NCBI GenBank assembly: GCA_029775915.1
Contig: JARVKA010000008.1
Coordinates: 1-54,797, forward strand
DNA: 54,797 nucleotides
From: Nitrososphaeria archaeon
GTDB lineage: Archaea; Thermoproteota; Nitrososphaeria; Nitrososphaerales; JANXEG01
Direction: 5' to 3'
Below, one piece after another: positions 1 through 54,797 of the stretch; position 1 is the stretch's first letter, and each line of letters begins with the position of its first letter. The position numbers and the translations under genes are program-made. The notes under the pieces were generated by a model, which was not told the DNA's origin, ran no database searches, and saw only the letters and a list, made by a program, of their open reading frames with translations.

Positions 1-1320
1 AAAGATTATGATTAAAATTACACTGAAATTAAGCCAAGTTGATGAAATGCCCGATGGTAAAAAGGGATGGGGTTGAATTGGTTCTTCACCAACCTTTAGA
101 AAAGACTCTGGTGAATAAGAGCTATAACACCCTTCAAACCAACTAGCTCTTAGCTTATACTGCCCATATGTTGGTGGTTTCCATGTTAAAGCTTTCTTTG
201 AGCTATTAACCAAGCCTATTTCTCTCCAAAGGTTTGGAGCAACTTCATACTCCACATGCCATGCAAGATTCGTCTCTCTTGGTAAATCTACAGTAATCGT
301 TACATCTTGAATGGTTTTTAATTCTGATGGAGAGATTGCAATCTTAGGTTTAAAGGGTTGAAGGGAATACCAAGAGAGTATTTCATTAAGCATTATAAAG
401 GATTTGCGAAGCTTTAAATCCTCAGTTATTAAACCCCAATAGGGTGTCTCATTCAAACCCGTTGGACCATCGATTATTTTAAACCAAAAAACTTTATCAA
501 CCTTCAAACCCTCAATTAAGCCACCAAGGCTTTGTTGTAAGTATAAAGCTTGATTTTCTTCACCCACACCTTTGAGAAATCCACCAACACTCTCTCCTCT
601 AACAGGCCAGCCAATTTCTGTAACCCATAAAGGTTTATTCCCTTCACCATACTCTCTCATAATCATTCTAAATGCTTTTGTGATTCTTAAGACTGAGTAA
701 GGATTTTGAGCATAAGGATGAATCGCTACAATATCGGCTAAACCTTTAAAGCCATTTTTATACATATCTTCTAAATAATCGAGGCCAGCAGAAGTCAATC
801 CAGCTGAAACTATATTTGCATTTGGATCAATTTGTTTGATAATATCCCTAGCCTCTTTTAATAGAGTAACATAGATTCGTGGTGGGAGTGGGTAGATATA
901 TTCCGAATCTGGCTCATTAAGAATCTCCCAATATTTTACTCTATCACCATAACGTGAAACGAGCTTTTTAAGGAAATCCTTCCATGCATCTATATTTTTA
1001 TCTAAAGGTTCAGCCCACTTCGGTGGCCCACTAATAAGAGCTAAAATCTTTATTCCACTTTTACTAATTGTATTTACAAGTTGATCGTAATATGAAAAAG
1101 AATATTGGCCCTTAGATGACTCTAAAGCGCTCCAAGTGAAATCTATGCGTATCCAATTTACACCAACATTTTTAATAACTTTAAGCACTTCATTTAACTG
1201 CTCTATATTCACATGCCCTATATTCATACCAAAAGATTCTGAAAGATTGATTTCTGCATAAATAGGTTGGGAGAGAGGTAGAATGAATAAAATAACCATT
1301 GAGACTATAATTATTCTCAT
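1..1320 (-). CDS. Secreted clan-A glycoside hydrolase, 3' end cut by window edge
   Basis: Read directly from the minus strand: 440 open codons run off the left edge. The start ATG (1318-1320) overlaps the stop of a 17-codon upstream frame. Residues 1-22 form a signal peptide ending in PIYA. A TIM-barrel-like catalytic region follows. KYWEILNEPD carries the likely acid/base Glu136 and LWVTEIGWP the likely nucleophile Glu235, spaced as in clan GH-A families such as GH5 and GH39. An Ig-like beta region follows, and the last visible residues (STWLNFSVILIIIF) look like the beginning of a membrane anchor. It probably acts on polysaccharide outside the cell, tethered to the membrane. The substrate cannot be told, and the exact GH family needs a profile search. 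Confidence 0.82.
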   Translation of the reverse strand, partial: MRIIIVSMVILFILPLSQPIYAEINLSESFGMNIGHVNIEQLNEVLKVIKNVGVNWIRIDFTWSALESSKGQYSFSYYDQLVNTISKSGIKILALISGPPKWAEPLDKNIDAWKDFLKKLVSRYGDRVKYWEILNEPDSEYIYPLPPRIYVTLLKEARDIIKQIDPNANIVSAGLTSAGLDYLEDMYKNGFKGLADIVAIHPYAQNPYSVLRITKAFRMIMREYGEGNKPLWVTEIGWPVRGESVGGFLKGVGEENQALYLQQSLGGLIEGLKVDKVFWFKIIDGPTGLNETPYWGLITEDLKLRKSFIMLNEILSWYSLQPFKPKIAISPSELKTIQDVTITVDLPRETNLAWHVEYEVAPNLWREIGLVNSSKKALTWKPPTYGQYKLRASWFEGCYSSYSPESFLKVGEEPIQPHPFLPSGISSTWLNFSVILIIIF

Positions 1321-1581
1321 TAACTTAACTCTGTTTTTCTTTTGCTCAAAAATACAACTTGATATTCCCATCCCATTAGAATGAGCAAATCTTTCTTTTA
1401 AAAGTTATTGTAAAAAGTAGTTAAATAACGTGACTTAACTATTTCCAATAAATCCAACTTTCCAATTTCTTTTTTCTTTTTTAATGATTCTTCTTTAGAA
1501 TAAATATTAAGGATTTTTATCAACTTTTAATTTTCCTAAAAGGGAAGATTCATTCTCATTAGTAATATACCTTTATATAAC

Positions 1582-2088
1582 CTATTTAATAATAGTTAAG
1601 CTCTTTACAACATCTAAAGATCTGATTTGATCGATAGCTTCAGGAGGTATTTTACCCTCAACTATAAGGGTTAATCGAGGTTCACTTACAAGATCTGGGT
1701 CATCAGCTAAAGCTTGTCTAATCACAATTCCATACTTTGCTAAAATTGATGTAACCCCAGAAATTACACCAGGTTTATGAGGATCTGCAGCTATAACTAA
1801 AACGCTCCAACCTAATAACTCAGCAATATTAACAAAACTCGCACCTACAGGTGTTATGCGTGTAAATATATTTTTTAAGTAATCATCACTCATTATTTGA
1901 TTCACAGTTTTTCTAACTACCCTTCTATCAATATTTAATGAGCGAGCTAATGCAACATCATCTATCTCAACATCACCAACATAAAGCCTCAAATCCTCAC
2001 CAACTCTAATGCCCAATTCTATCATCTTTTTAGCAATAATGGCTCTACTTTTTTGACGGCTAAATTTCTCCTCTATTTTTCTCCACAT
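1582..2088 (-). CDS. ACT-domain regulator of amino acid metabolism (COG2150-like)
   Basis: 168 residues. The N-terminal half (about 1-75) is helical with a winged/HTH-like segment (VALARSLNIDRRVVRKTV). The C-terminal half (about 90-168) has the ACT-domain pattern, with ADPHKPGVISGVTSILAKYG followed by strands ending VKSLTIIK. ACT domains bind small ligands, commonly amino acids. This arrangement matches the archaeal 'predicted regulator of amino acid metabolism' family. It lies just downstream of the tryptophan synthase-like gene on the same strand, with a 103-base gap, so it may sense tryptophan or a related amino acid; that link is inference from position. Confidence 0.75.
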   Translation of the reverse strand: MWRKIEEKFSRQKSRAIIAKKMIELGIRVGEDLRLYVGDVEIDDVALARSLNIDRRVVRKTVNQIMSDDYLKNIFTRITPVGASFVNIAELLGWSVLVIAADPHKPGVISGVTSILAKYGIVIRQALADDPDLVSEPRLTLIVEGKIPPEAIDQIRSLDVVKSLTIIK

Positions 2089-2191
2089 CAGTATAATTTA
2101 ATTTATATTAGTATATAAGTGTGCATCAATAAATTACGCTACATTAGGATAAAGTTATCAAAAAGTAATAATTTAATAATAAAATATTTGT

Positions 2192-3577
2192 TTAATAAGG
2201 TAATTTATCTATCCATGGATACAATTCTTTCAAATAGGCGACAGATTTCTCAACTTCATCTTTAGGATACTCACAAGGCTGTAATTTACCATCTAAATAC
2301 TCATTGTAAGCATTCATATCAAAGTATCCATGACCACATAGTAAGAAGAGTATAGTTTTCTCCTCACCAGTCTTTTTACACCTCAAAGCCTCATCAATCA
2401 CCGCTTTAATTGCATGAGCAGGCTCAGGTGCTGGGAGTAAGCCCTCAGTTTTTGTGAATAATGAAGCTGCTTCAAATACACTAACTTGATCATACGCTAC
2501 CGCTCTCACATACCCTTTTTCAATCAATAAGCATAATGTTGGAGCAGCACCATGATATCTCAAACCACCCGCATGTATAGGTGGTGGTATAAAAATATGG
2601 CCCAATGTATGCATTTTTAACAATGGTGTGAGGCGCGCTGTTTCTCCATGATCATACATATAAATACCTTTAGTTAATGATGGACATGCAGTCGGTTCAA
2701 CAGCTAAAAATTCAACATCCTTCGGAGCTTTTTTAGAAACCTTTTGTTGATAAAATGGCCAAAATAGTCCTGAAAAGCTACTACCCCCTCCCACACAACC
2801 TACCACTAAATCTGGATAATCATCAACCATTTCGAGTTGCTTTATCGCTTCCAATCCAATAACAGTTTGATGTAAAAGAACATGATTGAGTACGCTACCA
2901 ATTGTATACTTTGTATCCTCATGTGTAACCGCATCCTCTATAGCTTCACTTATCGCTATACCCAAGCTACCAGGATTATTCGGATCATCCTTCAAAATCT
3001 TTTTACCAAAATTCGTTTGATCACTCGGGCTTGGGTATATATCAGCGCCCCACAATTGCATTAAAGTCTTTCTGAAAGGCTTTTGATAATAACTCACCTT
3101 TACCATATATATTACAGCTTTCAAGCCGAATAATGAGCAAGCGTAAGCCAATGCTGAACCCCATTGACCAGCACCTGTCTCTGTAGTTAATCTCTTAATA
3201 CCTTCTTTCATATTGTAGTATGCTTGAGCTACCGCTGTATTCGGTTTATGGCTACCTGGTGGGCTAACACCTTCAAATTTGTAATAAATCTTTGCAGGAG
3301 TTTTCAAAAATTCTTCCAATCTTTTAGCACGAAACATAGGTGTTGGTCTCCAAATTTTATAAATATCTAAAACCTCTTTGGGTATGTCAATCCATCGATC
3401 TTGACTCATTTCTTGCTTAATAATTTCCTTTGGGAATATAACTTCAAGATCCTTTGGGTTAATAGGTTCACACGTTTGAGGGTTTATTGGAGGTGGTAAT
3501 GGTGATGGAAGATCGGGAACTATATTATACCACTTACTCGGTATATCATCCTCTGGGAGAACGATTTTTTTATTCAT
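2192..3577 (-). CDS. trpB2: Tryptophan synthase beta chain, TrpB2 type
   Basis: 461 residues, the length of the long TrpB2 class rather than the roughly 400-residue TrpB1. The PLP-binding lysine is K111 in [18 protein letters not shown] (133-142) is the substrate-carboxylate loop, and GGGSSFSG (263-270) binds the PLP phosphate. The N-terminal extension rich in Pro (about 20-45) is typical of TrpB2. The enzyme joins indole to serine, or salvages indole. No trpA is nearby, which is common for TrpB2 genes. The gene stands alone apart from the downstream ACT-domain gene. Confidence in the family is high; whether it is the cell's main TrpB is not shown by the sequence. Confidence 0.93.
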
Positions 3578-3652
3578 ACCTATTCCCGCCTAAAATGGGC
3601 AATTATGAACTATTTAAGTCTTTTGTGTACAAATATATTCATTTAATAAATC

Positions 3653-4111
3653 TTAAAAATTACTATCCTTTCTTACAATCTTCTTCCCACTCACACGCTT
3701 CGGAGTGATTAGGCAAATTCTAACCGCACTCAATTCCTTTTCTTTATCTCGACCAGGTCTACTCATATACTCATCAAATGGTACTGGCACTCGATACTTA
3801 TCTATGAGTTTTTGCAAATATGGAATCATTCTTTCTCTATCCTCTATAATCTCCGCATAACCCATAATGATAACACTTTTAGCTAAAGATGCATCAGATA
3901 TCGCTTCATCAACCTCAAAGCAAACATTTGGATTCTTTCTAATACTATCCATTTTAATCCCTTTCTCACATGTATGAAAGAAGATTTTACCATTAGAATA
4001 TCCAAATCCAACAGGAACGATGTAAGGCCCTTCATTTGTAATAACTCCAATCCTTCCTACACGTGCACAAGTTAAAAATTGATCGATTTCTTTAGGTGTC
4101 ATATCCTCCAT
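3653..4111 (-). CDS. Pyridoxamine 5'-phosphate oxidase-like flavin-binding protein
   Basis: 152 residues with the split-barrel PNPOx-like fold. It opens with the usual Met-Thr-Pro-Lys-Glu-Ile helix. The strand ARVGRIGVITNEGPYIVPVG and the segment YSNGKIFFHTCEKGIKMD are the classic FMN/F420-binding barrel pattern, followed by RKNPNVCFEVDE. Family members bind FMN, haem or F420 and are often of unknown substrate. F420 use is plausible because an F420 gene (cofE) lies elsewhere in the window, but nothing here decides it. The gene is monocistronic, 75 bases upstream of trpB2 on the same strand. Confidence 0.8.
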   Translation of the reverse strand: MEDMTPKEIDQFLTCARVGRIGVITNEGPYIVPVGFGYSNGKIFFHTCEKGIKMDSIRKNPNVCFEVDEAISDASLAKSVIIMGYAEIIEDRERMIPYLQKLIDKYRVPVPFDEYMSRPGRDKEKELSAVRICLITPKRVSGKKIVRKDSNF

Positions 4112-4291
4112 AATTATCCCTTTTTAACTTGGAATTACGATATTTAAATTCTATTGTTTAATAGTAATTCATAATTATTTAACTCTCGAGTTGAAATTGT
4201 TAAGAAAAAGTAAACAAAATTATAAATTCTTAGGATAGAATTTAATAATTTTCAAAATCGATTTCATATTTTGGATAATTCATGAGTTAAG

Positions 4292-4299
4292 TTTAAATA
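4292..4299 (+). promoter_or_regulatory. TATA box for the RHH-mptE transcript
   Basis: TTTAAATA lies about 30 bases before the ATG at 4326, so transcription would begin around 4318-4323, within or beside the palindrome at 4305-4327. The transcript would be nearly leaderless. The call rests on spacing and base pattern only. Confidence 0.5.
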
Positions 4300-4304
4300 T
4301 TAAG

Positions 4305-4327
4305 ATGTTCCTAATTTTTAGGAACAT
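4305..4327. promoter_or_regulatory. Perfect palindrome at promoter/start, probable operator
   Basis: Two exact 10-base arms (ATGTTCCTAA and its reverse complement) flank a 3-base TTT spacer. The right arm ends inside the ATG at 4326 and covers the expected transcription start. The gene that follows looks like a ribbon-helix-helix DNA-binding protein, so autorepression of the RHH-mptE pair is a natural reading. The palindrome is seen in the sequence; the operator role is inferred. Confidence 0.55.
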
Positions 4328-4712
4328 GCCCGCAAAAAGAACAGGTTTAAAAACGATTAATGTTGATGAAGATATATTCAATTACTTTTACGAGCAGTAT
4401 AAAAGAGAAAAGGAGAACGCTCGTTTATTAGGCGAGCCTGAACCGAAAAGCTTTGTAAGATTTATGACAGATAAATTACGCAAATTAAAAGAATTGGAGG
4501 AGAAGAAAAAGCCTAGATTTGAGCATTTCAATGTTTATGAGGATCATGTTACGATAAGGGATAATGAGACTAAACGCCTCATAGATGTTTACGTGAAGAA
4601 TCAAGGTGTAAGAAAGATATTGTGGTGTGAGTTTTGTAAAAGTCAAGAATGTATACATGTAGGTTACGCTTGGAGCTTATCATATATACAAAGAGTTATT
4701 GCTGGATCATGA
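4326..4712 (+). CDS. Ribbon-helix-helix-like protein with C-terminal Cys/His motif
   Basis: 128 residues from the ATG at 4326, chosen because it follows the TATA box at leaderless spacing; an in-frame ATG at 4305 would add seven residues. The N-terminal part has a strand (LKTINVDEDIF), a helix, and a second helix (SFVRFMTDKLRKLKEL) as in RHH DNA-binding domains. After a Lys/Glu-rich linker, the C-terminal part carries WCEFCKSQECIHVGYAWSL, a Cys-x2-Cys...Cys-x-His cluster that could bind metal; this tail is common in small archaeal RHH-like proteins. Its stop overlaps the mptE start (ATGA), so the two are translationally coupled. A regulator of its own operon is the simplest guess. No function is established. 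Confidence 0.7.
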   Translation: MPAKRTGLKTINVDEDIFNYFYEQYKREKENARLLGEPEPKSFVRFMTDKLRKLKELEEKKKPRFEHFNVYEDHVTIRDNETKRLIDVYVKNQGVRKILWCEFCKSQECIHVGYAWSLSYIQRVIAGS

Positions 4713-5482
4713 ATTTTAAAGATTTGAGTGAATGGTGGCTATGGTATAATAAAATCATCTCTACTTTTAAATTTAATCGAGATGATGATCAAAAAGCTGC
4801 AAATTTATTGAGCAATTTATTAAAAGGTAAGGGATTAAAGCCATTAAATATTAAAAGATTGATTGAGCATAAACCTGTAATTGTGTTTGGTGCAGGTCCA
4901 TCATTAAAGAATGATTTAATTCAATTATCAAAAGTGGATTTGTTTAATTCTTGTGTATTAATCTCTGCAAATGGTGCTACTACAGCACTTTTGAATATCA
5001 ATAAAATTCCTCACATTATAGTGAGTGATTTGGATGGGAGGATTGAAGATTTAATAAAAGCTAATGAAAAGGGTGCATACATGATTATTCATGCTCATGG
5101 TGATAATATCCCGGCTTTAGAGAATTATGTACCAAAATTGAATCGAGTTTTAGGTACAACACAAGTAGAGCCAAGACCTTACGTTTATAATTTTGGGGGC
5201 TTTACAGATGGTGATAGAGCTGTATTTTTAGCTGTAAGATTTAATGCAAAAATTATTGGTTTAGCTGGTATGGATTTAGGTAATAAAATAGGTGAATACT
5301 CTAAGCCTATTGTGCAATCATATGAGATTAAGCTTATGAAACTCAAATTTTGTAAAGAGCTATTAGAATGGTTATCTTCTAAAACTACTATACCACTTTA
5401 CAATTTAACGAGTAATGGTGAAAGAATTAAAGGCTTTAAAAATGTGACACCATTTGAATTCTCAAAACTTATAAAAGATTAA
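4709..5482 (+). CDS. mptE: 6-hydroxymethyl-7,8-dihydropterin pyrophosphokinase, MptE type
   Basis: 257 residues from the ATG at 4709, which overlaps the upstream stop by ATGA; an open extension to 4649 lies inside the previous gene and is not needed. DUF115/MptE family motifs are present: VFGAGPSL (59-66), IVSDLDG (104-110), IHAHGDN (127-133), then GTTQ and a NFGGFTDGDRA segment. In archaea MptE transfers pyrophosphate to hydroxymethyldihydropterin in H4MPT (or folate) synthesis, replacing bacterial FolK. This fits the methanofuran, H4MPT and F420 genes at 17-30 kb. It is oddly paired with an RHH-like regulator gene. Family assignment is firm. Confidence 0.88.
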   Translation: MNFKDLSEWWLWYNKIISTFKFNRDDDQKAANLLSNLLKGKGLKPLNIKRLIEHKPVIVFGAGPSLKNDLIQLSKVDLFNSCVLISANGATTALLNINKIPHIIVSDLDGRIEDLIKANEKGAYMIIHAHGDNIPALENYVPKLNRVLGTTQVEPRPYVYNFGGFTDGDRAVFLAVRFNAKIIGLAGMDLGNKIGEYSKPIVQSYEIKLMKLKFCKELLEWLSSKTTIPLYNLTSNGERIKGFKNVTPFEFSKLIKD

Positions 5483-5567
5483 CCATTCTTAATAACTCAT
5501 AACATTTACATTATTATATTCGTTATTAAAAACATAAACTAAAAATAGTATTTTGAAAATTGTTTTG

Positions 5568-7295
5568 ATGGTGCAAATGGTAGTTAAAAATAAAATTCTT
5601 ACATGCTTTTTTACGATGTATTTAATCTTAACTATAAGTATCTTCATTCTTAATGCACAAGGTGAATCAGAATCATCTTTATTATTCACACTTGATCATA
5701 AGTTTAATGTTAATGAACAAGGCTTCATTCTCATTGAAGGTATTATTACTATATCTAATCTTGCTGAAACTCATACTCAATTACCATCTTTAATAATAAA
5801 TTATCCACGTGAATACATATCACATATCGCTGATATGAATATTAAAGGCCCAACTCAACTTACATACTCTATTAGTGTAAATAATCTTTGGACAACCCTT
5901 TCTATCTCGCCTAAAGAATCTTATTTAATACCATCTAAATCTGATGTAAAATTATCTATTAAATTTTATTTAACGAATATTTTGAAATTAATGGGTAGCT
6001 CAACTTATGTTGTGAATATTACATCAATCCCTAGCATTAATCTACCATTAAAAAGAGTAGATTCGATTATTACATCACCATTAGGTGTAGAATTTTTAGG
6101 ATTATCAGACTTTAATCATTCAAAGATTGCAAATTATAATTATTGGAGTGCAAGATTTTTTAATATTGAACCTAATAAATCTAAAATTATTAATGGTGTG
6201 TTACAAGTTAAAGATAACCCTAACTTCTCAATTGTAAAATTCCCTCTTATAGAGAGAGAAGTTGTAATCTCTCCTACCGGCTCTATAACCATAATAGAGA
6301 TGATAAAAATAGAGAATTTAGCAGATGGTACATTATCTAAATTACCATTATCATTAATCGATCCGAGTTTAACAATGATTACAATTATTCCTGAAACTAG
6401 CCCTCCATTATTCGAAAAGTTTACACAAAAATTATTTAATAACACAATAGATTTACAATCAATCTCTAAATTTCCTTTAAAGAAAGGAAGTACACTCATA
6501 TTTAAATATGAATATCCATTATCTAAAAGATTCATTAATATGAGTGAAAATTTGATAAGTCTTTTAATACCTCTCAATCCACCTATACAAGGTGTAGTAT
6601 CGGAATTTATATTGAAATTTAACATACCGAGTGGATTTTTAATTGAGAAGTATTCTTTAATAAGTGATGGTAAGGTTGAAGAATTGCCTAAAGGGTTTAT
6701 AATTCGTAAATCGAATGCTTCATTACTTAGTGATGATAAAGTTTCAATATCGATAAGATTTGGATGGGTATGGGCTTCTAATGCTATAATGCCAATCGCT
6801 AATATTATATTCATCTTCTCATTCTTAATCTCTCTCTACTTAACGAGTATTAAATTAACTGGTGAGAAAATTGAGGCAAAATTAATCGATGATTTAATAA
6901 CTAATTTTGAAGAAAAATTATCATCAATTGGAGAGCTTATCCACTCATTGAGAGATAAATCTATAACTCATATATCTAAAGCTGATATAGAGAGAGTTAA
7001 GAAGGATATAGATGCTATTAATTCAAAAGTAGCTTCAAGAATTAATGAGATTAAGAGTGGATTAATATCAAAAATGCCTGAGATGCAAGCTTTAATATCG
7101 AAATTGATTAATGCTGATCGAGCATACGATCGAACAATTAAAGAGTTTATCAATTTATATGAGCGATATATAGCTAGTAGAATTGGTAAGGAAGCTATGA
7201 GTAGATTGATATTAAGCCATGAAAAGAATATACGTGAAGCTACTGATCAATTGTTAAGCTTATTAGATGAAATTAAGCGTGAATCAAAAGTATAA
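5568..7295 (+). CDS. Anchored surface protein with cytoplasmic coiled-coil tail
   Basis: About 575 residues; a TTG at 5553 or ATG at 5577 are alternative starts. A signal peptide (ILTCFFTMYLILTISIFILN) leads into about 370 residues of beta-rich, Asn/Ser/Thr-rich extracellular sequence. One membrane segment lies at about residues 407-432 (ANIIFIFSFLISLYL), followed by about 145 residues of charged helix with heptad character, predicted cytoplasmic. No catalytic motif or known family was recognised. The plan (signal, beta ectodomain, one TM, inside coiled coil) is that of the protein at 37916-38857 in the tubulin operon, though sequence similarity is not obvious. It converges with the nurA gene, 14 bases apart. 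Confidence 0.75.
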   Translation: MVQMVVKNKILTCFFTMYLILTISIFILNAQGESESSLLFTLDHKFNVNEQGFILIEGIITISNLAETHTQLPSLIINYPREYISHIADMNIKGPTQLTYSISVNNLWTTLSISPKESYLIPSKSDVKLSIKFYLTNILKLMGSSTYVVNITSIPSINLPLKRVDSIITSPLGVEFLGLSDFNHSKIANYNYWSARFFNIEPNKSKIINGVLQVKDNPNFSIVKFPLIEREVVISPTGSITIIEMIKIENLADGTLSKLPLSLIDPSLTMITIIPETSPPLFEKFTQKLFNNTIDLQSISKFPLKKGSTLIFKYEYPLSKRFINMSENLISLLIPLNPPIQGVVSEFILKFNIPSGFLIEKYSLISDGKVEELPKGFIIRKSNASLLSDDKVSISIRFGWVWASNAIMPIANIIFIFSFLISLYLTSIKLTGEKIEAKLIDDLITNFEEKLSSIGELIHSLRDKSITHISKADIERVKKDIDAINSKVASRINEIKSGLISKMPEMQALISKLINADRAYDRTIKEFINLYERYIASRIGKEAMSRLILSHEKNIREATDQLLSLLDEIKRESKV

Positions 7296-7309
7296 ATTGT
7301 TAAATTTTG

Positions 7310-8479
7310 CTAATAATAGAGTTTTTGTGGATTCAATAATGAGAAAAAGACTCTCACAGCCTCTCTATTCCCACCATTTTTATCTATCATTTCTAAAACT
7401 CTTCCCTCAACCTCGTTTACAAATTCATCTGTGAATTTTGTTGATAAATTCACCATATTATCTACTAAATCTAAAGCCATTGGTAAATTCGTTGCTTCAT
7501 TAAAGAAATTTGGTTGAGCTATCCATTCTAAAAGTTTGCCAACTTCAATTCTTGAAGGGTATTCAATTTCACAAGGAGGAGCATAATCATACGCTCTTAC
7601 TTGCATCCTTCTTAAATTTTTGAACTCAGATGGATCTAATTTTAAATACTCAAAAAGTGCATAAACATCACTCTCTGCTTTTTGTAAAATATTTTTAAGT
7701 TGAGTGGATGCATGTCTCGCAATGTAATTGTATATGTGAACCACTTTATCGCCAATTAATTTATGATAATTGAATATTGAGCGGGCTGGCATAATTAGGG
7801 ATAAAATTAACTTATCGATAATGGATGTAAAAAGATTATTTCCATATTTTAATGCCAAGTATCCCCCTATAACTCGAGTATGGCTTCTCTTTATAATACC
7901 AATTACTTTACCACTTTTTAATAACGCTTCTGTATCTTGAAATATTTCTTGAACAATTTTTTCCTCCTCTTTGCTATAAAGACCTTGCTTCTTAATTTTG
8001 AGTGCTGAGTATAAAAAACTAAAGAAGCTACCATCAATTATAACTAAATCTGAATTTGGAAGAGCTTTTAAAGCGAGTTTTCTTTCTACGTAAGTTGTTA
8101 AAAGATCGAAAAAGAATTTACTCTTCTCTTCAGAGAAAGCTTGTCTTCTTTTAAATACTCCAGCTTCAAAAACCTCTTCTCTCTCAAAGCCCTTAATGTA
8201 AATAATACCGGATGCAAAAACTCCATATCTAATACCAAGCCTCTCACTTAATCTTAATGATCTGGAGCTATCCACCGCAGCTACCTTTGATACCAAATCT
8301 ACATTTGGGAGTTTATCAATGTATGAATGCAAAGATTGCTTAAGCTTTTGAATTTCTTTCTCAACCATTTGAATCGTTTGATTAAGTCTTTGGGATTCCT
8401 CTTCAGCCAATTCGAAGAATCTGTGTTGCAAATCTTGAGGGAGCTTTACCCATTCTGATATCCATTCAGCCATTATCAT
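7310..8479 (-). CDS. nurA: NurA 5'-3' nuclease (first HerA-NurA pair)
   Basis: 389 residues, within the NurA size range. Conserved acidic motifs are AAVDSSRS (Asp70) and LVIIDGSFFSF (Asp149), the metal-binding aspartates of the RNase H-like nuclease fold. KRSHTRVIGG and a C-terminal VNEVEGRVLEMI segment follow. NurA is a single-strand endo- and 5'-3' exonuclease that works inside the HerA ring to resect DNA ends. The start overlaps the end of herA by 14 bases (8 if ATG 8473 is used), so the two are co-translated. This is one of two NurA copies in the window; the other lies at 33925-35130. Confidence 0.88.
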   Translation of the reverse strand: MIMAEWISEWVKLPQDLQHRFFELAEEESQRLNQTIQMVEKEIQKLKQSLHSYIDKLPNVDLVSKVAAVDSSRSLRLSERLGIRYGVFASGIIYIKGFEREEVFEAGVFKRRQAFSEEKSKFFFDLLTTYVERKLALKALPNSDLVIIDGSFFSFLYSALKIKKQGLYSKEEEKIVQEIFQDTEALLKSGKVIGIIKRSHTRVIGGYLALKYGNNLFTSIIDKLILSLIMPARSIFNYHKLIGDKVVHIYNYIARHASTQLKNILQKAESDVYALFEYLKLDPSEFKNLRRMQVRAYDYAPPCEIEYPSRIEVGKLLEWIAQPNFFNEATNLPMALDLVDNMVNLSTKFTDEFVNEVEGRVLEMIDKNGGNREAVRVFFSLLNPQKLYY

Positions 8480-9965
8480 TTCCCTTCAGGATTTTATAAG
8501 TTATTAATAATGGGATTGGTGAGGGATTCATAGCACCTGTAAAGTAAAACTTGCCTGGTTTTAATTGTAGCATTTGATCTGGTGTTATTCCATAGGGTGA
8601 TAACCATTCTGATGCGCCACCTTCGCCACCAGCATCCAAAGGGTGTATTCTACCAAAGAATTGAGTATTTAAATTCCTCCTTACTGCTGCATTTATCCCT
8701 ATCTCACCCTTTATTCCTTGAGCTATAAGTGTGAGATTAAGCATTCTCTTTCTGCCTAATGCTGCTAAATTCTTTATCATCTCTGATGTTTCAATCTGAA
8801 TTCCTTTTGGATCCCAAGGTGCATATTGTGGCGCTTCATCTATTATTAAAGCGATATTCAAATTATTCCCAGCCTCCATTAAGTCATAAAGGTATTTTGA
8901 GAGGGATAAGAAAAAGCCCAATTTCGCTTCTGTTAATACTCCACCCATATCTATCACAAGTATTTTCTTATTATCAAACTTTTTGAGAAGTTCCTCTATG
9001 GTTATAATGCCCACTATTGGTTGTAAATCTGAAGGCTTTAACCTTCGAAATATTCTTCTCATAGCTCTTTCAGCTGATGATCTCCAATCTTTCCTTTCTA
9101 TTCCAGATATGCTATTTTGAATATGCTCCTTAATTTGTTTGTATAAAACTTTAACCAACTCTTGATCATTTTTAGCACTTTTACGCACATTTTTTACTCT
9201 CTCAACCCAACCTTCTATAAATTCATCAAAACCATTTTTAACGTTATCATTTTTTGCAAAGTTGTATGTTTTATCCTCAAAGTAGCTTAAAATCGATTCC
9301 TCATCCAAAGCTATATCCATAATATTGATCTTCTCAATATCCTTTGAGTTTTGAAAGTATGGTGCGTAATCAGTCCCACTCCAATCGAGTATCAATACTT
9401 TGTATCCAGCTTTAATGTATAAAGGTATGAGAATATAGCGAGTAAAGAATGATTTTCCACTCCCTGTAGAACCATAAACTGCAACGTGATAAGGGATAAA
9501 CTCTTTCCTTACTGGTATATTCCATTCTTCATGACCTTCTAAATATGCATCCATCCATAAAATTTCGCCACCTTTAGCGATCCATTCCAATGGCTTATCA
9601 TTCTCTTCCAGCAAATATACTGGTGATCTAGGTTGGATTATAGCTCGATTTAACTCTATGCCATTTTCAGTAATTATCCCAATAGGCTTTATTATAAAAG
9701 AATAAACCTCTCTAGCTCCTGATGGCTCTCCACCATACTTCATATAAGCTACATCAGGCCTATATGAAGTATGATTAAGAAATTCATTCTTACCTAAGCC
9801 TTCTCTAATAACGCCCAATATTTGATTTAAAGGATCTTTCTCTCCACCATTCTTAATTAAAACTAACTCTTCAGCAAATATACTCCTCTCTAAGTCTTTA
9901 AGCAATATTACTCTAGCAAACGTTTCTGTAGAACCATCAGCCACTCTTCCAATTAATTTAGGCAT
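8466..9965 (-). CDS. herA: HerA-type DNA translocase ATPase (first pair)
   Basis: 499 residues. The N-terminal HAS beta-barrel (about 1-120) leads to a P-loop ATPase with Walker A GSTGSGKS (165-172), Walker B LIIDEAPQYAPW (Asp376, Glu377) and an arginine-finger region VRRNLNTQFFGRIHP. HerA hexamers pump DNA into NurA during end resection for recombinational repair in thermophilic archaea. Here the pair lacks mre11 and rad50, which usually share the operon. The promoter should lie in 9966-10177. It is paralogous to the HerA at 32469-33911, with the same HPLD and WLSP motifs near the C-terminus. Confidence 0.9.
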   Translation of the reverse strand: MPKLIGRVADGSTETFARVILLKDLERSIFAEELVLIKNGGEKDPLNQILGVIREGLGKNEFLNHTSYRPDVAYMKYGGEPSGAREVYSFIIKPIGIITENGIELNRAIIQPRSPVYLLEENDKPLEWIAKGGEILWMDAYLEGHEEWNIPVRKEFIPYHVAVYGSTGSGKSFFTRYILIPLYIKAGYKVLILDWSGTDYAPYFQNSKDIEKINIMDIALDEESILSYFEDKTYNFAKNDNVKNGFDEFIEGWVERVKNVRKSAKNDQELVKVLYKQIKEHIQNSISGIERKDWRSSAERAMRRIFRRLKPSDLQPIVGIITIEELLKKFDNKKILVIDMGGVLTEAKLGFFLSLSKYLYDLMEAGNNLNIALIIDEAPQYAPWDPKGIQIETSEMIKNLAALGRKRMLNLTLIAQGIKGEIGINAAVRRNLNTQFFGRIHPLDAGGEGGASEWLSPYGITPDQMLQLKPGKFYFTGAMNPSPIPLLITYKILKGNDNG

Positions 9966-10144
9966 ATTTTACATTAAGTATATGCAATAATGAATATACA
10001 AATCTTTCTCTAATCAACTTTATGAGATTAGTGAGTTGAAATATTGGATTTAATATTTTAATATGTAAAGTTTTGAAATCATGAGATAAGCATTAAACTT
10101 CATAAAAGTTTCTTATTATAAAATAAAAGATTAGAAAGATTAGA

Positions 10145-10154
10145 TTTATATATT
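10145..10154 (+). promoter_or_regulatory. TATA box of the UbiA-family gene
   Basis: TTTATATATT is centred about 28 bases before the ATG at 10178, which predicts a leaderless or nearly leaderless mRNA, the commonest arrangement in this window. The call rests on pattern and spacing. Confidence 0.5.
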
Positions 10155-10177
10155 ATAATGCTTCCTTATCAAAATGT

Positions 10178-11068
10178 ATGAAGTTAATGGTATGGTTCGC
10201 AGAAACGAGACCAGCCTTTCTCTTACTCTCAATCGTTCTTGTATTTTTAGGTACATCTGTAGCTATATATGAAGGCTTTTTCAATCCAATTCATGCTTTA
10301 CTTGCACTTATCGGCTTAATTCTTTTACATATTAGTGTTAATGTATTAAATGATTACTTTGATTATAAATCGGGAATAGATTTAGAGACGAAAAGAACAC
10401 CATTTAGCGGTGGTAGTGGTATTCTTCCAGCACAACTTCTTCAACCTTCTTCTGTATATAAATTTGGAATAGCATGTTTAACATTGGGTGTTATAATAGG
10501 TATTTACTTCATTATCGTTCAAGGCATGCTTTTAACACCAATCGTTATAATAGGTGCGCTTAGTGTTTACTTTTATACCACTAAACTCACTAAATGGATG
10601 GTTGGTGAGATTTTTGCTGGTTTAGGGCTTGGCGCATTACCTGTATTAGGTTCATATTTTGTTCAAACAGCTACATATAGCCTTACCGCTTTAATCGCAT
10701 CAATACCTCCTCTCATATTAACACATAATTTATTATTCTTAAATGAGTTTCCAGATGTAGAGCCAGATAAAAAGCATGGTAGAAAGAATATCGTTATAGC
10801 TTTAGGAAGAGAAAAAGCTTCAAAGATTTACTCAGCTTTAACGATATTTATGTATTGTTGGATTATTTTATTCTCAATAATTGGTATAATGCCTTTGTAT
10901 GTTTTAATTAGCCTTTTAACAATTCCATTCGCTATAAAAGCTATACGCATTGCACTTAAACACCATTCAGATGAAAGAATTATTCCAGCATTGGCTGCAA
11001 ACGTTTTCGTTGTGTTAGTAACTCAAGCCTTAATGGGTATTGGATTTTTAATAGCAAAATTCATTTAA
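10178..11068 (+). CDS. UbiA-family prenyltransferase (MenA-like)
   Basis: 296 residues, almost entirely hydrophobic with eight to nine membrane helices. Both Asp-rich motifs of UbiA enzymes are present: NDYFDYKSGID (58-68) and NEFPDVEPDKKHGRKN (189-204). They bind the Mg-diphosphate of the prenyl donor. The second motif with PD..PDKKHGRKN is typical of 1,4-dihydroxy-2-naphthoate prenyltransferases (MenA), so a naphthoquinone role is possible, but archaeal UbiA paralogues also act on other acceptors such as lipids or haem. No other men genes are visible, so the substrate stays open. Confidence 0.85.
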   Translation: MKLMVWFAETRPAFLLLSIVLVFLGTSVAIYEGFFNPIHALLALIGLILLHISVNVLNDYFDYKSGIDLETKRTPFSGGSGILPAQLLQPSSVYKFGIACLTLGVIIGIYFIIVQGMLLTPIVIIGALSVYFYTTKLTKWMVGEIFAGLGLGALPVLGSYFVQTATYSLTALIASIPPLILTHNLLFLNEFPDVEPDKKHGRKNIVIALGREKASKIYSALTIFMYCWIILFSIIGIMPLYVLISLLTIPFAIKAIRIALKHHSDERIIPALAANVFVVLVTQALMGIGFLIAKFI

Positions 11069-11215
11069 AACCTATAAAGCATTGTTAAAATTTATCTATA
11101 ATCGTTTATAAAACGTTCTTCATATATTTGAACATAAATTCAAATAATCAATCAAATGTGAATTATTGACAGGTATGCTTATTTACTACAAATTTTTAGT
11201 TAATAAAGAGCTTAA

Positions 11216-13966
11216 ATGGGGATATTTAAAGGTAGCGAGTTTATGACTAGATACTTGAAATGCTTTTTAATTATTCTTATTATCACACTACAATATCTTT
11301 CAATTATTAATTCAATTGCAGCTACAGAAGATGTAATATTTGCAGATGCGGTATGGGGCTCACCTACAAGCCCAATTGAAGTAGCTCCAGGTGATAAATC
11401 GGTAATACTCTCAGTAATTTTACTTAATAATGGTTATGATACAATTAAGGGGATAATTGGCACTCTTTACCTCCCGCGTGGTTTTACTAGCGCTACAATA
11501 CCTTCAGAGAATGTGGTAACATCAGCTTATGATAGTGACGTTGCTCCAGGCAAATCTTTTATATTAAAATTTTTAATGAATATAGCCCCTAACGCATCTG
11601 TATCAAGATATTACGCTGATCTCGATGTGAATTATACTCGAAGATCTGGTGCAAACTTTTTAATCAAAATTAAAATTAACTTTCGAGTAACGGGTAAAAG
11701 TATAATTTCAGCATTCATGGATAATCCTTTATTAAAGCCCGGTACTAATAATGATATCACATTATACATACAGAATGATGGAACAGCGATTGCATCAAAA
11801 CTCGATATAACTTTATCTTTACCAAGTGGATTAACTTCACCATTAACATTCGTTGATAGTGATGGGCATTGGACAATTAATGAATTAAATGTTAACTCAA
11901 AAATTCCAATTAAATTCACATTGTATGCAAGTATATCTGCAGCGAATCAAGCTTATGAATTGCCACTTACCATAACTTATCACAATAGCTATGGTAATAT
12001 ACAAACTATAACAAGAAAGCTCGGTGTGAGAGTTGATAAGCCTGAGGTTGAGGATATTGTTATAAAGGCTGATTTACAAAATACAACATTAATACCGGGC
12101 TCAGATAATGATCTTATCATATCGATACACAATAGTGGCAATGTTGATGCGAAAAAACTCGATATAACTTTATCTTTACCAAGTGGATTAACTTCACCAT
12201 TAACATTTGTGAAGGGTGATGGGCATTGGGTATTGGATAATTTAAATGCTGGTACTAAAGAGTATTTAACCGCTACAATCCATGTTAGTGTATCTGCAGC
12301 AAATAATGTGTATCAATTACCACTTACAATTAAGTATGAGGATCGATATGGAAATTCTAAAACTATTGTTAGAAATTTAGGTGTGAGGGTTACAGCATTC
12401 GAAGCTGAGAAGATCTCCATAAATGCACTTTTATTGAATCAAGTATTAACACCGGGTGTTGGGAATCAAATCACTTTAATACTTAAAAATAATGGGAGTA
12501 AGACTGCATACAATCTCGATGTTACACTTACCTTACCGGAGCAAGTAGCAACACCAACTGGAGTTGTAGCGATACCATTCGCATTTTCAGATACAGATGG
12601 TCATTGGTTTATTAATTCTCTTCCACCAAAAGGAGAGGTTCATATAAGTTTTAAAATCTTCGTTGCAATATCTGCAGCAAATAATGTGTATCAATTACCA
12701 CTTACAATTACGTATCGAGATGAATATGGTAATCCTCAATCATCATTAAGAAAACTTGGTTTAAGAGTATCATCAATTGAGATTCAAGATATATTCTTTG
12801 AAACATACTTTGAAAACTCAGTTCTCTCTCCTGGCTCAAGTAATAATGTTACTTTAATTTTGCATAATAAGGGTAAAGAGGCGGCGTATTCAATTGATGT
12901 TAAATTAAATTTACCCATTGGTGTTACACCTCCATTAGCATTCGTTGGAAGTGATGGGCATTGGATGATTAATATTATTAAGCCTGGAGAGAGAGTGAGT
13001 ATTAAATTTGGGCTTTATGCAAGTATATCTGCAGCCAATACTGCTCAACAACTTACCCTCACATTATCCTATCAAGATAAAGATGGTAATACTAGAACTG
13101 CTGTAAAATATTTAGGGGTAACTATTGCGCCAACATTGGTAAAAACAAGTATGGAGATTTTAGCTAGTGGTTATATTACCGCTGGTATTATCAATAAGCT
13201 TAATATTAGCTTGATTAATAAAGCTACAAAACCTTTAACGAATATGACTGTGAGTATATCATCACAATTACCCAGTGTAACATTACTTGGTGCACAAAAA
13301 TGGTACTTTCCAAATTTAGATAGAATAGAGACTTTAAGCATTCCGATTTATGTTAATCCTGAAATGGCTGGAACTGCAATCAATCTTTTAATCACAACTC
13401 AATACATTGATGAGAAAAATGTGATTCGAATTGAAAGTGAAAATTTAGGCATATATGTTCAAGGCTTAATCAAAATTAGTATTCACGATATCTCATTAAG
13501 TTATATTGGCAAAGCTCCAATGATTACAGGCAGTATATTAAATGAGGGTAATACAAAAGCATTATTCACTAGAATATCTTTATTAACTCCACCAACAAGC
13601 CCTATTAAACCCATAAGCTCAACTTACATTGGTGATCTTGATCCAGATACATCACTACCATTCAGTTTAGCTGTTGATATAATAAATCCATCGATTGAAG
13701 GAGAGTATCCAATCACGATAATTGTAAATTATAAAGATTCATTAAGGGTTGAGAGAAGTGAAAAATTTGAGATGAGCGTTATAATAACGCCACTTCAGGA
13801 AAAGATTGAGCAAAAGCCCAGTTATATAATTCCAATTCCCACAATTCCAATAATCTCAACAATCCCTATTGAGATTATAATATTCTCAATTATAGTCATC
13901 ATAATTGTAATATCAACTCTTATTATTGCAAGGCGTAGAACTAAAGAAGAGGAAATTACAGCATAA
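11216..13966 (+). CDS. Surface protein with tandem COG1361-like beta domains
   Basis: 916 residues (907 if ATG 11243 is used). A signal peptide near the N-terminus is followed by at least four tandem beta-sandwich repeats of about 120-130 residues, each with LPGxxN-type openings, a DGHW turn and an SAAN...LPLTI strand. A further CARDB/NEW3-like region, a Pro/Ile-rich linker, one C-terminal membrane helix and a basic tail ending ARRRTKEEEITA complete it. Such S-layer-like proteins often accompany MacB-type ABC transporters; here those genes lie on the opposite strand, with the two stop codons directly abutting at 13966/13967. DNA-level repeats show recent internal duplication or conversion. 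Adhesin, envelope or transport accessory roles are all possible. Confidence 0.78.
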   Translation: MGIFKGSEFMTRYLKCFLIILIITLQYLSIINSIAATEDVIFADAVWGSPTSPIEVAPGDKSVILSVILLNNGYDTIKGIIGTLYLPRGFTSATIPSENVVTSAYDSDVAPGKSFILKFLMNIAPNASVSRYYADLDVNYTRRSGANFLIKIKINFRVTGKSIISAFMDNPLLKPGTNNDITLYIQNDGTAIASKLDITLSLPSGLTSPLTFVDSDGHWTINELNVNSKIPIKFTLYASISAANQAYELPLTITYHNSYGNIQTITRKLGVRVDKPEVEDIVIKADLQNTTLIPGSDNDLIISIHNSGNVDAKKLDITLSLPSGLTSPLTFVKGDGHWVLDNLNAGTKEYLTATIHVSVSAANNVYQLPLTIKYEDRYGNSKTIVRNLGVRVTAFEAEKISINALLLNQVLTPGVGNQITLILKNNGSKTAYNLDVTLTLPEQVATPTGVVAIPFAFSDTDGHWFINSLPPKGEVHISFKIFVAISAANNVYQLPLTITYRDEYGNPQSSLRKLGLRVSSIEIQDIFFETYFENSVLSPGSSNNVTLILHNKGKEAAYSIDVKLNLPIGVTPPLAFVGSDGHWMINIIKPGERVSIKFGLYASISAANTAQQLTLTLSYQDKDGNTRTAVKYLGVTIAPTLVKTSMEILASGYITAGIINKLNISLINKATKPLTNMTVSISSQLPSVTLLGAQKWYFPNLDRIETLSIPIYVNPEMAGTAINLLITTQYIDEKNVIRIESENLGIYVQGLIKISIHDISLSYIGKAPMITGSILNEGNTKALFTRISLLTPPTSPIKPISSTYIGDLDPDTSLPFSLAVDIINPSIEGEYPITIIVNYKDSLRVERSEKFEMSVIITPLQEKIEQKPSYIIPIPTIPIISTIPIEIIIFSIIVIIIVISTLIIARRRTKEEEITA
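11797..11850 (+). repeat. Exact 54-base direct repeat, copy 1 (copy 2 at 12154-12207)
   Basis: These 54 bases encode KLDITLSLPSGLTSPLTF and recur without mismatch at 12154-12207 in the next domain of the same gene, while the flanking codons differ. Identity including third positions points to recent duplication or gene conversion rather than purifying selection alone. Confidence 0.85.
12291..12332 (+). repeat. Exact 42-base direct repeat, copy 1 (copy 2 at 12669-12710)
   Basis: This stretch encodes the SAANNVYQLPLTI strand and is repeated exactly at 12669-12710, one domain later. Shorter related stretches occur near 11933 and 13026. It is independent of the 54-base repeat and supports domain-level homogenisation within the gene. 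Confidence 0.8.
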
Positions 13967-15220
13967 TTACTCACGCCTTAAAGCTACAATTGGTGGTAAT
14001 CTTGAAGCACGCCAAGCTGGATAAAGTCCAGCGATTGCACTTACCACTATTGCTATAATCCAAGTTGATATTAAATCTTGAATTAAAAAGATTGGTGTAA
14101 AGTTTTGAGTAATGTTACCAAATCCAACTATCTTTAAAAGTATATGACTACCAATTATACCGCCAATAAGCCCTAAAATCCCACCAATAATCCCCATAAT
14201 TATTGCCTCACTTAAGAACATTAAGAGTATATCACGATTGCGACAACCTAAAGCTTTTAATGTTCCAATCTCACGAATTCTCTCCATTACTGATGTGAAT
14301 AATGTGGTCATTATACCTACCGCACCTACTATCATTGAAACACTCGCTACAGCTAAAATAAAAGCTCTAACACCCGATAATATATCCTCTATAGTTTGCT
14401 TAATTATTGCAGGTGATATTACACCTATATTCTCACCATAAATCTCTTTAACCTTATTTATCACATAATCATTCACATCAATACTTTTAGTAACTAAGTA
14501 AATCCCATCATATTTGTATGATTTAGCCATTAAACTATTCGCTGTTGATAAAGTTACAAGAGCACCGTAATCGGTGAATGTATTACCAGTTTGATCTAAA
14601 ATGCCTCTAACTATAAAACTCCTTCTTACAACTACAGTTCTTTCAACTCCTCCTTTTCTCTCCAAATAATTATACTCTACAATCACAGTTTTACCAACAC
14701 TTGTGAATGGTTGCTCCTCACCCGGTATGTAAACCAAATTATAACCCAAAGTTATCCCAATATGATCATTCGCATCGATGAGTGAGCCATCAAGCAATTT
14801 CAATCCGGGATTGATTATAAGAACCTTTGTTGGATCGATACCTATTAATGATCCCGATACAACTTTACCTGATGATATTAATTTAACACTCCCTCTGTAA
14901 TGCGGTGCTATATCTTTCACACCGGGGATTAAACTCAAAGTCTTTACCGTATAATCCGTTAAAGTTACTCTTTGGGATGAGATTAATGAGCCACCATGCT
15001 GACCCGTTCTTAAAAGTGGTGATGATGGCAATACAGTAATAACATTTGGTGCTAAAACGCTTAATTGCTTATCTATAAACTCTGAAAAACCAGCATTTAT
15101 CCCATTTAATGAAGACATTAAACTCACTCCAATTACAATCATAAGAATCGTTAAGCTAGATCGAAGTCTACGCTCTCTTAAAGCACTTATAGCTAATTGA
15201 AAACTCTCAGAGATTTTCAA
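13967..15220 (-). CDS. MacB/FtsX-type ABC permease
   Basis: 417 residues. One membrane helix near residues 20-45, a periplasm-facing MacB core domain of about 220 residues, then three C-terminal membrane helices: the four-helix type VII ABC plan. IREIGTLKALGCRNRDI is the cytoplasmic coupling segment after the second helix, and the C-terminus has YPAWRASRLPPIVALRRE, a hallmark of the family. It pairs with the ATPase 18 bases upstream. Type VII systems use ATP to drive mechanical movement across the membrane, for export or surface protein release. The substrate is unknown; no MacA-like partner is in the same operon. Confidence 0.88.
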   Translation of the reverse strand: MKISESFQLAISALRERRLRSSLTILMIVIGVSLMSSLNGINAGFSEFIDKQLSVLAPNVITVLPSSPLLRTGQHGGSLISSQRVTLTDYTVKTLSLIPGVKDIAPHYRGSVKLISSGKVVSGSLIGIDPTKVLIINPGLKLLDGSLIDANDHIGITLGYNLVYIPGEEQPFTSVGKTVIVEYNYLERKGGVERTVVVRRSFIVRGILDQTGNTFTDYGALVTLSTANSLMAKSYKYDGIYLVTKSIDVNDYVINKVKEIYGENIGVISPAIIKQTIEDILSGVRAFILAVASVSMIVGAVGIMTTLFTSVMERIREIGTLKALGCRNRDILLMFLSEAIIMGIIGGILGLIGGIIGSHILLKIVGFGNITQNFTPIFLIQDLISTWIIAIVVSAIAGLYPAWRASRLPPIVALRRE

Positions 15221-15238
15221 TCAATCCACCTCTAATAA

Positions 15239-15937
15239 TTATGCAGGAACCCATATCTTCTCCACTCTCCCATCCCTTAAATTAATCACTTTATCACTCT
15301 TCATTGCCAACTCAAGATTGTGAGTAACCATTACTACAGTAACATTTTGCTCTTTTGATAAATATTTTAAATATTCAACAACCTCATGCCCACTTTTTGA
15401 ATCTAAATTACCTGTTGGTTCATCTGCAAGAATCACACTAGGATTATTTATTAAAGCTCTTGCAATAGCTACCCTTTGTTGCTCACCGCCACTTAAAGCA
15501 AGGGGTTTACGATAAGCTTTATCTTTAAGCCCAAGCTTCTCCAATAAATCAAAAGCCCTTTTAATTTGATCTTTACTCACACTTCCTTTAATAATAGCGG
15601 GTAAAAGAACATTTCTCAAAACGGTGGTTCGATTGATTAAATTATATGATTGGAAAATAAAGCCTATCTTTCGATTTCTTAACTCTGCTAACTTATCATC
15701 ACTCAATTTATATACATCAATACCATCTATCAAAACCTTGCCACTAGTTGGGCGATCTAAAGTCCCTAATAGGTTAAGAAGTGTGGATTTACCACTACCC
15801 GATGGGCCACATACAGCTACAAATTCACCCCTTGAAACCTCTATATTTACATTTTGCAATGCATAAACTTTAGTAGCTTTCTCATTGTAAATTTTTGTTA
15901 AATTTATCGTTTTTATTGAATAATCATTTTGCCCCAA
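15239..15937 (-). CDS. ABC ATPase of MacB/LolD type
   Basis: 232 residues, standard for a stand-alone type VII ABC ATPase. Walker A GPSGSGKST (44-52), Q-loop FIFQSYNL, signature LSGGEQQR (148-155), Walker B VILADEPTGNLD and the H-loop VTHNLE are all intact. RPTSGKVLIDG and PTGNLDSKSG are characteristic of LolD/MacB-like subunits. First gene of a two-gene operon with the FtsX-like permease. The divergent cdvA starts 154 bases away, so the intervening segment holds promoters for both. Confidence 0.92.
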   Translation of the reverse strand: MGQNDYSIKTINLTKIYNEKATKVYALQNVNIEVSRGEFVAVCGPSGSGKSTLLNLLGTLDRPTSGKVLIDGIDVYKLSDDKLAELRNRKIGFIFQSYNLINRTTVLRNVLLPAIIKGSVSKDQIKRAFDLLEKLGLKDKAYRKPLALSGGEQQRVAIARALINNPSVILADEPTGNLDSKSGHEVVEYLKYLSKEQNVTVVMVTHNLELAMKSDKVINLRDGRVEKIWVPA

Positions 15938-16091
15938 TTTTCACCCTCTTAATTTATAGTAATTTTTCTCACACTTTTATACTCTACTTTGAATTATGAA
16001 ATGAGGTTTTTAAAAACTTACCATATTGAAAAATAACTTTGACACTTTTTAATAATTAATCTCTTATAATCTTTTGAAGTAGGGTTATAAA

Positions 16092-16781
16092 ATGAGTAAA
16101 GTAGCATCAGATATTGAAAAGTGGGTTGGTAAAAGGGTTAAGGATGTTTATGGTAGATACATTGGATATGTTGCAGGATTAATCGTTGATAATTTTGGTA
16201 AATTAATATCGATTGGTGTAGATTGTGGTGATGAAGGTTTTTGTGAATTTCCAATTGAATATACTCGATTTGATAATGATACTGTAATTCTATCACCACA
16301 TTGGAGAGTTGAAGCAGAGAAACTCACTAAAGAGAATTTAATTTTACAAAAGCGTATTCAAGCTACTGAAGAGCTTTTTAATGAAGGTGAAATATCGATT
16401 GAGGAGAAAGAGCAACTTGTAAAGAATTTTAAAGAGAGGATGGTTGAATTACAAAAGAAGATTGAAGAACTTAAAGCTTTCACACAAAAAAGAATTTTAG
16501 AATTAGATGCACAAAGGAAGAAGTTAAGAGATTTCTTAGTGAGTCTTAAAGTTCAATATAAAAGTGGTGAGATAACAGTTGAAGCATTCAAAAGCTCAAA
16601 TCAATTTATCTCACTTTTACTGAATAAAATTGAACAAGAGAGGCAAGATATTTTGAATATTGGTAACTCTTTAGAACCTTTAATGTCTGAACAAGATGCA
16701 TATAAATTATCTAGTATAGAATCGAGTGATGAAGAGCAAGTAGAAGAATCTAATTGGCTAACTCGAATCTTAAAAAAGTAA
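16092..16781 (+). CDS. cdvA: CdvA cell-division protein
   Basis: 229 residues. An N-terminal PRC-barrel-like domain (about 8-75, KDVYGRYIGYVAGLIVDNFG) leads through SPHWRVEAEKL into a long coiled coil (about 80-180). An acidic linker and a short hydrophobic/basic tail (SNWLTRILKK) end the protein. This is the CdvA plan; in Sulfolobus CdvA binds membrane with CdvB and recruits ESCRT-III filaments through its C-terminal tail. The tail here may serve the same end (inference). No cdvB or cdvC gene follows, unlike the Sulfolobus cdvABC operon. A GTAGGG shortly before the ATG is a weak ribosome site. Confidence 0.83.
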   Translation: MSKVASDIEKWVGKRVKDVYGRYIGYVAGLIVDNFGKLISIGVDCGDEGFCEFPIEYTRFDNDTVILSPHWRVEAEKLTKENLILQKRIQATEELFNEGEISIEEKEQLVKNFKERMVELQKKIEELKAFTQKRILELDAQRKKLRDFLVSLKVQYKSGEITVEAFKSSNQFISLLLNKIEQERQDILNIGNSLEPLMSEQDAYKLSSIESSDEEQVEESNWLTRILKK

Positions 16782-16882
16782 TATTAAAAATAATAAATGA
16801 TATTACAATGCAAGTAAAATGGTAAGCATAAATAAAAAATAAATTAAATGGGTAGTTTATTGATAAAACCCTAAGAAAATAA

Positions 16883-17668
16883 CTAATTTAAAATCTTCTT
16901 CGTTTTAAGCCACTCAATAAACTCAACGATAAGTTTAACCAATCGCTCATGGAATTCTTTCCCTAATTCGGGGGAAGCTCTCGTTTGATCAGACATAACT
17001 CCTGAACTCGTAAAACTTTTTTGCTCATCACTTGACCAAGCTACATCTATTGTATCACCACCAGCAAATAAATCGATTTTAACAAATCTTGAGTACATAT
17101 TGTGAAAATCTGGCTTTTCACAAGTGAGTTTATCCTTTCTAATTAAATGGGGGAATTTATACCATAAATGTGAAGTTTCAAGTGCTCCAGCATGATGCTC
17201 TTCAAAATCTCTTATCTCAGCAGCTGAAACCAACTTAATTGGATCGATTACAGCGAGGAATACATTAGGGCACTCATACTCCTTCATATAACGAATAGCA
17301 GTATGTAATGCATCAAGATTCACGATTTTATGCCCATTAATAAAAATGATTTTTTTAAAGCCATGCTTAACGAGACTTCGAATTATATCCTTTACCATCT
17401 CAACAATAGTTTCAGTTCTCAATGATATAGTTCCCGGAAACTTAAGATGATGAGGAGAATCTCCAAACCAAATTGGTGGTGTTGAGATCACACCCGTTTT
17501 TAAAGCCACATCTTCGGCTAAAGCAATTGCAACATACGTATCGAGACCTAATGGGCAAGCTGGACCATGTTGCTCCGTACTTCCTATAGGGACTAAAATT
17601 ATATCATTACTTTTGAGATATTCCTCTACTTCAACCCATGTCATCTCATTAAGCCATACCGTCTTCAT
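16883..17668 (-). CDS. Creatininase-family metal amidohydrolase, possibly ArfB-like
   Basis: 261 residues with the creatininase-fold metal ligands: GSTEQHGPACPLGLDT (Glu32, His34, Asp43), NGH (111-113) and EHHAGALETS (157-166). Members hydrolyse cyclic or formyl amides; archaeal ArfB removes the formyl group in the common early path to riboflavin and F420. Its place just upstream of methanofuran, F420 and H4MPT genes makes an ArfB-type role attractive, but that is inference and other creatininase homologues act on unrelated compounds. It is transcribed toward cdvA and lies 55 bases after the end of mfnE on the same strand. Confidence 0.8.
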   Translation of the reverse strand: MKTVWLNEMTWVEVEEYLKSNDIILVPIGSTEQHGPACPLGLDTYVAIALAEDVALKTGVISTPPIWFGDSPHHLKFPGTISLRTETIVEMVKDIIRSLVKHGFKKIIFINGHKIVNLDALHTAIRYMKEYECPNVFLAVIDPIKLVSAAEIRDFEEHHAGALETSHLWYKFPHLIRKDKLTCEKPDFHNMYSRFVKIDLFAGGDTIDVAWSSDEQKSFTSSGVMSDQTRASPELGKEFHERLVKLIVEFIEWLKTKKILN

Positions 17669-17723
17669 ACCTTATAGTTAATATAAAGTGGGATTTAAAT
17701 ATAAAAAATAATTAAAAATTTCC

Positions 17724-18380
17724 TTAAATTGGAGTGATTAAAGTGCATAAAGTAGGCTTACTTTTTATCACATTTATTACTCTATCAACGAATAAACCAT
17801 TCACCACGTAGCATATTAAGCCATAATTTAAAAGAAGCTTAGGTAAATAAGCATCAACACAACCATAACCCCCATTCAATAAAAGTTCTTTAGCAGATAA
17901 TCTCTCAAAGAGTTTAGCTTTACCATCTTTTTTCGGATCTTTATTAAATATACCATCCACATCCTTTACCAAAATTAAGCGATTTACATTTATCAAATGA
18001 GCGATGTAAGCAGCTATAGAGTCTGAAGTTACTCTCCAAGAATGTTCTAACTCTTTCTCTTTTAACATTAATTGAGAAGGTAATAATATTGTGAGTAAAC
18101 CATTTGAGTTTATAATTAAATCATAAACCACTTTAGATTTATCCTCAATCAAACCGTGTAATAATAAGCCATATTGATCCATGCCCAAAATCGCCATTCT
18201 ATGAGTTAACTCATTGGATAAATTAAATACATGATCCACATCTCTAACTACATCAGCAAAAGCTCCACCACCCGGCACTATTAGCACATCATTCGCTAAA
18301 TTTACTAAACCTTTCATAAGATTTTTTAACTCATTGGGGAATTTCATTAAACTACCACCAATCTTTATCACTACAACCAT
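17724..18380 (-). CDS. mfnE: Methanofuran biosynthesis kinase MfnE
   Basis: 218 residues of the amino acid kinase fold: VVVIKIGGSLMKFP at the N-terminus (phosphate loop), LIVPGGGAFADVVRDV, and LVKDVDGIFNKDPK in the nucleotide region. This is the small archaeal aspartokinase/uridylate-kinase-related family to which MfnE belongs. MfnE phosphorylates the aminomethylfuran phosphate to its diphosphate, which MfnF then couples to glutamyl-tyramine. The gene overlaps mfnF by 10 bases and the order mfnD-mfnF-mfnE fits one operon. The neighbours make the assignment strong. Confidence 0.87.
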   Translation of the reverse strand: MVVVIKIGGSLMKFPNELKNLMKGLVNLANDVLIVPGGGAFADVVRDVDHVFNLSNELTHRMAILGMDQYGLLLHGLIEDKSKVVYDLIINSNGLLTILLPSQLMLKEKELEHSWRVTSDSIAAYIAHLINVNRLILVKDVDGIFNKDPKKDGKAKLFERLSAKELLLNGGYGCVDAYLPKLLLNYGLICYVVNGLFVDRVINVIKSKPTLCTLITPI

Positions 18381-19435
18381 TTAGGTAATCTCACCCCATG
18401 CTCAAAAGCTACTCTTAAACCAGTAGCTAAAGCTGAAGCTGCTTTAGAAGCATCTTTACCTAAAATTTCAGCTAAATCTATAATCTTTTTAAAGCCTATC
18501 CTTTCAGCAGCTTTACCACCGATAAACTTACCACCTAAACCAACAATTACAATTGGAATATTAAAATCCACATCCATACCGCTTAAAACTTGAAGCAAAC
18601 CTTTTGAAACTATATTTAATTGCTCTTCATAAATATATTGAGCCATCTTTTTTAAATCATTCATATTCAGCATATTCAAATCTGCACATACTACACGTGA
18701 TAATCGAGCAAGAGCCTCTATTTTTGATTTACCACGACCATTCGCAGTCTCACTCACATAATCCTCTTCATTAATATTTCCTAAAATTAAGTGTATATCA
18801 CCAGATAATGCGAATAACTCAGATGACACACGTACCATTTTACCATGTATGGGAATCTCATTTACAATAGTTGCAATATTGGTTCTTAAAGCACCCGTAT
18901 AAATTAATTCACCATTTGCCAATCTATCTAAATCTGTAAATCCTTTCGCTACAACTTTACCATTCATAATTGGTATAATATCTGTTGTAGTACTACCAAC
19001 ATCTATTAATATACATGTTGGTATGATTTTACTCACTAACCAACTTGTAGCTGCCCAATTCGCACCAGCTACACTTAAATAATCCCGCTTTGCATCACTT
19101 ATCGATTTTAATCCACCGTATGCATCAATCACTTTTATATTTGCACCGGAGAATACTTTTTCTACACAATCGAGAATATGCTCAACACCAACCTTTTTCA
19201 CCTCATAAACATCTGATAACTCAGCGGTCATTGTTACACCTAAAATATTCAAAATTGAATCTCTCATTAAATCCCTCTTTAACTCACTTAAAATAATTGG
19301 GAGTTTATCCTTACCTATTCGCCATAATGGTGCATATTTAGAGATAACTTGAAAACTCAAAACCCCATTATTCACAATATCAATCCTCACAGCTTTTGTA
19401 TTTGCACCACCTATATCCAAACCCATAATTTGCAA
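18371..19435 (-). CDS. mfnF: Methanofuran synthase-type protein MfnF (hydantoinase-like ASKHA fold)
   Basis: 354 residues. It opens with IMGLDIGGANTKAVRID, the phosphate-1 motif of the ASKHA/hydantoinase superfamily; a second, LIDVGSTTTDIIPI, is the phosphate-2 motif. This matches the C1-pathway hydantoinase/oxoprolinase-related family including MfnF, which joins aminomethylfuran diphosphate to gamma-glutamyl-tyramine to form the methanofuran core. A TTG start at 19435 is favoured because GGTGAT at the end of mfnD sits at proper distance; ATG 19426 is the alternative. One base separates it from mfnD and it overlaps mfnE. Confidence 0.87.
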   Translation of the reverse strand: MQIMGLDIGGANTKAVRIDIVNNGVLSFQVISKYAPLWRIGKDKLPIILSELKRDLMRDSILNILGVTMTAELSDVYEVKKVGVEHILDCVEKVFSGANIKVIDAYGGLKSISDAKRDYLSVAGANWAATSWLVSKIIPTCILIDVGSTTTDIIPIMNGKVVAKGFTDLDRLANGELIYTGALRTNIATIVNEIPIHGKMVRVSSELFALSGDIHLILGNINEEDYVSETANGRGKSKIEALARLSRVVCADLNMLNMNDLKKMAQYIYEEQLNIVSKGLLQVLSGMDVDFNIPIVIVGLGGKFIGGKAAERIGFKKIIDLAEILGKDASKAASALATGLRVAFEHGVRLPKWL

Positions 19436-19436
19436 T

Positions 19437-20654
19437 TCACATCACCACCTTAATCAACTCCTCCCTCACCCTATTTAATGAATACTCAGCATCGTTAATT
19501 CTCTCTCCCCATCCTATAATAAACCCATAACCGAATCCCTCTTCATTAATATCGAAAGGTGGTGTTAAAACACCATCAATGGAGTATGTTTTTAAAATCT
19601 TTTCTTTATTCAAACCCTTTAAGAAAATTTTTGAAAATGTTGTGTAACCATGAGTTTTGAATCCTTTTGGCAATTCATCTCTCATAATGGATTTTAAAAT
19701 TAAAGATGCTGGATTTTCACTCCCCACAAATCTCAAACCAACGTAAGATACAGTTAAACGAGGATTCAACTCCATTACTACAGGACCATTTGGTGAAAGA
19801 ATTAAATCTATACCAACATAACCTTTAAGATTTGGGAATAACTTTGCAACTCTCTCACTAATTTTTAAAGCAGAATCACTATATTCATGTATAAATGGTA
19901 TTGTGCCACCAATATAGCGAAGATTTCCATAATTATTACAATCGATTTTTTGTAAGTTTAAAGTTAAAGCTTTACAACCTTTATTATTACAAATTAAACT
20001 CACACTTACTGGAATACCATGAATAAATTTTTGAATGAGATAATCTGAGCTATTTGAAGCGCTCTTAACCTTCTCAAAAGCTGATTCAATTTGATTATAC
20101 TCATTAACTATCGTTAAACCAGAGCAACCAACACCATTTATAGGCTTAAACACAACAGGTAAACCAAAATCTTTTACCACATTGTATGCAAAGCTTAATC
20201 CATTTGAAAATTTACATTTTTTCGTAATTGGAATTTCAATATTATTTTTATTCAAAACTTCATAAAATATAGCTTTATTAGAGCATAAATGAATAGTTTT
20301 TGATGAGCTATTCAATGAAGTTGTATTTGATGATTCCATTAACTTTACGAAATTAAATAATATACCTTCAGATTCTGGTGCTATAATGAGTGAAGCATCG
20401 GAATATTCAAATGAGTTTAAAAGTATATCCTCAAGATTATCTTCAAATGATATTGTTATAATTTTATCAGCTTTAATTGATGGTTTTAATTGAGCTATAC
20501 GATAATCTAGAATAGTTATCGTTTCACAACCAATATCTTTAAAATCTCTTAATATCGATGCTAACATTGCGTAACCTTCACTCAAAATACTGGTATCTAT
20601 AGGCTTATTGAGAAAGCCTCCACCTGAAATATACTCGAATACAGTAATCCTCAT
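19437..20654 (-). CDS. mfnD: Tyramine-glutamate ligase MfnD (ATP-grasp)
   Basis: 405 residues. The ATP-grasp core is seen in FGLPVVFKPINGVGCSGLTIV (lysine and glycine-rich loop), YLIQKFIHGIPVSVSL and the metal-binding VVMELNPRLTVSYVG. The N-terminus FEYISGGGFLNKP is characteristic of the COG1821 ATP-grasp family, which includes MfnD. MfnD adds glutamate to tyramine early in methanofuran synthesis. First gene of the mfnD-mfnF-mfnE run and divergent from the HisA-like gene 28 bases away. The tyrosine decarboxylase (MfnA) and MfnB/C genes are not in the window. Confidence 0.87.
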   Translation of the reverse strand: MRITVFEYISGGGFLNKPIDTSILSEGYAMLASILRDFKDIGCETITILDYRIAQLKPSIKADKIITISFEDNLEDILLNSFEYSDASLIIAPESEGILFNFVKLMESSNTTSLNSSSKTIHLCSNKAIFYEVLNKNNIEIPITKKCKFSNGLSFAYNVVKDFGLPVVFKPINGVGCSGLTIVNEYNQIESAFEKVKSASNSSDYLIQKFIHGIPVSVSLICNNKGCKALTLNLQKIDCNNYGNLRYIGGTIPFIHEYSDSALKISERVAKLFPNLKGYVGIDLILSPNGPVVMELNPRLTVSYVGLRFVGSENPASLILKSIMRDELPKGFKTHGYTTFSKIFLKGLNKEKILKTYSIDGVLTPPFDINEEGFGYGFIIGWGERINDAEYSLNRVREELIKVVM

Positions 20655-20682
20655 ATCTTATCATCTCTTTAAATAATTCGGC

Positions 20683-21417
20683 TTGAGGATTATACCCGTT
20701 ATGGATATTATGCAAGGAAAGGTTGTACATGCGATTGGTGGTAAGAGAGAGCAATATCGCCCTATAAAAAGTATAATATGCTCAACATCAAATCCTATAG
20801 TTATTGCAAAAGCTTTCAAAAATATCTTTGATTTTAATGAGCTATACATAGCGGATTTGGATGCGATTATGGGTAAGGGTGATAATTTAAAAGTAATTAG
20901 TAAAATTTGTAATGAGACAAATATGAAAGTTATGTTAGATTTTGGTATTGATAATAATTCGAATGTTAATGAATTATTTAATTTAGGTGTGAGTAAAGTT
21001 GTAGTGGGCACGGAGACTTTAACCACAATTAAATATTTGAATGATTTGATAAAGAATTTCGGAAAAGAGCGTATTATACCATCTATTGATTCGATAAATG
21101 GTAAAGTTATCTCAAAATGCTTAGATTTAAATGGTATGGATCCATTAATAATAGCTTTAAAATTAGAGTCAATAGGTGTAAGTGAATTAATTCTTTTAGA
21201 TATATCTAAAGTTGGTACAGAGAGTGGTGTAAATATTGAATTAGTGAAAAAGATTTTGAGTTCAATAAGCATCCCAATATTAATAGGAGGTGGTATAAGG
21301 AGTATTAATGATATACAATATTTAAAAGAGTTGGGTGTTTCAGGCGTGCTTATAGCTACCGCTTTGCATAAGGGGATTATAAAAAAGAGTGATATAGAGA
21401 GAATTAAGGGATTTTAA
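20683..21417 (+). CDS. HisA-like TIM-barrel protein of the C1-cofactor cluster
   Basis: 244 residues. The half-barrel repeats of HisA/HisF are clear: IIPVMDIMQGKVVHA at strand 1, YIADLDAIMG at strand 2, VVVGTETL, ILLDISKVGTESG and ILIGGGIRSINDI with GVLIATALHKG at the C-terminus. Start is the TTG at 20683 because IIPVMD begins two codons later. It resembles the COG1411-type HisA-related family, not true HisA; no other his genes are near, and its position between methanofuran and F420/H4MPT genes suggests a role in making one of these cofactors. The reaction is unknown. The 28-base gap to divergent mfnD leaves little room for two promoters. Confidence 0.75.
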   Translation: MRIIPVMDIMQGKVVHAIGGKREQYRPIKSIICSTSNPIVIAKAFKNIFDFNELYIADLDAIMGKGDNLKVISKICNETNMKVMLDFGIDNNSNVNELFNLGVSKVVVGTETLTTIKYLNDLIKNFGKERIIPSIDSINGKVISKCLDLNGMDPLIIALKLESIGVSELILLDISKVGTESGVNIELVKKILSSISIPILIGGGIRSINDIQYLKELGVSGVLIATALHKGIIKKSDIERIKGF

Positions 21418-21705
21418 CCTCAATAGGCTATATGAGAATGCTTTAATGATTGAAGGTAAAGGGGTTGAGGGAAATAGGAGGGGTGAGGAGGCAAACATTA
21501 TCTGAAGATGGAATCTCATATAGAGAATTGAAAGCCAATAATTATTTTGACATTCCTTTCAACAAGCTTGTGTTATAAATTTTCTTTTATCAAGCAGATT
21601 AGATACATTCTTAAATCAAATCTTATTTATTAAACCGCTCAAATTCATTTCAATACATAAAATTCAACTCACTATCCTTTATTTCACAATATTTGCAATA
21701 AGGCT
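21418..21705. other. Intergenic segment with G-rich purine tract and short frames
   Basis: Bases 21454-21491 on the plus strand are almost all purine with runs of three and four G, striking against the AT-rich surroundings. Two short plus frames overlap here: one ending GEEANII near 21515 and another running through SYRELKANNYFDIPFNKLVL to a TAA near 21579. Neither has a convincing start or a recognised family. They may be a decayed gene, or the tract may be a structural or regulatory element. The rest of the segment to 21705 shows nothing else. Confidence 0.35.
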
Positions 21706-22509
21706 TTATTGCGAAACCTTATCTTCCCAACTTCCAATAAACAAATCCTTTTCTTTAGGTCTTTGAAGGAGCTTTGCATTAGCATTATTATTAATTTCGT
21801 AATGATAACCTCTTACAATTACTACAGGTATTTTTTCATCAGCTTGGCCCATAATCAATTCTGCAGCTGAAGCCAACTCATCAACTATTGCTACCATCTT
21901 AACCCTTAACTTTCTACCAAAAATATCACTCTTTCCTCTGAAATCTAAAATTGGTGAAATGCCTGAAACACCTATTGCAACATTTACACAACCTCTTCTA
22001 AATGGTCTACCAGTAGTATCGCTAATAATTACTGCTACATCACAATTTGTAATCTCTTTCACACGCATTCTAATTTTATAAGCAGATTCATCTGGATTTA
22101 TAGGGAGTAAAGTTGCTTCATTCATATTTGAAACATTCGATAAATCAACACCAGAATAAGGATAAATCCATCCTAACTTTGTTTCTGTAATAAAATGGTT
22201 TTTCATAACTCTAATTAAAGATTGAGCTTCTTGTAATGCTAATTCAATATATTGAGGTGGCTTTTTTGTTAATTTCGCAACTTTATATGCAAAATCACTA
22301 GGCTTAACACTTTTTAAACTTACGATGCGCCCCTCAGCTTTTGAAACGATCTTTTGGCTAATTACTAATATATCGCCATTCATTAAATTTGTGCCTTGGG
22401 ATTCAGCCGCTTTACATATTAAAAGACCAAGATCATCACCAGGCTTTATTAATGGGATATTTTTCAAACCTATCAATTGTATTATATTTGTTTGAGCTTT
22501 TTCAATCAT
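21706..22509 (-). CDS. cofE: Coenzyme F420-0:L-glutamate ligase CofE
   Basis: 267 residues from the ATG at 22509, which overlaps the upstream stop as ATGA and has AAAGGATG at good spacing; an in-frame ATG at 22533 would extend 24 bases into the neighbouring gene. Family motifs include GDILVISQKIVSKAEGR, IISDTTGRPFRRGCVNVAIG and DELASAAELIMGQ. CofE adds the gamma-linked glutamates of F420 using GTP. It is translationally coupled to the RimK-like ligase upstream, giving a two-gene operon of glutamate-adding enzymes for C1/redox cofactors. Confidence 0.93.
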   Translation of the reverse strand: MIEKAQTNIIQLIGLKNIPLIKPGDDLGLLICKAAESQGTNLMNGDILVISQKIVSKAEGRIVSLKSVKPSDFAYKVAKLTKKPPQYIELALQEAQSLIRVMKNHFITETKLGWIYPYSGVDLSNVSNMNEATLLPINPDESAYKIRMRVKEITNCDVAVIISDTTGRPFRRGCVNVAIGVSGISPILDFRGKSDIFGRKLRVKMVAIVDELASAAELIMGQADEKIPVVIVRGYHYEINNNANAKLLQRPKEKDLFIGSWEDKVSQ

Positions 22510-23393
22510 TTTTTCATCCTTTTTATTAAGCACTCAACAATCTTACTCGCTATATCCACTTTAGTTACAGATTGCAAACCTCTAAAACCCGGTTGGCTAT
22601 TAATCTCATTTACAAAGTATCCATCTTTAGTCTCTAATATATCCACACCAGCCACTATGCATCCTAAAACTTGAGTAGATTTAATCGCTAAATCTTCAAC
22701 ATCTTTGGATGGTTTATAAGGTATGGGTTGAGCACCTTGACTAATATTCGTTTTCCAACTATCAGATCTTCTATACATGGCTGCAATAACCTCACCATCA
22801 ACAACAAAAGCTCGAATATCACGATTACCATGTGGTAAAAACTCTTGTGCATAAAGCACATTACGATTATAATGAAGAGCATTAAATATCCTTCTTGCTA
22901 TTTCAAAATCTGATACTCTGCACACACCCATTCCACGAGAGCCGAAGATTGGTTTTAATACCACATCACCACCAATCTCATTAAAGGCTTCCAACATTTT
23001 ATCCGGATTTTCACTTACAATGGTTTTTGGAATTGGTATACCATGCTCCTCCAATATGGTTAATGAATGGTATTTATTTACAGCTCTTTCAATAGCGAGT
23101 GGAGGATTTATTATTACCACACCACTCCTCTCTAACTTATGCAAAAGATCTAATCTAAAGATAATCTCATCCAAAGATCCTCTACCAATAGGTCTAACTA
23201 TTACACCTTTTATTTCTGAAATAAAATCTTCATGATTACGAATTGAAACATATGGCTTAAAGCCTACACGAGCTATTAAATCGGAGAATGAGAAGCATAT
23301 TGGTTCAATACCATGATCTATCATCGCTTTTCTTATTCTAGCTGAGCACCATGAGTTTTGATTCCTCGTTAAAAGACCGAGCTTTAAGGTCAT
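22506..23393 (-). CDS. RimK-type alpha-L-glutamate ligase (MptN-like)
   Basis: 295 residues of the RimK ATP-grasp family: GGDVVLKPIFGSRGMGVCRV (ATP-binding lysine and loop), LYAQEFLP, RDIRAFVVDGEV and the magnesium site GYFVNEINSQPGFRG. In archaea close relatives are MptN, which adds glutamate to H4MPT to make tetrahydrosarcinapterin, and CofF, which caps F420. The segment SLDEIIFRLDLLHKLERSG recalls MptN-type ligases and the cofactor neighbourhood fits either; coupling to cofE slightly favours an F420 role. I therefore leave the symbol blank. Confidence 0.8.
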   Translation of the reverse strand: MTLKLGLLTRNQNSWCSARIRKAMIDHGIEPICFSFSDLIARVGFKPYVSIRNHEDFISEIKGVIVRPIGRGSLDEIIFRLDLLHKLERSGVVIINPPLAIERAVNKYHSLTILEEHGIPIPKTIVSENPDKMLEAFNEIGGDVVLKPIFGSRGMGVCRVSDFEIARRIFNALHYNRNVLYAQEFLPHGNRDIRAFVVDGEVIAAMYRRSDSWKTNISQGAQPIPYKPSKDVEDLAIKSTQVLGCIVAGVDILETKDGYFVNEINSQPGFRGLQSVTKVDIASKIVECLIKRMKK

Positions 23394-23839
23394 TTATCAC
23401 AAAAGGCTTGCATTAATGTATGTTATATTATTTTTGTTACCCTAATATTACCTAACCTACCTATTATAATCATATATATGTATGTGTGATAAATGGTAAT
23501 GAATTTTAAGCTTAGTTAAAATTTTACCACGTTAAAAATTTGTGGATTGTTTAATGTATTACTTATCGTTAAATAGCTAAGATAACCCTTTAAATAATTC
23601 AATTTTTTATTTAAATGTAGATTTACCGTATAACAAATTTAATATCTTTTTGGTATTGAAAGAACTTTATGAATTTCGCTTTTAAAATCTTAATATTGAT
23701 TTGGAATTGAAGAAGATACAATTATGAGGACGGATATTATCATTCAAGCAAGCTTAATAAGGCTATTATTCTTAAATCCCATATTTCTTATAAAAATCTT
23801 TTTGGAATTTTATAAAAATTATCTCATCTCAATAGGTGC
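23394..23839. other. 446-base AT-rich intergenic segment, no gene seen
   Basis: The part next to 23393 must hold the promoter of the RimK-like/cofE operon, and the part next to 23840 the 3' end of the M24 peptidase transcript. A 41-codon plus frame starting ATGAGGACGG around 23724 has no ribosome site and hydrophobic low-complexity content, so I do not call it. No tRNA-like cloverleaf, repeat or strong hairpin was found by eye. Confidence 0.5.
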
Positions 23840-24979
23840 TTAATAATCTCTAGGGCAATGTGATAAAATTTCAACACCACTCTCAGTTATTAAAACTTCT
23901 TCTTCAAATCTCGCTGTACCAATCTTTGGTATAGTTACCTTAGGTTCTATACAAAGAATCATATTTGGTTTAAGTATTGTATCATTATTTTGATGAAAGA
24001 TAGGCTTTTCAACAACCTCTATCCCTATACCATGACCAAAAGGTCCTCCTTGAATCTTCATCTCACTCATAAATTCAGCTATTTTTAAATAAATTTGTTT
24101 CACAGAATCTTCAGGCTTTAATAAGTTAATCATATAATCTGTGCATTGTTGAGCGATTTTGATTAAATGGGCTTGATCTTTACTCATCCTTCCCGCAACT
24201 CTTGTTCTCAACATATCAAATGCATAATTCTTATACCAACCAACAAGATCCACATAAACAAGTTCTCCATCTTTAACCCTCCTATTCGTAGTAAAGGGCC
24301 ATCTTTGCTTTCCTGCCCAAGGCCCTGAATAAACCCGATCTCTAACTATATAATCAGCACCAGCCTCCAAAGCTACCTTTCTAGCTATAATACCTAACTC
24401 ATTCTCACTAACTCCTGGTTTAATAAATTTCATACACTCCTCCAAAGCCAAATCCGCAATTTTACAAGCCTTTTTCATTAATTTAATCTCAAAATCACTT
24501 TTAATCATTCTTTGATTTATAAGAATCTCATCAGCTGGCTCAAACTTTACTTGAGGTAATAAACGATTCAACTCTTGATAAATGGATAATGGGATAATAT
24601 CACTACCAATTAAAGCGATTCTACCCTTTAACCCCTTAGATATAATGGCTTCAGCGATCATTTTTGGTAGATTTCTATCGGTTTTAACCTCCTCTACGCC
24701 TACTATCATATCCTCTCTATAGAATAATGGAGCGATGAGGATAGGCCCTCCATTTACACCAAGTACTACTGCACTATTCCCCCAACCCATTACTGATTCA
24801 TCATCATTAATTGGAGGGAAGGATGTATGATGATTCGTTAAGTAACAAACATTACCCTCTCTTTCACAATAACCTGATATAGCGACTAAGCCTTCAAAAC
24901 CTTTATCTATTAAAATCCTTTGTGTACGCTTCACTCGCTCTTTAAATTCATTATATGGTATGGTTATTTCATCGCTCAA
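23840..24979 (-). CDS. M24-family metallopeptidase (Xaa-Pro peptidase-like)
   Basis: 379 residues: a creatinase-like N-terminal domain (about 1-150) and a pita-bread C-terminal domain. The five metal ligands of M24 can be placed: VYVDLVGWYKNYAFDMLRT (two Asp), GGPFGHGIGIEV (His), LCIEPKVTI (Glu) and ARFEEEVLITESG (Glu). The family removes N-terminal residues before proline, or acts on other small amide substrates. The neighbours do not indicate a specific substrate; the gene lies between the cofactor operons but has its own flanks on both sides. Confidence 0.87.
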   Translation of the reverse strand: MSDEITIPYNEFKERVKRTQRILIDKGFEGLVAISGYCEREGNVCYLTNHHTSFPPINDDESVMGWGNSAVVLGVNGGPILIAPLFYREDMIVGVEEVKTDRNLPKMIAEAIISKGLKGRIALIGSDIIPLSIYQELNRLLPQVKFEPADEILINQRMIKSDFEIKLMKKACKIADLALEECMKFIKPGVSENELGIIARKVALEAGADYIVRDRVYSGPWAGKQRWPFTTNRRVKDGELVYVDLVGWYKNYAFDMLRTRVAGRMSKDQAHLIKIAQQCTDYMINLLKPEDSVKQIYLKIAEFMSEMKIQGGPFGHGIGIEVVEKPIFHQNNDTILKPNMILCIEPKVTIPKIGTARFEEEVLITESGVEILSHCPRDY

Positions 24980-25210
24980 ATGATTCCCCTATAACCATTC
25001 TCTCATAACTTAAAAATCTTTTTATATTTTGAGATTGCAAAAACAATGGTATTGTAACCATAAGATGAATTCTCATTAATATAGATGCTACTTTTGATTT
25101 TACCTATAAGCTTTATGGTAAAAAAGTATGTAATTATTTTAATTATTTCGGTAAAGACTTAATTAAGTATTACCTCATTTCCGTATTAGCTCGAGTATCG
25201 AAAAATTGTA

Positions 25211-26173
25211 TTAACTACTTAAGCCTATAGATCTCTTCAGAATATCTGAATTGATCTTACCGTATGTGAATATTCTTCCAGTCTTGATATTGTTAACAGT
25301 TACTACAGCGGGTGCAAATAACATTGGATCGATTTTGTAAAAGTCAAATCCAGCTTCTTTAAAGATTTCGTAAAATGGTCTACCATAAGCACTTGAGGAT
25401 GATGATGGTGCTTTTTCTAAAATTTTAATTAATTCATCTTCATTATCATACTCTACTTCATAATAAGTTGTGCAACCATAAAGGAGCATATCATTTGTAC
25501 GGCCCATAGCTTGAGTGAATTTTGGATGTATGGGTGCGATAGGCGCTTGGCCGAATCCACACTTTATTTTACTTAAATCCATACCTAACTCCATAAATTT
25601 ATGCAATCCAGTTTCAATAGATCTACCAGATATTTGTGTAGAGCCAGCTACACTTGATGTTGGTGCTACTATTGCGTATACATTCTTTGGCTCAACCTTA
25701 CATTCTTTAGCTATATACTCAATAGCTTCTGGAGTTGGCTTTTCAGTAGCTTCTAAAACGATTACAGCAACATCTGATTCATCTTTATAATTAATCTTCT
25801 CATACAAATCTTTAGGCTTTAATGATAATGCTCTAGCTGGACCAGAGCCCATTGCGAAATACTTTCCAACAGAGATTCTCCAACCCGCATATTGAGAGCC
25901 GAGTAAAGCGATTGATGGATAATCAGATGCTACACAAATCGTTGGTAAGGTTAATCCACCATAATTAGCGAGTGTTAATGAAACATCAGCTAAGCCTCCT
26001 AAGCAAACCTCAGTCATATACTTACCCGCTAAGTAACCACCTCTCGCTTTAATACCCGCATCTATAATTGTAGCCTCATTCTCAACCTTCTCCACAATTA
26101 TACCCAATTCAACACTCTTATTAATCATCTCTTGAACGATTTTAAATGCAATTTTATTAACACTCACACTCAT
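25211..26173 (-). CDS. mch: Methenyl-H4MPT cyclohydrolase
   Basis: About 320 residues, the normal Mch length. Typical segments are EATIIDAGIKARGGYLAGKY, LADVSLTLANY, WRISVGKYFAMGSGPARAL, the ATEKPTPE loop and KCGFGQAPIAPIHP. Mch interconverts 5-formyl- and 5,10-methenyl-H4MPT. The ATG at 26173 is preferred because GGTGAT precedes it at 5-6 bases; upstream codons to 26182 are also open. Last gene of the operon fwdD-fwdB-fwdA-fwdC-mch, with 9 bases after fwdC. The formyltransferase Ftr, which lies between Fwd and Mch in the pathway, is not in the window. Confidence 0.95.
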   Translation of the reverse strand: MSVSVNKIAFKIVQEMINKSVELGIIVEKVENEATIIDAGIKARGGYLAGKYMTEVCLGGLADVSLTLANYGGLTLPTICVASDYPSIALLGSQYAGWRISVGKYFAMGSGPARALSLKPKDLYEKINYKDESDVAVIVLEATEKPTPEAIEYIAKECKVEPKNVYAIVAPTSSVAGSTQISGRSIETGLHKFMELGMDLSKIKCGFGQAPIAPIHPKFTQAMGRTNDMLLYGCTTYYEVEYDNEDELIKILEKAPSSSSSAYGRPFYEIFKEAGFDFYKIDPMLFAPAVVTVNNIKTGRIFTYGKINSDILKRSIGLSS

Positions 26174-26182
26174 ACTCATCAC

Positions 26183-27010
26183 CTAGGGTATATATTGCTC
26201 ATAACGCTTTAAATGAGGATTCTTAGTCACATTTATAAATAGATTTCCTTTACCTCCCTCTGCAAAATCACCATTAAATAAATAAAATGGTCCAGAAATT
26301 TTATCCCCATTTACCTTAACACTCGCTCTAATCTCTTCAATTCGAAAGCTTGGAAGAATTGAAGGTATGTATCCTAATATTACAATTCTACCTCCTCTCA
26401 TACCAGCTCCAGCTCTAACTCCGCAATCATTCGATACCAATATCGATCCACCTTGCATATTCGCTCCCACAAAAATTCCAGCATTGCCCATAATCTTAAT
26501 AGTACCATTCTTCATCCAACCACCTACCTCGTTAGCTGCATTACCATGAACTATAATCATACCTCCTTCCATACCACTTCTAGCACCACGATAAGAAGAA
26601 GCGAGAAAATCTCCAGCATTGCCCATAATCTCAATCAATCCACCCTTAGCACCTACACCAGCCCATGATCCAACATCACCATTCACTGTAATTACGCCTC
26701 CACGAATATCCTCACCTAAGTATAAGCCTGCAGAACCATTTATCACAATTTTACCATTTGACATACCTTTTCCAATCCTTCTTGCTTTCGATAAATCTCC
26801 ATTAATCGTTATAACCGTCTCATTAGCATTAGATCCAGCCTCACCTTTAATATCAAAAACCTCACCGAGTGTGATTTGCTTATTTCCTCTCCATAACTTT
26901 AATGATGAGATCTCATTAATAGATTTACCAGCAAAATTATCTGGAGATATAATAGATGCATCCAAAGGCACTTTAAGACTATGCTTGAGTGTGAGAATTA
27001 TTTCAGCCAT
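26183..27010 (-). CDS. fwdC: Formylmethanofuran dehydrogenase subunit C
   Basis: 275 residues from the ATG at 27010, which has GAGGTGAT just before it. The middle and C-terminal parts carry the repeated G-x-x-G-x-x-x-G beta-helix of the glutamate synthase C-terminal domain family (for example IVINGSAGLYLGEDIRGG, IEIMGNAGDFLASSYRG, ILVSNDCGVRAGAGMRGG). FwdC is a structural subunit beside FwdA in the formylmethanofuran dehydrogenase complex. It starts 10 bases after the fwdA stop and is followed closely by mch. Confidence 0.94.
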   Translation of the reverse strand: MAEIILTLKHSLKVPLDASIISPDNFAGKSINEISSLKLWRGNKQITLGEVFDIKGEAGSNANETVITINGDLSKARRIGKGMSNGKIVINGSAGLYLGEDIRGGVITVNGDVGSWAGVGAKGGLIEIMGNAGDFLASSYRGARSGMEGGMIIVHGNAANEVGGWMKNGTIKIMGNAGIFVGANMQGGSILVSNDCGVRAGAGMRGGRIVILGYIPSILPSFRIEEIRASVKVNGDKISGPFYLFNGDFAEGGKGNLFINVTKNPHLKRYEQYIP

Positions 27011-27020
27011 GATTATCACC

Positions 27021-28718
27021 TCATATTTTAGCCTTTACTTGAATAGGCCAAGGTTTATACAAGTAATCCTTAGGAACCACATAATTATCCACACTCACTG
27101 TGTAATAATCACGGAATTTTTCATTTAAGCTTGATGCGATTGAAGATTCCAGATCTCTTGAGATCTCACTTTCAACCCAAAATGTTTTACCTATTACAGG
27201 CTTTATTATTTCACCATCCTTCACAACAATCTCACCATCCTTAATTGTGTATGCAGCCTTACTGAATGCTCTTACCACCTCTTTATAATCACGAGATGGA
27301 TCGTATTGCTTAGGATTAAAATCATAAATCGCTATATCCGCATCAGCACCTGGTGCTAAATGGCCTTTATTCTTCAAGCCAAGAATTTTCGCTATACCAG
27401 CTCTAGTAATTATAGCTATCTCATAAAAGTTATACTCACGATCAATATCTTCCAAATTAGTTCTCCTTCTCGACATTCTTGGTATTCTCTTAAGAACTCT
27501 CTCTCTAGCTTTTTTACTCATTAACCAAGATATTACTTTAGGATAGTATGTGAATGGGCCACCATTTGGATGATCTGTAGTCATAAATACACGCCATGGA
27601 TCATTTACAAGCAAAGCTAACTCCAAACCAATCGCCCACATTACCGCATGAACATAATTATTCCTTCTGTAATGAATAGGTACAATACCAGCACTCTCCT
27701 CAACCTCAACATCACTATTTACCCATCTCTCCCCAGTTAACTTTTGTAACTTATATTCGAATGAACCATCAGCCGTCATGGTGGTAGTATCGGTAAAGAT
27801 GATTTGACCCATATCTATGGTAACATGCTTATTCTTGTTCACATAATCAGCAATTTCATCAGTAGCTGAAGATAAAGATGCCCAATTTGAGCCTCCATAA
27901 CTATGGAATTGTACGTGAGTCATGTGTATTAAAGGTTGATTATTATTTGCTATATTCTTAACGCAATCCATAGTCTCAATAGTGATCCGATAATTACCAG
28001 GTGTGCCAAGCATATTGGTATGAACATGAATAGGATGGGGTAATGATAATAATTTATTTACCTCACATAAGCCTCTAATAATCTCTTTAGGTGTGATACC
28101 AAAGTTGTTAACTTCCTTATCCAAACCCTCTATATCATTGCCCCACTTCCATTCCTCTTCACAACCTGGATCTACAATTTTTATCACATAACCCTTCATT
28201 CTCTTTAATACCCAAGCGATAAATGCTGCACATTCCTTTATCTTCCCCTCTTTTAAATACTCCATTACAATCCAATTATTCCCAAATAATATGAATGAGG
28301 TTTTATCAATCATCGGTATATCATTCAACTCATCATGCACAGCGATCATCTTTAAAGGTGGATTCGCTGGCTCACATACAGTAGTATAGCCCATTATCGC
28401 ATATCTATACCCTGTAACGAATGTGGATGGTATTGAATATCCCGATCCTGAGCGAGTAAATCGAGTTTTAGCTACAAGATCTTTATAATGATCCTCAACC
28501 CTTAATATACGACCAGAATTAACTTTAGGACCAACTATGTGAGAATGAAGATCAACACCACCCGCCATTACAATCTTATTTGAAGCATCAATAACTTGAG
28601 CTTTTGATTCATTTATTGAGCTAACGATTTTATTACCATCAATCATAATATCCATAACTTCTCCATTAATATTATTCAATGGATCGTAAACTATACCATT
28701 TTTAATTAATAAAGCCAT
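27021..28718 (-). CDS. fwdA: Formylmethanofuran dehydrogenase subunit A (amidohydrolase)
   Basis: 565 residues, full length for FwdA. The binuclear metal site of the amidohydrolase fold is intact: DLHSHIVG (His58, His60), GYVIKIVDPG with Lys180 in the position of the carboxylated lysine, HPIHVHTN, HMTHVQFHSYGG and TTDHPNGGPFTYYP. FwdA condenses formate made by FwdB with methanofuran (or hydrolyses formylmethanofuran in reverse). The start ATG overlaps directly after the fwdB stop (TGA-ATG). Sequence alone does not show the direction of flux. Confidence 0.95.
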   Translation of the reverse strand: MALLIKNGIVYDPLNNINGEVMDIMIDGNKIVSSINESKAQVIDASNKIVMAGGVDLHSHIVGPKVNSGRILRVEDHYKDLVAKTRFTRSGSGYSIPSTFVTGYRYAIMGYTTVCEPANPPLKMIAVHDELNDIPMIDKTSFILFGNNWIVMEYLKEGKIKECAAFIAWVLKRMKGYVIKIVDPGCEEEWKWGNDIEGLDKEVNNFGITPKEIIRGLCEVNKLLSLPHPIHVHTNMLGTPGNYRITIETMDCVKNIANNNQPLIHMTHVQFHSYGGSNWASLSSATDEIADYVNKNKHVTIDMGQIIFTDTTTMTADGSFEYKLQKLTGERWVNSDVEVEESAGIVPIHYRRNNYVHAVMWAIGLELALLVNDPWRVFMTTDHPNGGPFTYYPKVISWLMSKKARERVLKRIPRMSRRRTNLEDIDREYNFYEIAIITRAGIAKILGLKNKGHLAPGADADIAIYDFNPKQYDPSRDYKEVVRAFSKAAYTIKDGEIVVKDGEIIKPVIGKTFWVESEISRDLESSIASSLNEKFRDYYTVSVDNYVVPKDYLYKPWPIQVKAKI

Positions 28719-30020
28719 TCAAGCCACCCCCTTTAATATACGAACCTTTTTCAAAATTATTCGAAGAATTTCTTCGTCACTTAAAACACCTTCAGGAGGA
28801 TCAACCACTTTCTTCATTAAAAGTCCTACGCGATCCATTCTATACGCAGTACCAGAAACTTCAATACCAGTAAATGCAGATGGTATCACTACATCAGCAG
28901 CTAAAGCTGTCACAGATATATCTGGATCGATTACCGCTAAAGGATTCTTAGCTAAATGATCCGCTGCTTCTTTAGGGAAGTGGGCTAATGGATCTGAACC
29001 AACTATAAGGGCAGCATCACTCTCACCCCTTCTCAAAATATCTACCGCGGTAGTCTCACCTGGATTATACCATGGATACCCTTTACTGAAATCTACAGCA
29101 AATGGAAAACCAGTTTGCCAAGCCGTAACTTCATTAGCGCCAGCTACATTGTAATGGCCCCTTATAGGTATAAGAGCGAATTTTGTATAATCATTCAAAT
29201 CCTTTACCAAAGCGATTGCAGCCTCGATATTCTTTGATTTGCCCAAACTTTGAGTTAGCCCTTGACCGAAGAATATCACACCAAATTTACAACTCCTTAA
29301 CATCTCAGCAAATTCCTCAATCTGCTCAACAGCTAATCCAGCTACACGCTCCTCCTCAATCTCCTCAAACTTTAAAGCTGCTCTTAAAGCTGATATAAGT
29401 TCAAAATCAGCACCTTGCTCTATATTAATGAATAAATTTGCTTTTTTAGCGGTAATGGTATTTCTAACATCTATTACAACCAATTTTCTTTCCTTAGGAT
29501 CTTTTATAAATTTACTCTTTGGTGAGAGTGTATAACGAGTAAGATGCCTTGGATGAGCATCTTCAGGATTGCATCCCCAATAAATAATCAAATCCGCTCT
29601 ATGCTTAACTTCACCCAAAGTACAAGTTGGCAAACCACTATTATGTAGCGCTTGAATACCTGGGCCATGACATACACTCGCTTGATTATCTATAACACCA
29701 CCAACTTCCTCAGCCAACTCAATACCAACTTTAATCGCTTCTGATGAGCATAAGCTCCAACCATAAATTAATGGATACTCCGCATTTACTAAAATTTCAG
29801 CAACCTTACTCGTAGCTTCATCCAAGTTGGTTGGTATTAATTTCCCATCCTTTTTAATAAGTGGCTTTGTATTGCGCTCTTTGTAATAATTGAGAAGCTT
29901 TGTGGTACCCATTGCACAAGCATTCCTTACTTTTACAATTTTATTCTCCTCAACCGTAACCTCAATATCATCACAAAGGCATCCACAAACTGAGCATAAA
30001 ACATTTTCATAAATAACCAT
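28719..30020 (-). CDS. fwdB: Formylmethanofuran dehydrogenase subunit B (Mo/W catalytic)
   Basis: 433 residues from the ATG at 30020, with GAGGTGAT before it; an in-frame GTG lies three codons earlier. The N-terminal cluster site is CSVCGCLCDD with a fourth Cys in RNACAMG. SVCHGPGIQ holds Cys117, the expected Mo/W ligand, so this is the cysteine rather than the selenocysteine form. YWGCNPEDAHPRH and SDPLAHFP bind the pyranopterin cofactor. FwdB reduces CO2 to formate or runs in reverse. The gene lies between fwdD and fwdA; no FwdF/G ferredoxin or FwdE gene is present locally. Confidence 0.95.
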   Translation of the reverse strand: MVIYENVLCSVCGCLCDDIEVTVEENKIVKVRNACAMGTTKLLNYYKERNTKPLIKKDGKLIPTNLDEATSKVAEILVNAEYPLIYGWSLCSSEAIKVGIELAEEVGGVIDNQASVCHGPGIQALHNSGLPTCTLGEVKHRADLIIYWGCNPEDAHPRHLTRYTLSPKSKFIKDPKERKLVVIDVRNTITAKKANLFINIEQGADFELISALRAALKFEEIEEERVAGLAVEQIEEFAEMLRSCKFGVIFFGQGLTQSLGKSKNIEAAIALVKDLNDYTKFALIPIRGHYNVAGANEVTAWQTGFPFAVDFSKGYPWYNPGETTAVDILRRGESDAALIVGSDPLAHFPKEAADHLAKNPLAVIDPDISVTALAADVVIPSAFTGIEVSGTAYRMDRVGLLMKKVVDPPEGVLSDEEILRIILKKVRILKGVA

Positions 30021-30025
30021 ATTTA

Positions 30026-30415
30026 TCACCTCGAATAATACTGCTCAACAAGCTCCTTAATAGTTAAAACTCGTTCTTCAATCGCTGGCTCAATCTCAGC
30101 ATAAACACCTTTAAATGTTGGCATACCAGAGCTATTTGTATCACCACCTAAAAGTATATTTGCATATGGACCATAGGGGATAAAAATCATACCAGGCTTA
30201 ATCGATTCTGATGATACCGCTTTTACTACCACGCTACCATGTTGAGTTTTAATTCGAATATTACTTCCAGATTTTGCACCAATAGCCTCCAAGTCTTTTG
30301 GTGAAATTTCACATAAAGATACACTCTCCATATACTTTTCATCACTTTTTCCAAACTCTTTTCCTACACCTTGGCGTAAACTTCTCCCCGTAATTAACAA
30401 TACTTTTAAAGTCAT
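30026..30415 (-). CDS. fwdD: Formylmethanofuran dehydrogenase subunit D
   Basis: 129 residues from the ATG at 30415, giving MTLKVLLITGRSLRQG, the usual FwdD beginning; a hydrophobic in-frame extension to 30571 is outside the family length and is left out. This is the molybdopterin dinucleotide-binding barrel: SLCEISPKDLEAIGAKSGSN and KPGMIFIPYGPYANILLGGDTNSSGMP are typical. It completes the pterin site of FwdB. First gene of the fwd-mch operon; its promoter should lie in 30416-30596, shared with the divergent small gene at 30597. Confidence 0.92.
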   Translation of the reverse strand: MTLKVLLITGRSLRQGVGKEFGKSDEKYMESVSLCEISPKDLEAIGAKSGSNIRIKTQHGSVVVKAVSSESIKPGMIFIPYGPYANILLGGDTNSSGMPTFKGVYAEIEPAIEERVLTIKELVEQYYSR

Positions 30416-30596
30416 AAGCACCATTAGGTTACCATATCTAATACTTATTAATTGCGTTATGATTATACTGAAAATAATTAGATTATTAACTGGATAGAGT
30501 TTGATTATCCATAAAGAATTTATAATGATGAAAGTTATACCGATAATAAACTTAAGATTTTTATCTCTCATATTAATAAATTTATGCTGGAAAATT

Positions 30597-30749
30597 ATGT
30601 CACAAGTTAAAAGTGATGTAGAGAGAAAGTTAAAAGAAAAATTATCAATGGAGGATTTTGAATTAGCATTGAAATTATTGAGTTTATCCTCAAGCCAAAT
30701 AAGAGATTTTATAGAGGAGAAGGTGAGAGAGATTGCTGAAGTTGAATAA
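30597..30749 (+). CDS. Small helical protein upstream of the Rad50-like gene
   Basis: 50 residues, all predicted helix, charged, with the segment SMEDFELALKLLSLSSSQIRDFIEEK. It overlaps the Rad50-like gene by 17 bases, so it is co-transcribed and probably co-translated. The longer frame from 30501 is not needed. It could be a small subunit or adaptor of the ATPase-HerA-NurA set. No family is recognised; the overlap and the gene order are the main grounds for calling it real. Confidence 0.6.
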   Translation: MSQVKSDVERKLKEKLSMEDFELALKLLSLSSSQIRDFIEEKVREIAEVE

Positions 30750-32472
30750 AGTTGAGATTATTGGATTTAGAGGCTTTATTAAAGAATCTTTCACTTTGGA
30801 TGATTTAAGCGTATTTTATGGAAGTATGGGATCGGGTAAAACGAGTAGATTATTAGCTATACTTTATGGTTTAACAGGCCTTACTGTAAGTGGTTTGAAT
30901 TTGGACGATTTAATTCACACAGATTCAGAGTTTATGTGGGTAAAGATTATTGGTAATTACAATAATCAACCATTTTTTATTGAGCGAATGAAAAGGCGTG
31001 GAAAGCCATCGCAATTAAAAACCGATTTAAAAGCCCCTTTAGATATTAATGAGAAGATATTTATTGAGGGTAGGGAGATAGCAAAACTCTTCATCGGAGC
31101 ACCTATGGAGAAATTGGTTAAACTCGATCAAATTCTCGGCTTATCCGATTACGATCAAATTATATCAGCAATTACAACTGCTCCTATAGATAAAAAGCAG
31201 ATCGAATTATCACAATACAAATCATTAATTCAACAAACTCAAGCATCAATAGAAAGATTGAGCAAAATTGAGGAAGAATTAAAGAGTGTAGAGAATAGAT
31301 TAAAAGAGATTAATTATCGAATGGAAAGAGACTCATCTTTATACAATTGGGCTGAAAGTATAAAGAAAAGAATGGATGAACAAATTAAACGCTCAATTGA
31401 GATAGAAGGTAAAAAAAGAATGTTAGAGAGTTATAAAGCTCAATTATCATCAATCCCTCCACCATCTGAAGAATTAAAGAATGAGGTGAGTGAGTTGGAA
31501 GCGAAGTATAATGCTATGCAAAAGAGAATCGCTTTTCTTGAAGCTGCGATGCAAACACTCGATTTGGAAGGGAAAAAGATTGAGGAGATCGTTACTTGCC
31601 CACTTTGTGGATCATTAATCAAACCCAATATTTTAGAGCGCTTTAAGAATTATGATGAAGAGTATAGAAGCTTAATATCGAGAATATCCGATCTTGAAGC
31701 TTTATTAAATGAGAAGAGGAAGAGGTTAGAGGTTGAAAAGAAGAATTTTGAAAGGATGAATATTCTTAAAGAGCAAATTAAACTTCTTGAAGAAGAGATA
31801 TCGAGAGCTTTACCTCAAGTTGAAGTTTTACCTGGAGATCTTGAAGTTGCAAATCGTATTTTAGATGAGAAAGCTCGATTAACACAAGAGAAATTAGAAT
31901 TGGAGATAAAGAGTAAAAGTTTAGTTAAGCAAATTGATGATTATAAATCGTTAATTACTCAAGTGCCAAAGTTAACATTGGATGAAATAAATTCAAGATT
32001 AAACTCACTCACTCAATTTCGAGATAGATTGATGCGCATTAAATTAGCTTTAATCGATGTTGTGAATGATGTTAGAAGTGAGCAATTAAATAATTTAAAA
32101 TCATCCTTTAAAGAGGCTTTTAAAAAGATTTACCCATATCAAAGGTTTGATGATATCGATTTTGATACTGAGATTGTTAGGGGTAGGCAAGTTTTAATCG
32201 TTAAAGGAAGGGTTGGCAATCAATGGCTTTATTCACATCAAATGAGTACTGGTGAGAATGTAGCTTTAAGCTTCGCATTATTATTCGCTGCAAATCGATT
32301 GGAGAAAGCTCCTTTATTATTGCTTGATGAACCTGAGGAGGGGTTGGATGAAAAAGGTATTGAAGGTTTAAGGGATGTGCTTATTAATTTAAAATTATGT
32401 ACACAAATCGTTGTAGCTACGAGAAGTAAGCAATTGGCTGAGTTATTATCTAGCAAGGTGATTTCCATTTGA
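30733..32472 (+). CDS. Short Rad50/SMC-like ATPase with zinc-hook motif
   Basis: 579 residues; Rad50 is usually 850 or more. Start is TTG 30733 (or TTG 30742). Walker A GSMGSGKTS (30-38), coiled coil at about 155-290, a CPLCG hook (Cys289, Cys292), second coil at about 300-400, signature STGEN (505-509) and Walker B LLLLDEPE (Asp532, Glu533) are all intact, so it is a complete but short-armed ATPase. KVEIIGFRGF at the N-terminus fits the family. Its stop overlaps the HerA start. Rad50 normally works with Mre11; no Mre11 gene is in the window. It may be the repair Rad50 with an unlinked partner, or a separate SMC-like component of a HerA-NurA system. Confidence 0.82.
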   Translation: MLKLNKVEIIGFRGFIKESFTLDDLSVFYGSMGSGKTSRLLAILYGLTGLTVSGLNLDDLIHTDSEFMWVKIIGNYNNQPFFIERMKRRGKPSQLKTDLKAPLDINEKIFIEGREIAKLFIGAPMEKLVKLDQILGLSDYDQIISAITTAPIDKKQIELSQYKSLIQQTQASIERLSKIEEELKSVENRLKEINYRMERDSSLYNWAESIKKRMDEQIKRSIEIEGKKRMLESYKAQLSSIPPPSEELKNEVSELEAKYNAMQKRIAFLEAAMQTLDLEGKKIEEIVTCPLCGSLIKPNILERFKNYDEEYRSLISRISDLEALLNEKRKRLEVEKKNFERMNILKEQIKLLEEEISRALPQVEVLPGDLEVANRILDEKARLTQEKLELEIKSKSLVKQIDDYKSLITQVPKLTLDEINSRLNSLTQFRDRLMRIKLALIDVVNDVRSEQLNNLKSSFKEAFKKIYPYQRFDDIDFDTEIVRGRQVLIVKGRVGNQWLYSHQMSTGENVALSFALLFAANRLEKAPLLLLDEPEEGLDEKGIEGLRDVLINLKLCTQIVVATRSKQLAELLSSKVISI

Positions 32473-33911
32473 ATGATTTAAATATGTTGAGATCAATTGG
32501 TGTTGTAGCGAGTGAGTCTTCTGAGACTGAGGCAAGGGTTATTTTGAGGGAGAATGAGGAAAAGAGAGTAAAGGTTGAAGATTTGGTTTTAGTTGAGAAT
32601 CGAAATGGTGGTAAAATTTTAGCGATTTTGAGAAAGGGGCATGGGTGCAATGAGAATTTAAGGGCTAGTAGTTACCATCCGGGTGTTGCTTACGCAAGAA
32701 TAGGTAGAAATCCATCTACCGCTAAAGAGACTTATGATTTTTCCTTATCAGTTATTGGCGAAATTGTTAATGGGCGCATACAACAAAATAAAAAGATTAT
32801 AGCACCAGGTTCTGAAGTTAAGATCTTTGAGGATAATGATGAGCCTATGAAGCTTCTCGCTGGCAATAAGCATAAATTAACTATAGGTCATTATGAAGGC
32901 CATCCGAATTGGCGCGTACCTGTGAATGCTGATTTCATCTCATACCATATTGGGATCTTTGCTTCTACAGGTGGTGGTAAATCTTATCTTGCAAGGTATC
33001 AAATCATACCTCTTTTACGGGAGGGAGGTTATGATGTAATCGTTTTGGATTGGAAAGGTAGAGATTATGCTCCTTATTATCCAAAGGATCAAGTTTTGAG
33101 TATTTCTGATATAGCTTTAGATGCTCATACAGTAGTATCTTACCTAGATAAGAAGATGGGCCACTTTGGATATTCAACTAGTGGTGGAACTATACTACAA
33201 GCTTTAGAGGATTTCATTTACAGTGAGAAATGGCGTGGCTTAAGTGTGAAAGAATTTCGAATCGCTTTAGAAGGCTCGATTATCCATTCAGTGAATGAAA
33301 AGAGGCTTCAAAGTGGTAGGCCTTTTGAAGAGGAGCAAAGATTTAAAAGAGCTTACAAACGATTAACTGATAACGATATTCAAAATATTCTCGGAACGAA
33401 AACGCCAAAGGATATATTGAAAGAAGCAAGGGAAAAGCACATTTTGATTATAGATATGAAGAAAACTGGTAAAGATGAAAAACTTTCCGTGTTTCTTACA
33501 TTAGCGAATTATTTAATGGAGCGTATGCAAAATGATGAAGATCTTTATTTAGCTTTAGTGATTGATGAAGGCCCCCAATACTGCCCATTTAAGCCTGAAG
33601 GTATTCAGCAAGAGACTACTGATATAATTATCGATCTTTGCGCTTTGGGAAGAACCCATAAACTGTCCATTTGCCTTTTATCTCAAGGCATCGCTGGTGA
33701 AATTGGAATTAATGCTGCAGTAAGGAGAAATTTAAATACGCAATTTATAGGTAAGATACACCCATTAGATATGAATGAAGCTGGTAATTGGCTCTCACCA
33801 TTCAATATAGACCCTCGATTCCTCCTCTCACTCCCACCAGGCCACTTTTACTTTATGGGTAGTATGAATCCATCACCTATACCATTACTTATCACATTCG
33901 AAATCGAGTAA
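32469..33911 (+). CDS. herA: HerA-type DNA translocase ATPase (second pair)
   Basis: 480 residues from TTG 32469, supported by GGTGAT six bases upstream; it overlaps the previous stop by TTGA. The HAS barrel (about 1-115) is followed by Walker A ASTGGGKS (165-172), Walker B LVIDEGPQYCP (Asp366, Glu367) and VRRNLNTQFIGKIHPLD. Overall plan equals the copy at 8466-9965, but the sequences differ throughout, so this is an old paralogue, not a recent duplicate. It should form the hexameric pump for the NurA encoded 13 bases downstream. Confidence 0.9.
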   Translation: MNDLNMLRSIGVVASESSETEARVILRENEEKRVKVEDLVLVENRNGGKILAILRKGHGCNENLRASSYHPGVAYARIGRNPSTAKETYDFSLSVIGEIVNGRIQQNKKIIAPGSEVKIFEDNDEPMKLLAGNKHKLTIGHYEGHPNWRVPVNADFISYHIGIFASTGGGKSYLARYQIIPLLREGGYDVIVLDWKGRDYAPYYPKDQVLSISDIALDAHTVVSYLDKKMGHFGYSTSGGTILQALEDFIYSEKWRGLSVKEFRIALEGSIIHSVNEKRLQSGRPFEEEQRFKRAYKRLTDNDIQNILGTKTPKDILKEAREKHILIIDMKKTGKDEKLSVFLTLANYLMERMQNDEDLYLALVIDEGPQYCPFKPEGIQQETTDIIIDLCALGRTHKLSICLLSQGIAGEIGINAAVRRNLNTQFIGKIHPLDMNEAGNWLSPFNIDPRFLLSLPPGHFYFMGSMNPSPIPLLITFEIE

Positions 33912-33924
33912 TAAGGTGTGAATT

Positions 33925-35130
33925 ATGGAGATTAAAGAAGTATCAGATTGGTTGAAACTACCTGTTCAACTTCAACATCAATTCTTTCAACATGCGAGTG
34001 AAGAGGCTGAGAGGTGCAAAAAAAGATTATTAGAAAGGATGAAAAGAATAAATGAATTAAAGAGATACATTCGAACAGAGCCTATACCCGATAGTGATGA
34101 TTGGAAGGATTTAAGAGTAGCAGTAATTGATGGTTCTAACTCACCATCAACGAGTGAGAGATTGGGGAGCAGATTTGGAACTTATTGCGCGGGCTATATG
34201 ATTTTTGAGGGTAGGGATTTTGTTGAAGAGGGTTATCGTGCTGGTAGATTTACATACGATCAAATCGGTAGCCAAGATGTAACTCAAAAAATCCTTCATA
34301 TGTTTCGATGTAAATTAGAAAGAGAAGTAGCTCTTCATTGTTTAGAAGAGAAGAATGTTGATTATATTTTAATCGATGGTAGCTTTTATGGATTTAGAAT
34401 AGAGGCTTGTTTAATTAATAATGAACCTTTAAATGCTTATGGATACAGCATTGGTATGGATTTAACTGAGGATGTAAGAGATTTAACTTGGGATCTTTTA
34501 AAATCGAGAAAGGTTGTGGGTATTATTAAGCGTACGAGAACGAATGCTTTAGATGGTTGGCTTGTATATCTTCATGGCAATGAAGATCATTGCATAGATG
34601 CAAATGATAAGTATATTATGTCTTTAATTCTTCCTATCCAACATTGGTTCTCTTATAAATGGTTATTTGGTTCAGCCATTTCATTCAATTTTTATAGTAG
34701 ATTCCGGAATTTATATAGGCGTATAGTGTTACATGAGAAGAAGAATGTTACAATGGATGAGATTTATGAGGCTTCAAGGGGAAATTTAAGTCAAGAAATT
34801 AAAGAGTCTTTAGGTATGAACGTGGATGAGTTTTTGCAAACTGCAAGGTATTACATTCGATGTTGTAATGCATCACCTTTTGAATTTGAAACTCATAAAG
34901 ATATGGATGTGAGACTTATACTCTCTTATTTTAAAAACTTTCATAATCCCGCTACTGGATTGCCATGGCCTTTAGATTTAATAGATGAGAATATTACATT
35001 ACCAAGAGGCTTTAATAAAGAGTTTGTGGAGGAGATTGAGGCTCGTTTAATTCGAGATCCTGAAGTTTCAAATAAATTGGCTTTACAAGAGTATTTTTCA
35101 TACTTGAATCCTCAAAAAGCAGAAGATTAA
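33925..35130 (+). CDS. nurA: NurA nuclease (second pair)
   Basis: 401 residues with AVIDGSNSPSTSERLG (Asp69) and ILIDGSFYG (Asp151), the two acidic motifs of NurA, then GIIKRTRTNALDGW and a C-terminal FVEEIEARLI segment like that of the first NurA. AAGGTG precedes the ATG. It is the last gene of the rightward set small protein / Rad50-like / HerA / NurA, and converges on the tubulin-operon end 73 bases away. Key residues are intact, so an active nuclease is expected. Confidence 0.88.
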   Translation: MEIKEVSDWLKLPVQLQHQFFQHASEEAERCKKRLLERMKRINELKRYIRTEPIPDSDDWKDLRVAVIDGSNSPSTSERLGSRFGTYCAGYMIFEGRDFVEEGYRAGRFTYDQIGSQDVTQKILHMFRCKLEREVALHCLEEKNVDYILIDGSFYGFRIEACLINNEPLNAYGYSIGMDLTEDVRDLTWDLLKSRKVVGIIKRTRTNALDGWLVYLHGNEDHCIDANDKYIMSLILPIQHWFSYKWLFGSAISFNFYSRFRNLYRRIVLHEKKNVTMDEIYEASRGNLSQEIKESLGMNVDEFLQTARYYIRCCNASPFEFETHKDMDVRLILSYFKNFHNPATGLPWPLDLIDENITLPRGFNKEFVEEIEARLIRDPEVSNKLALQEYFSYLNPQKAED

Positions 35131-35203
35131 TTCTTTTAAGCTAATTATGATTTAAGATTGGAAAAATTAAAATAATCTCTAAAAGATTCTAGAAGCCTTA
35201 TAG

Positions 35204-37912
35204 TTATGTTAATAATTTTTGTAATTTCAACTCATCAATCGGTATTTTATCCAAATCTCTCGATGCTAAAATACCTTGCTCCAATAAGAATGAATGTGAA
35301 AGAATCCTATCTGTACGGCTAGCTCGCTCATATAAACTCCTCATCTCATTATAAACCTCTAACTCTTCCATTCTCGCTTTCGATGCAATTATTAAAAATC
35401 TAATCGTCCAAGGATCTTTAGAACCGATCTCTCTAATGGTTATGCAGCGAGAAGCATCGCCTAAAATGTATCCAGATAAAGTGGTTTTTAACTCTGATGC
35501 TAAATCTTGATCCCAAATCCCTCTCGGCGCAACTACCGTTACCCACATATACTCAGTTCGAAACTCATTCGTTAATCCTAAAGCACTTGGAAGTCTTAAT
35601 ATTCTCAAAGTACCAACCAAATACTCTTTTAAATGCCTTTTATCAATAATCTCATTAAGTATAGTTTCACGAGTTAATGAAGCCTCTTCCTCACTCAAAA
35701 TCTTTTGCATAATTCGAAGCCTCTCTTCTTCAGTAATCTCAGCCACTCTATCATAATATCCACGATCTTTAGAAATCCCACTCAACTTTTCATAATACTC
35801 ATCTGCTAAATTTGATACTTCGCTTAATAACTTTCTATAATCAGAATCAACTTCAAACTTCTTCTCTATACTTACATACTCTTGAAGCTTCATTTGGGTT
35901 CTATTTAACTCGCTTTCACAATCTTCAAGCTCAGCCTTTAATAGGATAAGTTGTTTATCCAAATCCTTTATCTTATCCTCTAAAAACTTTCTTTTACCAA
36001 ATGAGATTATGCTAAGTTTTGATTTAGAAATTTCTTGTGAAAGCCTTTGCTTTTCATTCTCCAAATTCTTAATCCTTGTAATTACACTCTCTCTTTGAAT
36101 CTTCATCCTCTCCAATCGATCACTTAAAATCCTCCTCATAATTCTCATATTACTCAAGTGTGAATCAATCATTTTTAACTCGATTTTTGGTGGTTGAATG
36201 AGTGCTGGTATTAATGAAAAGAGAATTACTAACTCTGGATTTTGTAAACCTTGAATAATATTTAATGCAGCTTCATGAGCTTCTGATTTTTCCAATCTTG
36301 AAATCTCTTTATATAATCTATCTGCTAAACTCTTTACTTCCATAAATCTCTTAAAGATTTTAAGGTATGAATCGATTAATGCAACTACATCTATTAAATC
36401 TTCTAATAGTAACTTTTGCTTTACTGTAAGCCTTTGAGTACTCGCTATACTACTTCTTAAATCATCAATTATTCTTGTTGCAAATTCGTGATATATAGTA
36501 CGTGTTTTTGAAATCTCTTTTGTTTGCTCAATAACCTCTTGAACCAATCCACGAACTCTAGCTTCAGGCGTACCTTCACGTGCTTCTAAACCCACTGCTT
36601 GTATAGGCTTTGTAACCTCTTCCATTAAACTCTTAATCTGATCCTCCACACCTTTCACTTGCATACTGAAATTCATTTCAATAGATTTATCCTCATAAAT
36701 GAACTCATTAATCACTTCCTCAAAACGGCTCTCCTCATATAAACCGCGCTCTATAAGCCATTGTTTATAAACTTGAGCTAATTCATTATAGCAAAGATTG
36801 ATAATTCTCTCTAATCCTCCTAAACCAGTTTTTGCATCACCTTTATAAATCTCCAATTTATCCTTTCTCAACATACGAAGCTTATCCAAGCGATTTAATT
36901 GCAACTTTATTAATGATATATGCTCATTAATAGGGTATGAGATTTTGAGTGTGGTTATAGTGTGTATCCATCGATCACCATGATCCAAACTTGCTCCAAT
37001 ATTATTTAAAAGATCTGATAAATCGAATCTTATTGAGTTTATTAAAATATCCACAATGGCTTCATCAATAATCTTTTTTGCATCGATTAAACTCCCAGTA
37101 TTGCTAAATGCTGGTCCAAGGGGCATCATAATGAATGCGGTATAAGGATTCTCATAAACAGATCCGAACATCTTCTTTACAAAACCATTCTTACTTCGAT
37201 TGAGTAATAACTCTAAATCAATCATAGATGCATAAGCTGATGAACCTTTAGCTGGAGGATCATCACCCACACATGGTAAAATTCCAAGACCGATTATAGG
37301 GAATCCACCGCCCAATTTTCTTCTTAAATGCCTTACAAAATCTACTGCCATACCACTACCCGTTCCACCACCAATACCAAATATAACGAAGATGATTGGT
37401 GTGAGAGTTGATGATGAAACTTCCTCTTTAAATCTCTCAAGATAGCCATCTATAAGCCTCAAATAATAGTAATTAAGCCCATAAATCGCTTTAGATAACG
37501 CTCTTCTCCTACCAACTCCACCAGATAATGGTGGTATTTCCATCGATGATGATAACCATGGTTTATAATCTGATGGGACTCTAGCTTTCTCTTGCTCAAG
37601 GAATTTTGGATAATTCTCAATAAATTCGAACATAACTTCAGGTGCGGGGAATTTTACTGAGCGAGCGGTTAATTGTATCTTATCACTTGCAATACCATGA
37701 GCTTTTAAGCCCTCTTTAAATCGATCGTAAGTGCTTTGAAGGCTGTAAATATCATGATCAGCAACATCAATAGCTAAGCAAGAGACTTTAACCCCACTCC
37801 TTTTAAGTAAATCATAAATCTCTGGAGATTTCAAAAAGGTCTCAATTATATTAGCACCAGTACCACCAATCCCTATCAAATGAATGGAATAATCCTTAAT
37901 CTCCATCGACAT
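35204..37912 (-). CDS. Giant tubulin/FtsZ-superfamily protein with coiled-coil extension
   Basis: 902 residues. The N-terminal GTPase-like domain (about 1-340) has IGIGGTGANI (14-19 glycine loop), GGVGRRRALSK (131-141) and the tubulin signature GGGTGSG (181-187). RFDLSD (295-300) aligns by eye with the FtsZ T7 catalytic loop NVDFAD, keeping both Asp but with Arg for Asn. Two long coiled-coil blocks follow (about 340-560 and 590-720), then a globular C-terminal region. FtsZ and TubZ are under half this length, so it is neither; it recalls the large 'tubulin-like' families. Fourth gene of the operon, 3 bases after the membrane-protein gene. Filament formation is inferred. Confidence 0.8.
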   Translation of the reverse strand: MSMEIKDYSIHLIGIGGTGANIIETFLKSPEIYDLLKRSGVKVSCLAIDVADHDIYSLQSTYDRFKEGLKAHGIASDKIQLTARSVKFPAPEVMFEFIENYPKFLEQEKARVPSDYKPWLSSSMEIPPLSGGVGRRRALSKAIYGLNYYYLRLIDGYLERFKEEVSSSTLTPIIFVIFGIGGGTGSGMAVDFVRHLRRKLGGGFPIIGLGILPCVGDDPPAKGSSAYASMIDLELLLNRSKNGFVKKMFGSVYENPYTAFIMMPLGPAFSNTGSLIDAKKIIDEAIVDILINSIRFDLSDLLNNIGASLDHGDRWIHTITTLKISYPINEHISLIKLQLNRLDKLRMLRKDKLEIYKGDAKTGLGGLERIINLCYNELAQVYKQWLIERGLYEESRFEEVINEFIYEDKSIEMNFSMQVKGVEDQIKSLMEEVTKPIQAVGLEAREGTPEARVRGLVQEVIEQTKEISKTRTIYHEFATRIIDDLRSSIASTQRLTVKQKLLLEDLIDVVALIDSYLKIFKRFMEVKSLADRLYKEISRLEKSEAHEAALNIIQGLQNPELVILFSLIPALIQPPKIELKMIDSHLSNMRIMRRILSDRLERMKIQRESVITRIKNLENEKQRLSQEISKSKLSIISFGKRKFLEDKIKDLDKQLILLKAELEDCESELNRTQMKLQEYVSIEKKFEVDSDYRKLLSEVSNLADEYYEKLSGISKDRGYYDRVAEITEEERLRIMQKILSEEEASLTRETILNEIIDKRHLKEYLVGTLRILRLPSALGLTNEFRTEYMWVTVVAPRGIWDQDLASELKTTLSGYILGDASRCITIREIGSKDPWTIRFLIIASKARMEELEVYNEMRSLYERASRTDRILSHSFLLEQGILASRDLDKIPIDELKLQKLLT

Positions 37913-37915
37913 TAA

Positions 37916-38857
37916 TTATCCCCTACCAATCTTTTGTAACTTCTCTTTTATATTGTTGACTTCTCCAGCTAAGCTTTTATCAATTCTTGTGAGTCGAATT
38001 AATAATGTATCTAATTGCCTCACTTGCTCATCAACTTCTCTTAAAATAAAGCTTGAATAAGAACGGCTTCTCATAAGCAATATAGCGAGTATAACTACAA
38101 TACCCCCTAAACCTCCAATACCATAAAGATAAATACTTGTATCTTCACGTGGTGGTGGAAAACCTTCCCTTTTAGGTAATAATTCTAAAATTTCAATAGC
38201 TCTATTCACATCCCCAATTGAACTATATTTTTTAGCTAAATTAATTATTGAATTATAAAGTGCAGCAAAGTTTGTGTCTGTAATTGTAGTATTAACAAGT
38301 TTTGATTTTTCCATTACTAAATTTGAATATTGAATAATGGTTTTATCAGTAACTCTCACTTCTTTTCTATCCAATTCAGCCCCACTCACATAGCGTAAAA
38401 TAACGATTGGAAAACTCTTTTCAAAGTGAAGTTCATAACTAGGTGCGATTTTACTAATAGTATAGTTATCAGGTATCTTTCCAATTAAAGATAAATCAGC
38501 CACCCCTTCAACCGCTTTGAAGATGAGAATTGAGCGTCCCGGTTGCCATTTGGTTGTATTAATACCTGAGTAATTGTTATACAACCTCCAATAAACATCA
38601 CCAACCTTTACTAATGGGGTTTCCAAACTCAAATTTACACCAGGAGGGGCTGCTCGAATCACAACCTTAAAGTATATTGTGTATGTCCCACCGGCGATTA
38701 AGGTTTTATTCGTTACATCTATACGATTCGGATCTTCAATTCTCCAATCGGTAATGTATGGTCCAGCTGGTTGAGCCATAATTGATGGTAAGTTTAATAA
38801 AAATAAAGCTAAGAGCGAGATGCAAATCAATCCAATAAAAATTTTATTTATTTTCAT
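37916..38857 (-). CDS. Single-span membrane protein of the tubulin operon
   Basis: 313 residues: signal peptide (1-28), a beta-rich outside domain (about 30-170), a helical stalk (about 175-230), one membrane helix (243-263, GIGGLGGIVVILAILLM) and a cytoplasmic coiled coil of about 45 residues. GGAGGAATT precedes the ATG, and the frame overlaps the zinc-ribbon gene by 14 bases. No family was recognised. Its plan suits a transmembrane anchor linking the tubulin-like proteins inside to something outside. Confidence 0.78.
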   Translation of the reverse strand: MKINKIFIGLICISLLALFLLNLPSIMAQPAGPYITDWRIEDPNRIDVTNKTLIAGGTYTIYFKVVIRAAPPGVNLSLETPLVKVGDVYWRLYNNYSGINTTKWQPGRSILIFKAVEGVADLSLIGKIPDNYTISKIAPSYELHFEKSFPIVILRYVSGAELDRKEVRVTDKTIIQYSNLVMEKSKLVNTTITDTNFAALYNSIINLAKKYSSIGDVNRAIEILELLPKREGFPPPREDTSIYLYGIGGLGGIVVILAILLMRSRSYSSFILREVDEQVRQLDTLLIRLTRIDKSLAGEVNNIKEKLQKIGRG

Positions 38858-39440
38858 TCTTTAATTCCTCCTTATTTATCAAACTTTTCTCATTTTTAAG
38901 CGCTTCTATAAATCTAATGAGTGATGAGATTTTTTCTTCCAAATTATTAAATCGATGAGTTAATGATGATTCCAAATCTCTCACAAACCTCCAAATGGAT
39001 GATACTGACATTAATAAATCATTCATATAATTATTAATCATAGTGTTAATTACTGAAAATTCATTACTCAACTTTTGATAATTATCTTTTTGAAGCTCTA
39101 TCGCCTCTAATAAACTCTCTTGAACTTTAGATAAAGAATCACTCAAATTTATAAATCGATTTTCAAGATTATTAATCCCCACCTCTATCTCATTAATAAG
39201 CTTGCCATAATTATCCAAATTATTCACAACCCTCTCAAAACTATCCCATGATGGTACCTTAACCTCTTCATGCTTTATCTTAATTATAGTTGGAGATAAT
39301 TCATCTTTAAGAGATTTAAAGGATTCTGATTTAATTGGAGCTATTTGCTCAATTAATGGTGAGCCACAAACTAAGCAAAACTTTAATGTAATTGGATAAG
39401 TTTTATTACACTTTGAACAAAATTTTTGCTGCTCTTGCAA
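38844..39440 (-). CDS. Zinc-ribbon coiled-coil protein of the tubulin operon
   Basis: 198 residues from TTG 39440, with GGATGAT upstream. The zinc ribbon has Cys8, Cys11, Cys22 and Cys25 (CSKC...CLVC). From about 65 to 190 it is a continuous amphipathic coiled coil; no enzyme motif is present. The ribbon resembles that on the N-terminus of the tubulin-like gene just upstream, so the two may share a docking surface. Likely a structural adaptor; family not recognised. Confidence 0.75.
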   Translation of the reverse strand: MQEQQKFCSKCNKTYPITLKFCLVCGSPLIEQIAPIKSESFKSLKDELSPTIIKIKHEEVKVPSWDSFERVVNNLDNYGKLINEIEVGINNLENRFINLSDSLSKVQESLLEAIELQKDNYQKLSNEFSVINTMINNYMNDLLMSVSSIWRFVRDLESSLTHRFNNLEEKISSLIRFIEALKNEKSLINKEELKNENK

Positions 39441-39486
39441 TTATCATCCAATTATAAGAGTAAGTAAGAGATTAAAAGCTTTATTT

Positions 39487-40773
39487 TTAAATTTGATATG
39501 AGCCCTTTTTAGCTTTTTGATGAATCGAATTGAGATTTTGCGTATATTCTTTAAGTGTATCCTCAATAATTTTTAATTCCTCTGGAGGTTGAGTTGAAGC
39601 ACTTTTAACCCTTTGATAACCATCATAACTCCTTTTAATAAAGGGCTCGAAAAGATAACCTCCAATCAAAAGTAAAAGATCCATTTTATCCATTTGATCC
39701 TTAGTATATGATAAGCTAAAGTATGATGCAATGGTTAATGGTAAATTGTATTGCCTCCATGTCTCAAACTCACTCAATAACTCCTCATAACTCATTTTTT
39801 CCTTTAAAGATTCTGATATTTGAAGGAATAAATATGTGAATATAGCTGAGTTTGGATCGATAGGCATTAAAGGTCTAGCAAATGCACTTTCAAGAACCTT
39901 TGTAAGTCCATTGTAAATTCTCATACTATGCCCCAATGCGATACAAGGTGAGAAATGAAATACCCCCATCGTTCGCTCATACATTGTGAGATCACTCACA
40001 TTAATGCGCTTATGCACGCCCGCATCACCAATTGATATCATCATATCAATTATCGCTGCCAATACTTCATTACCAATAATCTCTCTACCATATCTATCCA
40101 CCGTTTTATAATACTCTAAGTTTGTATTATTCACAAGTATGATGAAATCTGAATTGAATCTCAATTTATATTTTATCAATCGTGAAAGGCCACAATATGC
40201 ATTAAAATGCAATTGATCAGATTCATTATCGGCTGGCATAATTGCGAGAATGAATCTCCCACCTCTAATTCCCCAATCTTGTAGCATTGATAAAATATAT
40301 GGTGCAGCACCGCTACCCATACCCCCACCGAGAGAGCAAATGAAGAATACTGCATCAACCTTATCAGCTTTAGCTTGAATTAAAAGATCTTTAATTGATG
40401 GATCTTCTGAAGCTAACCTCTCACCAACCTTCCATGAATGGCCCGTACCTCTAGATCTTTTACCAATCTTATGTATAATATTAGGAGGCAAAGCACCATA
40501 TACATCTTCAGAGAGTGCTTCGCTATCAATTCCTAAAAATGATAAATGTTCACTACGCTTCTTCATGCGTTTCCATAAATTTGAAAGAATCTTTATACCT
40601 GTGCTTCCTAATCCAACAATGCAATATTCAGGCTCAATCTTCTCAATAGGTGTGATTTGCTCTTTAATAGGTTGAGTTATCACTTCAATCTTTTTACCAC
40701 AAATACCACAATAATTTGCATAAGGAGGGTTTGGATGCCCTTCTGGACAAAACTTAACATTACCATTACTCAA
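39487..40773 (-). CDS. Zinc-ribbon tubulin/FtsZ-superfamily protein
   Basis: 428 residues, apparently from TTG 40773. A short metal-binding tip (Cys9, His13, Cys22, Cys25) and linker lead to the GTPase-like domain: VGLGSTGIKI (54-59 loop), GTGHSWKVGERL, and SLGGGMGSG (GGGMGSG at 149-155), the tubulin/FtsZ signature with Met for Thr. INVSDLT (257-263) may be the T7 loop in degenerate form. About the size of FtsZ plus the ribbon, but far from FtsZ and CetZ in sequence. First gene of a four-gene operon. Whether it hydrolyses GTP or partners the 902-residue paralogue is unknown. Confidence 0.8.
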   Translation of the reverse strand: MSNGNVKFCPEGHPNPPYANYCGICGKKIEVITQPIKEQITPIEKIEPEYCIVGLGSTGIKILSNLWKRMKKRSEHLSFLGIDSEALSEDVYGALPPNIIHKIGKRSRGTGHSWKVGERLASEDPSIKDLLIQAKADKVDAVFFICSLGGGMGSGAAPYILSMLQDWGIRGGRFILAIMPADNESDQLHFNAYCGLSRLIKYKLRFNSDFIILVNNTNLEYYKTVDRYGREIIGNEVLAAIIDMMISIGDAGVHKRINVSDLTMYERTMGVFHFSPCIALGHSMRIYNGLTKVLESAFARPLMPIDPNSAIFTYLFLQISESLKEKMSYEELLSEFETWRQYNLPLTIASYFSLSYTKDQMDKMDLLLLIGGYLFEPFIKRSYDGYQRVKSASTQPPEELKIIEDTLKEYTQNLNSIHQKAKKGSYQI

Positions 40774-40900
40774 TTTTATATCTTAATTCATCTTCAGTTA
40801 ATCTTAAATAAATACTTAATCAACTTATATTGAAAAAAGTGAATTAAAATTTTGATAATTTAATGGCGTTAATTACAAGCAAATTCCCATTTCACATCAT

Positions 40901-40910
40901 ATTTAAATAA
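40901..40910 (+). promoter_or_regulatory. TATA box of the thermonuclease gene
   Basis: ATTTAAATAA lies about 25 bases before the ATG at 40930, predicting a leaderless mRNA. It sits in the 156-base gap shared with the divergent tubulin operon. Confidence 0.45.
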
Positions 40911-40929
40911 ATTTGGAAATTAAAAATTC

Positions 40930-41592
40930 ATGGTAATTATGAATAAGATATATTTCAATATTTTAACGATTTATATCGCATTACTTCTCTTTGTTAATAT
41001 AATTATTGTGATCATTATACCTCATGTTTACTCCCATCCTTTTGAAATCGATGTTACTGCTAAAGTCTATAAAGTGATTGATGGAGATACTTTTGATGCT
41101 TTTCCAATTGGTAGGGTGAGATTGGCTGATATAAATACTCCTGAGCGATGGGAAGCATTTTATCATGAGGCTAAAGAAGCATTAACAAAATTGATTCTTA
41201 ATAAAAAGGTTTACTTGGATATTGATGATCAATATGTTATGGATAGTTATAATAGACTTGTAGCTGTTGTTTATATAAGGCATAATAAAACTCATCTTTT
41301 AAATGTAAATTATTGGCTCGTTCACAACGGTTATGCTGTTATTAAAGATTACGAAAATGAATTTAATCCAAATACGTGGAGAGCATTTGAATATTATCCT
41401 GAAGAATTGGAAGAAATAACCAAAACCTATACTCCACCACAAAAGACTATTACAGAAATGATAAATGCTACTCAACCCCAAATCATTGGAATTAAAGAAA
41501 TTACTCCATCAAGTTACTTAATAGTGGGATTAATTGTAGGGATAATTTTAGGTATTATGTTAACGAGAAAATTGGGATTTACACGTAAATGA
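40930..41592 (+). CDS. Membrane-tethered thermonuclease (SNase fold)
   Basis: 220 residues. An N-terminal signal or anchor helix (about 8-35) is followed by an SNase domain with VIDGDTFDAF, VRLADINTPER and DSYNRLVAVVYI, which contain the expected Asp, Glu and both Arg of the active site. A C-terminal membrane helix (SSYLIVGLIVGIILGIML) and a basic tail keep it on the outer face. It should cut DNA or RNA outside the cell. Divergently transcribed from the tubulin operon; a functional link is only suggested by position. Confidence 0.85.
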   Translation: MVIMNKIYFNILTIYIALLLFVNIIIVIIIPHVYSHPFEIDVTAKVYKVIDGDTFDAFPIGRVRLADINTPERWEAFYHEAKEALTKLILNKKVYLDIDDQYVMDSYNRLVAVVYIRHNKTHLLNVNYWLVHNGYAVIKDYENEFNPNTWRAFEYYPEELEEITKTYTPPQKTITEMINATQPQIIGIKEITPSSYLIVGLIVGIILGIMLTRKLGFTRK

Positions 41593-41637
41593 AAACTTAA
41601 TTTTCACTATTACTAATTTTTCAACTTTGTTAAAGAA

Positions 41638-43998
41638 TTAAATACTCTCTTTTCGTTTTTCAATATTTTGAAGGATTAAGCTCTTCCCAATACCATCAAA
41701 TACAACATCTTTATGAAATGCCGAGTAAAGCTTCATATAATGCTCAGGGAAATTAAAGGGTAATTCATTTGCATGAACCACACCTTTACTCTTTAATTTC
41801 ACAAAGATTAATGAGTCAACATTTGGATAATTTAAAATAATCTCAAATTCCAATAAATATCGATCGAGTAAAATCATTTCAGTATTTAAAATTTTATAAG
41901 CTTTATTCAATAAATCGAATGAGATTTCATTAAGTTTGATTGAAGAAATCTCAATCTCATGCACAATCGATTCAACAAGATTATGAATTTGATCATCCCT
42001 TCCCCAATCAAATCCTTTTGGCACTCTTTTATTAATCTCATTCTCAATCTCTCTCAAAGTATTATCAATAATTTTCATTAACTCTATAGTGAATTTAACT
42101 ATCTTTTTTTGTGTAATTGCAAGATTGATAATTTCAACAATACTCGGTTTATCCACAATTTCATTAATTATTATATCAACTTCATTTAAAAGCTTCATTT
42201 CAGCCTCTAAATTCACCATTGGATAAACCATTACCTTAGGTTCCACATACACTTTAAGAAGCTCTTTCAAAGAAATGAGCCAATTCCGCATTAATTGAGC
42301 AAATTTTCCTACTTTTTTACCAAATTTCTCATTTATTGATTCAAGGGCTTCAATAGCTATTTCAGCCCCCTTCTCCAAATCCCCTTGCTCTATAAATTGC
42401 CTCGCTATCTCTACAGTTGGAAGTGTAAAATCTTGATCGATATTTTGGCGAATTGTCTCATAAACCTCATTACAAGTCTTACTCAAATTTTGCAAATTAA
42501 TCTTAGCATCTTCATATAACTTTTTTTGAGCCTCAATTATCTTTTCGAGATCCCACTCTAAAATACTCTTTTGATCAATAATTGGAATCTCAATCGGTTG
42601 TTTAACATTCAAACTTGAAGCTTTAATAAAAGTATCTCTAAATCTTGTTAAATCCTTTACATAATGATCTTGAATTCTTTTAATTAAATGATTAAACATA
42701 AAATCGATAGATTGCTCGTATTCTTTAATTTTATTCAATCGCTCTTGTAAATCAATCATTTTCATCACATTTAATGTGGTTAATGTTAGATTCAATTGAT
42801 TAATCGTCTCACTTAAAGATGCGGAAATATCCTCAATCATAATATTTTTAAAAATAGCTCTAATTTTATCAATTTGTGCTTGAAAATCCTCAATTCTCTT
42901 TAAAACTTTTTCAGCCCTTTCTTCAATTTCCATTTTAAGCTTTAACATAAGTTGCCTCTTATCCATTTGTAACTTTATCAAATTTGCAAATCCAGAACCT
43001 AAAGATGATATAGCAAGATAAGGTATAATAATCCCTTGAAGATCGGTTACATAACCTAAAGCATTTGAGAGAATCACAATTGGCATGGCGAATACAATAC
43101 AACCTATGAGGTTAGAGATAAAGTGAGTAACTCGATTTAACCTCTTTAATTCAAATCCTTTTTTCTCTAATGATAATATCCAATTTTCAAAAATTAAGCA
43201 AGATGATATTGATAATAAGATTATTGATATAAAGGCTATTATACCGAAATTCCCCGTAAAGTATTGCACTACCCAATAAGTGAATGCTTCAGGATCGCCC
43301 TTAAGCGCTCTTCCACTATTCACAATAGGGCCTATAATATTTGTAAATGTTAAAACTTCAACACTTGGATAAAAATTTGGATTTGCGTAAGAGTATAAAA
43401 TTGGCAATCCAGTTAACTTTGGTAAAGTTGTGGCTGTAGCTGTAATTTGAATTGGAATATAATAAGCGAGGAATGTGATTATTGGATTAATCCTACCAAT
43501 CTTTCGATAAGTAGTTATAAAAAAGATGATAAGAGGTATAGCTATGAAATAAAATGGTGTGAGCATAATCGCGCTCGCTAATAAGCCCAATGATGCACCT
43601 ATTGCACCCTCAACTTTTATACTTCTTCCAGTAAGAAAAATGACTAAAGGAATATAAGCGAAGATAAAATAAGTTCCTAACCAATTACCTATTAAAGCTC
43701 CGAATTGATAACCTAGGGCTAAATTAACGATGAAGAATGAGCTAAATATAGCTACAGTAGTATCTCTTAATGTTATTAATAAAAATAGAATTGAGAAGAG
43801 AATCGTTAAAGATTGTGGTAAGAATGGAATAAAAGAAAGGCTAAGATAGCTTGATAAACCGATTAAAATCGCACATGTAACTCTTTCATGTAAAGTTTCA
43901 CCAACCCCTACTTTAGCGATTTGCACACCTTTAATCTTAGTAGTTATTATAGTCTTTTGCACCATTCTAAATGATCGAACCTCCATTAATTTCATCAT
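41638..43998 (-). CDS. Polytopic membrane protein with long cytoplasmic coiled coil
   Basis: 786 residues (several nearby in-frame ATGs). About ten hydrophobic segments fill residues 35-335 (for example LTILFSILFLLITL, GALIGNWLGTYFIFAY, FGIIAFISIILLSISS). Residues about 335-786 are charged and helical with repeated heptads and include a TPR-like patch (EQGDLEKGAEIAIEALESI). No transport or enzyme motif was recognised. It is divergent from the 1139-residue surface protein 206 bases away. Membrane channel, scaffold or mechanosensor are all guesses. Confidence 0.72.
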   Translation of the reverse strand: MMKLMEVRSFRMVQKTIITTKIKGVQIAKVGVGETLHERVTCAILIGLSSYLSLSFIPFLPQSLTILFSILFLLITLRDTTVAIFSSFFIVNLALGYQFGALIGNWLGTYFIFAYIPLVIFLTGRSIKVEGAIGASLGLLASAIMLTPFYFIAIPLIIFFITTYRKIGRINPIITFLAYYIPIQITATATTLPKLTGLPILYSYANPNFYPSVEVLTFTNIIGPIVNSGRALKGDPEAFTYWVVQYFTGNFGIIAFISIILLSISSCLIFENWILSLEKKGFELKRLNRVTHFISNLIGCIVFAMPIVILSNALGYVTDLQGIIIPYLAISSLGSGFANLIKLQMDKRQLMLKLKMEIEERAEKVLKRIEDFQAQIDKIRAIFKNIMIEDISASLSETINQLNLTLTTLNVMKMIDLQERLNKIKEYEQSIDFMFNHLIKRIQDHYVKDLTRFRDTFIKASSLNVKQPIEIPIIDQKSILEWDLEKIIEAQKKLYEDAKINLQNLSKTCNEVYETIRQNIDQDFTLPTVEIARQFIEQGDLEKGAEIAIEALESINEKFGKKVGKFAQLMRNWLISLKELLKVYVEPKVMVYPMVNLEAEMKLLNEVDIIINEIVDKPSIVEIINLAITQKKIVKFTIELMKIIDNTLREIENEINKRVPKGFDWGRDDQIHNLVESIVHEIEISSIKLNEISFDLLNKAYKILNTEMILLDRYLLEFEIILNYPNVDSLIFVKLKSKGVVHANELPFNFPEHYMKLYSAFHKDVVFDGIGKSLILQNIEKRKESI

Positions 43999-44204
43999 TT
44001 AATATAAACATCATTTCACATCCCACCAAATGAGTGAAGATTTCTAAATATAAATGAACCTTGCCTCTAAAATACTTTATCAACTTAGAATTTACAACTT
44101 TCATTATTTCTTGGGTTCAAGATTTATGGGATTAATTAATAAATAAAAATGAGAAATTCTTTTTCAAATTTATAACAAAGTACTTATTATGCGGTAATAA
44201 ATAA

Positions 44205-47200
44205 GTGGTATGGATGCGTTTGCATAAGTTAATTTTATTATTAATTGGTTTCTCATTCTTATTACTATTTGCATTTATAGCACTTAATGAATTAGCTTAT
44301 GCTCAAACGGTCACAATTACTATAACTAGTAACCCTCCAAATTTGGATGTTATTGTTGATAACGTAGCTTATAAAACGCCAATATCATTCGATTGGCAAC
44401 CTGGTGATACTCACACGATTTATGTGAATTCTCCTCAAAGTGGAGGTTCGGGGATGAGATATGTGTTTTTATCATTCTCAGCTGATAGTATAGGAACTGT
44501 CACAAACAACCAACTCACTTATACAGTACCAAATAATGATGAAATTATCTCTATAAACTTCAAAACACAATACTACTTAACTGTAAATAGACCTATAGGC
44601 GCTACTGGGAGTGGAGAGGGTTGGTATGATGCTAACTCGGTAGCGACGGTATCATGTAGTTATGTATGGAATGAAATTGCAAGTCGAGTTAGAAGTAATT
44701 TAAAGAGATGGCATGATGGTACAACATATTACGATGTGTCACCAAGAAGTAGTTCTGGTTTATACTCAATCAATATTCCAATGAATTCTCCACGTACTGT
44801 AACTTTTGAAGGTGTGACACAATACTTTTTATCCATATCTGGAGGCACGGGTATTATATGTGATCCACCAAGCCCAACTAATGACAATTGGTTCGATGCA
44901 AATACTCAAGTAACAATTTCTTGCTTATATGTTAAAGTATCTTTACCTAATAAAATCCGTGAGAGAATTGTTAGTTATACTTTAGATGGGATTACTTATT
45001 CAATAACACCAGCAGTCTCTGGTAGCTTCTCAATTTCTATAAATTTTAACACTTATCACACATTAATCTTTAACAGCATAAAACAATACTTCTTAATGGT
45101 TAATGGAGGCTATAATGTAAATTGGTTAAATAGCCAATTTGATGATGGTTGGTACGATGAAGAAACTTATGCTCAAGTTGTAACTGATTATACATGGGAT
45201 GTAATTGCTGAAAAGTCTAGAATGAATTTAAAGTCATGGAGTATTGATAGTGGTGAAGCACAAAGTGTTGAGAGAAAAAGTTTTGGAAGATTTGAAACAC
45301 CAACTATACTTATGAATACTTATCATACTGTTAACTTTTATGCCGTAACCCAATATTACTTATCATTAAGAACGGGTATTAGTGGTAGCATTGTATCACA
45401 ATCTGGTAGCCAAACTAGTGATAATTGGTATGATGAAGGAACTAGTGCTACTATACTAGCAAAATCTCCTTACACTATTGGTACTACTGCTCGATATGTA
45501 TTTGCAAGATGGAATCCTATTGAGGGAAACCCTATAGGATTTCCAAGTATATCAAATCCAGCCACTGTAATTATGACCAGTTACTTTACTATTGAAGCGG
45601 AATGGGAGTATGATAAAGTAATTTTAAATCAAGCTTCAAATATGCGTGTGGATGTTGGCTCAACCGCTGTAATAAAGATGCATTACATATGGGAGAGTGA
45701 TGAAAGTAATGTGGTTGGATTTGATATATATGTGAATGGCACGGCATATAAACCTGATAACTCGGGTTGGATAACATTTTTATATAGCCAATCAACAATA
45801 GGCAAGAAGGTTTGGCTCACTACATACGCGAATGGTGGTCCTCATTTTATAAATCGTGTAATAGCTCAAGTGATATTCGATAGAGTAGGGATAGTAGTGA
45901 AAGGTGCGAGTGATTATCGTGTTAATGTTGGTTCATCAGTTACCGTATGGTTCTCTGCTATATATGAATATGATCGAATGAGATTCGATGGTGATAAAGG
46001 TATTATTTTGATTAATAATGAACCTGCAAAATGGAACTCTTTTTTATTGAGATGGGAATTATCCACTTCATCACAAACTGTAGGTATGAGAGAATTTACC
46101 GTATCTAGTATTCAAGATAGAGCTTATGGTTTGAAAACATTCAATAATCTGGCTGGATCTGTATCGATTATATGGGATAGGGTTAAAGTTAGCAATAAAG
46201 GTGCGAGTGATTCTAGAGTTGATATTGGTACTCAATCCACAGTTTATTTCGAATTAAATTATGAATACGATAATGAGATAGTTTCGGATGGCTCGGTATT
46301 GATTCGTGGTATGCAAGCTCAATATAACCCAATTAAAAAAAGATGGGAATTGAATGTTTCACTTAATACAGTTGGTAAAGAGACATACTATGTAACCTCA
46401 GTATCTAACAATAAGTATGGCATAACCGTTTTGAATGATATTACGGGTTCTCAAGATATTATTTGGGATCGTTTAGAGGTTTATCAAGGCGGTGTGGTTA
46501 AGGAGAGGGTTGATTGGAATTCTCCAAATACCATTTGGCTTAAAGTTCGATATCAATACGATAATACTGAATTTACAAAGGATTGTGGCTCAATTACATT
46601 AAATGGTTCATTACCTATGGAGTGGTCATCAATTAATAATAGATGGGAGCGCCAAATATCTTTAAATCGAGTTGGCAAATTAACATTTCAAGTGGATGAT
46701 ATTAAAGATGGGTTATATGGTTTATCTTCTCATAAAAGATTGGATTCCATTGGTGCTCTTACAGCAATTTGGGATACGGTAAATGTAAAACTATCTGTAT
46801 ATCCATCGAGAATAGATGTTGGTAGTAGTGCAAAAATTTCTACTAAAGCTTATTATCAATTCGATAATAGCGAGTTTGTAGGTGATATAATTTTAAATGA
46901 TACCATTACAAAGTTTAATGTTGGCCTTTACAATTATACTGTGAGTAAAATTATTGATGGCAAGTATGGTTTAAAAACATTTACATCAAATGTTATCTCA
47001 GTTATCTTCGATTGTGTGAATGTAACTTTATCTTCAGTAGAAAGAATCGAAGTTGGAAGGAATGCGAATATTTTATGGAATGCATATTACTTATACGATG
47101 GTAAACCATTCAATGGCAGTATTGTATTAAATGATGATACAATGAAGAATGAAATCGGTAGGTACCCATACACAGTAAAGAGCATAGTGGATAAATCTTA

Positions 47201-47624
47201 TGGACTAACCAATTTCAAATCCAATACCATTTATATCACATTCGATAAGCTTAAAATCGAGCATCATTTACAATCACTCTTTCCAGGTTTATTAAAGGTT
47301 ACAGTGATTTTAAAGTATCAATCTGATGATTCACCTGTTGAAAAAGCTTCAATTACAATTAATGGTATTGAAGCGATAGAGAAGCCGAATGGTTTATATG
47401 AAATCGATTTAACAACGTGGAGCCCTGTACAAAGCATATTAGTAATGGTTGAATCTTCTAAAGATCCTATAACTAATCAACCTTTATTCTCTCCATTAAA
47501 GATTGAGGATACCGTTTATCATTTAGGCAATATACTTACTGGAGTATTGGCTCAAGTTATCGTAATTATTGCTATTATCGTAATCTACCTTCAAGTTTGG
47601 AAGAAACGGAAAATTGCTAAATAA
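44205..47624 (+). CDS. 1139-residue repeat surface protein with C-terminal anchor
   Basis: Start is GTG 44205 or ATG 44214. A signal peptide precedes a PEGA-like domain (TITSNPPNLDVIVDN). Then come four repeats of about 80-100 residues sharing QYxL at the start and GWYDAN/NWYDEG in the middle, followed by at least six repeats of about 70-105 residues with YRVNVGSS...YEYD...YGLKTF...IIWDRV. One C-terminal membrane helix and a basic tail (KKRKIAK) end it. Beta-rich stalk architecture suggests an adhesin or surface sensor. It is the largest gene in the window; no catalytic motif is seen. Confidence 0.75.
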   Translation: MVWMRLHKLILLLIGFSFLLLFAFIALNELAYAQTVTITITSNPPNLDVIVDNVAYKTPISFDWQPGDTHTIYVNSPQSGGSGMRYVFLSFSADSIGTVTNNQLTYTVPNNDEIISINFKTQYYLTVNRPIGATGSGEGWYDANSVATVSCSYVWNEIASRVRSNLKRWHDGTTYYDVSPRSSSGLYSINIPMNSPRTVTFEGVTQYFLSISGGTGIICDPPSPTNDNWFDANTQVTISCLYVKVSLPNKIRERIVSYTLDGITYSITPAVSGSFSISINFNTYHTLIFNSIKQYFLMVNGGYNVNWLNSQFDDGWYDEETYAQVVTDYTWDVIAEKSRMNLKSWSIDSGEAQSVERKSFGRFETPTILMNTYHTVNFYAVTQYYLSLRTGISGSIVSQSGSQTSDNWYDEGTSATILAKSPYTIGTTARYVFARWNPIEGNPIGFPSISNPATVIMTSYFTIEAEWEYDKVILNQASNMRVDVGSTAVIKMHYIWESDESNVVGFDIYVNGTAYKPDNSGWITFLYSQSTIGKKVWLTTYANGGPHFINRVIAQVIFDRVGIVVKGASDYRVNVGSSVTVWFSAIYEYDRMRFDGDKGIILINNEPAKWNSFLLRWELSTSSQTVGMREFTVSSIQDRAYGLKTFNNLAGSVSIIWDRVKVSNKGASDSRVDIGTQSTVYFELNYEYDNEIVSDGSVLIRGMQAQYNPIKKRWELNVSLNTVGKETYYVTSVSNNKYGITVLNDITGSQDIIWDRLEVYQGGVVKERVDWNSPNTIWLKVRYQYDNTEFTKDCGSITLNGSLPMEWSSINNRWERQISLNRVGKLTFQVDDIKDGLYGLSSHKRLDSIGALTAIWDTVNVKLSVYPSRIDVGSSAKISTKAYYQFDNSEFVGDIILNDTITKFNVGLYNYTVSKIIDGKYGLKTFTSNVISVIFDCVNVTLSSVERIEVGRNANILWNAYYLYDGKPFNGSIVLNDDTMKNEIGRYPYTVKSIVDKSYGLTNFKSNTIYITFDKLKIEHHLQSLFPGLLKVTVILKYQSDDSPVEKASITINGIEAIEKPNGLYEIDLTTWSPVQSILVMVESSKDPITNQPLFSPLKIEDTVYHLGNILTGVLAQVIVIIAIIVIYLQVWKKRKIAK

Positions 47625-47728
47625 AAGCGATAGATTTAACGCAATATTAAAATTACATCAACATGATTATTTTTATTATTTCTTTATTTTTATTAATCGA
47701 CCCCTTAATCTTGAGTATTTAACAAAAA

Positions 47729-47739
47729 GCTTTTAAGAA
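47729..47739 (+). promoter_or_regulatory. TATA box of rps30e
   Basis: GCTTTTAAGAA is centred about 34 bases before the rps30e ATG, predicting a leader of only a few bases. Pattern and spacing only. Confidence 0.45.
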
Positions 47740-47767
47740 ACTAATAATCAAATTTATTTGATGAGAT

Positions 47768-47941
47768 ATGCCCACACATGGTTCACTTACAAAAGCTGGA
47801 AAGGTAAGAAGCCAAACACCTAAGATAGAGGCTAGACCTAAAACTTCACCAATACCCAAAGTTAGAAATCGCTCAATCTTTGTTAAAAGATACATGTTGA
47901 AAAGAAAGCCAGGGCAGAATTGGATAACTCCACAATATTAA
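47768..47941 (+). CDS. rps30e: Ribosomal protein S30e
   Basis: 57 residues. The sequence [19 protein letters not shown], then PIPKVRNRS and [12 protein letters not shown], is the full S30e family pattern, very basic as expected of a small ribosomal subunit protein. It is complete from start to stop. The gene stands alone between the surface-protein gene and an HTH gene, with its own promoter. S30e supports an archaeal (TACK-like) origin for this part of the window. Confidence 0.93.
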
Positions 47942-47999
47942 AATTCAATCCAAAATACATAAATTCTTAATAATAAATTAAAATCTTTTCCAATTTATA

Positions 48000-48380
48000 T
48001 CAATCTTTAAGCCATCTATAAATGGTTTTCAATGGAATATTCAATCTCTCCGATATTTGTTTCACATTGTAACCCTCATCTCTAAGCTCTCTAACTTTTC
48101 CTCTCATCAATCTTCTCTCAGCCCTTTTAAATCTCGCTTTATTTTCAAAAATCACACGATTTTCATTACCAAAAAGGGAAAGAGCTAGCATAAACGCTCT
48201 CAAGTAATTTGATTGCTTATTAATATAACCTATCATCTTAATTTGATAATTTTCAGCAACATAACCTTTCAATCGGTTTAGCACATCCTCTATTATATCT
48301 AAAGTGATAGTTGAAGCAAACCTAATCTCAACTACCTTACTTTGAGGCTTAACTTCAATCGAATATTCATTGTAGGCCAT
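48000..48380 (-). CDS. Small HTH DNA-binding protein
   Basis: 126 residues from the ATG at 48380, chosen because GGGGAG sits just before it; the longer open frame to 48485 lacks a ribosome site. The N-terminal 70 residues form a small alpha/beta region (VVEIRFASTITLDIIEDVLN). The C-terminus has RGKVRELRDEGYNVKQISERLNIPLKTIYRWLKD split as a resolvase-type HTH with its recognition helix at the very end. Likely a transcription regulator; target unknown. It ends 58 bases beyond the stop of rps30e, which it faces. Confidence 0.72.
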   Translation of the reverse strand: MAYNEYSIEVKPQSKVVEIRFASTITLDIIEDVLNRLKGYVAENYQIKMIGYINKQSNYLRAFMLALSLFGNENRVIFENKARFKRAERRLMRGKVRELRDEGYNVKQISERLNIPLKTIYRWLKD

Positions 48381-48519
48381 TATCTCCCCACCCCTTTGTA
48401 TAAAAATACTTTTGCAGATCTTTATAATTTTTTCCCATATTAAAAATTTTTTATAATGCGAAAAATTTATATGTTTCTTTCTCATTATAATAAAATGGCA
48501 GAATAAGAATAAAGAGGTG

Positions 48520-48597
48520 ATGATTGTGATGCTTTACAACGTATTGAGGGTGATGCTAAGTAAATACAAAATCACGGATAGAGGTCCTCCAATATAA
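48520..48597 (+). CDS. Possible very short peptide gene with strong ribosome site
   Basis: A 25-codon frame (22 codons from ATG 48529) preceded by GAGGTGAT at 48514-48521, seven bases before ATG 48529, with TTTATATG about 50 bases further up. The peptide ends YKITDRGPPI. No family is recognised. A strong ribosome site without a larger gene is unusual, so it is recorded as a possible short peptide or leader; it may be chance. Confidence 0.25.
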   Translation: MIVMLYNVLRVMLSKYKITDRGPPI

Positions 48598-48772
48598 ACC
48601 CTTAATTTATTTTTCTTTAACTCTTCATTTAAAATTTTATCAATATTGATAAAATTAAAAAAGAACAAGTATTTTGAGAAATTATTAATATGCATTATTG
48701 AGACTTATGCACCTTTGTAAAAGAAATTTTCATTACAAAAAATTTTGAAACTTTATTATTAAATAGTGAAAA

Positions 48773-48778
48773 TTTATA
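48773..48778 (+). promoter_or_regulatory. TATA box of the KaiC-like operon
   Basis: GAAAATTTATATG contains the box. Transcription should start near 48800 and leave a leader of about 30 bases with GGAGGG at 48818-48823 before the ATG at 48830. The same AAATTTATATG string occurs near 48468 before the short frame at 48520. The remainder of 48598-48829 is AT-rich and featureless. Confidence 0.5.
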
Positions 48779-48829
48779 TGCTACGTTATCTTTTGAAAAA
48801 TAGATGAATTAAATTTTGGAGGGTTTTGA

Positions 48830-49591
48830 ATGGGAGATCGAGTTGATGTGGGTATTCCAGGGATGAATGAAATATTGAATGGCGGTATACCTCAAAGAAA
48901 TGTGGTTTTATTATCTGGCGGTCCTGGTACTGGTAAGTCTATTTTCGGTCAGCAATTTTTGTATGCAGGATTTAAATTTGGTGAACCTGGCATTTTAGTA
49001 ACTTTAGAAGAGCACCCCGTTCAAATTAGAATTAATATGGATCGCTTCGGTTGGGAACCTAGAAGATTTGAGCAAGAAGGTAAGTTCGCTATTGTTGATG
49101 CTTTTACTTCTGGAATTGGTGAAGCAGCAAAAAAGGAAAGGTATGTTATTAAAGATCCGGATGATGTTCCAAGCTTTTTAGATGTGGTTAAGCAAGCGAT
49201 TACCGATTTAAATGCTCAACGAGTTGTTATAGATTCTATCTCAACACTTTACATGACTAAACCAACGTTAGCAAGATCAACAATTATGTTAATTAAAAAG
49301 GTTCTTGCTGGTTTAGGTTGTACGGGCTTTCTTATCTCCCAAGTAAGTGTTACAGATCGGGGTTTTGGTGGCCCCGGAGTTGAGCATGCAGCTGATGGTA
49401 TTATTAGACTCGATTTAGATGAATTTCAAGGTGAGCTTAAACGTTCAATTATCATTTGGAAAATGAGAGGTACGAGCCATTCTATGAGAAGGCATCCCTT
49501 TGATATAACAAATAAAGGTATAATAGTTTATCCCGAGAAAATTATAAAAGTGACTCCAAGAGGATTCATTGAAGGGGGTGAAAGCTCATGA
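48830..49591 (+). CDS. KaiC/RadA-like RecA-fold ATPase
   Basis: 253 residues, single KaiC domain. [15 protein letters not shown] leads to Walker A GGPGTGKS (30-37), LVTLEEHP with the catalytic Glu pair, Walker [14 protein letters not shown] and a C-terminal ERGFxGPGVEHxADG-like segment ([15 protein letters not shown]). Such archaeal single-domain KaiC proteins often act in signalling or regulation. Its stop overlaps the start of the HTH gene (ATGA), so the two are one operon and probably one functional unit. Confidence 0.88.
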
Positions 49592-50094
49592 GTGATATTG
49601 AAGTTCCATTAAAGCCTTTAGGTAGGGAGGATATTCAAAAGCTTGAAGCTACTCTTCTCTTAGGAACGGTTTCGAGAAAAGATGTAATTGAGAAAATGCG
49701 TAGCACAGATCCGAGAGATCGTATAACATGGATAGACTCTTTAGCAGTAGCAGCTGGAGCTCTTGCAAGAGAGAAAGCGAATATGACGATTCCAAAAATA
49801 GCTGAGGAGCTTGGTAGAGGTGAGCAAACGATACGCTCTCATTTAACTGGTAAGACTGAGGCTGGAAAACTCGTAAAAGAGACTTATGAAATGCTTTTAC
49901 GTGGTGAAAAAGTTTTATCATTCTTAATAAGAGAGGAAGGCCCATCAAAAGACGAATTTGAGAGACTCAAGCTTGAATTAGAAAAAGAGCGAAAAGAAAA
50001 AGCTGGAATTCAAGAAAAGCTCAATAAACTTCAAAGCAAAATTGAGAATATATCAAAAACTTTGGAAGAGGTTATAAATCAATTAAAAGGATGA
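49588..50094 (+). CDS. HTH transcription regulator partnered with KaiC-like ATPase (COG1356-like)
   Basis: 168 residues. A central HTH is seen in [30 protein letters not shown], preceded by a helical [19 protein letters not shown] region and followed by a C-terminal coiled coil (about 120-168). This resembles the archaeal COG1356-type regulators that are commonly found beside KaiC-like genes. The ATGA overlap supports coupled synthesis. Signal and targets are unknown. Confidence 0.8.
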
Positions 50095-50293
50095 TTTTTA
50101 TTAACTCTCTCTTCATAAAAATTTGAAGTGCTTTAAAGACAACTCACACCCTTAGGCTATAAACCTTTTGAATTTATAAGATTGCAAAAATAAGCTTGAA
50201 TTTAAATCACTAAATCACAATATTTCATAACATAAAAAAGATGAATAGTATTATTAAAATCTAAGCATTTTTATAATAATTCATTAGCTTAAA

Positions 50294-51043
50294 TTGGATA
50301 CGGATTTAATCTATATTGGTTTCATTGCAAGCTTGTTAGCAGGTTTGGCTACTGGAGTTGGTGCAATTTCAATATTTCTTAAAAAGAATTTTTCTGATGA
50401 TGCATTAGATATTTTACTTGGCTTCGCAGCAGGGGTTATGCTTGCAGCAACATCTTTCAGCCTTTTAGTCCCTGCAATTGAATTTGGTGGACCATTTGTA
50501 GCTGTTATTGGCTTATTGATAGGTGCTTTAACATTGCACTTTATCGACCGCTTCATACCACACTTCCACCCCGTTGCTGGATATGAGGGATTATCATCAA
50601 GACTCCCAAAGCTTTGGCTTTTTATAATCGCTATTACCATTCATAACTTTCCAGAGGGTTTGGCTGTTGGTGTGAGTTTTGGCTCGGGTGATATAAAATC
50701 TGGTTTAATTATAGCTACCGCTATTGGTATCCAAAATGCTCCAGAGGGTTTGGCTGTAGCTTTACCTCTTTTAAGAGAGAGATACAGTAAAGTGAGATCT
50801 TTTGGATACGCTAGTTTAACTGGGCTTGTTGAACCTCTTGGCGGATTATTAGGTATAATTTTAGTCTCTTTAGCGCATTCTATCTTACCTTGGGGCTTAG
50901 CATTCGCAGCTGGCGCTATGCTTTTTGTAATAGTTGATGAGATGGTGCCTGAGAGCCATAAAAAAGGATTTGGGAGAAAGGCTACATTCGGATTGATAAT
51001 TGGCTTCTCAATAATGATGCTTTTAGATAATTTATTCTCATAA
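50294..51043 (+). CDS. ZIP-family metal transporter (GufA-like)
   Basis: 249 residues from TTG 50294, about eight membrane helices. The metal sites are HNFPEG (His117, Asn118, Glu121) and QNAPEG (Gln147, Asn148, Glu151); Gln rather than His in the second is the pattern of the GufA subfamily. A His-rich loop (PHFHP, about 89-93) lies before the fourth helix. It would carry Zn2+ or a related divalent metal inward. The gene stands alone, with 199 AT-rich bases upstream. Confidence 0.9.
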   Translation: MDTDLIYIGFIASLLAGLATGVGAISIFLKKNFSDDALDILLGFAAGVMLAATSFSLLVPAIEFGGPFVAVIGLLIGALTLHFIDRFIPHFHPVAGYEGLSSRLPKLWLFIIAITIHNFPEGLAVGVSFGSGDIKSGLIIATAIGIQNAPEGLAVALPLLRERYSKVRSFGYASLTGLVEPLGGLLGIILVSLAHSILPWGLAFAAGAMLFVIVDEMVPESHKKGFGRKATFGLIIGFSIMMLLDNLFS

Positions 51044-51138
51044 TTCAAGATTTGTAGCAAATTTAAATGGCTAAATTTTTCTCAAATAAACGCTTAAATA
51101 ATTGAATAACATTTATTCAGCAATATAGATTGTGCTTA

Positions 51139-51420
51139 ATGAAATCTCTTAAAGATGCAATTATTGAGGCTATAAATGAGTATAATGAGTATAGAAGTCC
51201 AGAAGCTAATGCAAAGTTAATTAAAATGGGTAAAAATGAGTTTATTTTAGAATTTGTAGGCCCTTTTTGTGAGAGTTGTGGAGTTTATGATTATTTTGAA
51301 GACTTTATTTATGAGTTAAAGAAGCTCATTAATATTGATATAGAGATTGCAAATTTTAAAGAATACGATACTGGGACTTTTAGAGTTAAATATGTGATAA
51401 AAAATGTAATGCATGAATAA
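51139..51420 (+). CDS. Small conserved-looking protein with CxxC motif
   Basis: 93 residues from ATG 51139 (a TTG at 51130 is also open). The fold appears alpha/beta: two N-terminal helices, strands around FILEFVGPFCESCG, a helix YEDFIYELKKL-like and final strands. The Cys pair CESC could be redox active or bind metal with nearby acidic residues. No family was recognised. It lies just before the end of the convergent alcohol dehydrogenase gene (6-base gap). Confidence 0.6.
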   Translation: MKSLKDAIIEAINEYNEYRSPEANAKLIKMGKNEFILEFVGPFCESCGVYDYFEDFIYELKKLINIDIEIANFKEYDTGTFRVKYVIKNVMHE

Positions 51421-51426
51421 AGCGCT

Positions 51427-52440
51427 TTATTCAATTTTTAAAACTCCAGCCCCTTTATACTTCCCTTGCTTTAATGAGATTAAAGCTTGATTCGCCTCTT
51501 CTAATTTAAATTCTTTAACTTCTGGTTTAATTGGAATTTCAGCAGCTAATGAGAGAAACTCTTGAACATCTCTTCTCGTAATATTTTTTACAGTTTTTAT
51601 CTCTTTCTCGCCCCAAAGGTGTAATGTGTAATCTAACTCAGGTATCTTTTCTTCTTTTCTTATTAAATTCATAACCAATCTACCACCATCCTCCAAATTC
51701 CTTAAAGCCTCTCTTACTGGTATTCCAACTGGTGTAGTATCGATCGCTCGATGGAATTTTTCTGGTGGAGTATCACCAGTCTCACCAACCCAATCAGCAC
51801 CAAATTTTTTTGCTAATTCACTAGATGCATCACCTTTTCTCTTTGTAAAAACATAAACTTTAGAGTTTGGAAATTTGTATTTTACAATTTGATGAACGAT
51901 GTGAGCTGAAGCTCCATATCCATAAAATGCGATTATTTCACCATCTTTCATTTCAGTTAATTTTAAAGCTCTATAACCAATCGCTCCAGCGCATAAAAGG
52001 GGCGCTGCTTCCAAATCGTTGAATCCTTCAGGAATGGGATAAGCGAAATCTTCTGAAATAACCATATACTCAGCATAACCACCATTAGCATCACAACCTG
52101 TACCTTGGAAATATTTGCATAAATTCTCATAACCCCTCTTACATTGATAACATTCACCACAAGCTGAGTAAATCCAAGCAACACCAACCCGATCTCCCAA
52201 TTTAAACTTACTTACATTATAGCCCAATTTTACCACTCTCCCAACAACTTGATGGCCTAAAATAATTGGGAGTTTTGGTTGAATCCTCCCCTCAATCTCA
52301 TCCAATTCAGTATGGCAAATACCGCAAGTTGAAACCTTTATTAAAATCTGTTTATAACTCGGTTGGGGAATAGGTAAATTTAATAATTCTAAAGGATTTT
52401 CTTCAATCCTTGCAATCTTTCTTAAAACTTGTGCCTTCAT
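51427..52440 (-). CDS. Zinc-dependent alcohol dehydrogenase (MDR family)
   Basis: 337 residues. Catalytic zinc region: STCGICHTEL (Cys39) and LGHQVVG (His63). Structural zinc site: SACGECYQCKRGYENLC (Cys94, 97, 100, 108). NAD(P)-binding is seen in EIIAFYGYGASAHI, with Tyr-Gly-Tyr-Gly-Ala rather than the usual Gly-x-Gly-x-x-Gly, as in the class with YGFGASAH. It oxidises alcohols or reduces aldehydes; substrate is not shown. It is the last gene with the AT-rich composition of the main window. Confidence 0.9.
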   Translation of the reverse strand: MKAQVLRKIARIEENPLELLNLPIPQPSYKQILIKVSTCGICHTELDEIEGRIQPKLPIILGHQVVGRVVKLGYNVSKFKLGDRVGVAWIYSACGECYQCKRGYENLCKYFQGTGCDANGGYAEYMVISEDFAYPIPEGFNDLEAAPLLCAGAIGYRALKLTEMKDGEIIAFYGYGASAHIVHQIVKYKFPNSKVYVFTKRKGDASSELAKKFGADWVGETGDTPPEKFHRAIDTTPVGIPVREALRNLEDGGRLVMNLIRKEEKIPELDYTLHLWGEKEIKTVKNITRRDVQEFLSLAAEIPIKPEVKEFKLEEANQALISLKQGKYKGAGVLKIE

Positions 52441-52658
52441 TCCTATCTCGCCAATATAATAATATAAAATCTTCGATATATCTCTTGAATTTTACTTTTT
52501 TGTTACATCATAAGTTTAAACTAAGACCATGAAAAACAAAATGCATTAAAACTAGAGAAGTTTGATGAAAATCTTTATTTTAGGAAGATGTGTGATTTCC
52601 GCTTTAGGCGTTTATCATAGAATCCGATGTGAATATGGAATGTATTTCATTTGAAGTG

Positions 52659-52961
52659 CTATTTTCTTTTAGCCTCTCTTGCTCTATATTCCGCTTTTGC
52701 CTCCCTTTCTTTTAGCCCTTTCTCCAGCCAGCAGACACCAAATAGATAGTGCATCGATATGCCTATTCCCCAACCTATAAGCGGGTAGAAGAACCAGATA
52801 ACCTTGGGAGAATAAACGAGATTGATGATTATTAACATTACGTTAACCAGTACATACACTACTAGATGAACGAGAAAGCTCCTCCTTTCCTCTTCCATCA
52901 CTATTTCTCTATATGCTTTCTTGTATTCCTCTAACGTAACCTCCTCTATCATATCTCTCAA
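52659..52961 (-). CDS. 2TM-domain small membrane protein
   Basis: 100 residues from TTG 52961 (or 97 from ATG 52952). A short helical N-terminus (LEEYKKAYREIVMEEERR) precedes two membrane helices (LVVYVLVNVMLIIINLVY and WFFYPLIGWGIGISMHYLFG) and a highly charged tail. This matches the 2TM domain family. It overlaps the 3' end of the PadR-like gene by 53 bases and is likely co-transcribed with it; such pairs commonly form small regulated membrane modules. Function unknown. Confidence 0.78.
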   Translation of the reverse strand: MRDMIEEVTLEEYKKAYREIVMEEERRSFLVHLVVYVLVNVMLIIINLVYSPKVIWFFYPLIGWGIGISMHYLFGVCWLEKGLKEREAKAEYRAREAKRK

Positions 52962-53187
52962 CCTTTAAAAATTCTAGCAGGCCGCGTTCTTCCATCCGCC
53001 TTAAAAGCGTATACATGGAGCCCGGTTCCAACCTGTGGCATCCGCAACTTCTCTCTTCAATTTCTTCGAGCAGTTGATAGCCATGCATTAGCTTTTCATA
53101 AAGAACACGCATGATTAGGAATTGTATCCATCTCCTTTCTGGGTACTCATGCCAACATCCACAGCGATGATGCTTTGATCCGTGCAT
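52909..53187 (-). CDS. PadR-family regulator, apparently truncated
   Basis: 92 residues. The PadR winged-helix core is clear: LIMRVLYEKLMHGYQLLEEI and LEPGSMYTLLRRMEERGLLE. A Cys-rich N-terminus (RCGCWH) and the segment ERSCGCHR are notable and could bind metal. After LLE the expected wing and the RRxYxLTxxG segment are missing; the frame continues as FLKVERYDRGGYV and ends inside the 2TM gene. A deletion or frameshift is likely, though a naturally short form cannot be excluded. Confidence 0.7.
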   Translation of the reverse strand: MHGSKHHRCGCWHEYPERRWIQFLIMRVLYEKLMHGYQLLEEIEERSCGCHRLEPGSMYTLLRRMEERGLLEFLKVERYDRGGYVRGIQESI

Positions 53188-53258
53188 AGGTTGAAATATA
53201 ACATTGTTACATATTAGGTGTTATGCTTAGAAAATAATAGAACAATTCTTGAATGTAA

Positions 53259-53840
53259 CTACTTCAGCTTAATCGGACTAATCATCCTTTCAATCTGAAA
53301 CTTGAAGGCATTGTATTCTTTTGAGTCCAGCAGTTGGCAGTCTTGCAATGTTTTTTCGCCGTTTAGGAGCTTGGCTGCAAAGGCGAAGCAGCTTTGTTCT
53401 CCGCACATTTTGCAGTTTGTCTTTGGGAGCAGCTCGTAAATCTTTATGGGTGTCAGCTCCTTTTTGGCTTGAACGGTTTCGGGGTTTGGCTTTCCATAGG
53501 TTTTCAGGTATATGATGGCGCGGTTTATCAGTCGCCTAAGCTTTTCGACAAGTTGGTTTGCCTCGTTTCTGTCCTTGACATAGGTCATGCTGATTCTGCC
53601 ATTAGCGAAAATGGTTATCAAGTGTTGCTGGTGCATGTAGCTTAATGCGCCGAGCTTTTCAGAGTATTTAGCGTTTGGAATAGCCAAATAGAGAATTGGC
53701 AAAACATCTTCTAGGGGCTTGTCAGCCTGCGCCAAAAACTTAATCCTTTCAGGGTCAGCTGTACAAGGCGAAATCTCCTTAATCTCGATCTTTCTCACAA
53801 TAACATCCGCAAAAAGGAGTTCGGCTAAATCCTCACTCAT
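53259..53840 (-). CDS. FeS-domain protein (CODH/ACS-type 4Fe-4S motif)
   Basis: 193 residues. The C-terminal LLPKTNCKMCGEQSCFAFAAKLL...DC motif (Cys143, 146, 151, 168) is the FeS domain found in the corrinoid protein of acetyl-CoA synthase and in related electron carriers. The N-terminal 110 residues are alpha/beta without a recognised motif. It overlaps the upstream DUF169 gene by 4 bases (ATGA). A role in C1 or metal-cofactor chemistry is possible, but the precise partner is unknown. Confidence 0.78.
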   Translation of the reverse strand: MSEDLAELLFADVIVRKIEIKEISPCTADPERIKFLAQADKPLEDVLPILYLAIPNAKYSEKLGALSYMHQQHLITIFANGRISMTYVKDRNEANQLVEKLRRLINRAIIYLKTYGKPNPETVQAKKELTPIKIYELLPKTNCKMCGEQSCFAFAAKLLNGEKTLQDCQLLDSKEYNAFKFQIERMISPIKLK

Positions 53841-54577
53841 AATGGCTTACCTTCAACAGCCGTCCTATACGCCTTATAAACGCGCTTTTCTCTGACAGCT
53901 AGCATAGCCTTTTTTGACAAATATTCGAGGGATTCAACAATTTCTGTAATGATTTTTGCTGGAATTCCCATGAACATGTGTTCGGGCGGTATGTCTGTGG
54001 CTTCGCGGCATCCGTAACATCTAGGGCTTATGTTAACCTCGCCTGTAATATAGGGAACCACTGTCACGTCTACGCAGCAGCATTGGAAGATTGATGAGCT
54101 GAAATGGAGGCGCCCCCCTTCTTTGAAGTTTCTGGCTAGGCAAAGCCACATTACCTGTTCAGGAAGCCCTTCAACAACAACGACGTCCGGCGTTAAAATA
54201 AAATCTTTTAAGGGGCCGGCGACTACTGCCTTTGCCTCCCCAAGTTTTATTCGAGGTATCATGCTCATCGTTTTTGCAGCAGCTTCCTTGGCCATATAAA
54301 GTCCCAAGGAACAAAGCATTTCTCCACTTGCGATCTTCTCTGGCAAAGGCGCAAAGCCCAAGGCTGATTTAGCCGCTGGACAGGCTAAATCCTCAGCAGT
54401 CAACATTAGTGTTTGGCCTCTTCGAGCAAGCATGAGAAGTTGACAATATCTGGATTTCTGTGGTGGAGACTTTATGTTTGGTTTTTGCTCCTCTGTTTTA
54501 ACTATTTTAACAGCTATCAGCGGCGATTCTAATCCTAGAATCTGCTCGATTTTTAGGCTAACGACTTTATTTTCCAC
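53837..54577 (-). CDS. DUF169-family protein
   Basis: 246 residues. DUF169 features: ESPLIAVKIV near the N-terminus, SRYCQLLMLAR, ACPAAKSALGF, SGEMLCSLGLY and the C-terminal SPRCYGCREATDIPPEHMFMGIP. Several conserved Cys suggest metal or cluster binding. The family's biochemical role is not established. It is middle gene of a leftward operon with a putative zinc-binding protein 29 bases upstream and the FeS protein overlapping downstream. Confidence 0.85.
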   Translation of the reverse strand: MENKVVSLKIEQILGLESPLIAVKIVKTEEQKPNIKSPPQKSRYCQLLMLARRGQTLMLTAEDLACPAAKSALGFAPLPEKIASGEMLCSLGLYMAKEAAAKTMSMIPRIKLGEAKAVVAGPLKDFILTPDVVVVEGLPEQVMWLCLARNFKEGGRLHFSSSIFQCCCVDVTVVPYITGEVNISPRCYGCREATDIPPEHMFMGIPAKIITEIVESLEYLSKKAMLAVREKRVYKAYRTAVEGKPL

Positions 54578-54606
54578 TTCTTTAGGCCTCTAAATCATTT
54601 TGGCTT

Positions 54607-54797
54607 CTATATTTTTGCCTCGTCGATTATTATTTTGGCTATTTTCTTGACATCTGCCTCGTAGATGTCAAGTGTGGGTACTTTTTGCAGGTATTTGGAT
54701 ATGTCAATTTCGTAGTCGATTCTTTTCCCAGCTTTCTCCAGGACTTTTGAGGCACAGCGGTTGCCACACCCGTTTATGACAATGTTCATTTTTGCTT
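54607..54797 (-). CDS. Putative zinc-binding (DGC-like) protein, 5' end beyond window
   Basis: At least 60 residues are visible; the frame stays open past ATG 54789 to the right edge. The segment VINGCGNRCASKVLEKAGKR is like the C-terminal half of DGC-type putative zinc-binding proteins, whose N-terminal half would lie outside. So ATG 54789 may be internal. It leads an operon with the DUF169 and FeS genes. Function is unknown; metal sensing or handling is a guess. Confidence 0.6.
   Translation of the reverse strand, partial: AKMNIVINGCGNRCASKVLEKAGKRIDYEIDISKYLQKVPTLDIYEADVKKIAKIIIDEAKI

Follow-up and report, generated by a model that had tools for sequence, protein, structure and literature searches.

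Within the window, by which we mean the whole analysed stretch of 54,797 nucleotides, four open reading frames were confirmed on the minus strand at 39487–40773, 38844–39440, 37916–38857 and 35204–37912, separated by 46, −14 and 3 bases. Frames, gaps and glycine-rich motifs were all found where the original prediction had placed them. The features of the locus, including those beyond the four frames, are as follows.

35204–37912, minus strand: F, FtsZl1-type tubulin-superfamily GTPase, 902 aa (Pfam and AF2 model)
35375–35548, minus strand: C-terminal alpha/beta segment of F, residues 789–846, candidate S8-H10-S9-S10 of a split tubulin C-terminal domain
35594–36931, minus strand: long helical/coiled-coil arm of F, residues 328–773 (model secondary structure)
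37013–37024, minus strand: putative T7 catalytic loop D-x-x-D of F, residues 297–300 (conservation and model topology)
37352–37372, minus strand: T4 GTP loop GGGTGSG of F, residues 181–187 (GGG[TS]GSG kept wherever an F sequence spans the loop)
37916–38857, minus strand: M, 313 aa, signal segment, ectodomain of about 200 aa, one span (about 240–265) and a short basic cytoplasmic helix
38844–39440, minus strand: Z, zinc-ribbon helical/coiled-coil protein, 198 aa, lineage-specific accessory
39487–40773, minus strand: T, zinc-ribbon tubulin-fold protein, 428 aa (Pfam Tubulin and AF2 model)
40309–40329, minus strand: T4 loop GGGMGSG of T, residues 149–155
40699–40749, minus strand: N-terminal zinc ribbon of T, C9, H13, C22 and C25
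40930–41592: SNase gene, locally inserted between T and P
41638–43998, minus strand: P, 786 aa, polytopic membrane domain (about residues 40–340) followed by a long helical region (hydropathy)
44205–47624, plus strand: S, 1139 aa, a large beta-repeat protein, secreted and anchored through a C-terminal span; an accessory of the module in this order

Conserved unit and accessory genes

Comparison with related loci showed that the unit had been drawn incorrectly: Z does not belong to the core, and the conserved gene P was missed because the inserted nuclease gene cut it off. The SNase gene itself was rejected as a part of the module, as it is missing in relatives, where P abuts T. Among well-flanked F loci, defined by at least 6 kb of sequence on both sides (n=30), a P homologue adjoins F in 28, and M, P and T all adjoin F in 27. 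An M homologue is present in 65 of the 73 non-redundant F loci. Judged from these sequence comparisons, the phylum-wide conserved unit is M-F-P-T, inherited together. Gene order had been proposed as a check on the four genes; the core genes do stay together across the phylum, whereas the Z gene is confined to three families.

Carriers of M-F-P-T were found in Thaumarchaeota/Nitrososphaerales, Bathyarchaeota, Desulfurococcales/Pyrodictiaceae and Dehalococcoidia, the module of the last appearing to be of archaeal origin by transfer. The overall distribution is patchy, the module being absent in the majority of genomes from its class and phylum. Neither the gene set nor F or T was described in the open literature searched, and the M-F-P-T module is apparently undescribed.

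M and P show membrane topology in every lineage examined, and neither matches a Pfam family at gathering level. The expected membrane protein with signal, ectodomain and one span was recovered in M, whose relatives share the pattern of a signal-like segment at the N-terminus and a single hydrophobic span further on. Z combines a CxxC...CxxC zinc ribbon with a helical tail, and its Pfam matches to DZR_2 and zinc-ribbon families are sub-threshold. With homologues at the G011 and G005 loci only (three families in all) and erosion in the sister species G001, where the 3′ end is the only recognisable remnant, Z was rejected as a core part. S possesses a signal segment and a C-terminal span, and its homologues flank the module in the f5, f8, f11 and f14 genomes.

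The two tubulin-superfamily proteins

The presence of two tubulin-superfamily proteins was verified. Both F and T pass the Pfam cut-offs, which places their tubulin motifs beyond chance, and their models match tubulin folds in the PDB and contain the tubulin N-terminal domain. Against TIGR00065 (ftsZ) they reach 18.7 and 36.6 bits, respectively, below the equivalog cut-off of 295. The layout was likewise upheld as being unlike that of FtsZ, CetZ or TubZ.

F carries the glycine loops GIGGTG and GGGTGSG and scores 44.7 bits against Pfam PF13809 Tubulin_2 (cut-off 27) and 33.9 bits against Pfam Tubulin (cut-off 33); both families were matched by all 26 aligned F homologues (E≤0.01). The top PDB matches of its AF2 model (pLDDT 86) are CetZ, TubZ, FtsZ and tubulin. 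In the tree, F groups with bacterial FtsZl1 at 100/100. By profile and tree placement F is an archaeal FtsZl1 and hence a member of a known family, since FtsZl1 (Pfam PF13809 Tubulin_2) was described by Makarova and Koonin in 2010 (PMC2875224); the 902-aa protein as such is therefore not novel.

The AF2 model and a two-block match to bacterial FtsZl1 (about residues 6–300 and 760–878) give a layout of N-terminal FtsZ-like domain, extended coiled coil and C-terminal domain, the bacterial proteins having merely about 30–120 aa in place of the arm. This insertion of about 450 aa could block ordinary protofilament packing, which counts against a filament model. D297 and D300 are invariant in the 26 aligned homologues and in further F proteins that were read. 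In the AF2 model they follow an H7-like helix (275–293) and precede a short helix and a strand (316–325). Residues 297–300 are regarded as a putative T7-like loop on the basis of the motif in 26 sequences and the model topology. The segment 789–846 exhibits the same beta-alpha-beta-beta order as residues 312–371 of T in the models. A split tubulin C-terminal domain in F is a candidate assignment from this order and from the near-contiguity in bacterial FtsZl1, and the profile comparison of F with T was unsupportive (probability 0.9%).

T, with the glycine loops GLGSTG and GGGMGSG, scores 52.1 bits against Pfam PF00091 Tubulin (cut-off 33) and 29.4 bits against Tubulin_2 (cut-off 27), and 17 of 23 T homologues match PF00091 individually. 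Its AF2 model (pLDDT 84.4, pTM 0.82) comprises the whole two-domain tubulin fold and matches CetZ1, FtsZ and tubulin with probability 1.00, the best PDB match being CetZ1 4b46 (E 6.7e-18, TM 0.80 on target). In a tree built with CetZ-like and FtsZ rows from relatives, and without TubZ or true tubulin rows, T forms a clade of its own (100/100, stem 1.68) outside the tested FtsZ, CetZ-like and FtsZl1 clades. A first scan of the collection with T as the sole query gave no matches because T evolves fast. The zinc ribbon C9/H13/C22/C25 is invariant in the 10-member T alignment (A1) and missing from most Bathyarchaeia-type T proteins.

The GTP loop of T is intact or nearly so only in the window, in L051, L052 and L053 and in Dehalococcoidia, and is degenerate in the others read; the T7 D-x-x-D is missing from the T proteins read. 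The earlier description of the pair as two filament formers is thus doubtful, as the second tubulin is without an intact GTP loop in most lineages. A link between loop loss and the presence of gene H, first seen among the archaea, was dropped because Dehalococcoidia have H as well as an intact T loop.

Possible function of the module

In our estimation the chances are about even that the locus specifies a tubulin-family cytoskeletal module attached to the membrane rather than a division ring, with F as the filament and T as a non-catalytic partner. F would bind GTP and form head-to-tail polymers along the cytoplasmic side of the membrane. In the superfamily, the T7 D-x-x-D serves catalysis across the subunit interface, and each T7 loop of F would trigger hydrolysis in the next subunit. 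T would perform no catalysis and may cap, nucleate or adapt the F filament, in analogy to gamma-tubulin, which nucleates, and to alpha-tubulin, which carries non-hydrolysed nucleotide. P and M would anchor the filament via their helical cytoplasmic parts and relay its location or its force to the cell surface, which is where S is found in this order. Local envelope shaping or scaffolding may be the output. Two further genes of the FtsZ superfamily lie on contigs C3 and C4 of the genome, which also gave two weak ESCRT-III/Snf7-like matches; cell division is therefore likely served by genes outside the module.

A further-reaching form of this model, which we put forward tentatively and consider doubtful, is that F and T together build a cytomotive filament that requires both components, with a division of labour as in alpha/beta-tubulin. 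F would supply the T7 loop, T would have lost nucleotide binding more than once, M and P would wire the filament to the surface, and the module would have moved from archaea into Chloroflexota.

It is possible, though rather unlikely, that F and T form no filaments and act as an anchored GTP-dependent switch or scaffold of a membrane transport or signalling complex, the GTP state controlling P and M. The multiple spans and long helical part of P and the ectodomain of M would suit such a role, and the arm insertion of F might prevent packing, but F retains the T7-like D-x-x-D, whose role in the superfamily is cross-subunit catalysis. The 2010 paper on FtsZl1 carries a reviewer's suggestion of transport or signalling, whereas its authors noted that every characterised member of the tubulin/FtsZ superfamily polymerises (PMC2875224).

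Far less probable is a biological-conflict (immunity) module akin to the GTPase-centred systems of Firmicutes and Actinobacteria, which contain tubulin domains with coiled coils, in the form of two genes in Firmicutes (Kaur et al. 2020, PMC7159879). The patchy presence of the module and the tandem pairs in which bacterial FtsZl1 genes were often found here would agree with this similarity in domains. However, no vWA, TRAFAC GTPase, HSP70 or effector domains were found among the module's own proteins, M, P and T are all absent from bacterial FtsZl1 loci, and PADLOC gave no convincing match in the module. The matches to LmuB and PbeC lie in helical/coiled-coil stretches and were set aside. No more probable is an FtsZ-like or TubZ-like division or DNA-segregation machine: both functions occur in the superfamily, and FtsZ, CetZ and TubZ are among the structural matches of the two models, but the module is missing from the majority of genomes in its class and phylum, its conserved partners are membrane proteins, and the genome has the further FtsZ-superfamily genes and the weak ESCRT-III-like matches mentioned above.

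Whichever of these readings holds, the module bears on FtsZl1, which since 2010 has stood as an orphan within the tubulin superfamily, with its filament-forming ability itself being doubted. The module provides it with fixed partners, namely two nameless membrane protein families and T, a tubulin family that had not been separated before. Because T has lost its GTP site while its partner F is fully conserved, the pair represents a natural experiment on how a tubulin becomes a non-catalytic subunit, to be compared with eukaryotic alpha/beta tubulin. The apparent transfer to Chloroflexota suggests a self-contained unit, one that could be reconstructed in a laboratory host.

Comparison with known systems

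F resembles FtsZl1 in layout, Pfam match and tree position. The published partners of FtsZl1 are vWA proteins, a P-loop GTPase, kinases and OmpA (PMC2875224), whereas those of F are M, P and T; no vWA, P-loop GTPase, OmpA or kinase was found among the scanned window neighbours of F. This difference concerns gene context, which does not enter into how the protein family is defined. T6-H7-T7 of FtsZl1 could not be located in 2010 (PMC2875224), while in F an H7-like helix and, after it, a T7-like D-x-x-D can be recognised. With the systems of Kaur et al. the module shares tubulin domains with coiled coils, paired in Firmicutes (PMC7159879), but M-F-P-T comes without TRAFAC GTPase, MoxR-vWA, FNIII, HSP70 or effector.

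T shares the whole two-domain fold with CetZ, FtsZ, TubZ and tubulin, and CetZ1 is its closest structural match. It differs from them by the N-terminal zinc ribbon present here, the missing T7 D-x-x-D and a mostly degenerate GTP loop, and from CetZ and FtsZ also by its separate clade.

Two-tubulin systems are represented by alpha/beta tubulin, BtubA/B and Asgard AtubA/B. Similar to these, two different tubulin-fold proteins occur together here, one of them without catalytic parts. In contrast, F and T belong to deeply separate families (FtsZl1 and T) instead of being close paralogues, and the F/T module has built-in membrane partners.

Gene neighbourhood and co-inheritance

The original prediction of a four-gene operon encoding two divergent tubulin/FtsZ proteins was confirmed as to gene positions, with spacings of 46, -14 and 3 bases, and as to superfamily: F and T are each above the Pfam cut-offs for Tubulin_2 and Tubulin, and both predicted structures match tubulin/FtsZ folds. 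Its boundary has to be redrawn, as P was omitted from the module and Z is accessory. The region reads as follows.

35204-37912, minus strand: F, FtsZl1/Tubulin_2-type protein, 902 aa
37916-38857, minus strand: M, protein with signal, ectodomain and one span
38844-39440, minus strand: Z, zinc-ribbon coiled-coil protein
39487-40773, minus strand: T, tubulin-fold protein, 428 aa
40930-41592, strand opposite to the module: staphylococcal-nuclease gene
41638-43998, minus strand: P, polytopic protein
44205-47624, plus strand: S, large anchored beta-repeat surface protein

The sister species has P and T genes that overlap by 8 bp, so the nuclease gene between them in the window is a local insertion. 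Its nuclease-like product is of a membrane-anchored or secreted type, and this interposition was seen in the window's genome only. Profile assignment of the ORFs around F found the Z gene in three families; in the sister species (L051:2841-3443) it is eroded, the 3' end alone being recognisable and no open reading frame remaining, so that Z is regarded as accessory. Several families of the window's order have S alongside the module. In f14, f8 and Dehalococcoidia the module is regularly neighboured by a further gene, H, with a product of about 270-350 aa; its N-terminal half appears PH-like by eye, which is only a lead, and one neighbour in the H position gave a weak bacterial-PH match. Outside the module and convergent with F, genes for an SMC/RecN-like ATPase, HerA-like and NurA proteins stand in a row (30733-35130), a typical archaeal end-resection group. 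The close-set molybdopterin oxidoreductase-like, amidohydrolase-like and methenyl-H4MPT cyclohydrolase genes at 25211-30029 are a one-carbon (formylmethanofuran/H4MPT) group.

F was searched in 61 relatives, 400 genomes of the class, 398 of the phylum and a named genome collection, and was present in 18/400 class and 21/398 phylum genomes. Profiles made from the genes of the window served to assign the neighbouring ORFs. In the 30 non-redundant loci that extend 6 kb or more to each side of F, M, P and T were each found in 28 and all three in 27, confirming that the homologous genes stay together. Gene order is variable: many loci show M-F-P-T on one strand, and in the Bathyarchaeota loci and most of those from Pyrodictiaceae/Desulfurococcales T lies between F and P in inverted orientation. 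Judged from gene neighbourhoods, co-location that survives such rearrangement suggests joint function more strongly than conserved order alone. At distant bacterial FtsZl1 loci, profile assignment of flanking ORFs revealed none of M, P and T. Two single loci of the phylum were also noted. A one-contig genome (G675, L124:7514-10170) carries F in two adjoining frames with a break near residue 415, M, P and T being present; either this F is frameshifted or decaying, or the break is an error of sequencing. In G419 (L106) a solitary, long-branched F has M, P and T all absent nearby.

Two unequal tubulin-superfamily partners

Tubulin_2, the FtsZl1 family of Makarova and Koonin (PMC2875224; Pfam link in PMC9871819), is matched by 26/26 aligned F homologues. 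As F also groups with bacterial FtsZl1 at 100/100 support, it belongs to this already known family. The 2010 paper did not locate T6-H7-T7 in FtsZl1 and left filament formation open (PMC2875224). In archaeal F, all 26 aligned rows share D297 and D300, which lie directly after a long helix (275-293), ahead of a short helix and strand 316-325 (AF2 model, pLDDT 86.4); further F proteins keep the motif, for example as DLQD (L170) and DPAD (L137). From the model, this D-x-x-D at 297-300 putatively occupies the place of T7. Its spacing is that of the FtsZ NxDxxD loop. Searched against the PDB, the F model has CetZ, TubZ, FtsZ and tubulin as its top fold matches, the best of them at E 1.4e-5.

Bacterial FtsZl1 proteins are mostly 500-650 aa long, and their similarity to the F profile falls into two blocks, at about 6-300 and 760-878. 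The interval measures about 30-120 aa in these proteins versus about 460 aa in archaeal F, where the model shows helical/coiled-coil structure, pointing to an elaborated arm between two conserved halves. In the models, residues 789-846 of F follow the beta-alpha-beta-beta order that ends the tubulin C-terminal domain in T (312-371). As a structural guess, the arm may interrupt the C-terminal domain of F; comparing the profiles of F and T gave no support for this. Tubulin-superfamily proteins are paired in a second setting too, as bacterial FtsZl1 genes (L187-L205) often lie in tandem with a paralogue, the two products being about 510 and 550 aa long.

The GTP loop GGG[TS]GSG is retained by all F proteins read that span it. 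Among the T proteins, intact copies are confined to the window's branch (window, L051 and L052; SGGTGSG in L053) and to seven Dehalococcoidia proteins; the others read show GSLSEGIVAG, SSxWDGVGSA or an unrecognisable loop. Mapped on the F tree, these states require at least two changes. None of the T proteins read has D-x-x-D at the T7 position, and most Bathyarchaeia-type T proteins lack the zinc ribbon.

Membrane partners and possible function

In the lineages examined, hydropathy gives M a signal segment, an outer part of about 200 aa, a single span around 240-265 and a short basic tail on the inside. By the same measure, the first 350 residues of P contain several spans, and a long helical part follows. 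At gathering level, no Pfam family is matched by M or by P. N-terminal transmembrane helices were reported for Sulfolobus FtsZl1 SSO1376 (PMC2875224).

The best-supported scheme, built on the observed fold, motifs, membrane partners, co-inheritance and T GTP-loop loss, would have F polymerise, with hydrolysis across F-F or F-T interfaces. T might cap or nucleate the filament, M and P would anchor it, and S could couple it to the surface. A role in division is unlikely because most relatives are without the module and the window's genome holds two other FtsZ-superfamily genes and two weak, below-cut-off Snf7/ESCRT-III matches. Of these two genes (G000:C4:203440-203952 and G000:C3:44786-45244), one clusters with CetZ-like proteins; the other, whose loop reads GGSVGTG, clusters with noncanonical Nitrososphaeria FtsZ.

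Bacterial copies and relation to known families

The archaeal module also occurs in Dehalococcoidia (records L131, L132, L133, L136, L137, L156, L170 and L186). There F is mostly 42-52% identical to the window's F over its length, is flanked by P, H, T and mostly also M, and falls inside the Nitrososphaerales F proteins. A tree keeping the latter together without Dehalococcoidia was rejected (AU p 0.002, for a group named after the tree was seen). Transfer from archaea to bacteria would be the simplest reading of these sequences. Mis-binned contigs are a concern for such metagenome assemblies, although several studies contributed these loci and one of the records, CP070819.1 (L186), is a chromosome. 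It contains M and a shortened F, P and T being absent nearby.

In the open-licence literature we found no description of T as its own family, the M-P-T partnership, the T7-like loop of F or the Chloroflexota copies. Some module neighbours may be among the supplementary data of the 2010 FtsZl1 paper, and uncharacterised FtsZ-like sequences from Bathyarchaeia and Nitrososphaeria in a 2022 paper may overlap with T or F.

The original view that none of the proteins has an FtsZ, CetZ or TubZ layout is borne out. F is a known FtsZl1, and T stands outside FtsZ and the CetZ-like clade. Against the NCBI FtsZ model T scores 36.6 bits (cut-off 295) and is not FtsZ; PF00091 is matched individually by 17/23 T proteins. 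When ten T proteins are placed in a tree beside FtsZ, CetZ-like, Nitrososphaeria FtsZ-like and FtsZl1 rows, TubZ and true tubulins being left out, they separate as one clade at 100/100 with a stem of 1.68, similar to that of FtsZl1 (1.71); the deep order between clades reaches a support of 72/74 only. The AF2 model of T (pLDDT 84.4, pTM 0.82) is a complete two-domain tubulin fold. Its best PDB match is CetZ1 (E 6.7e-18, TM 0.80 over the target), yet the T clade is separate from the CetZ-like clade.
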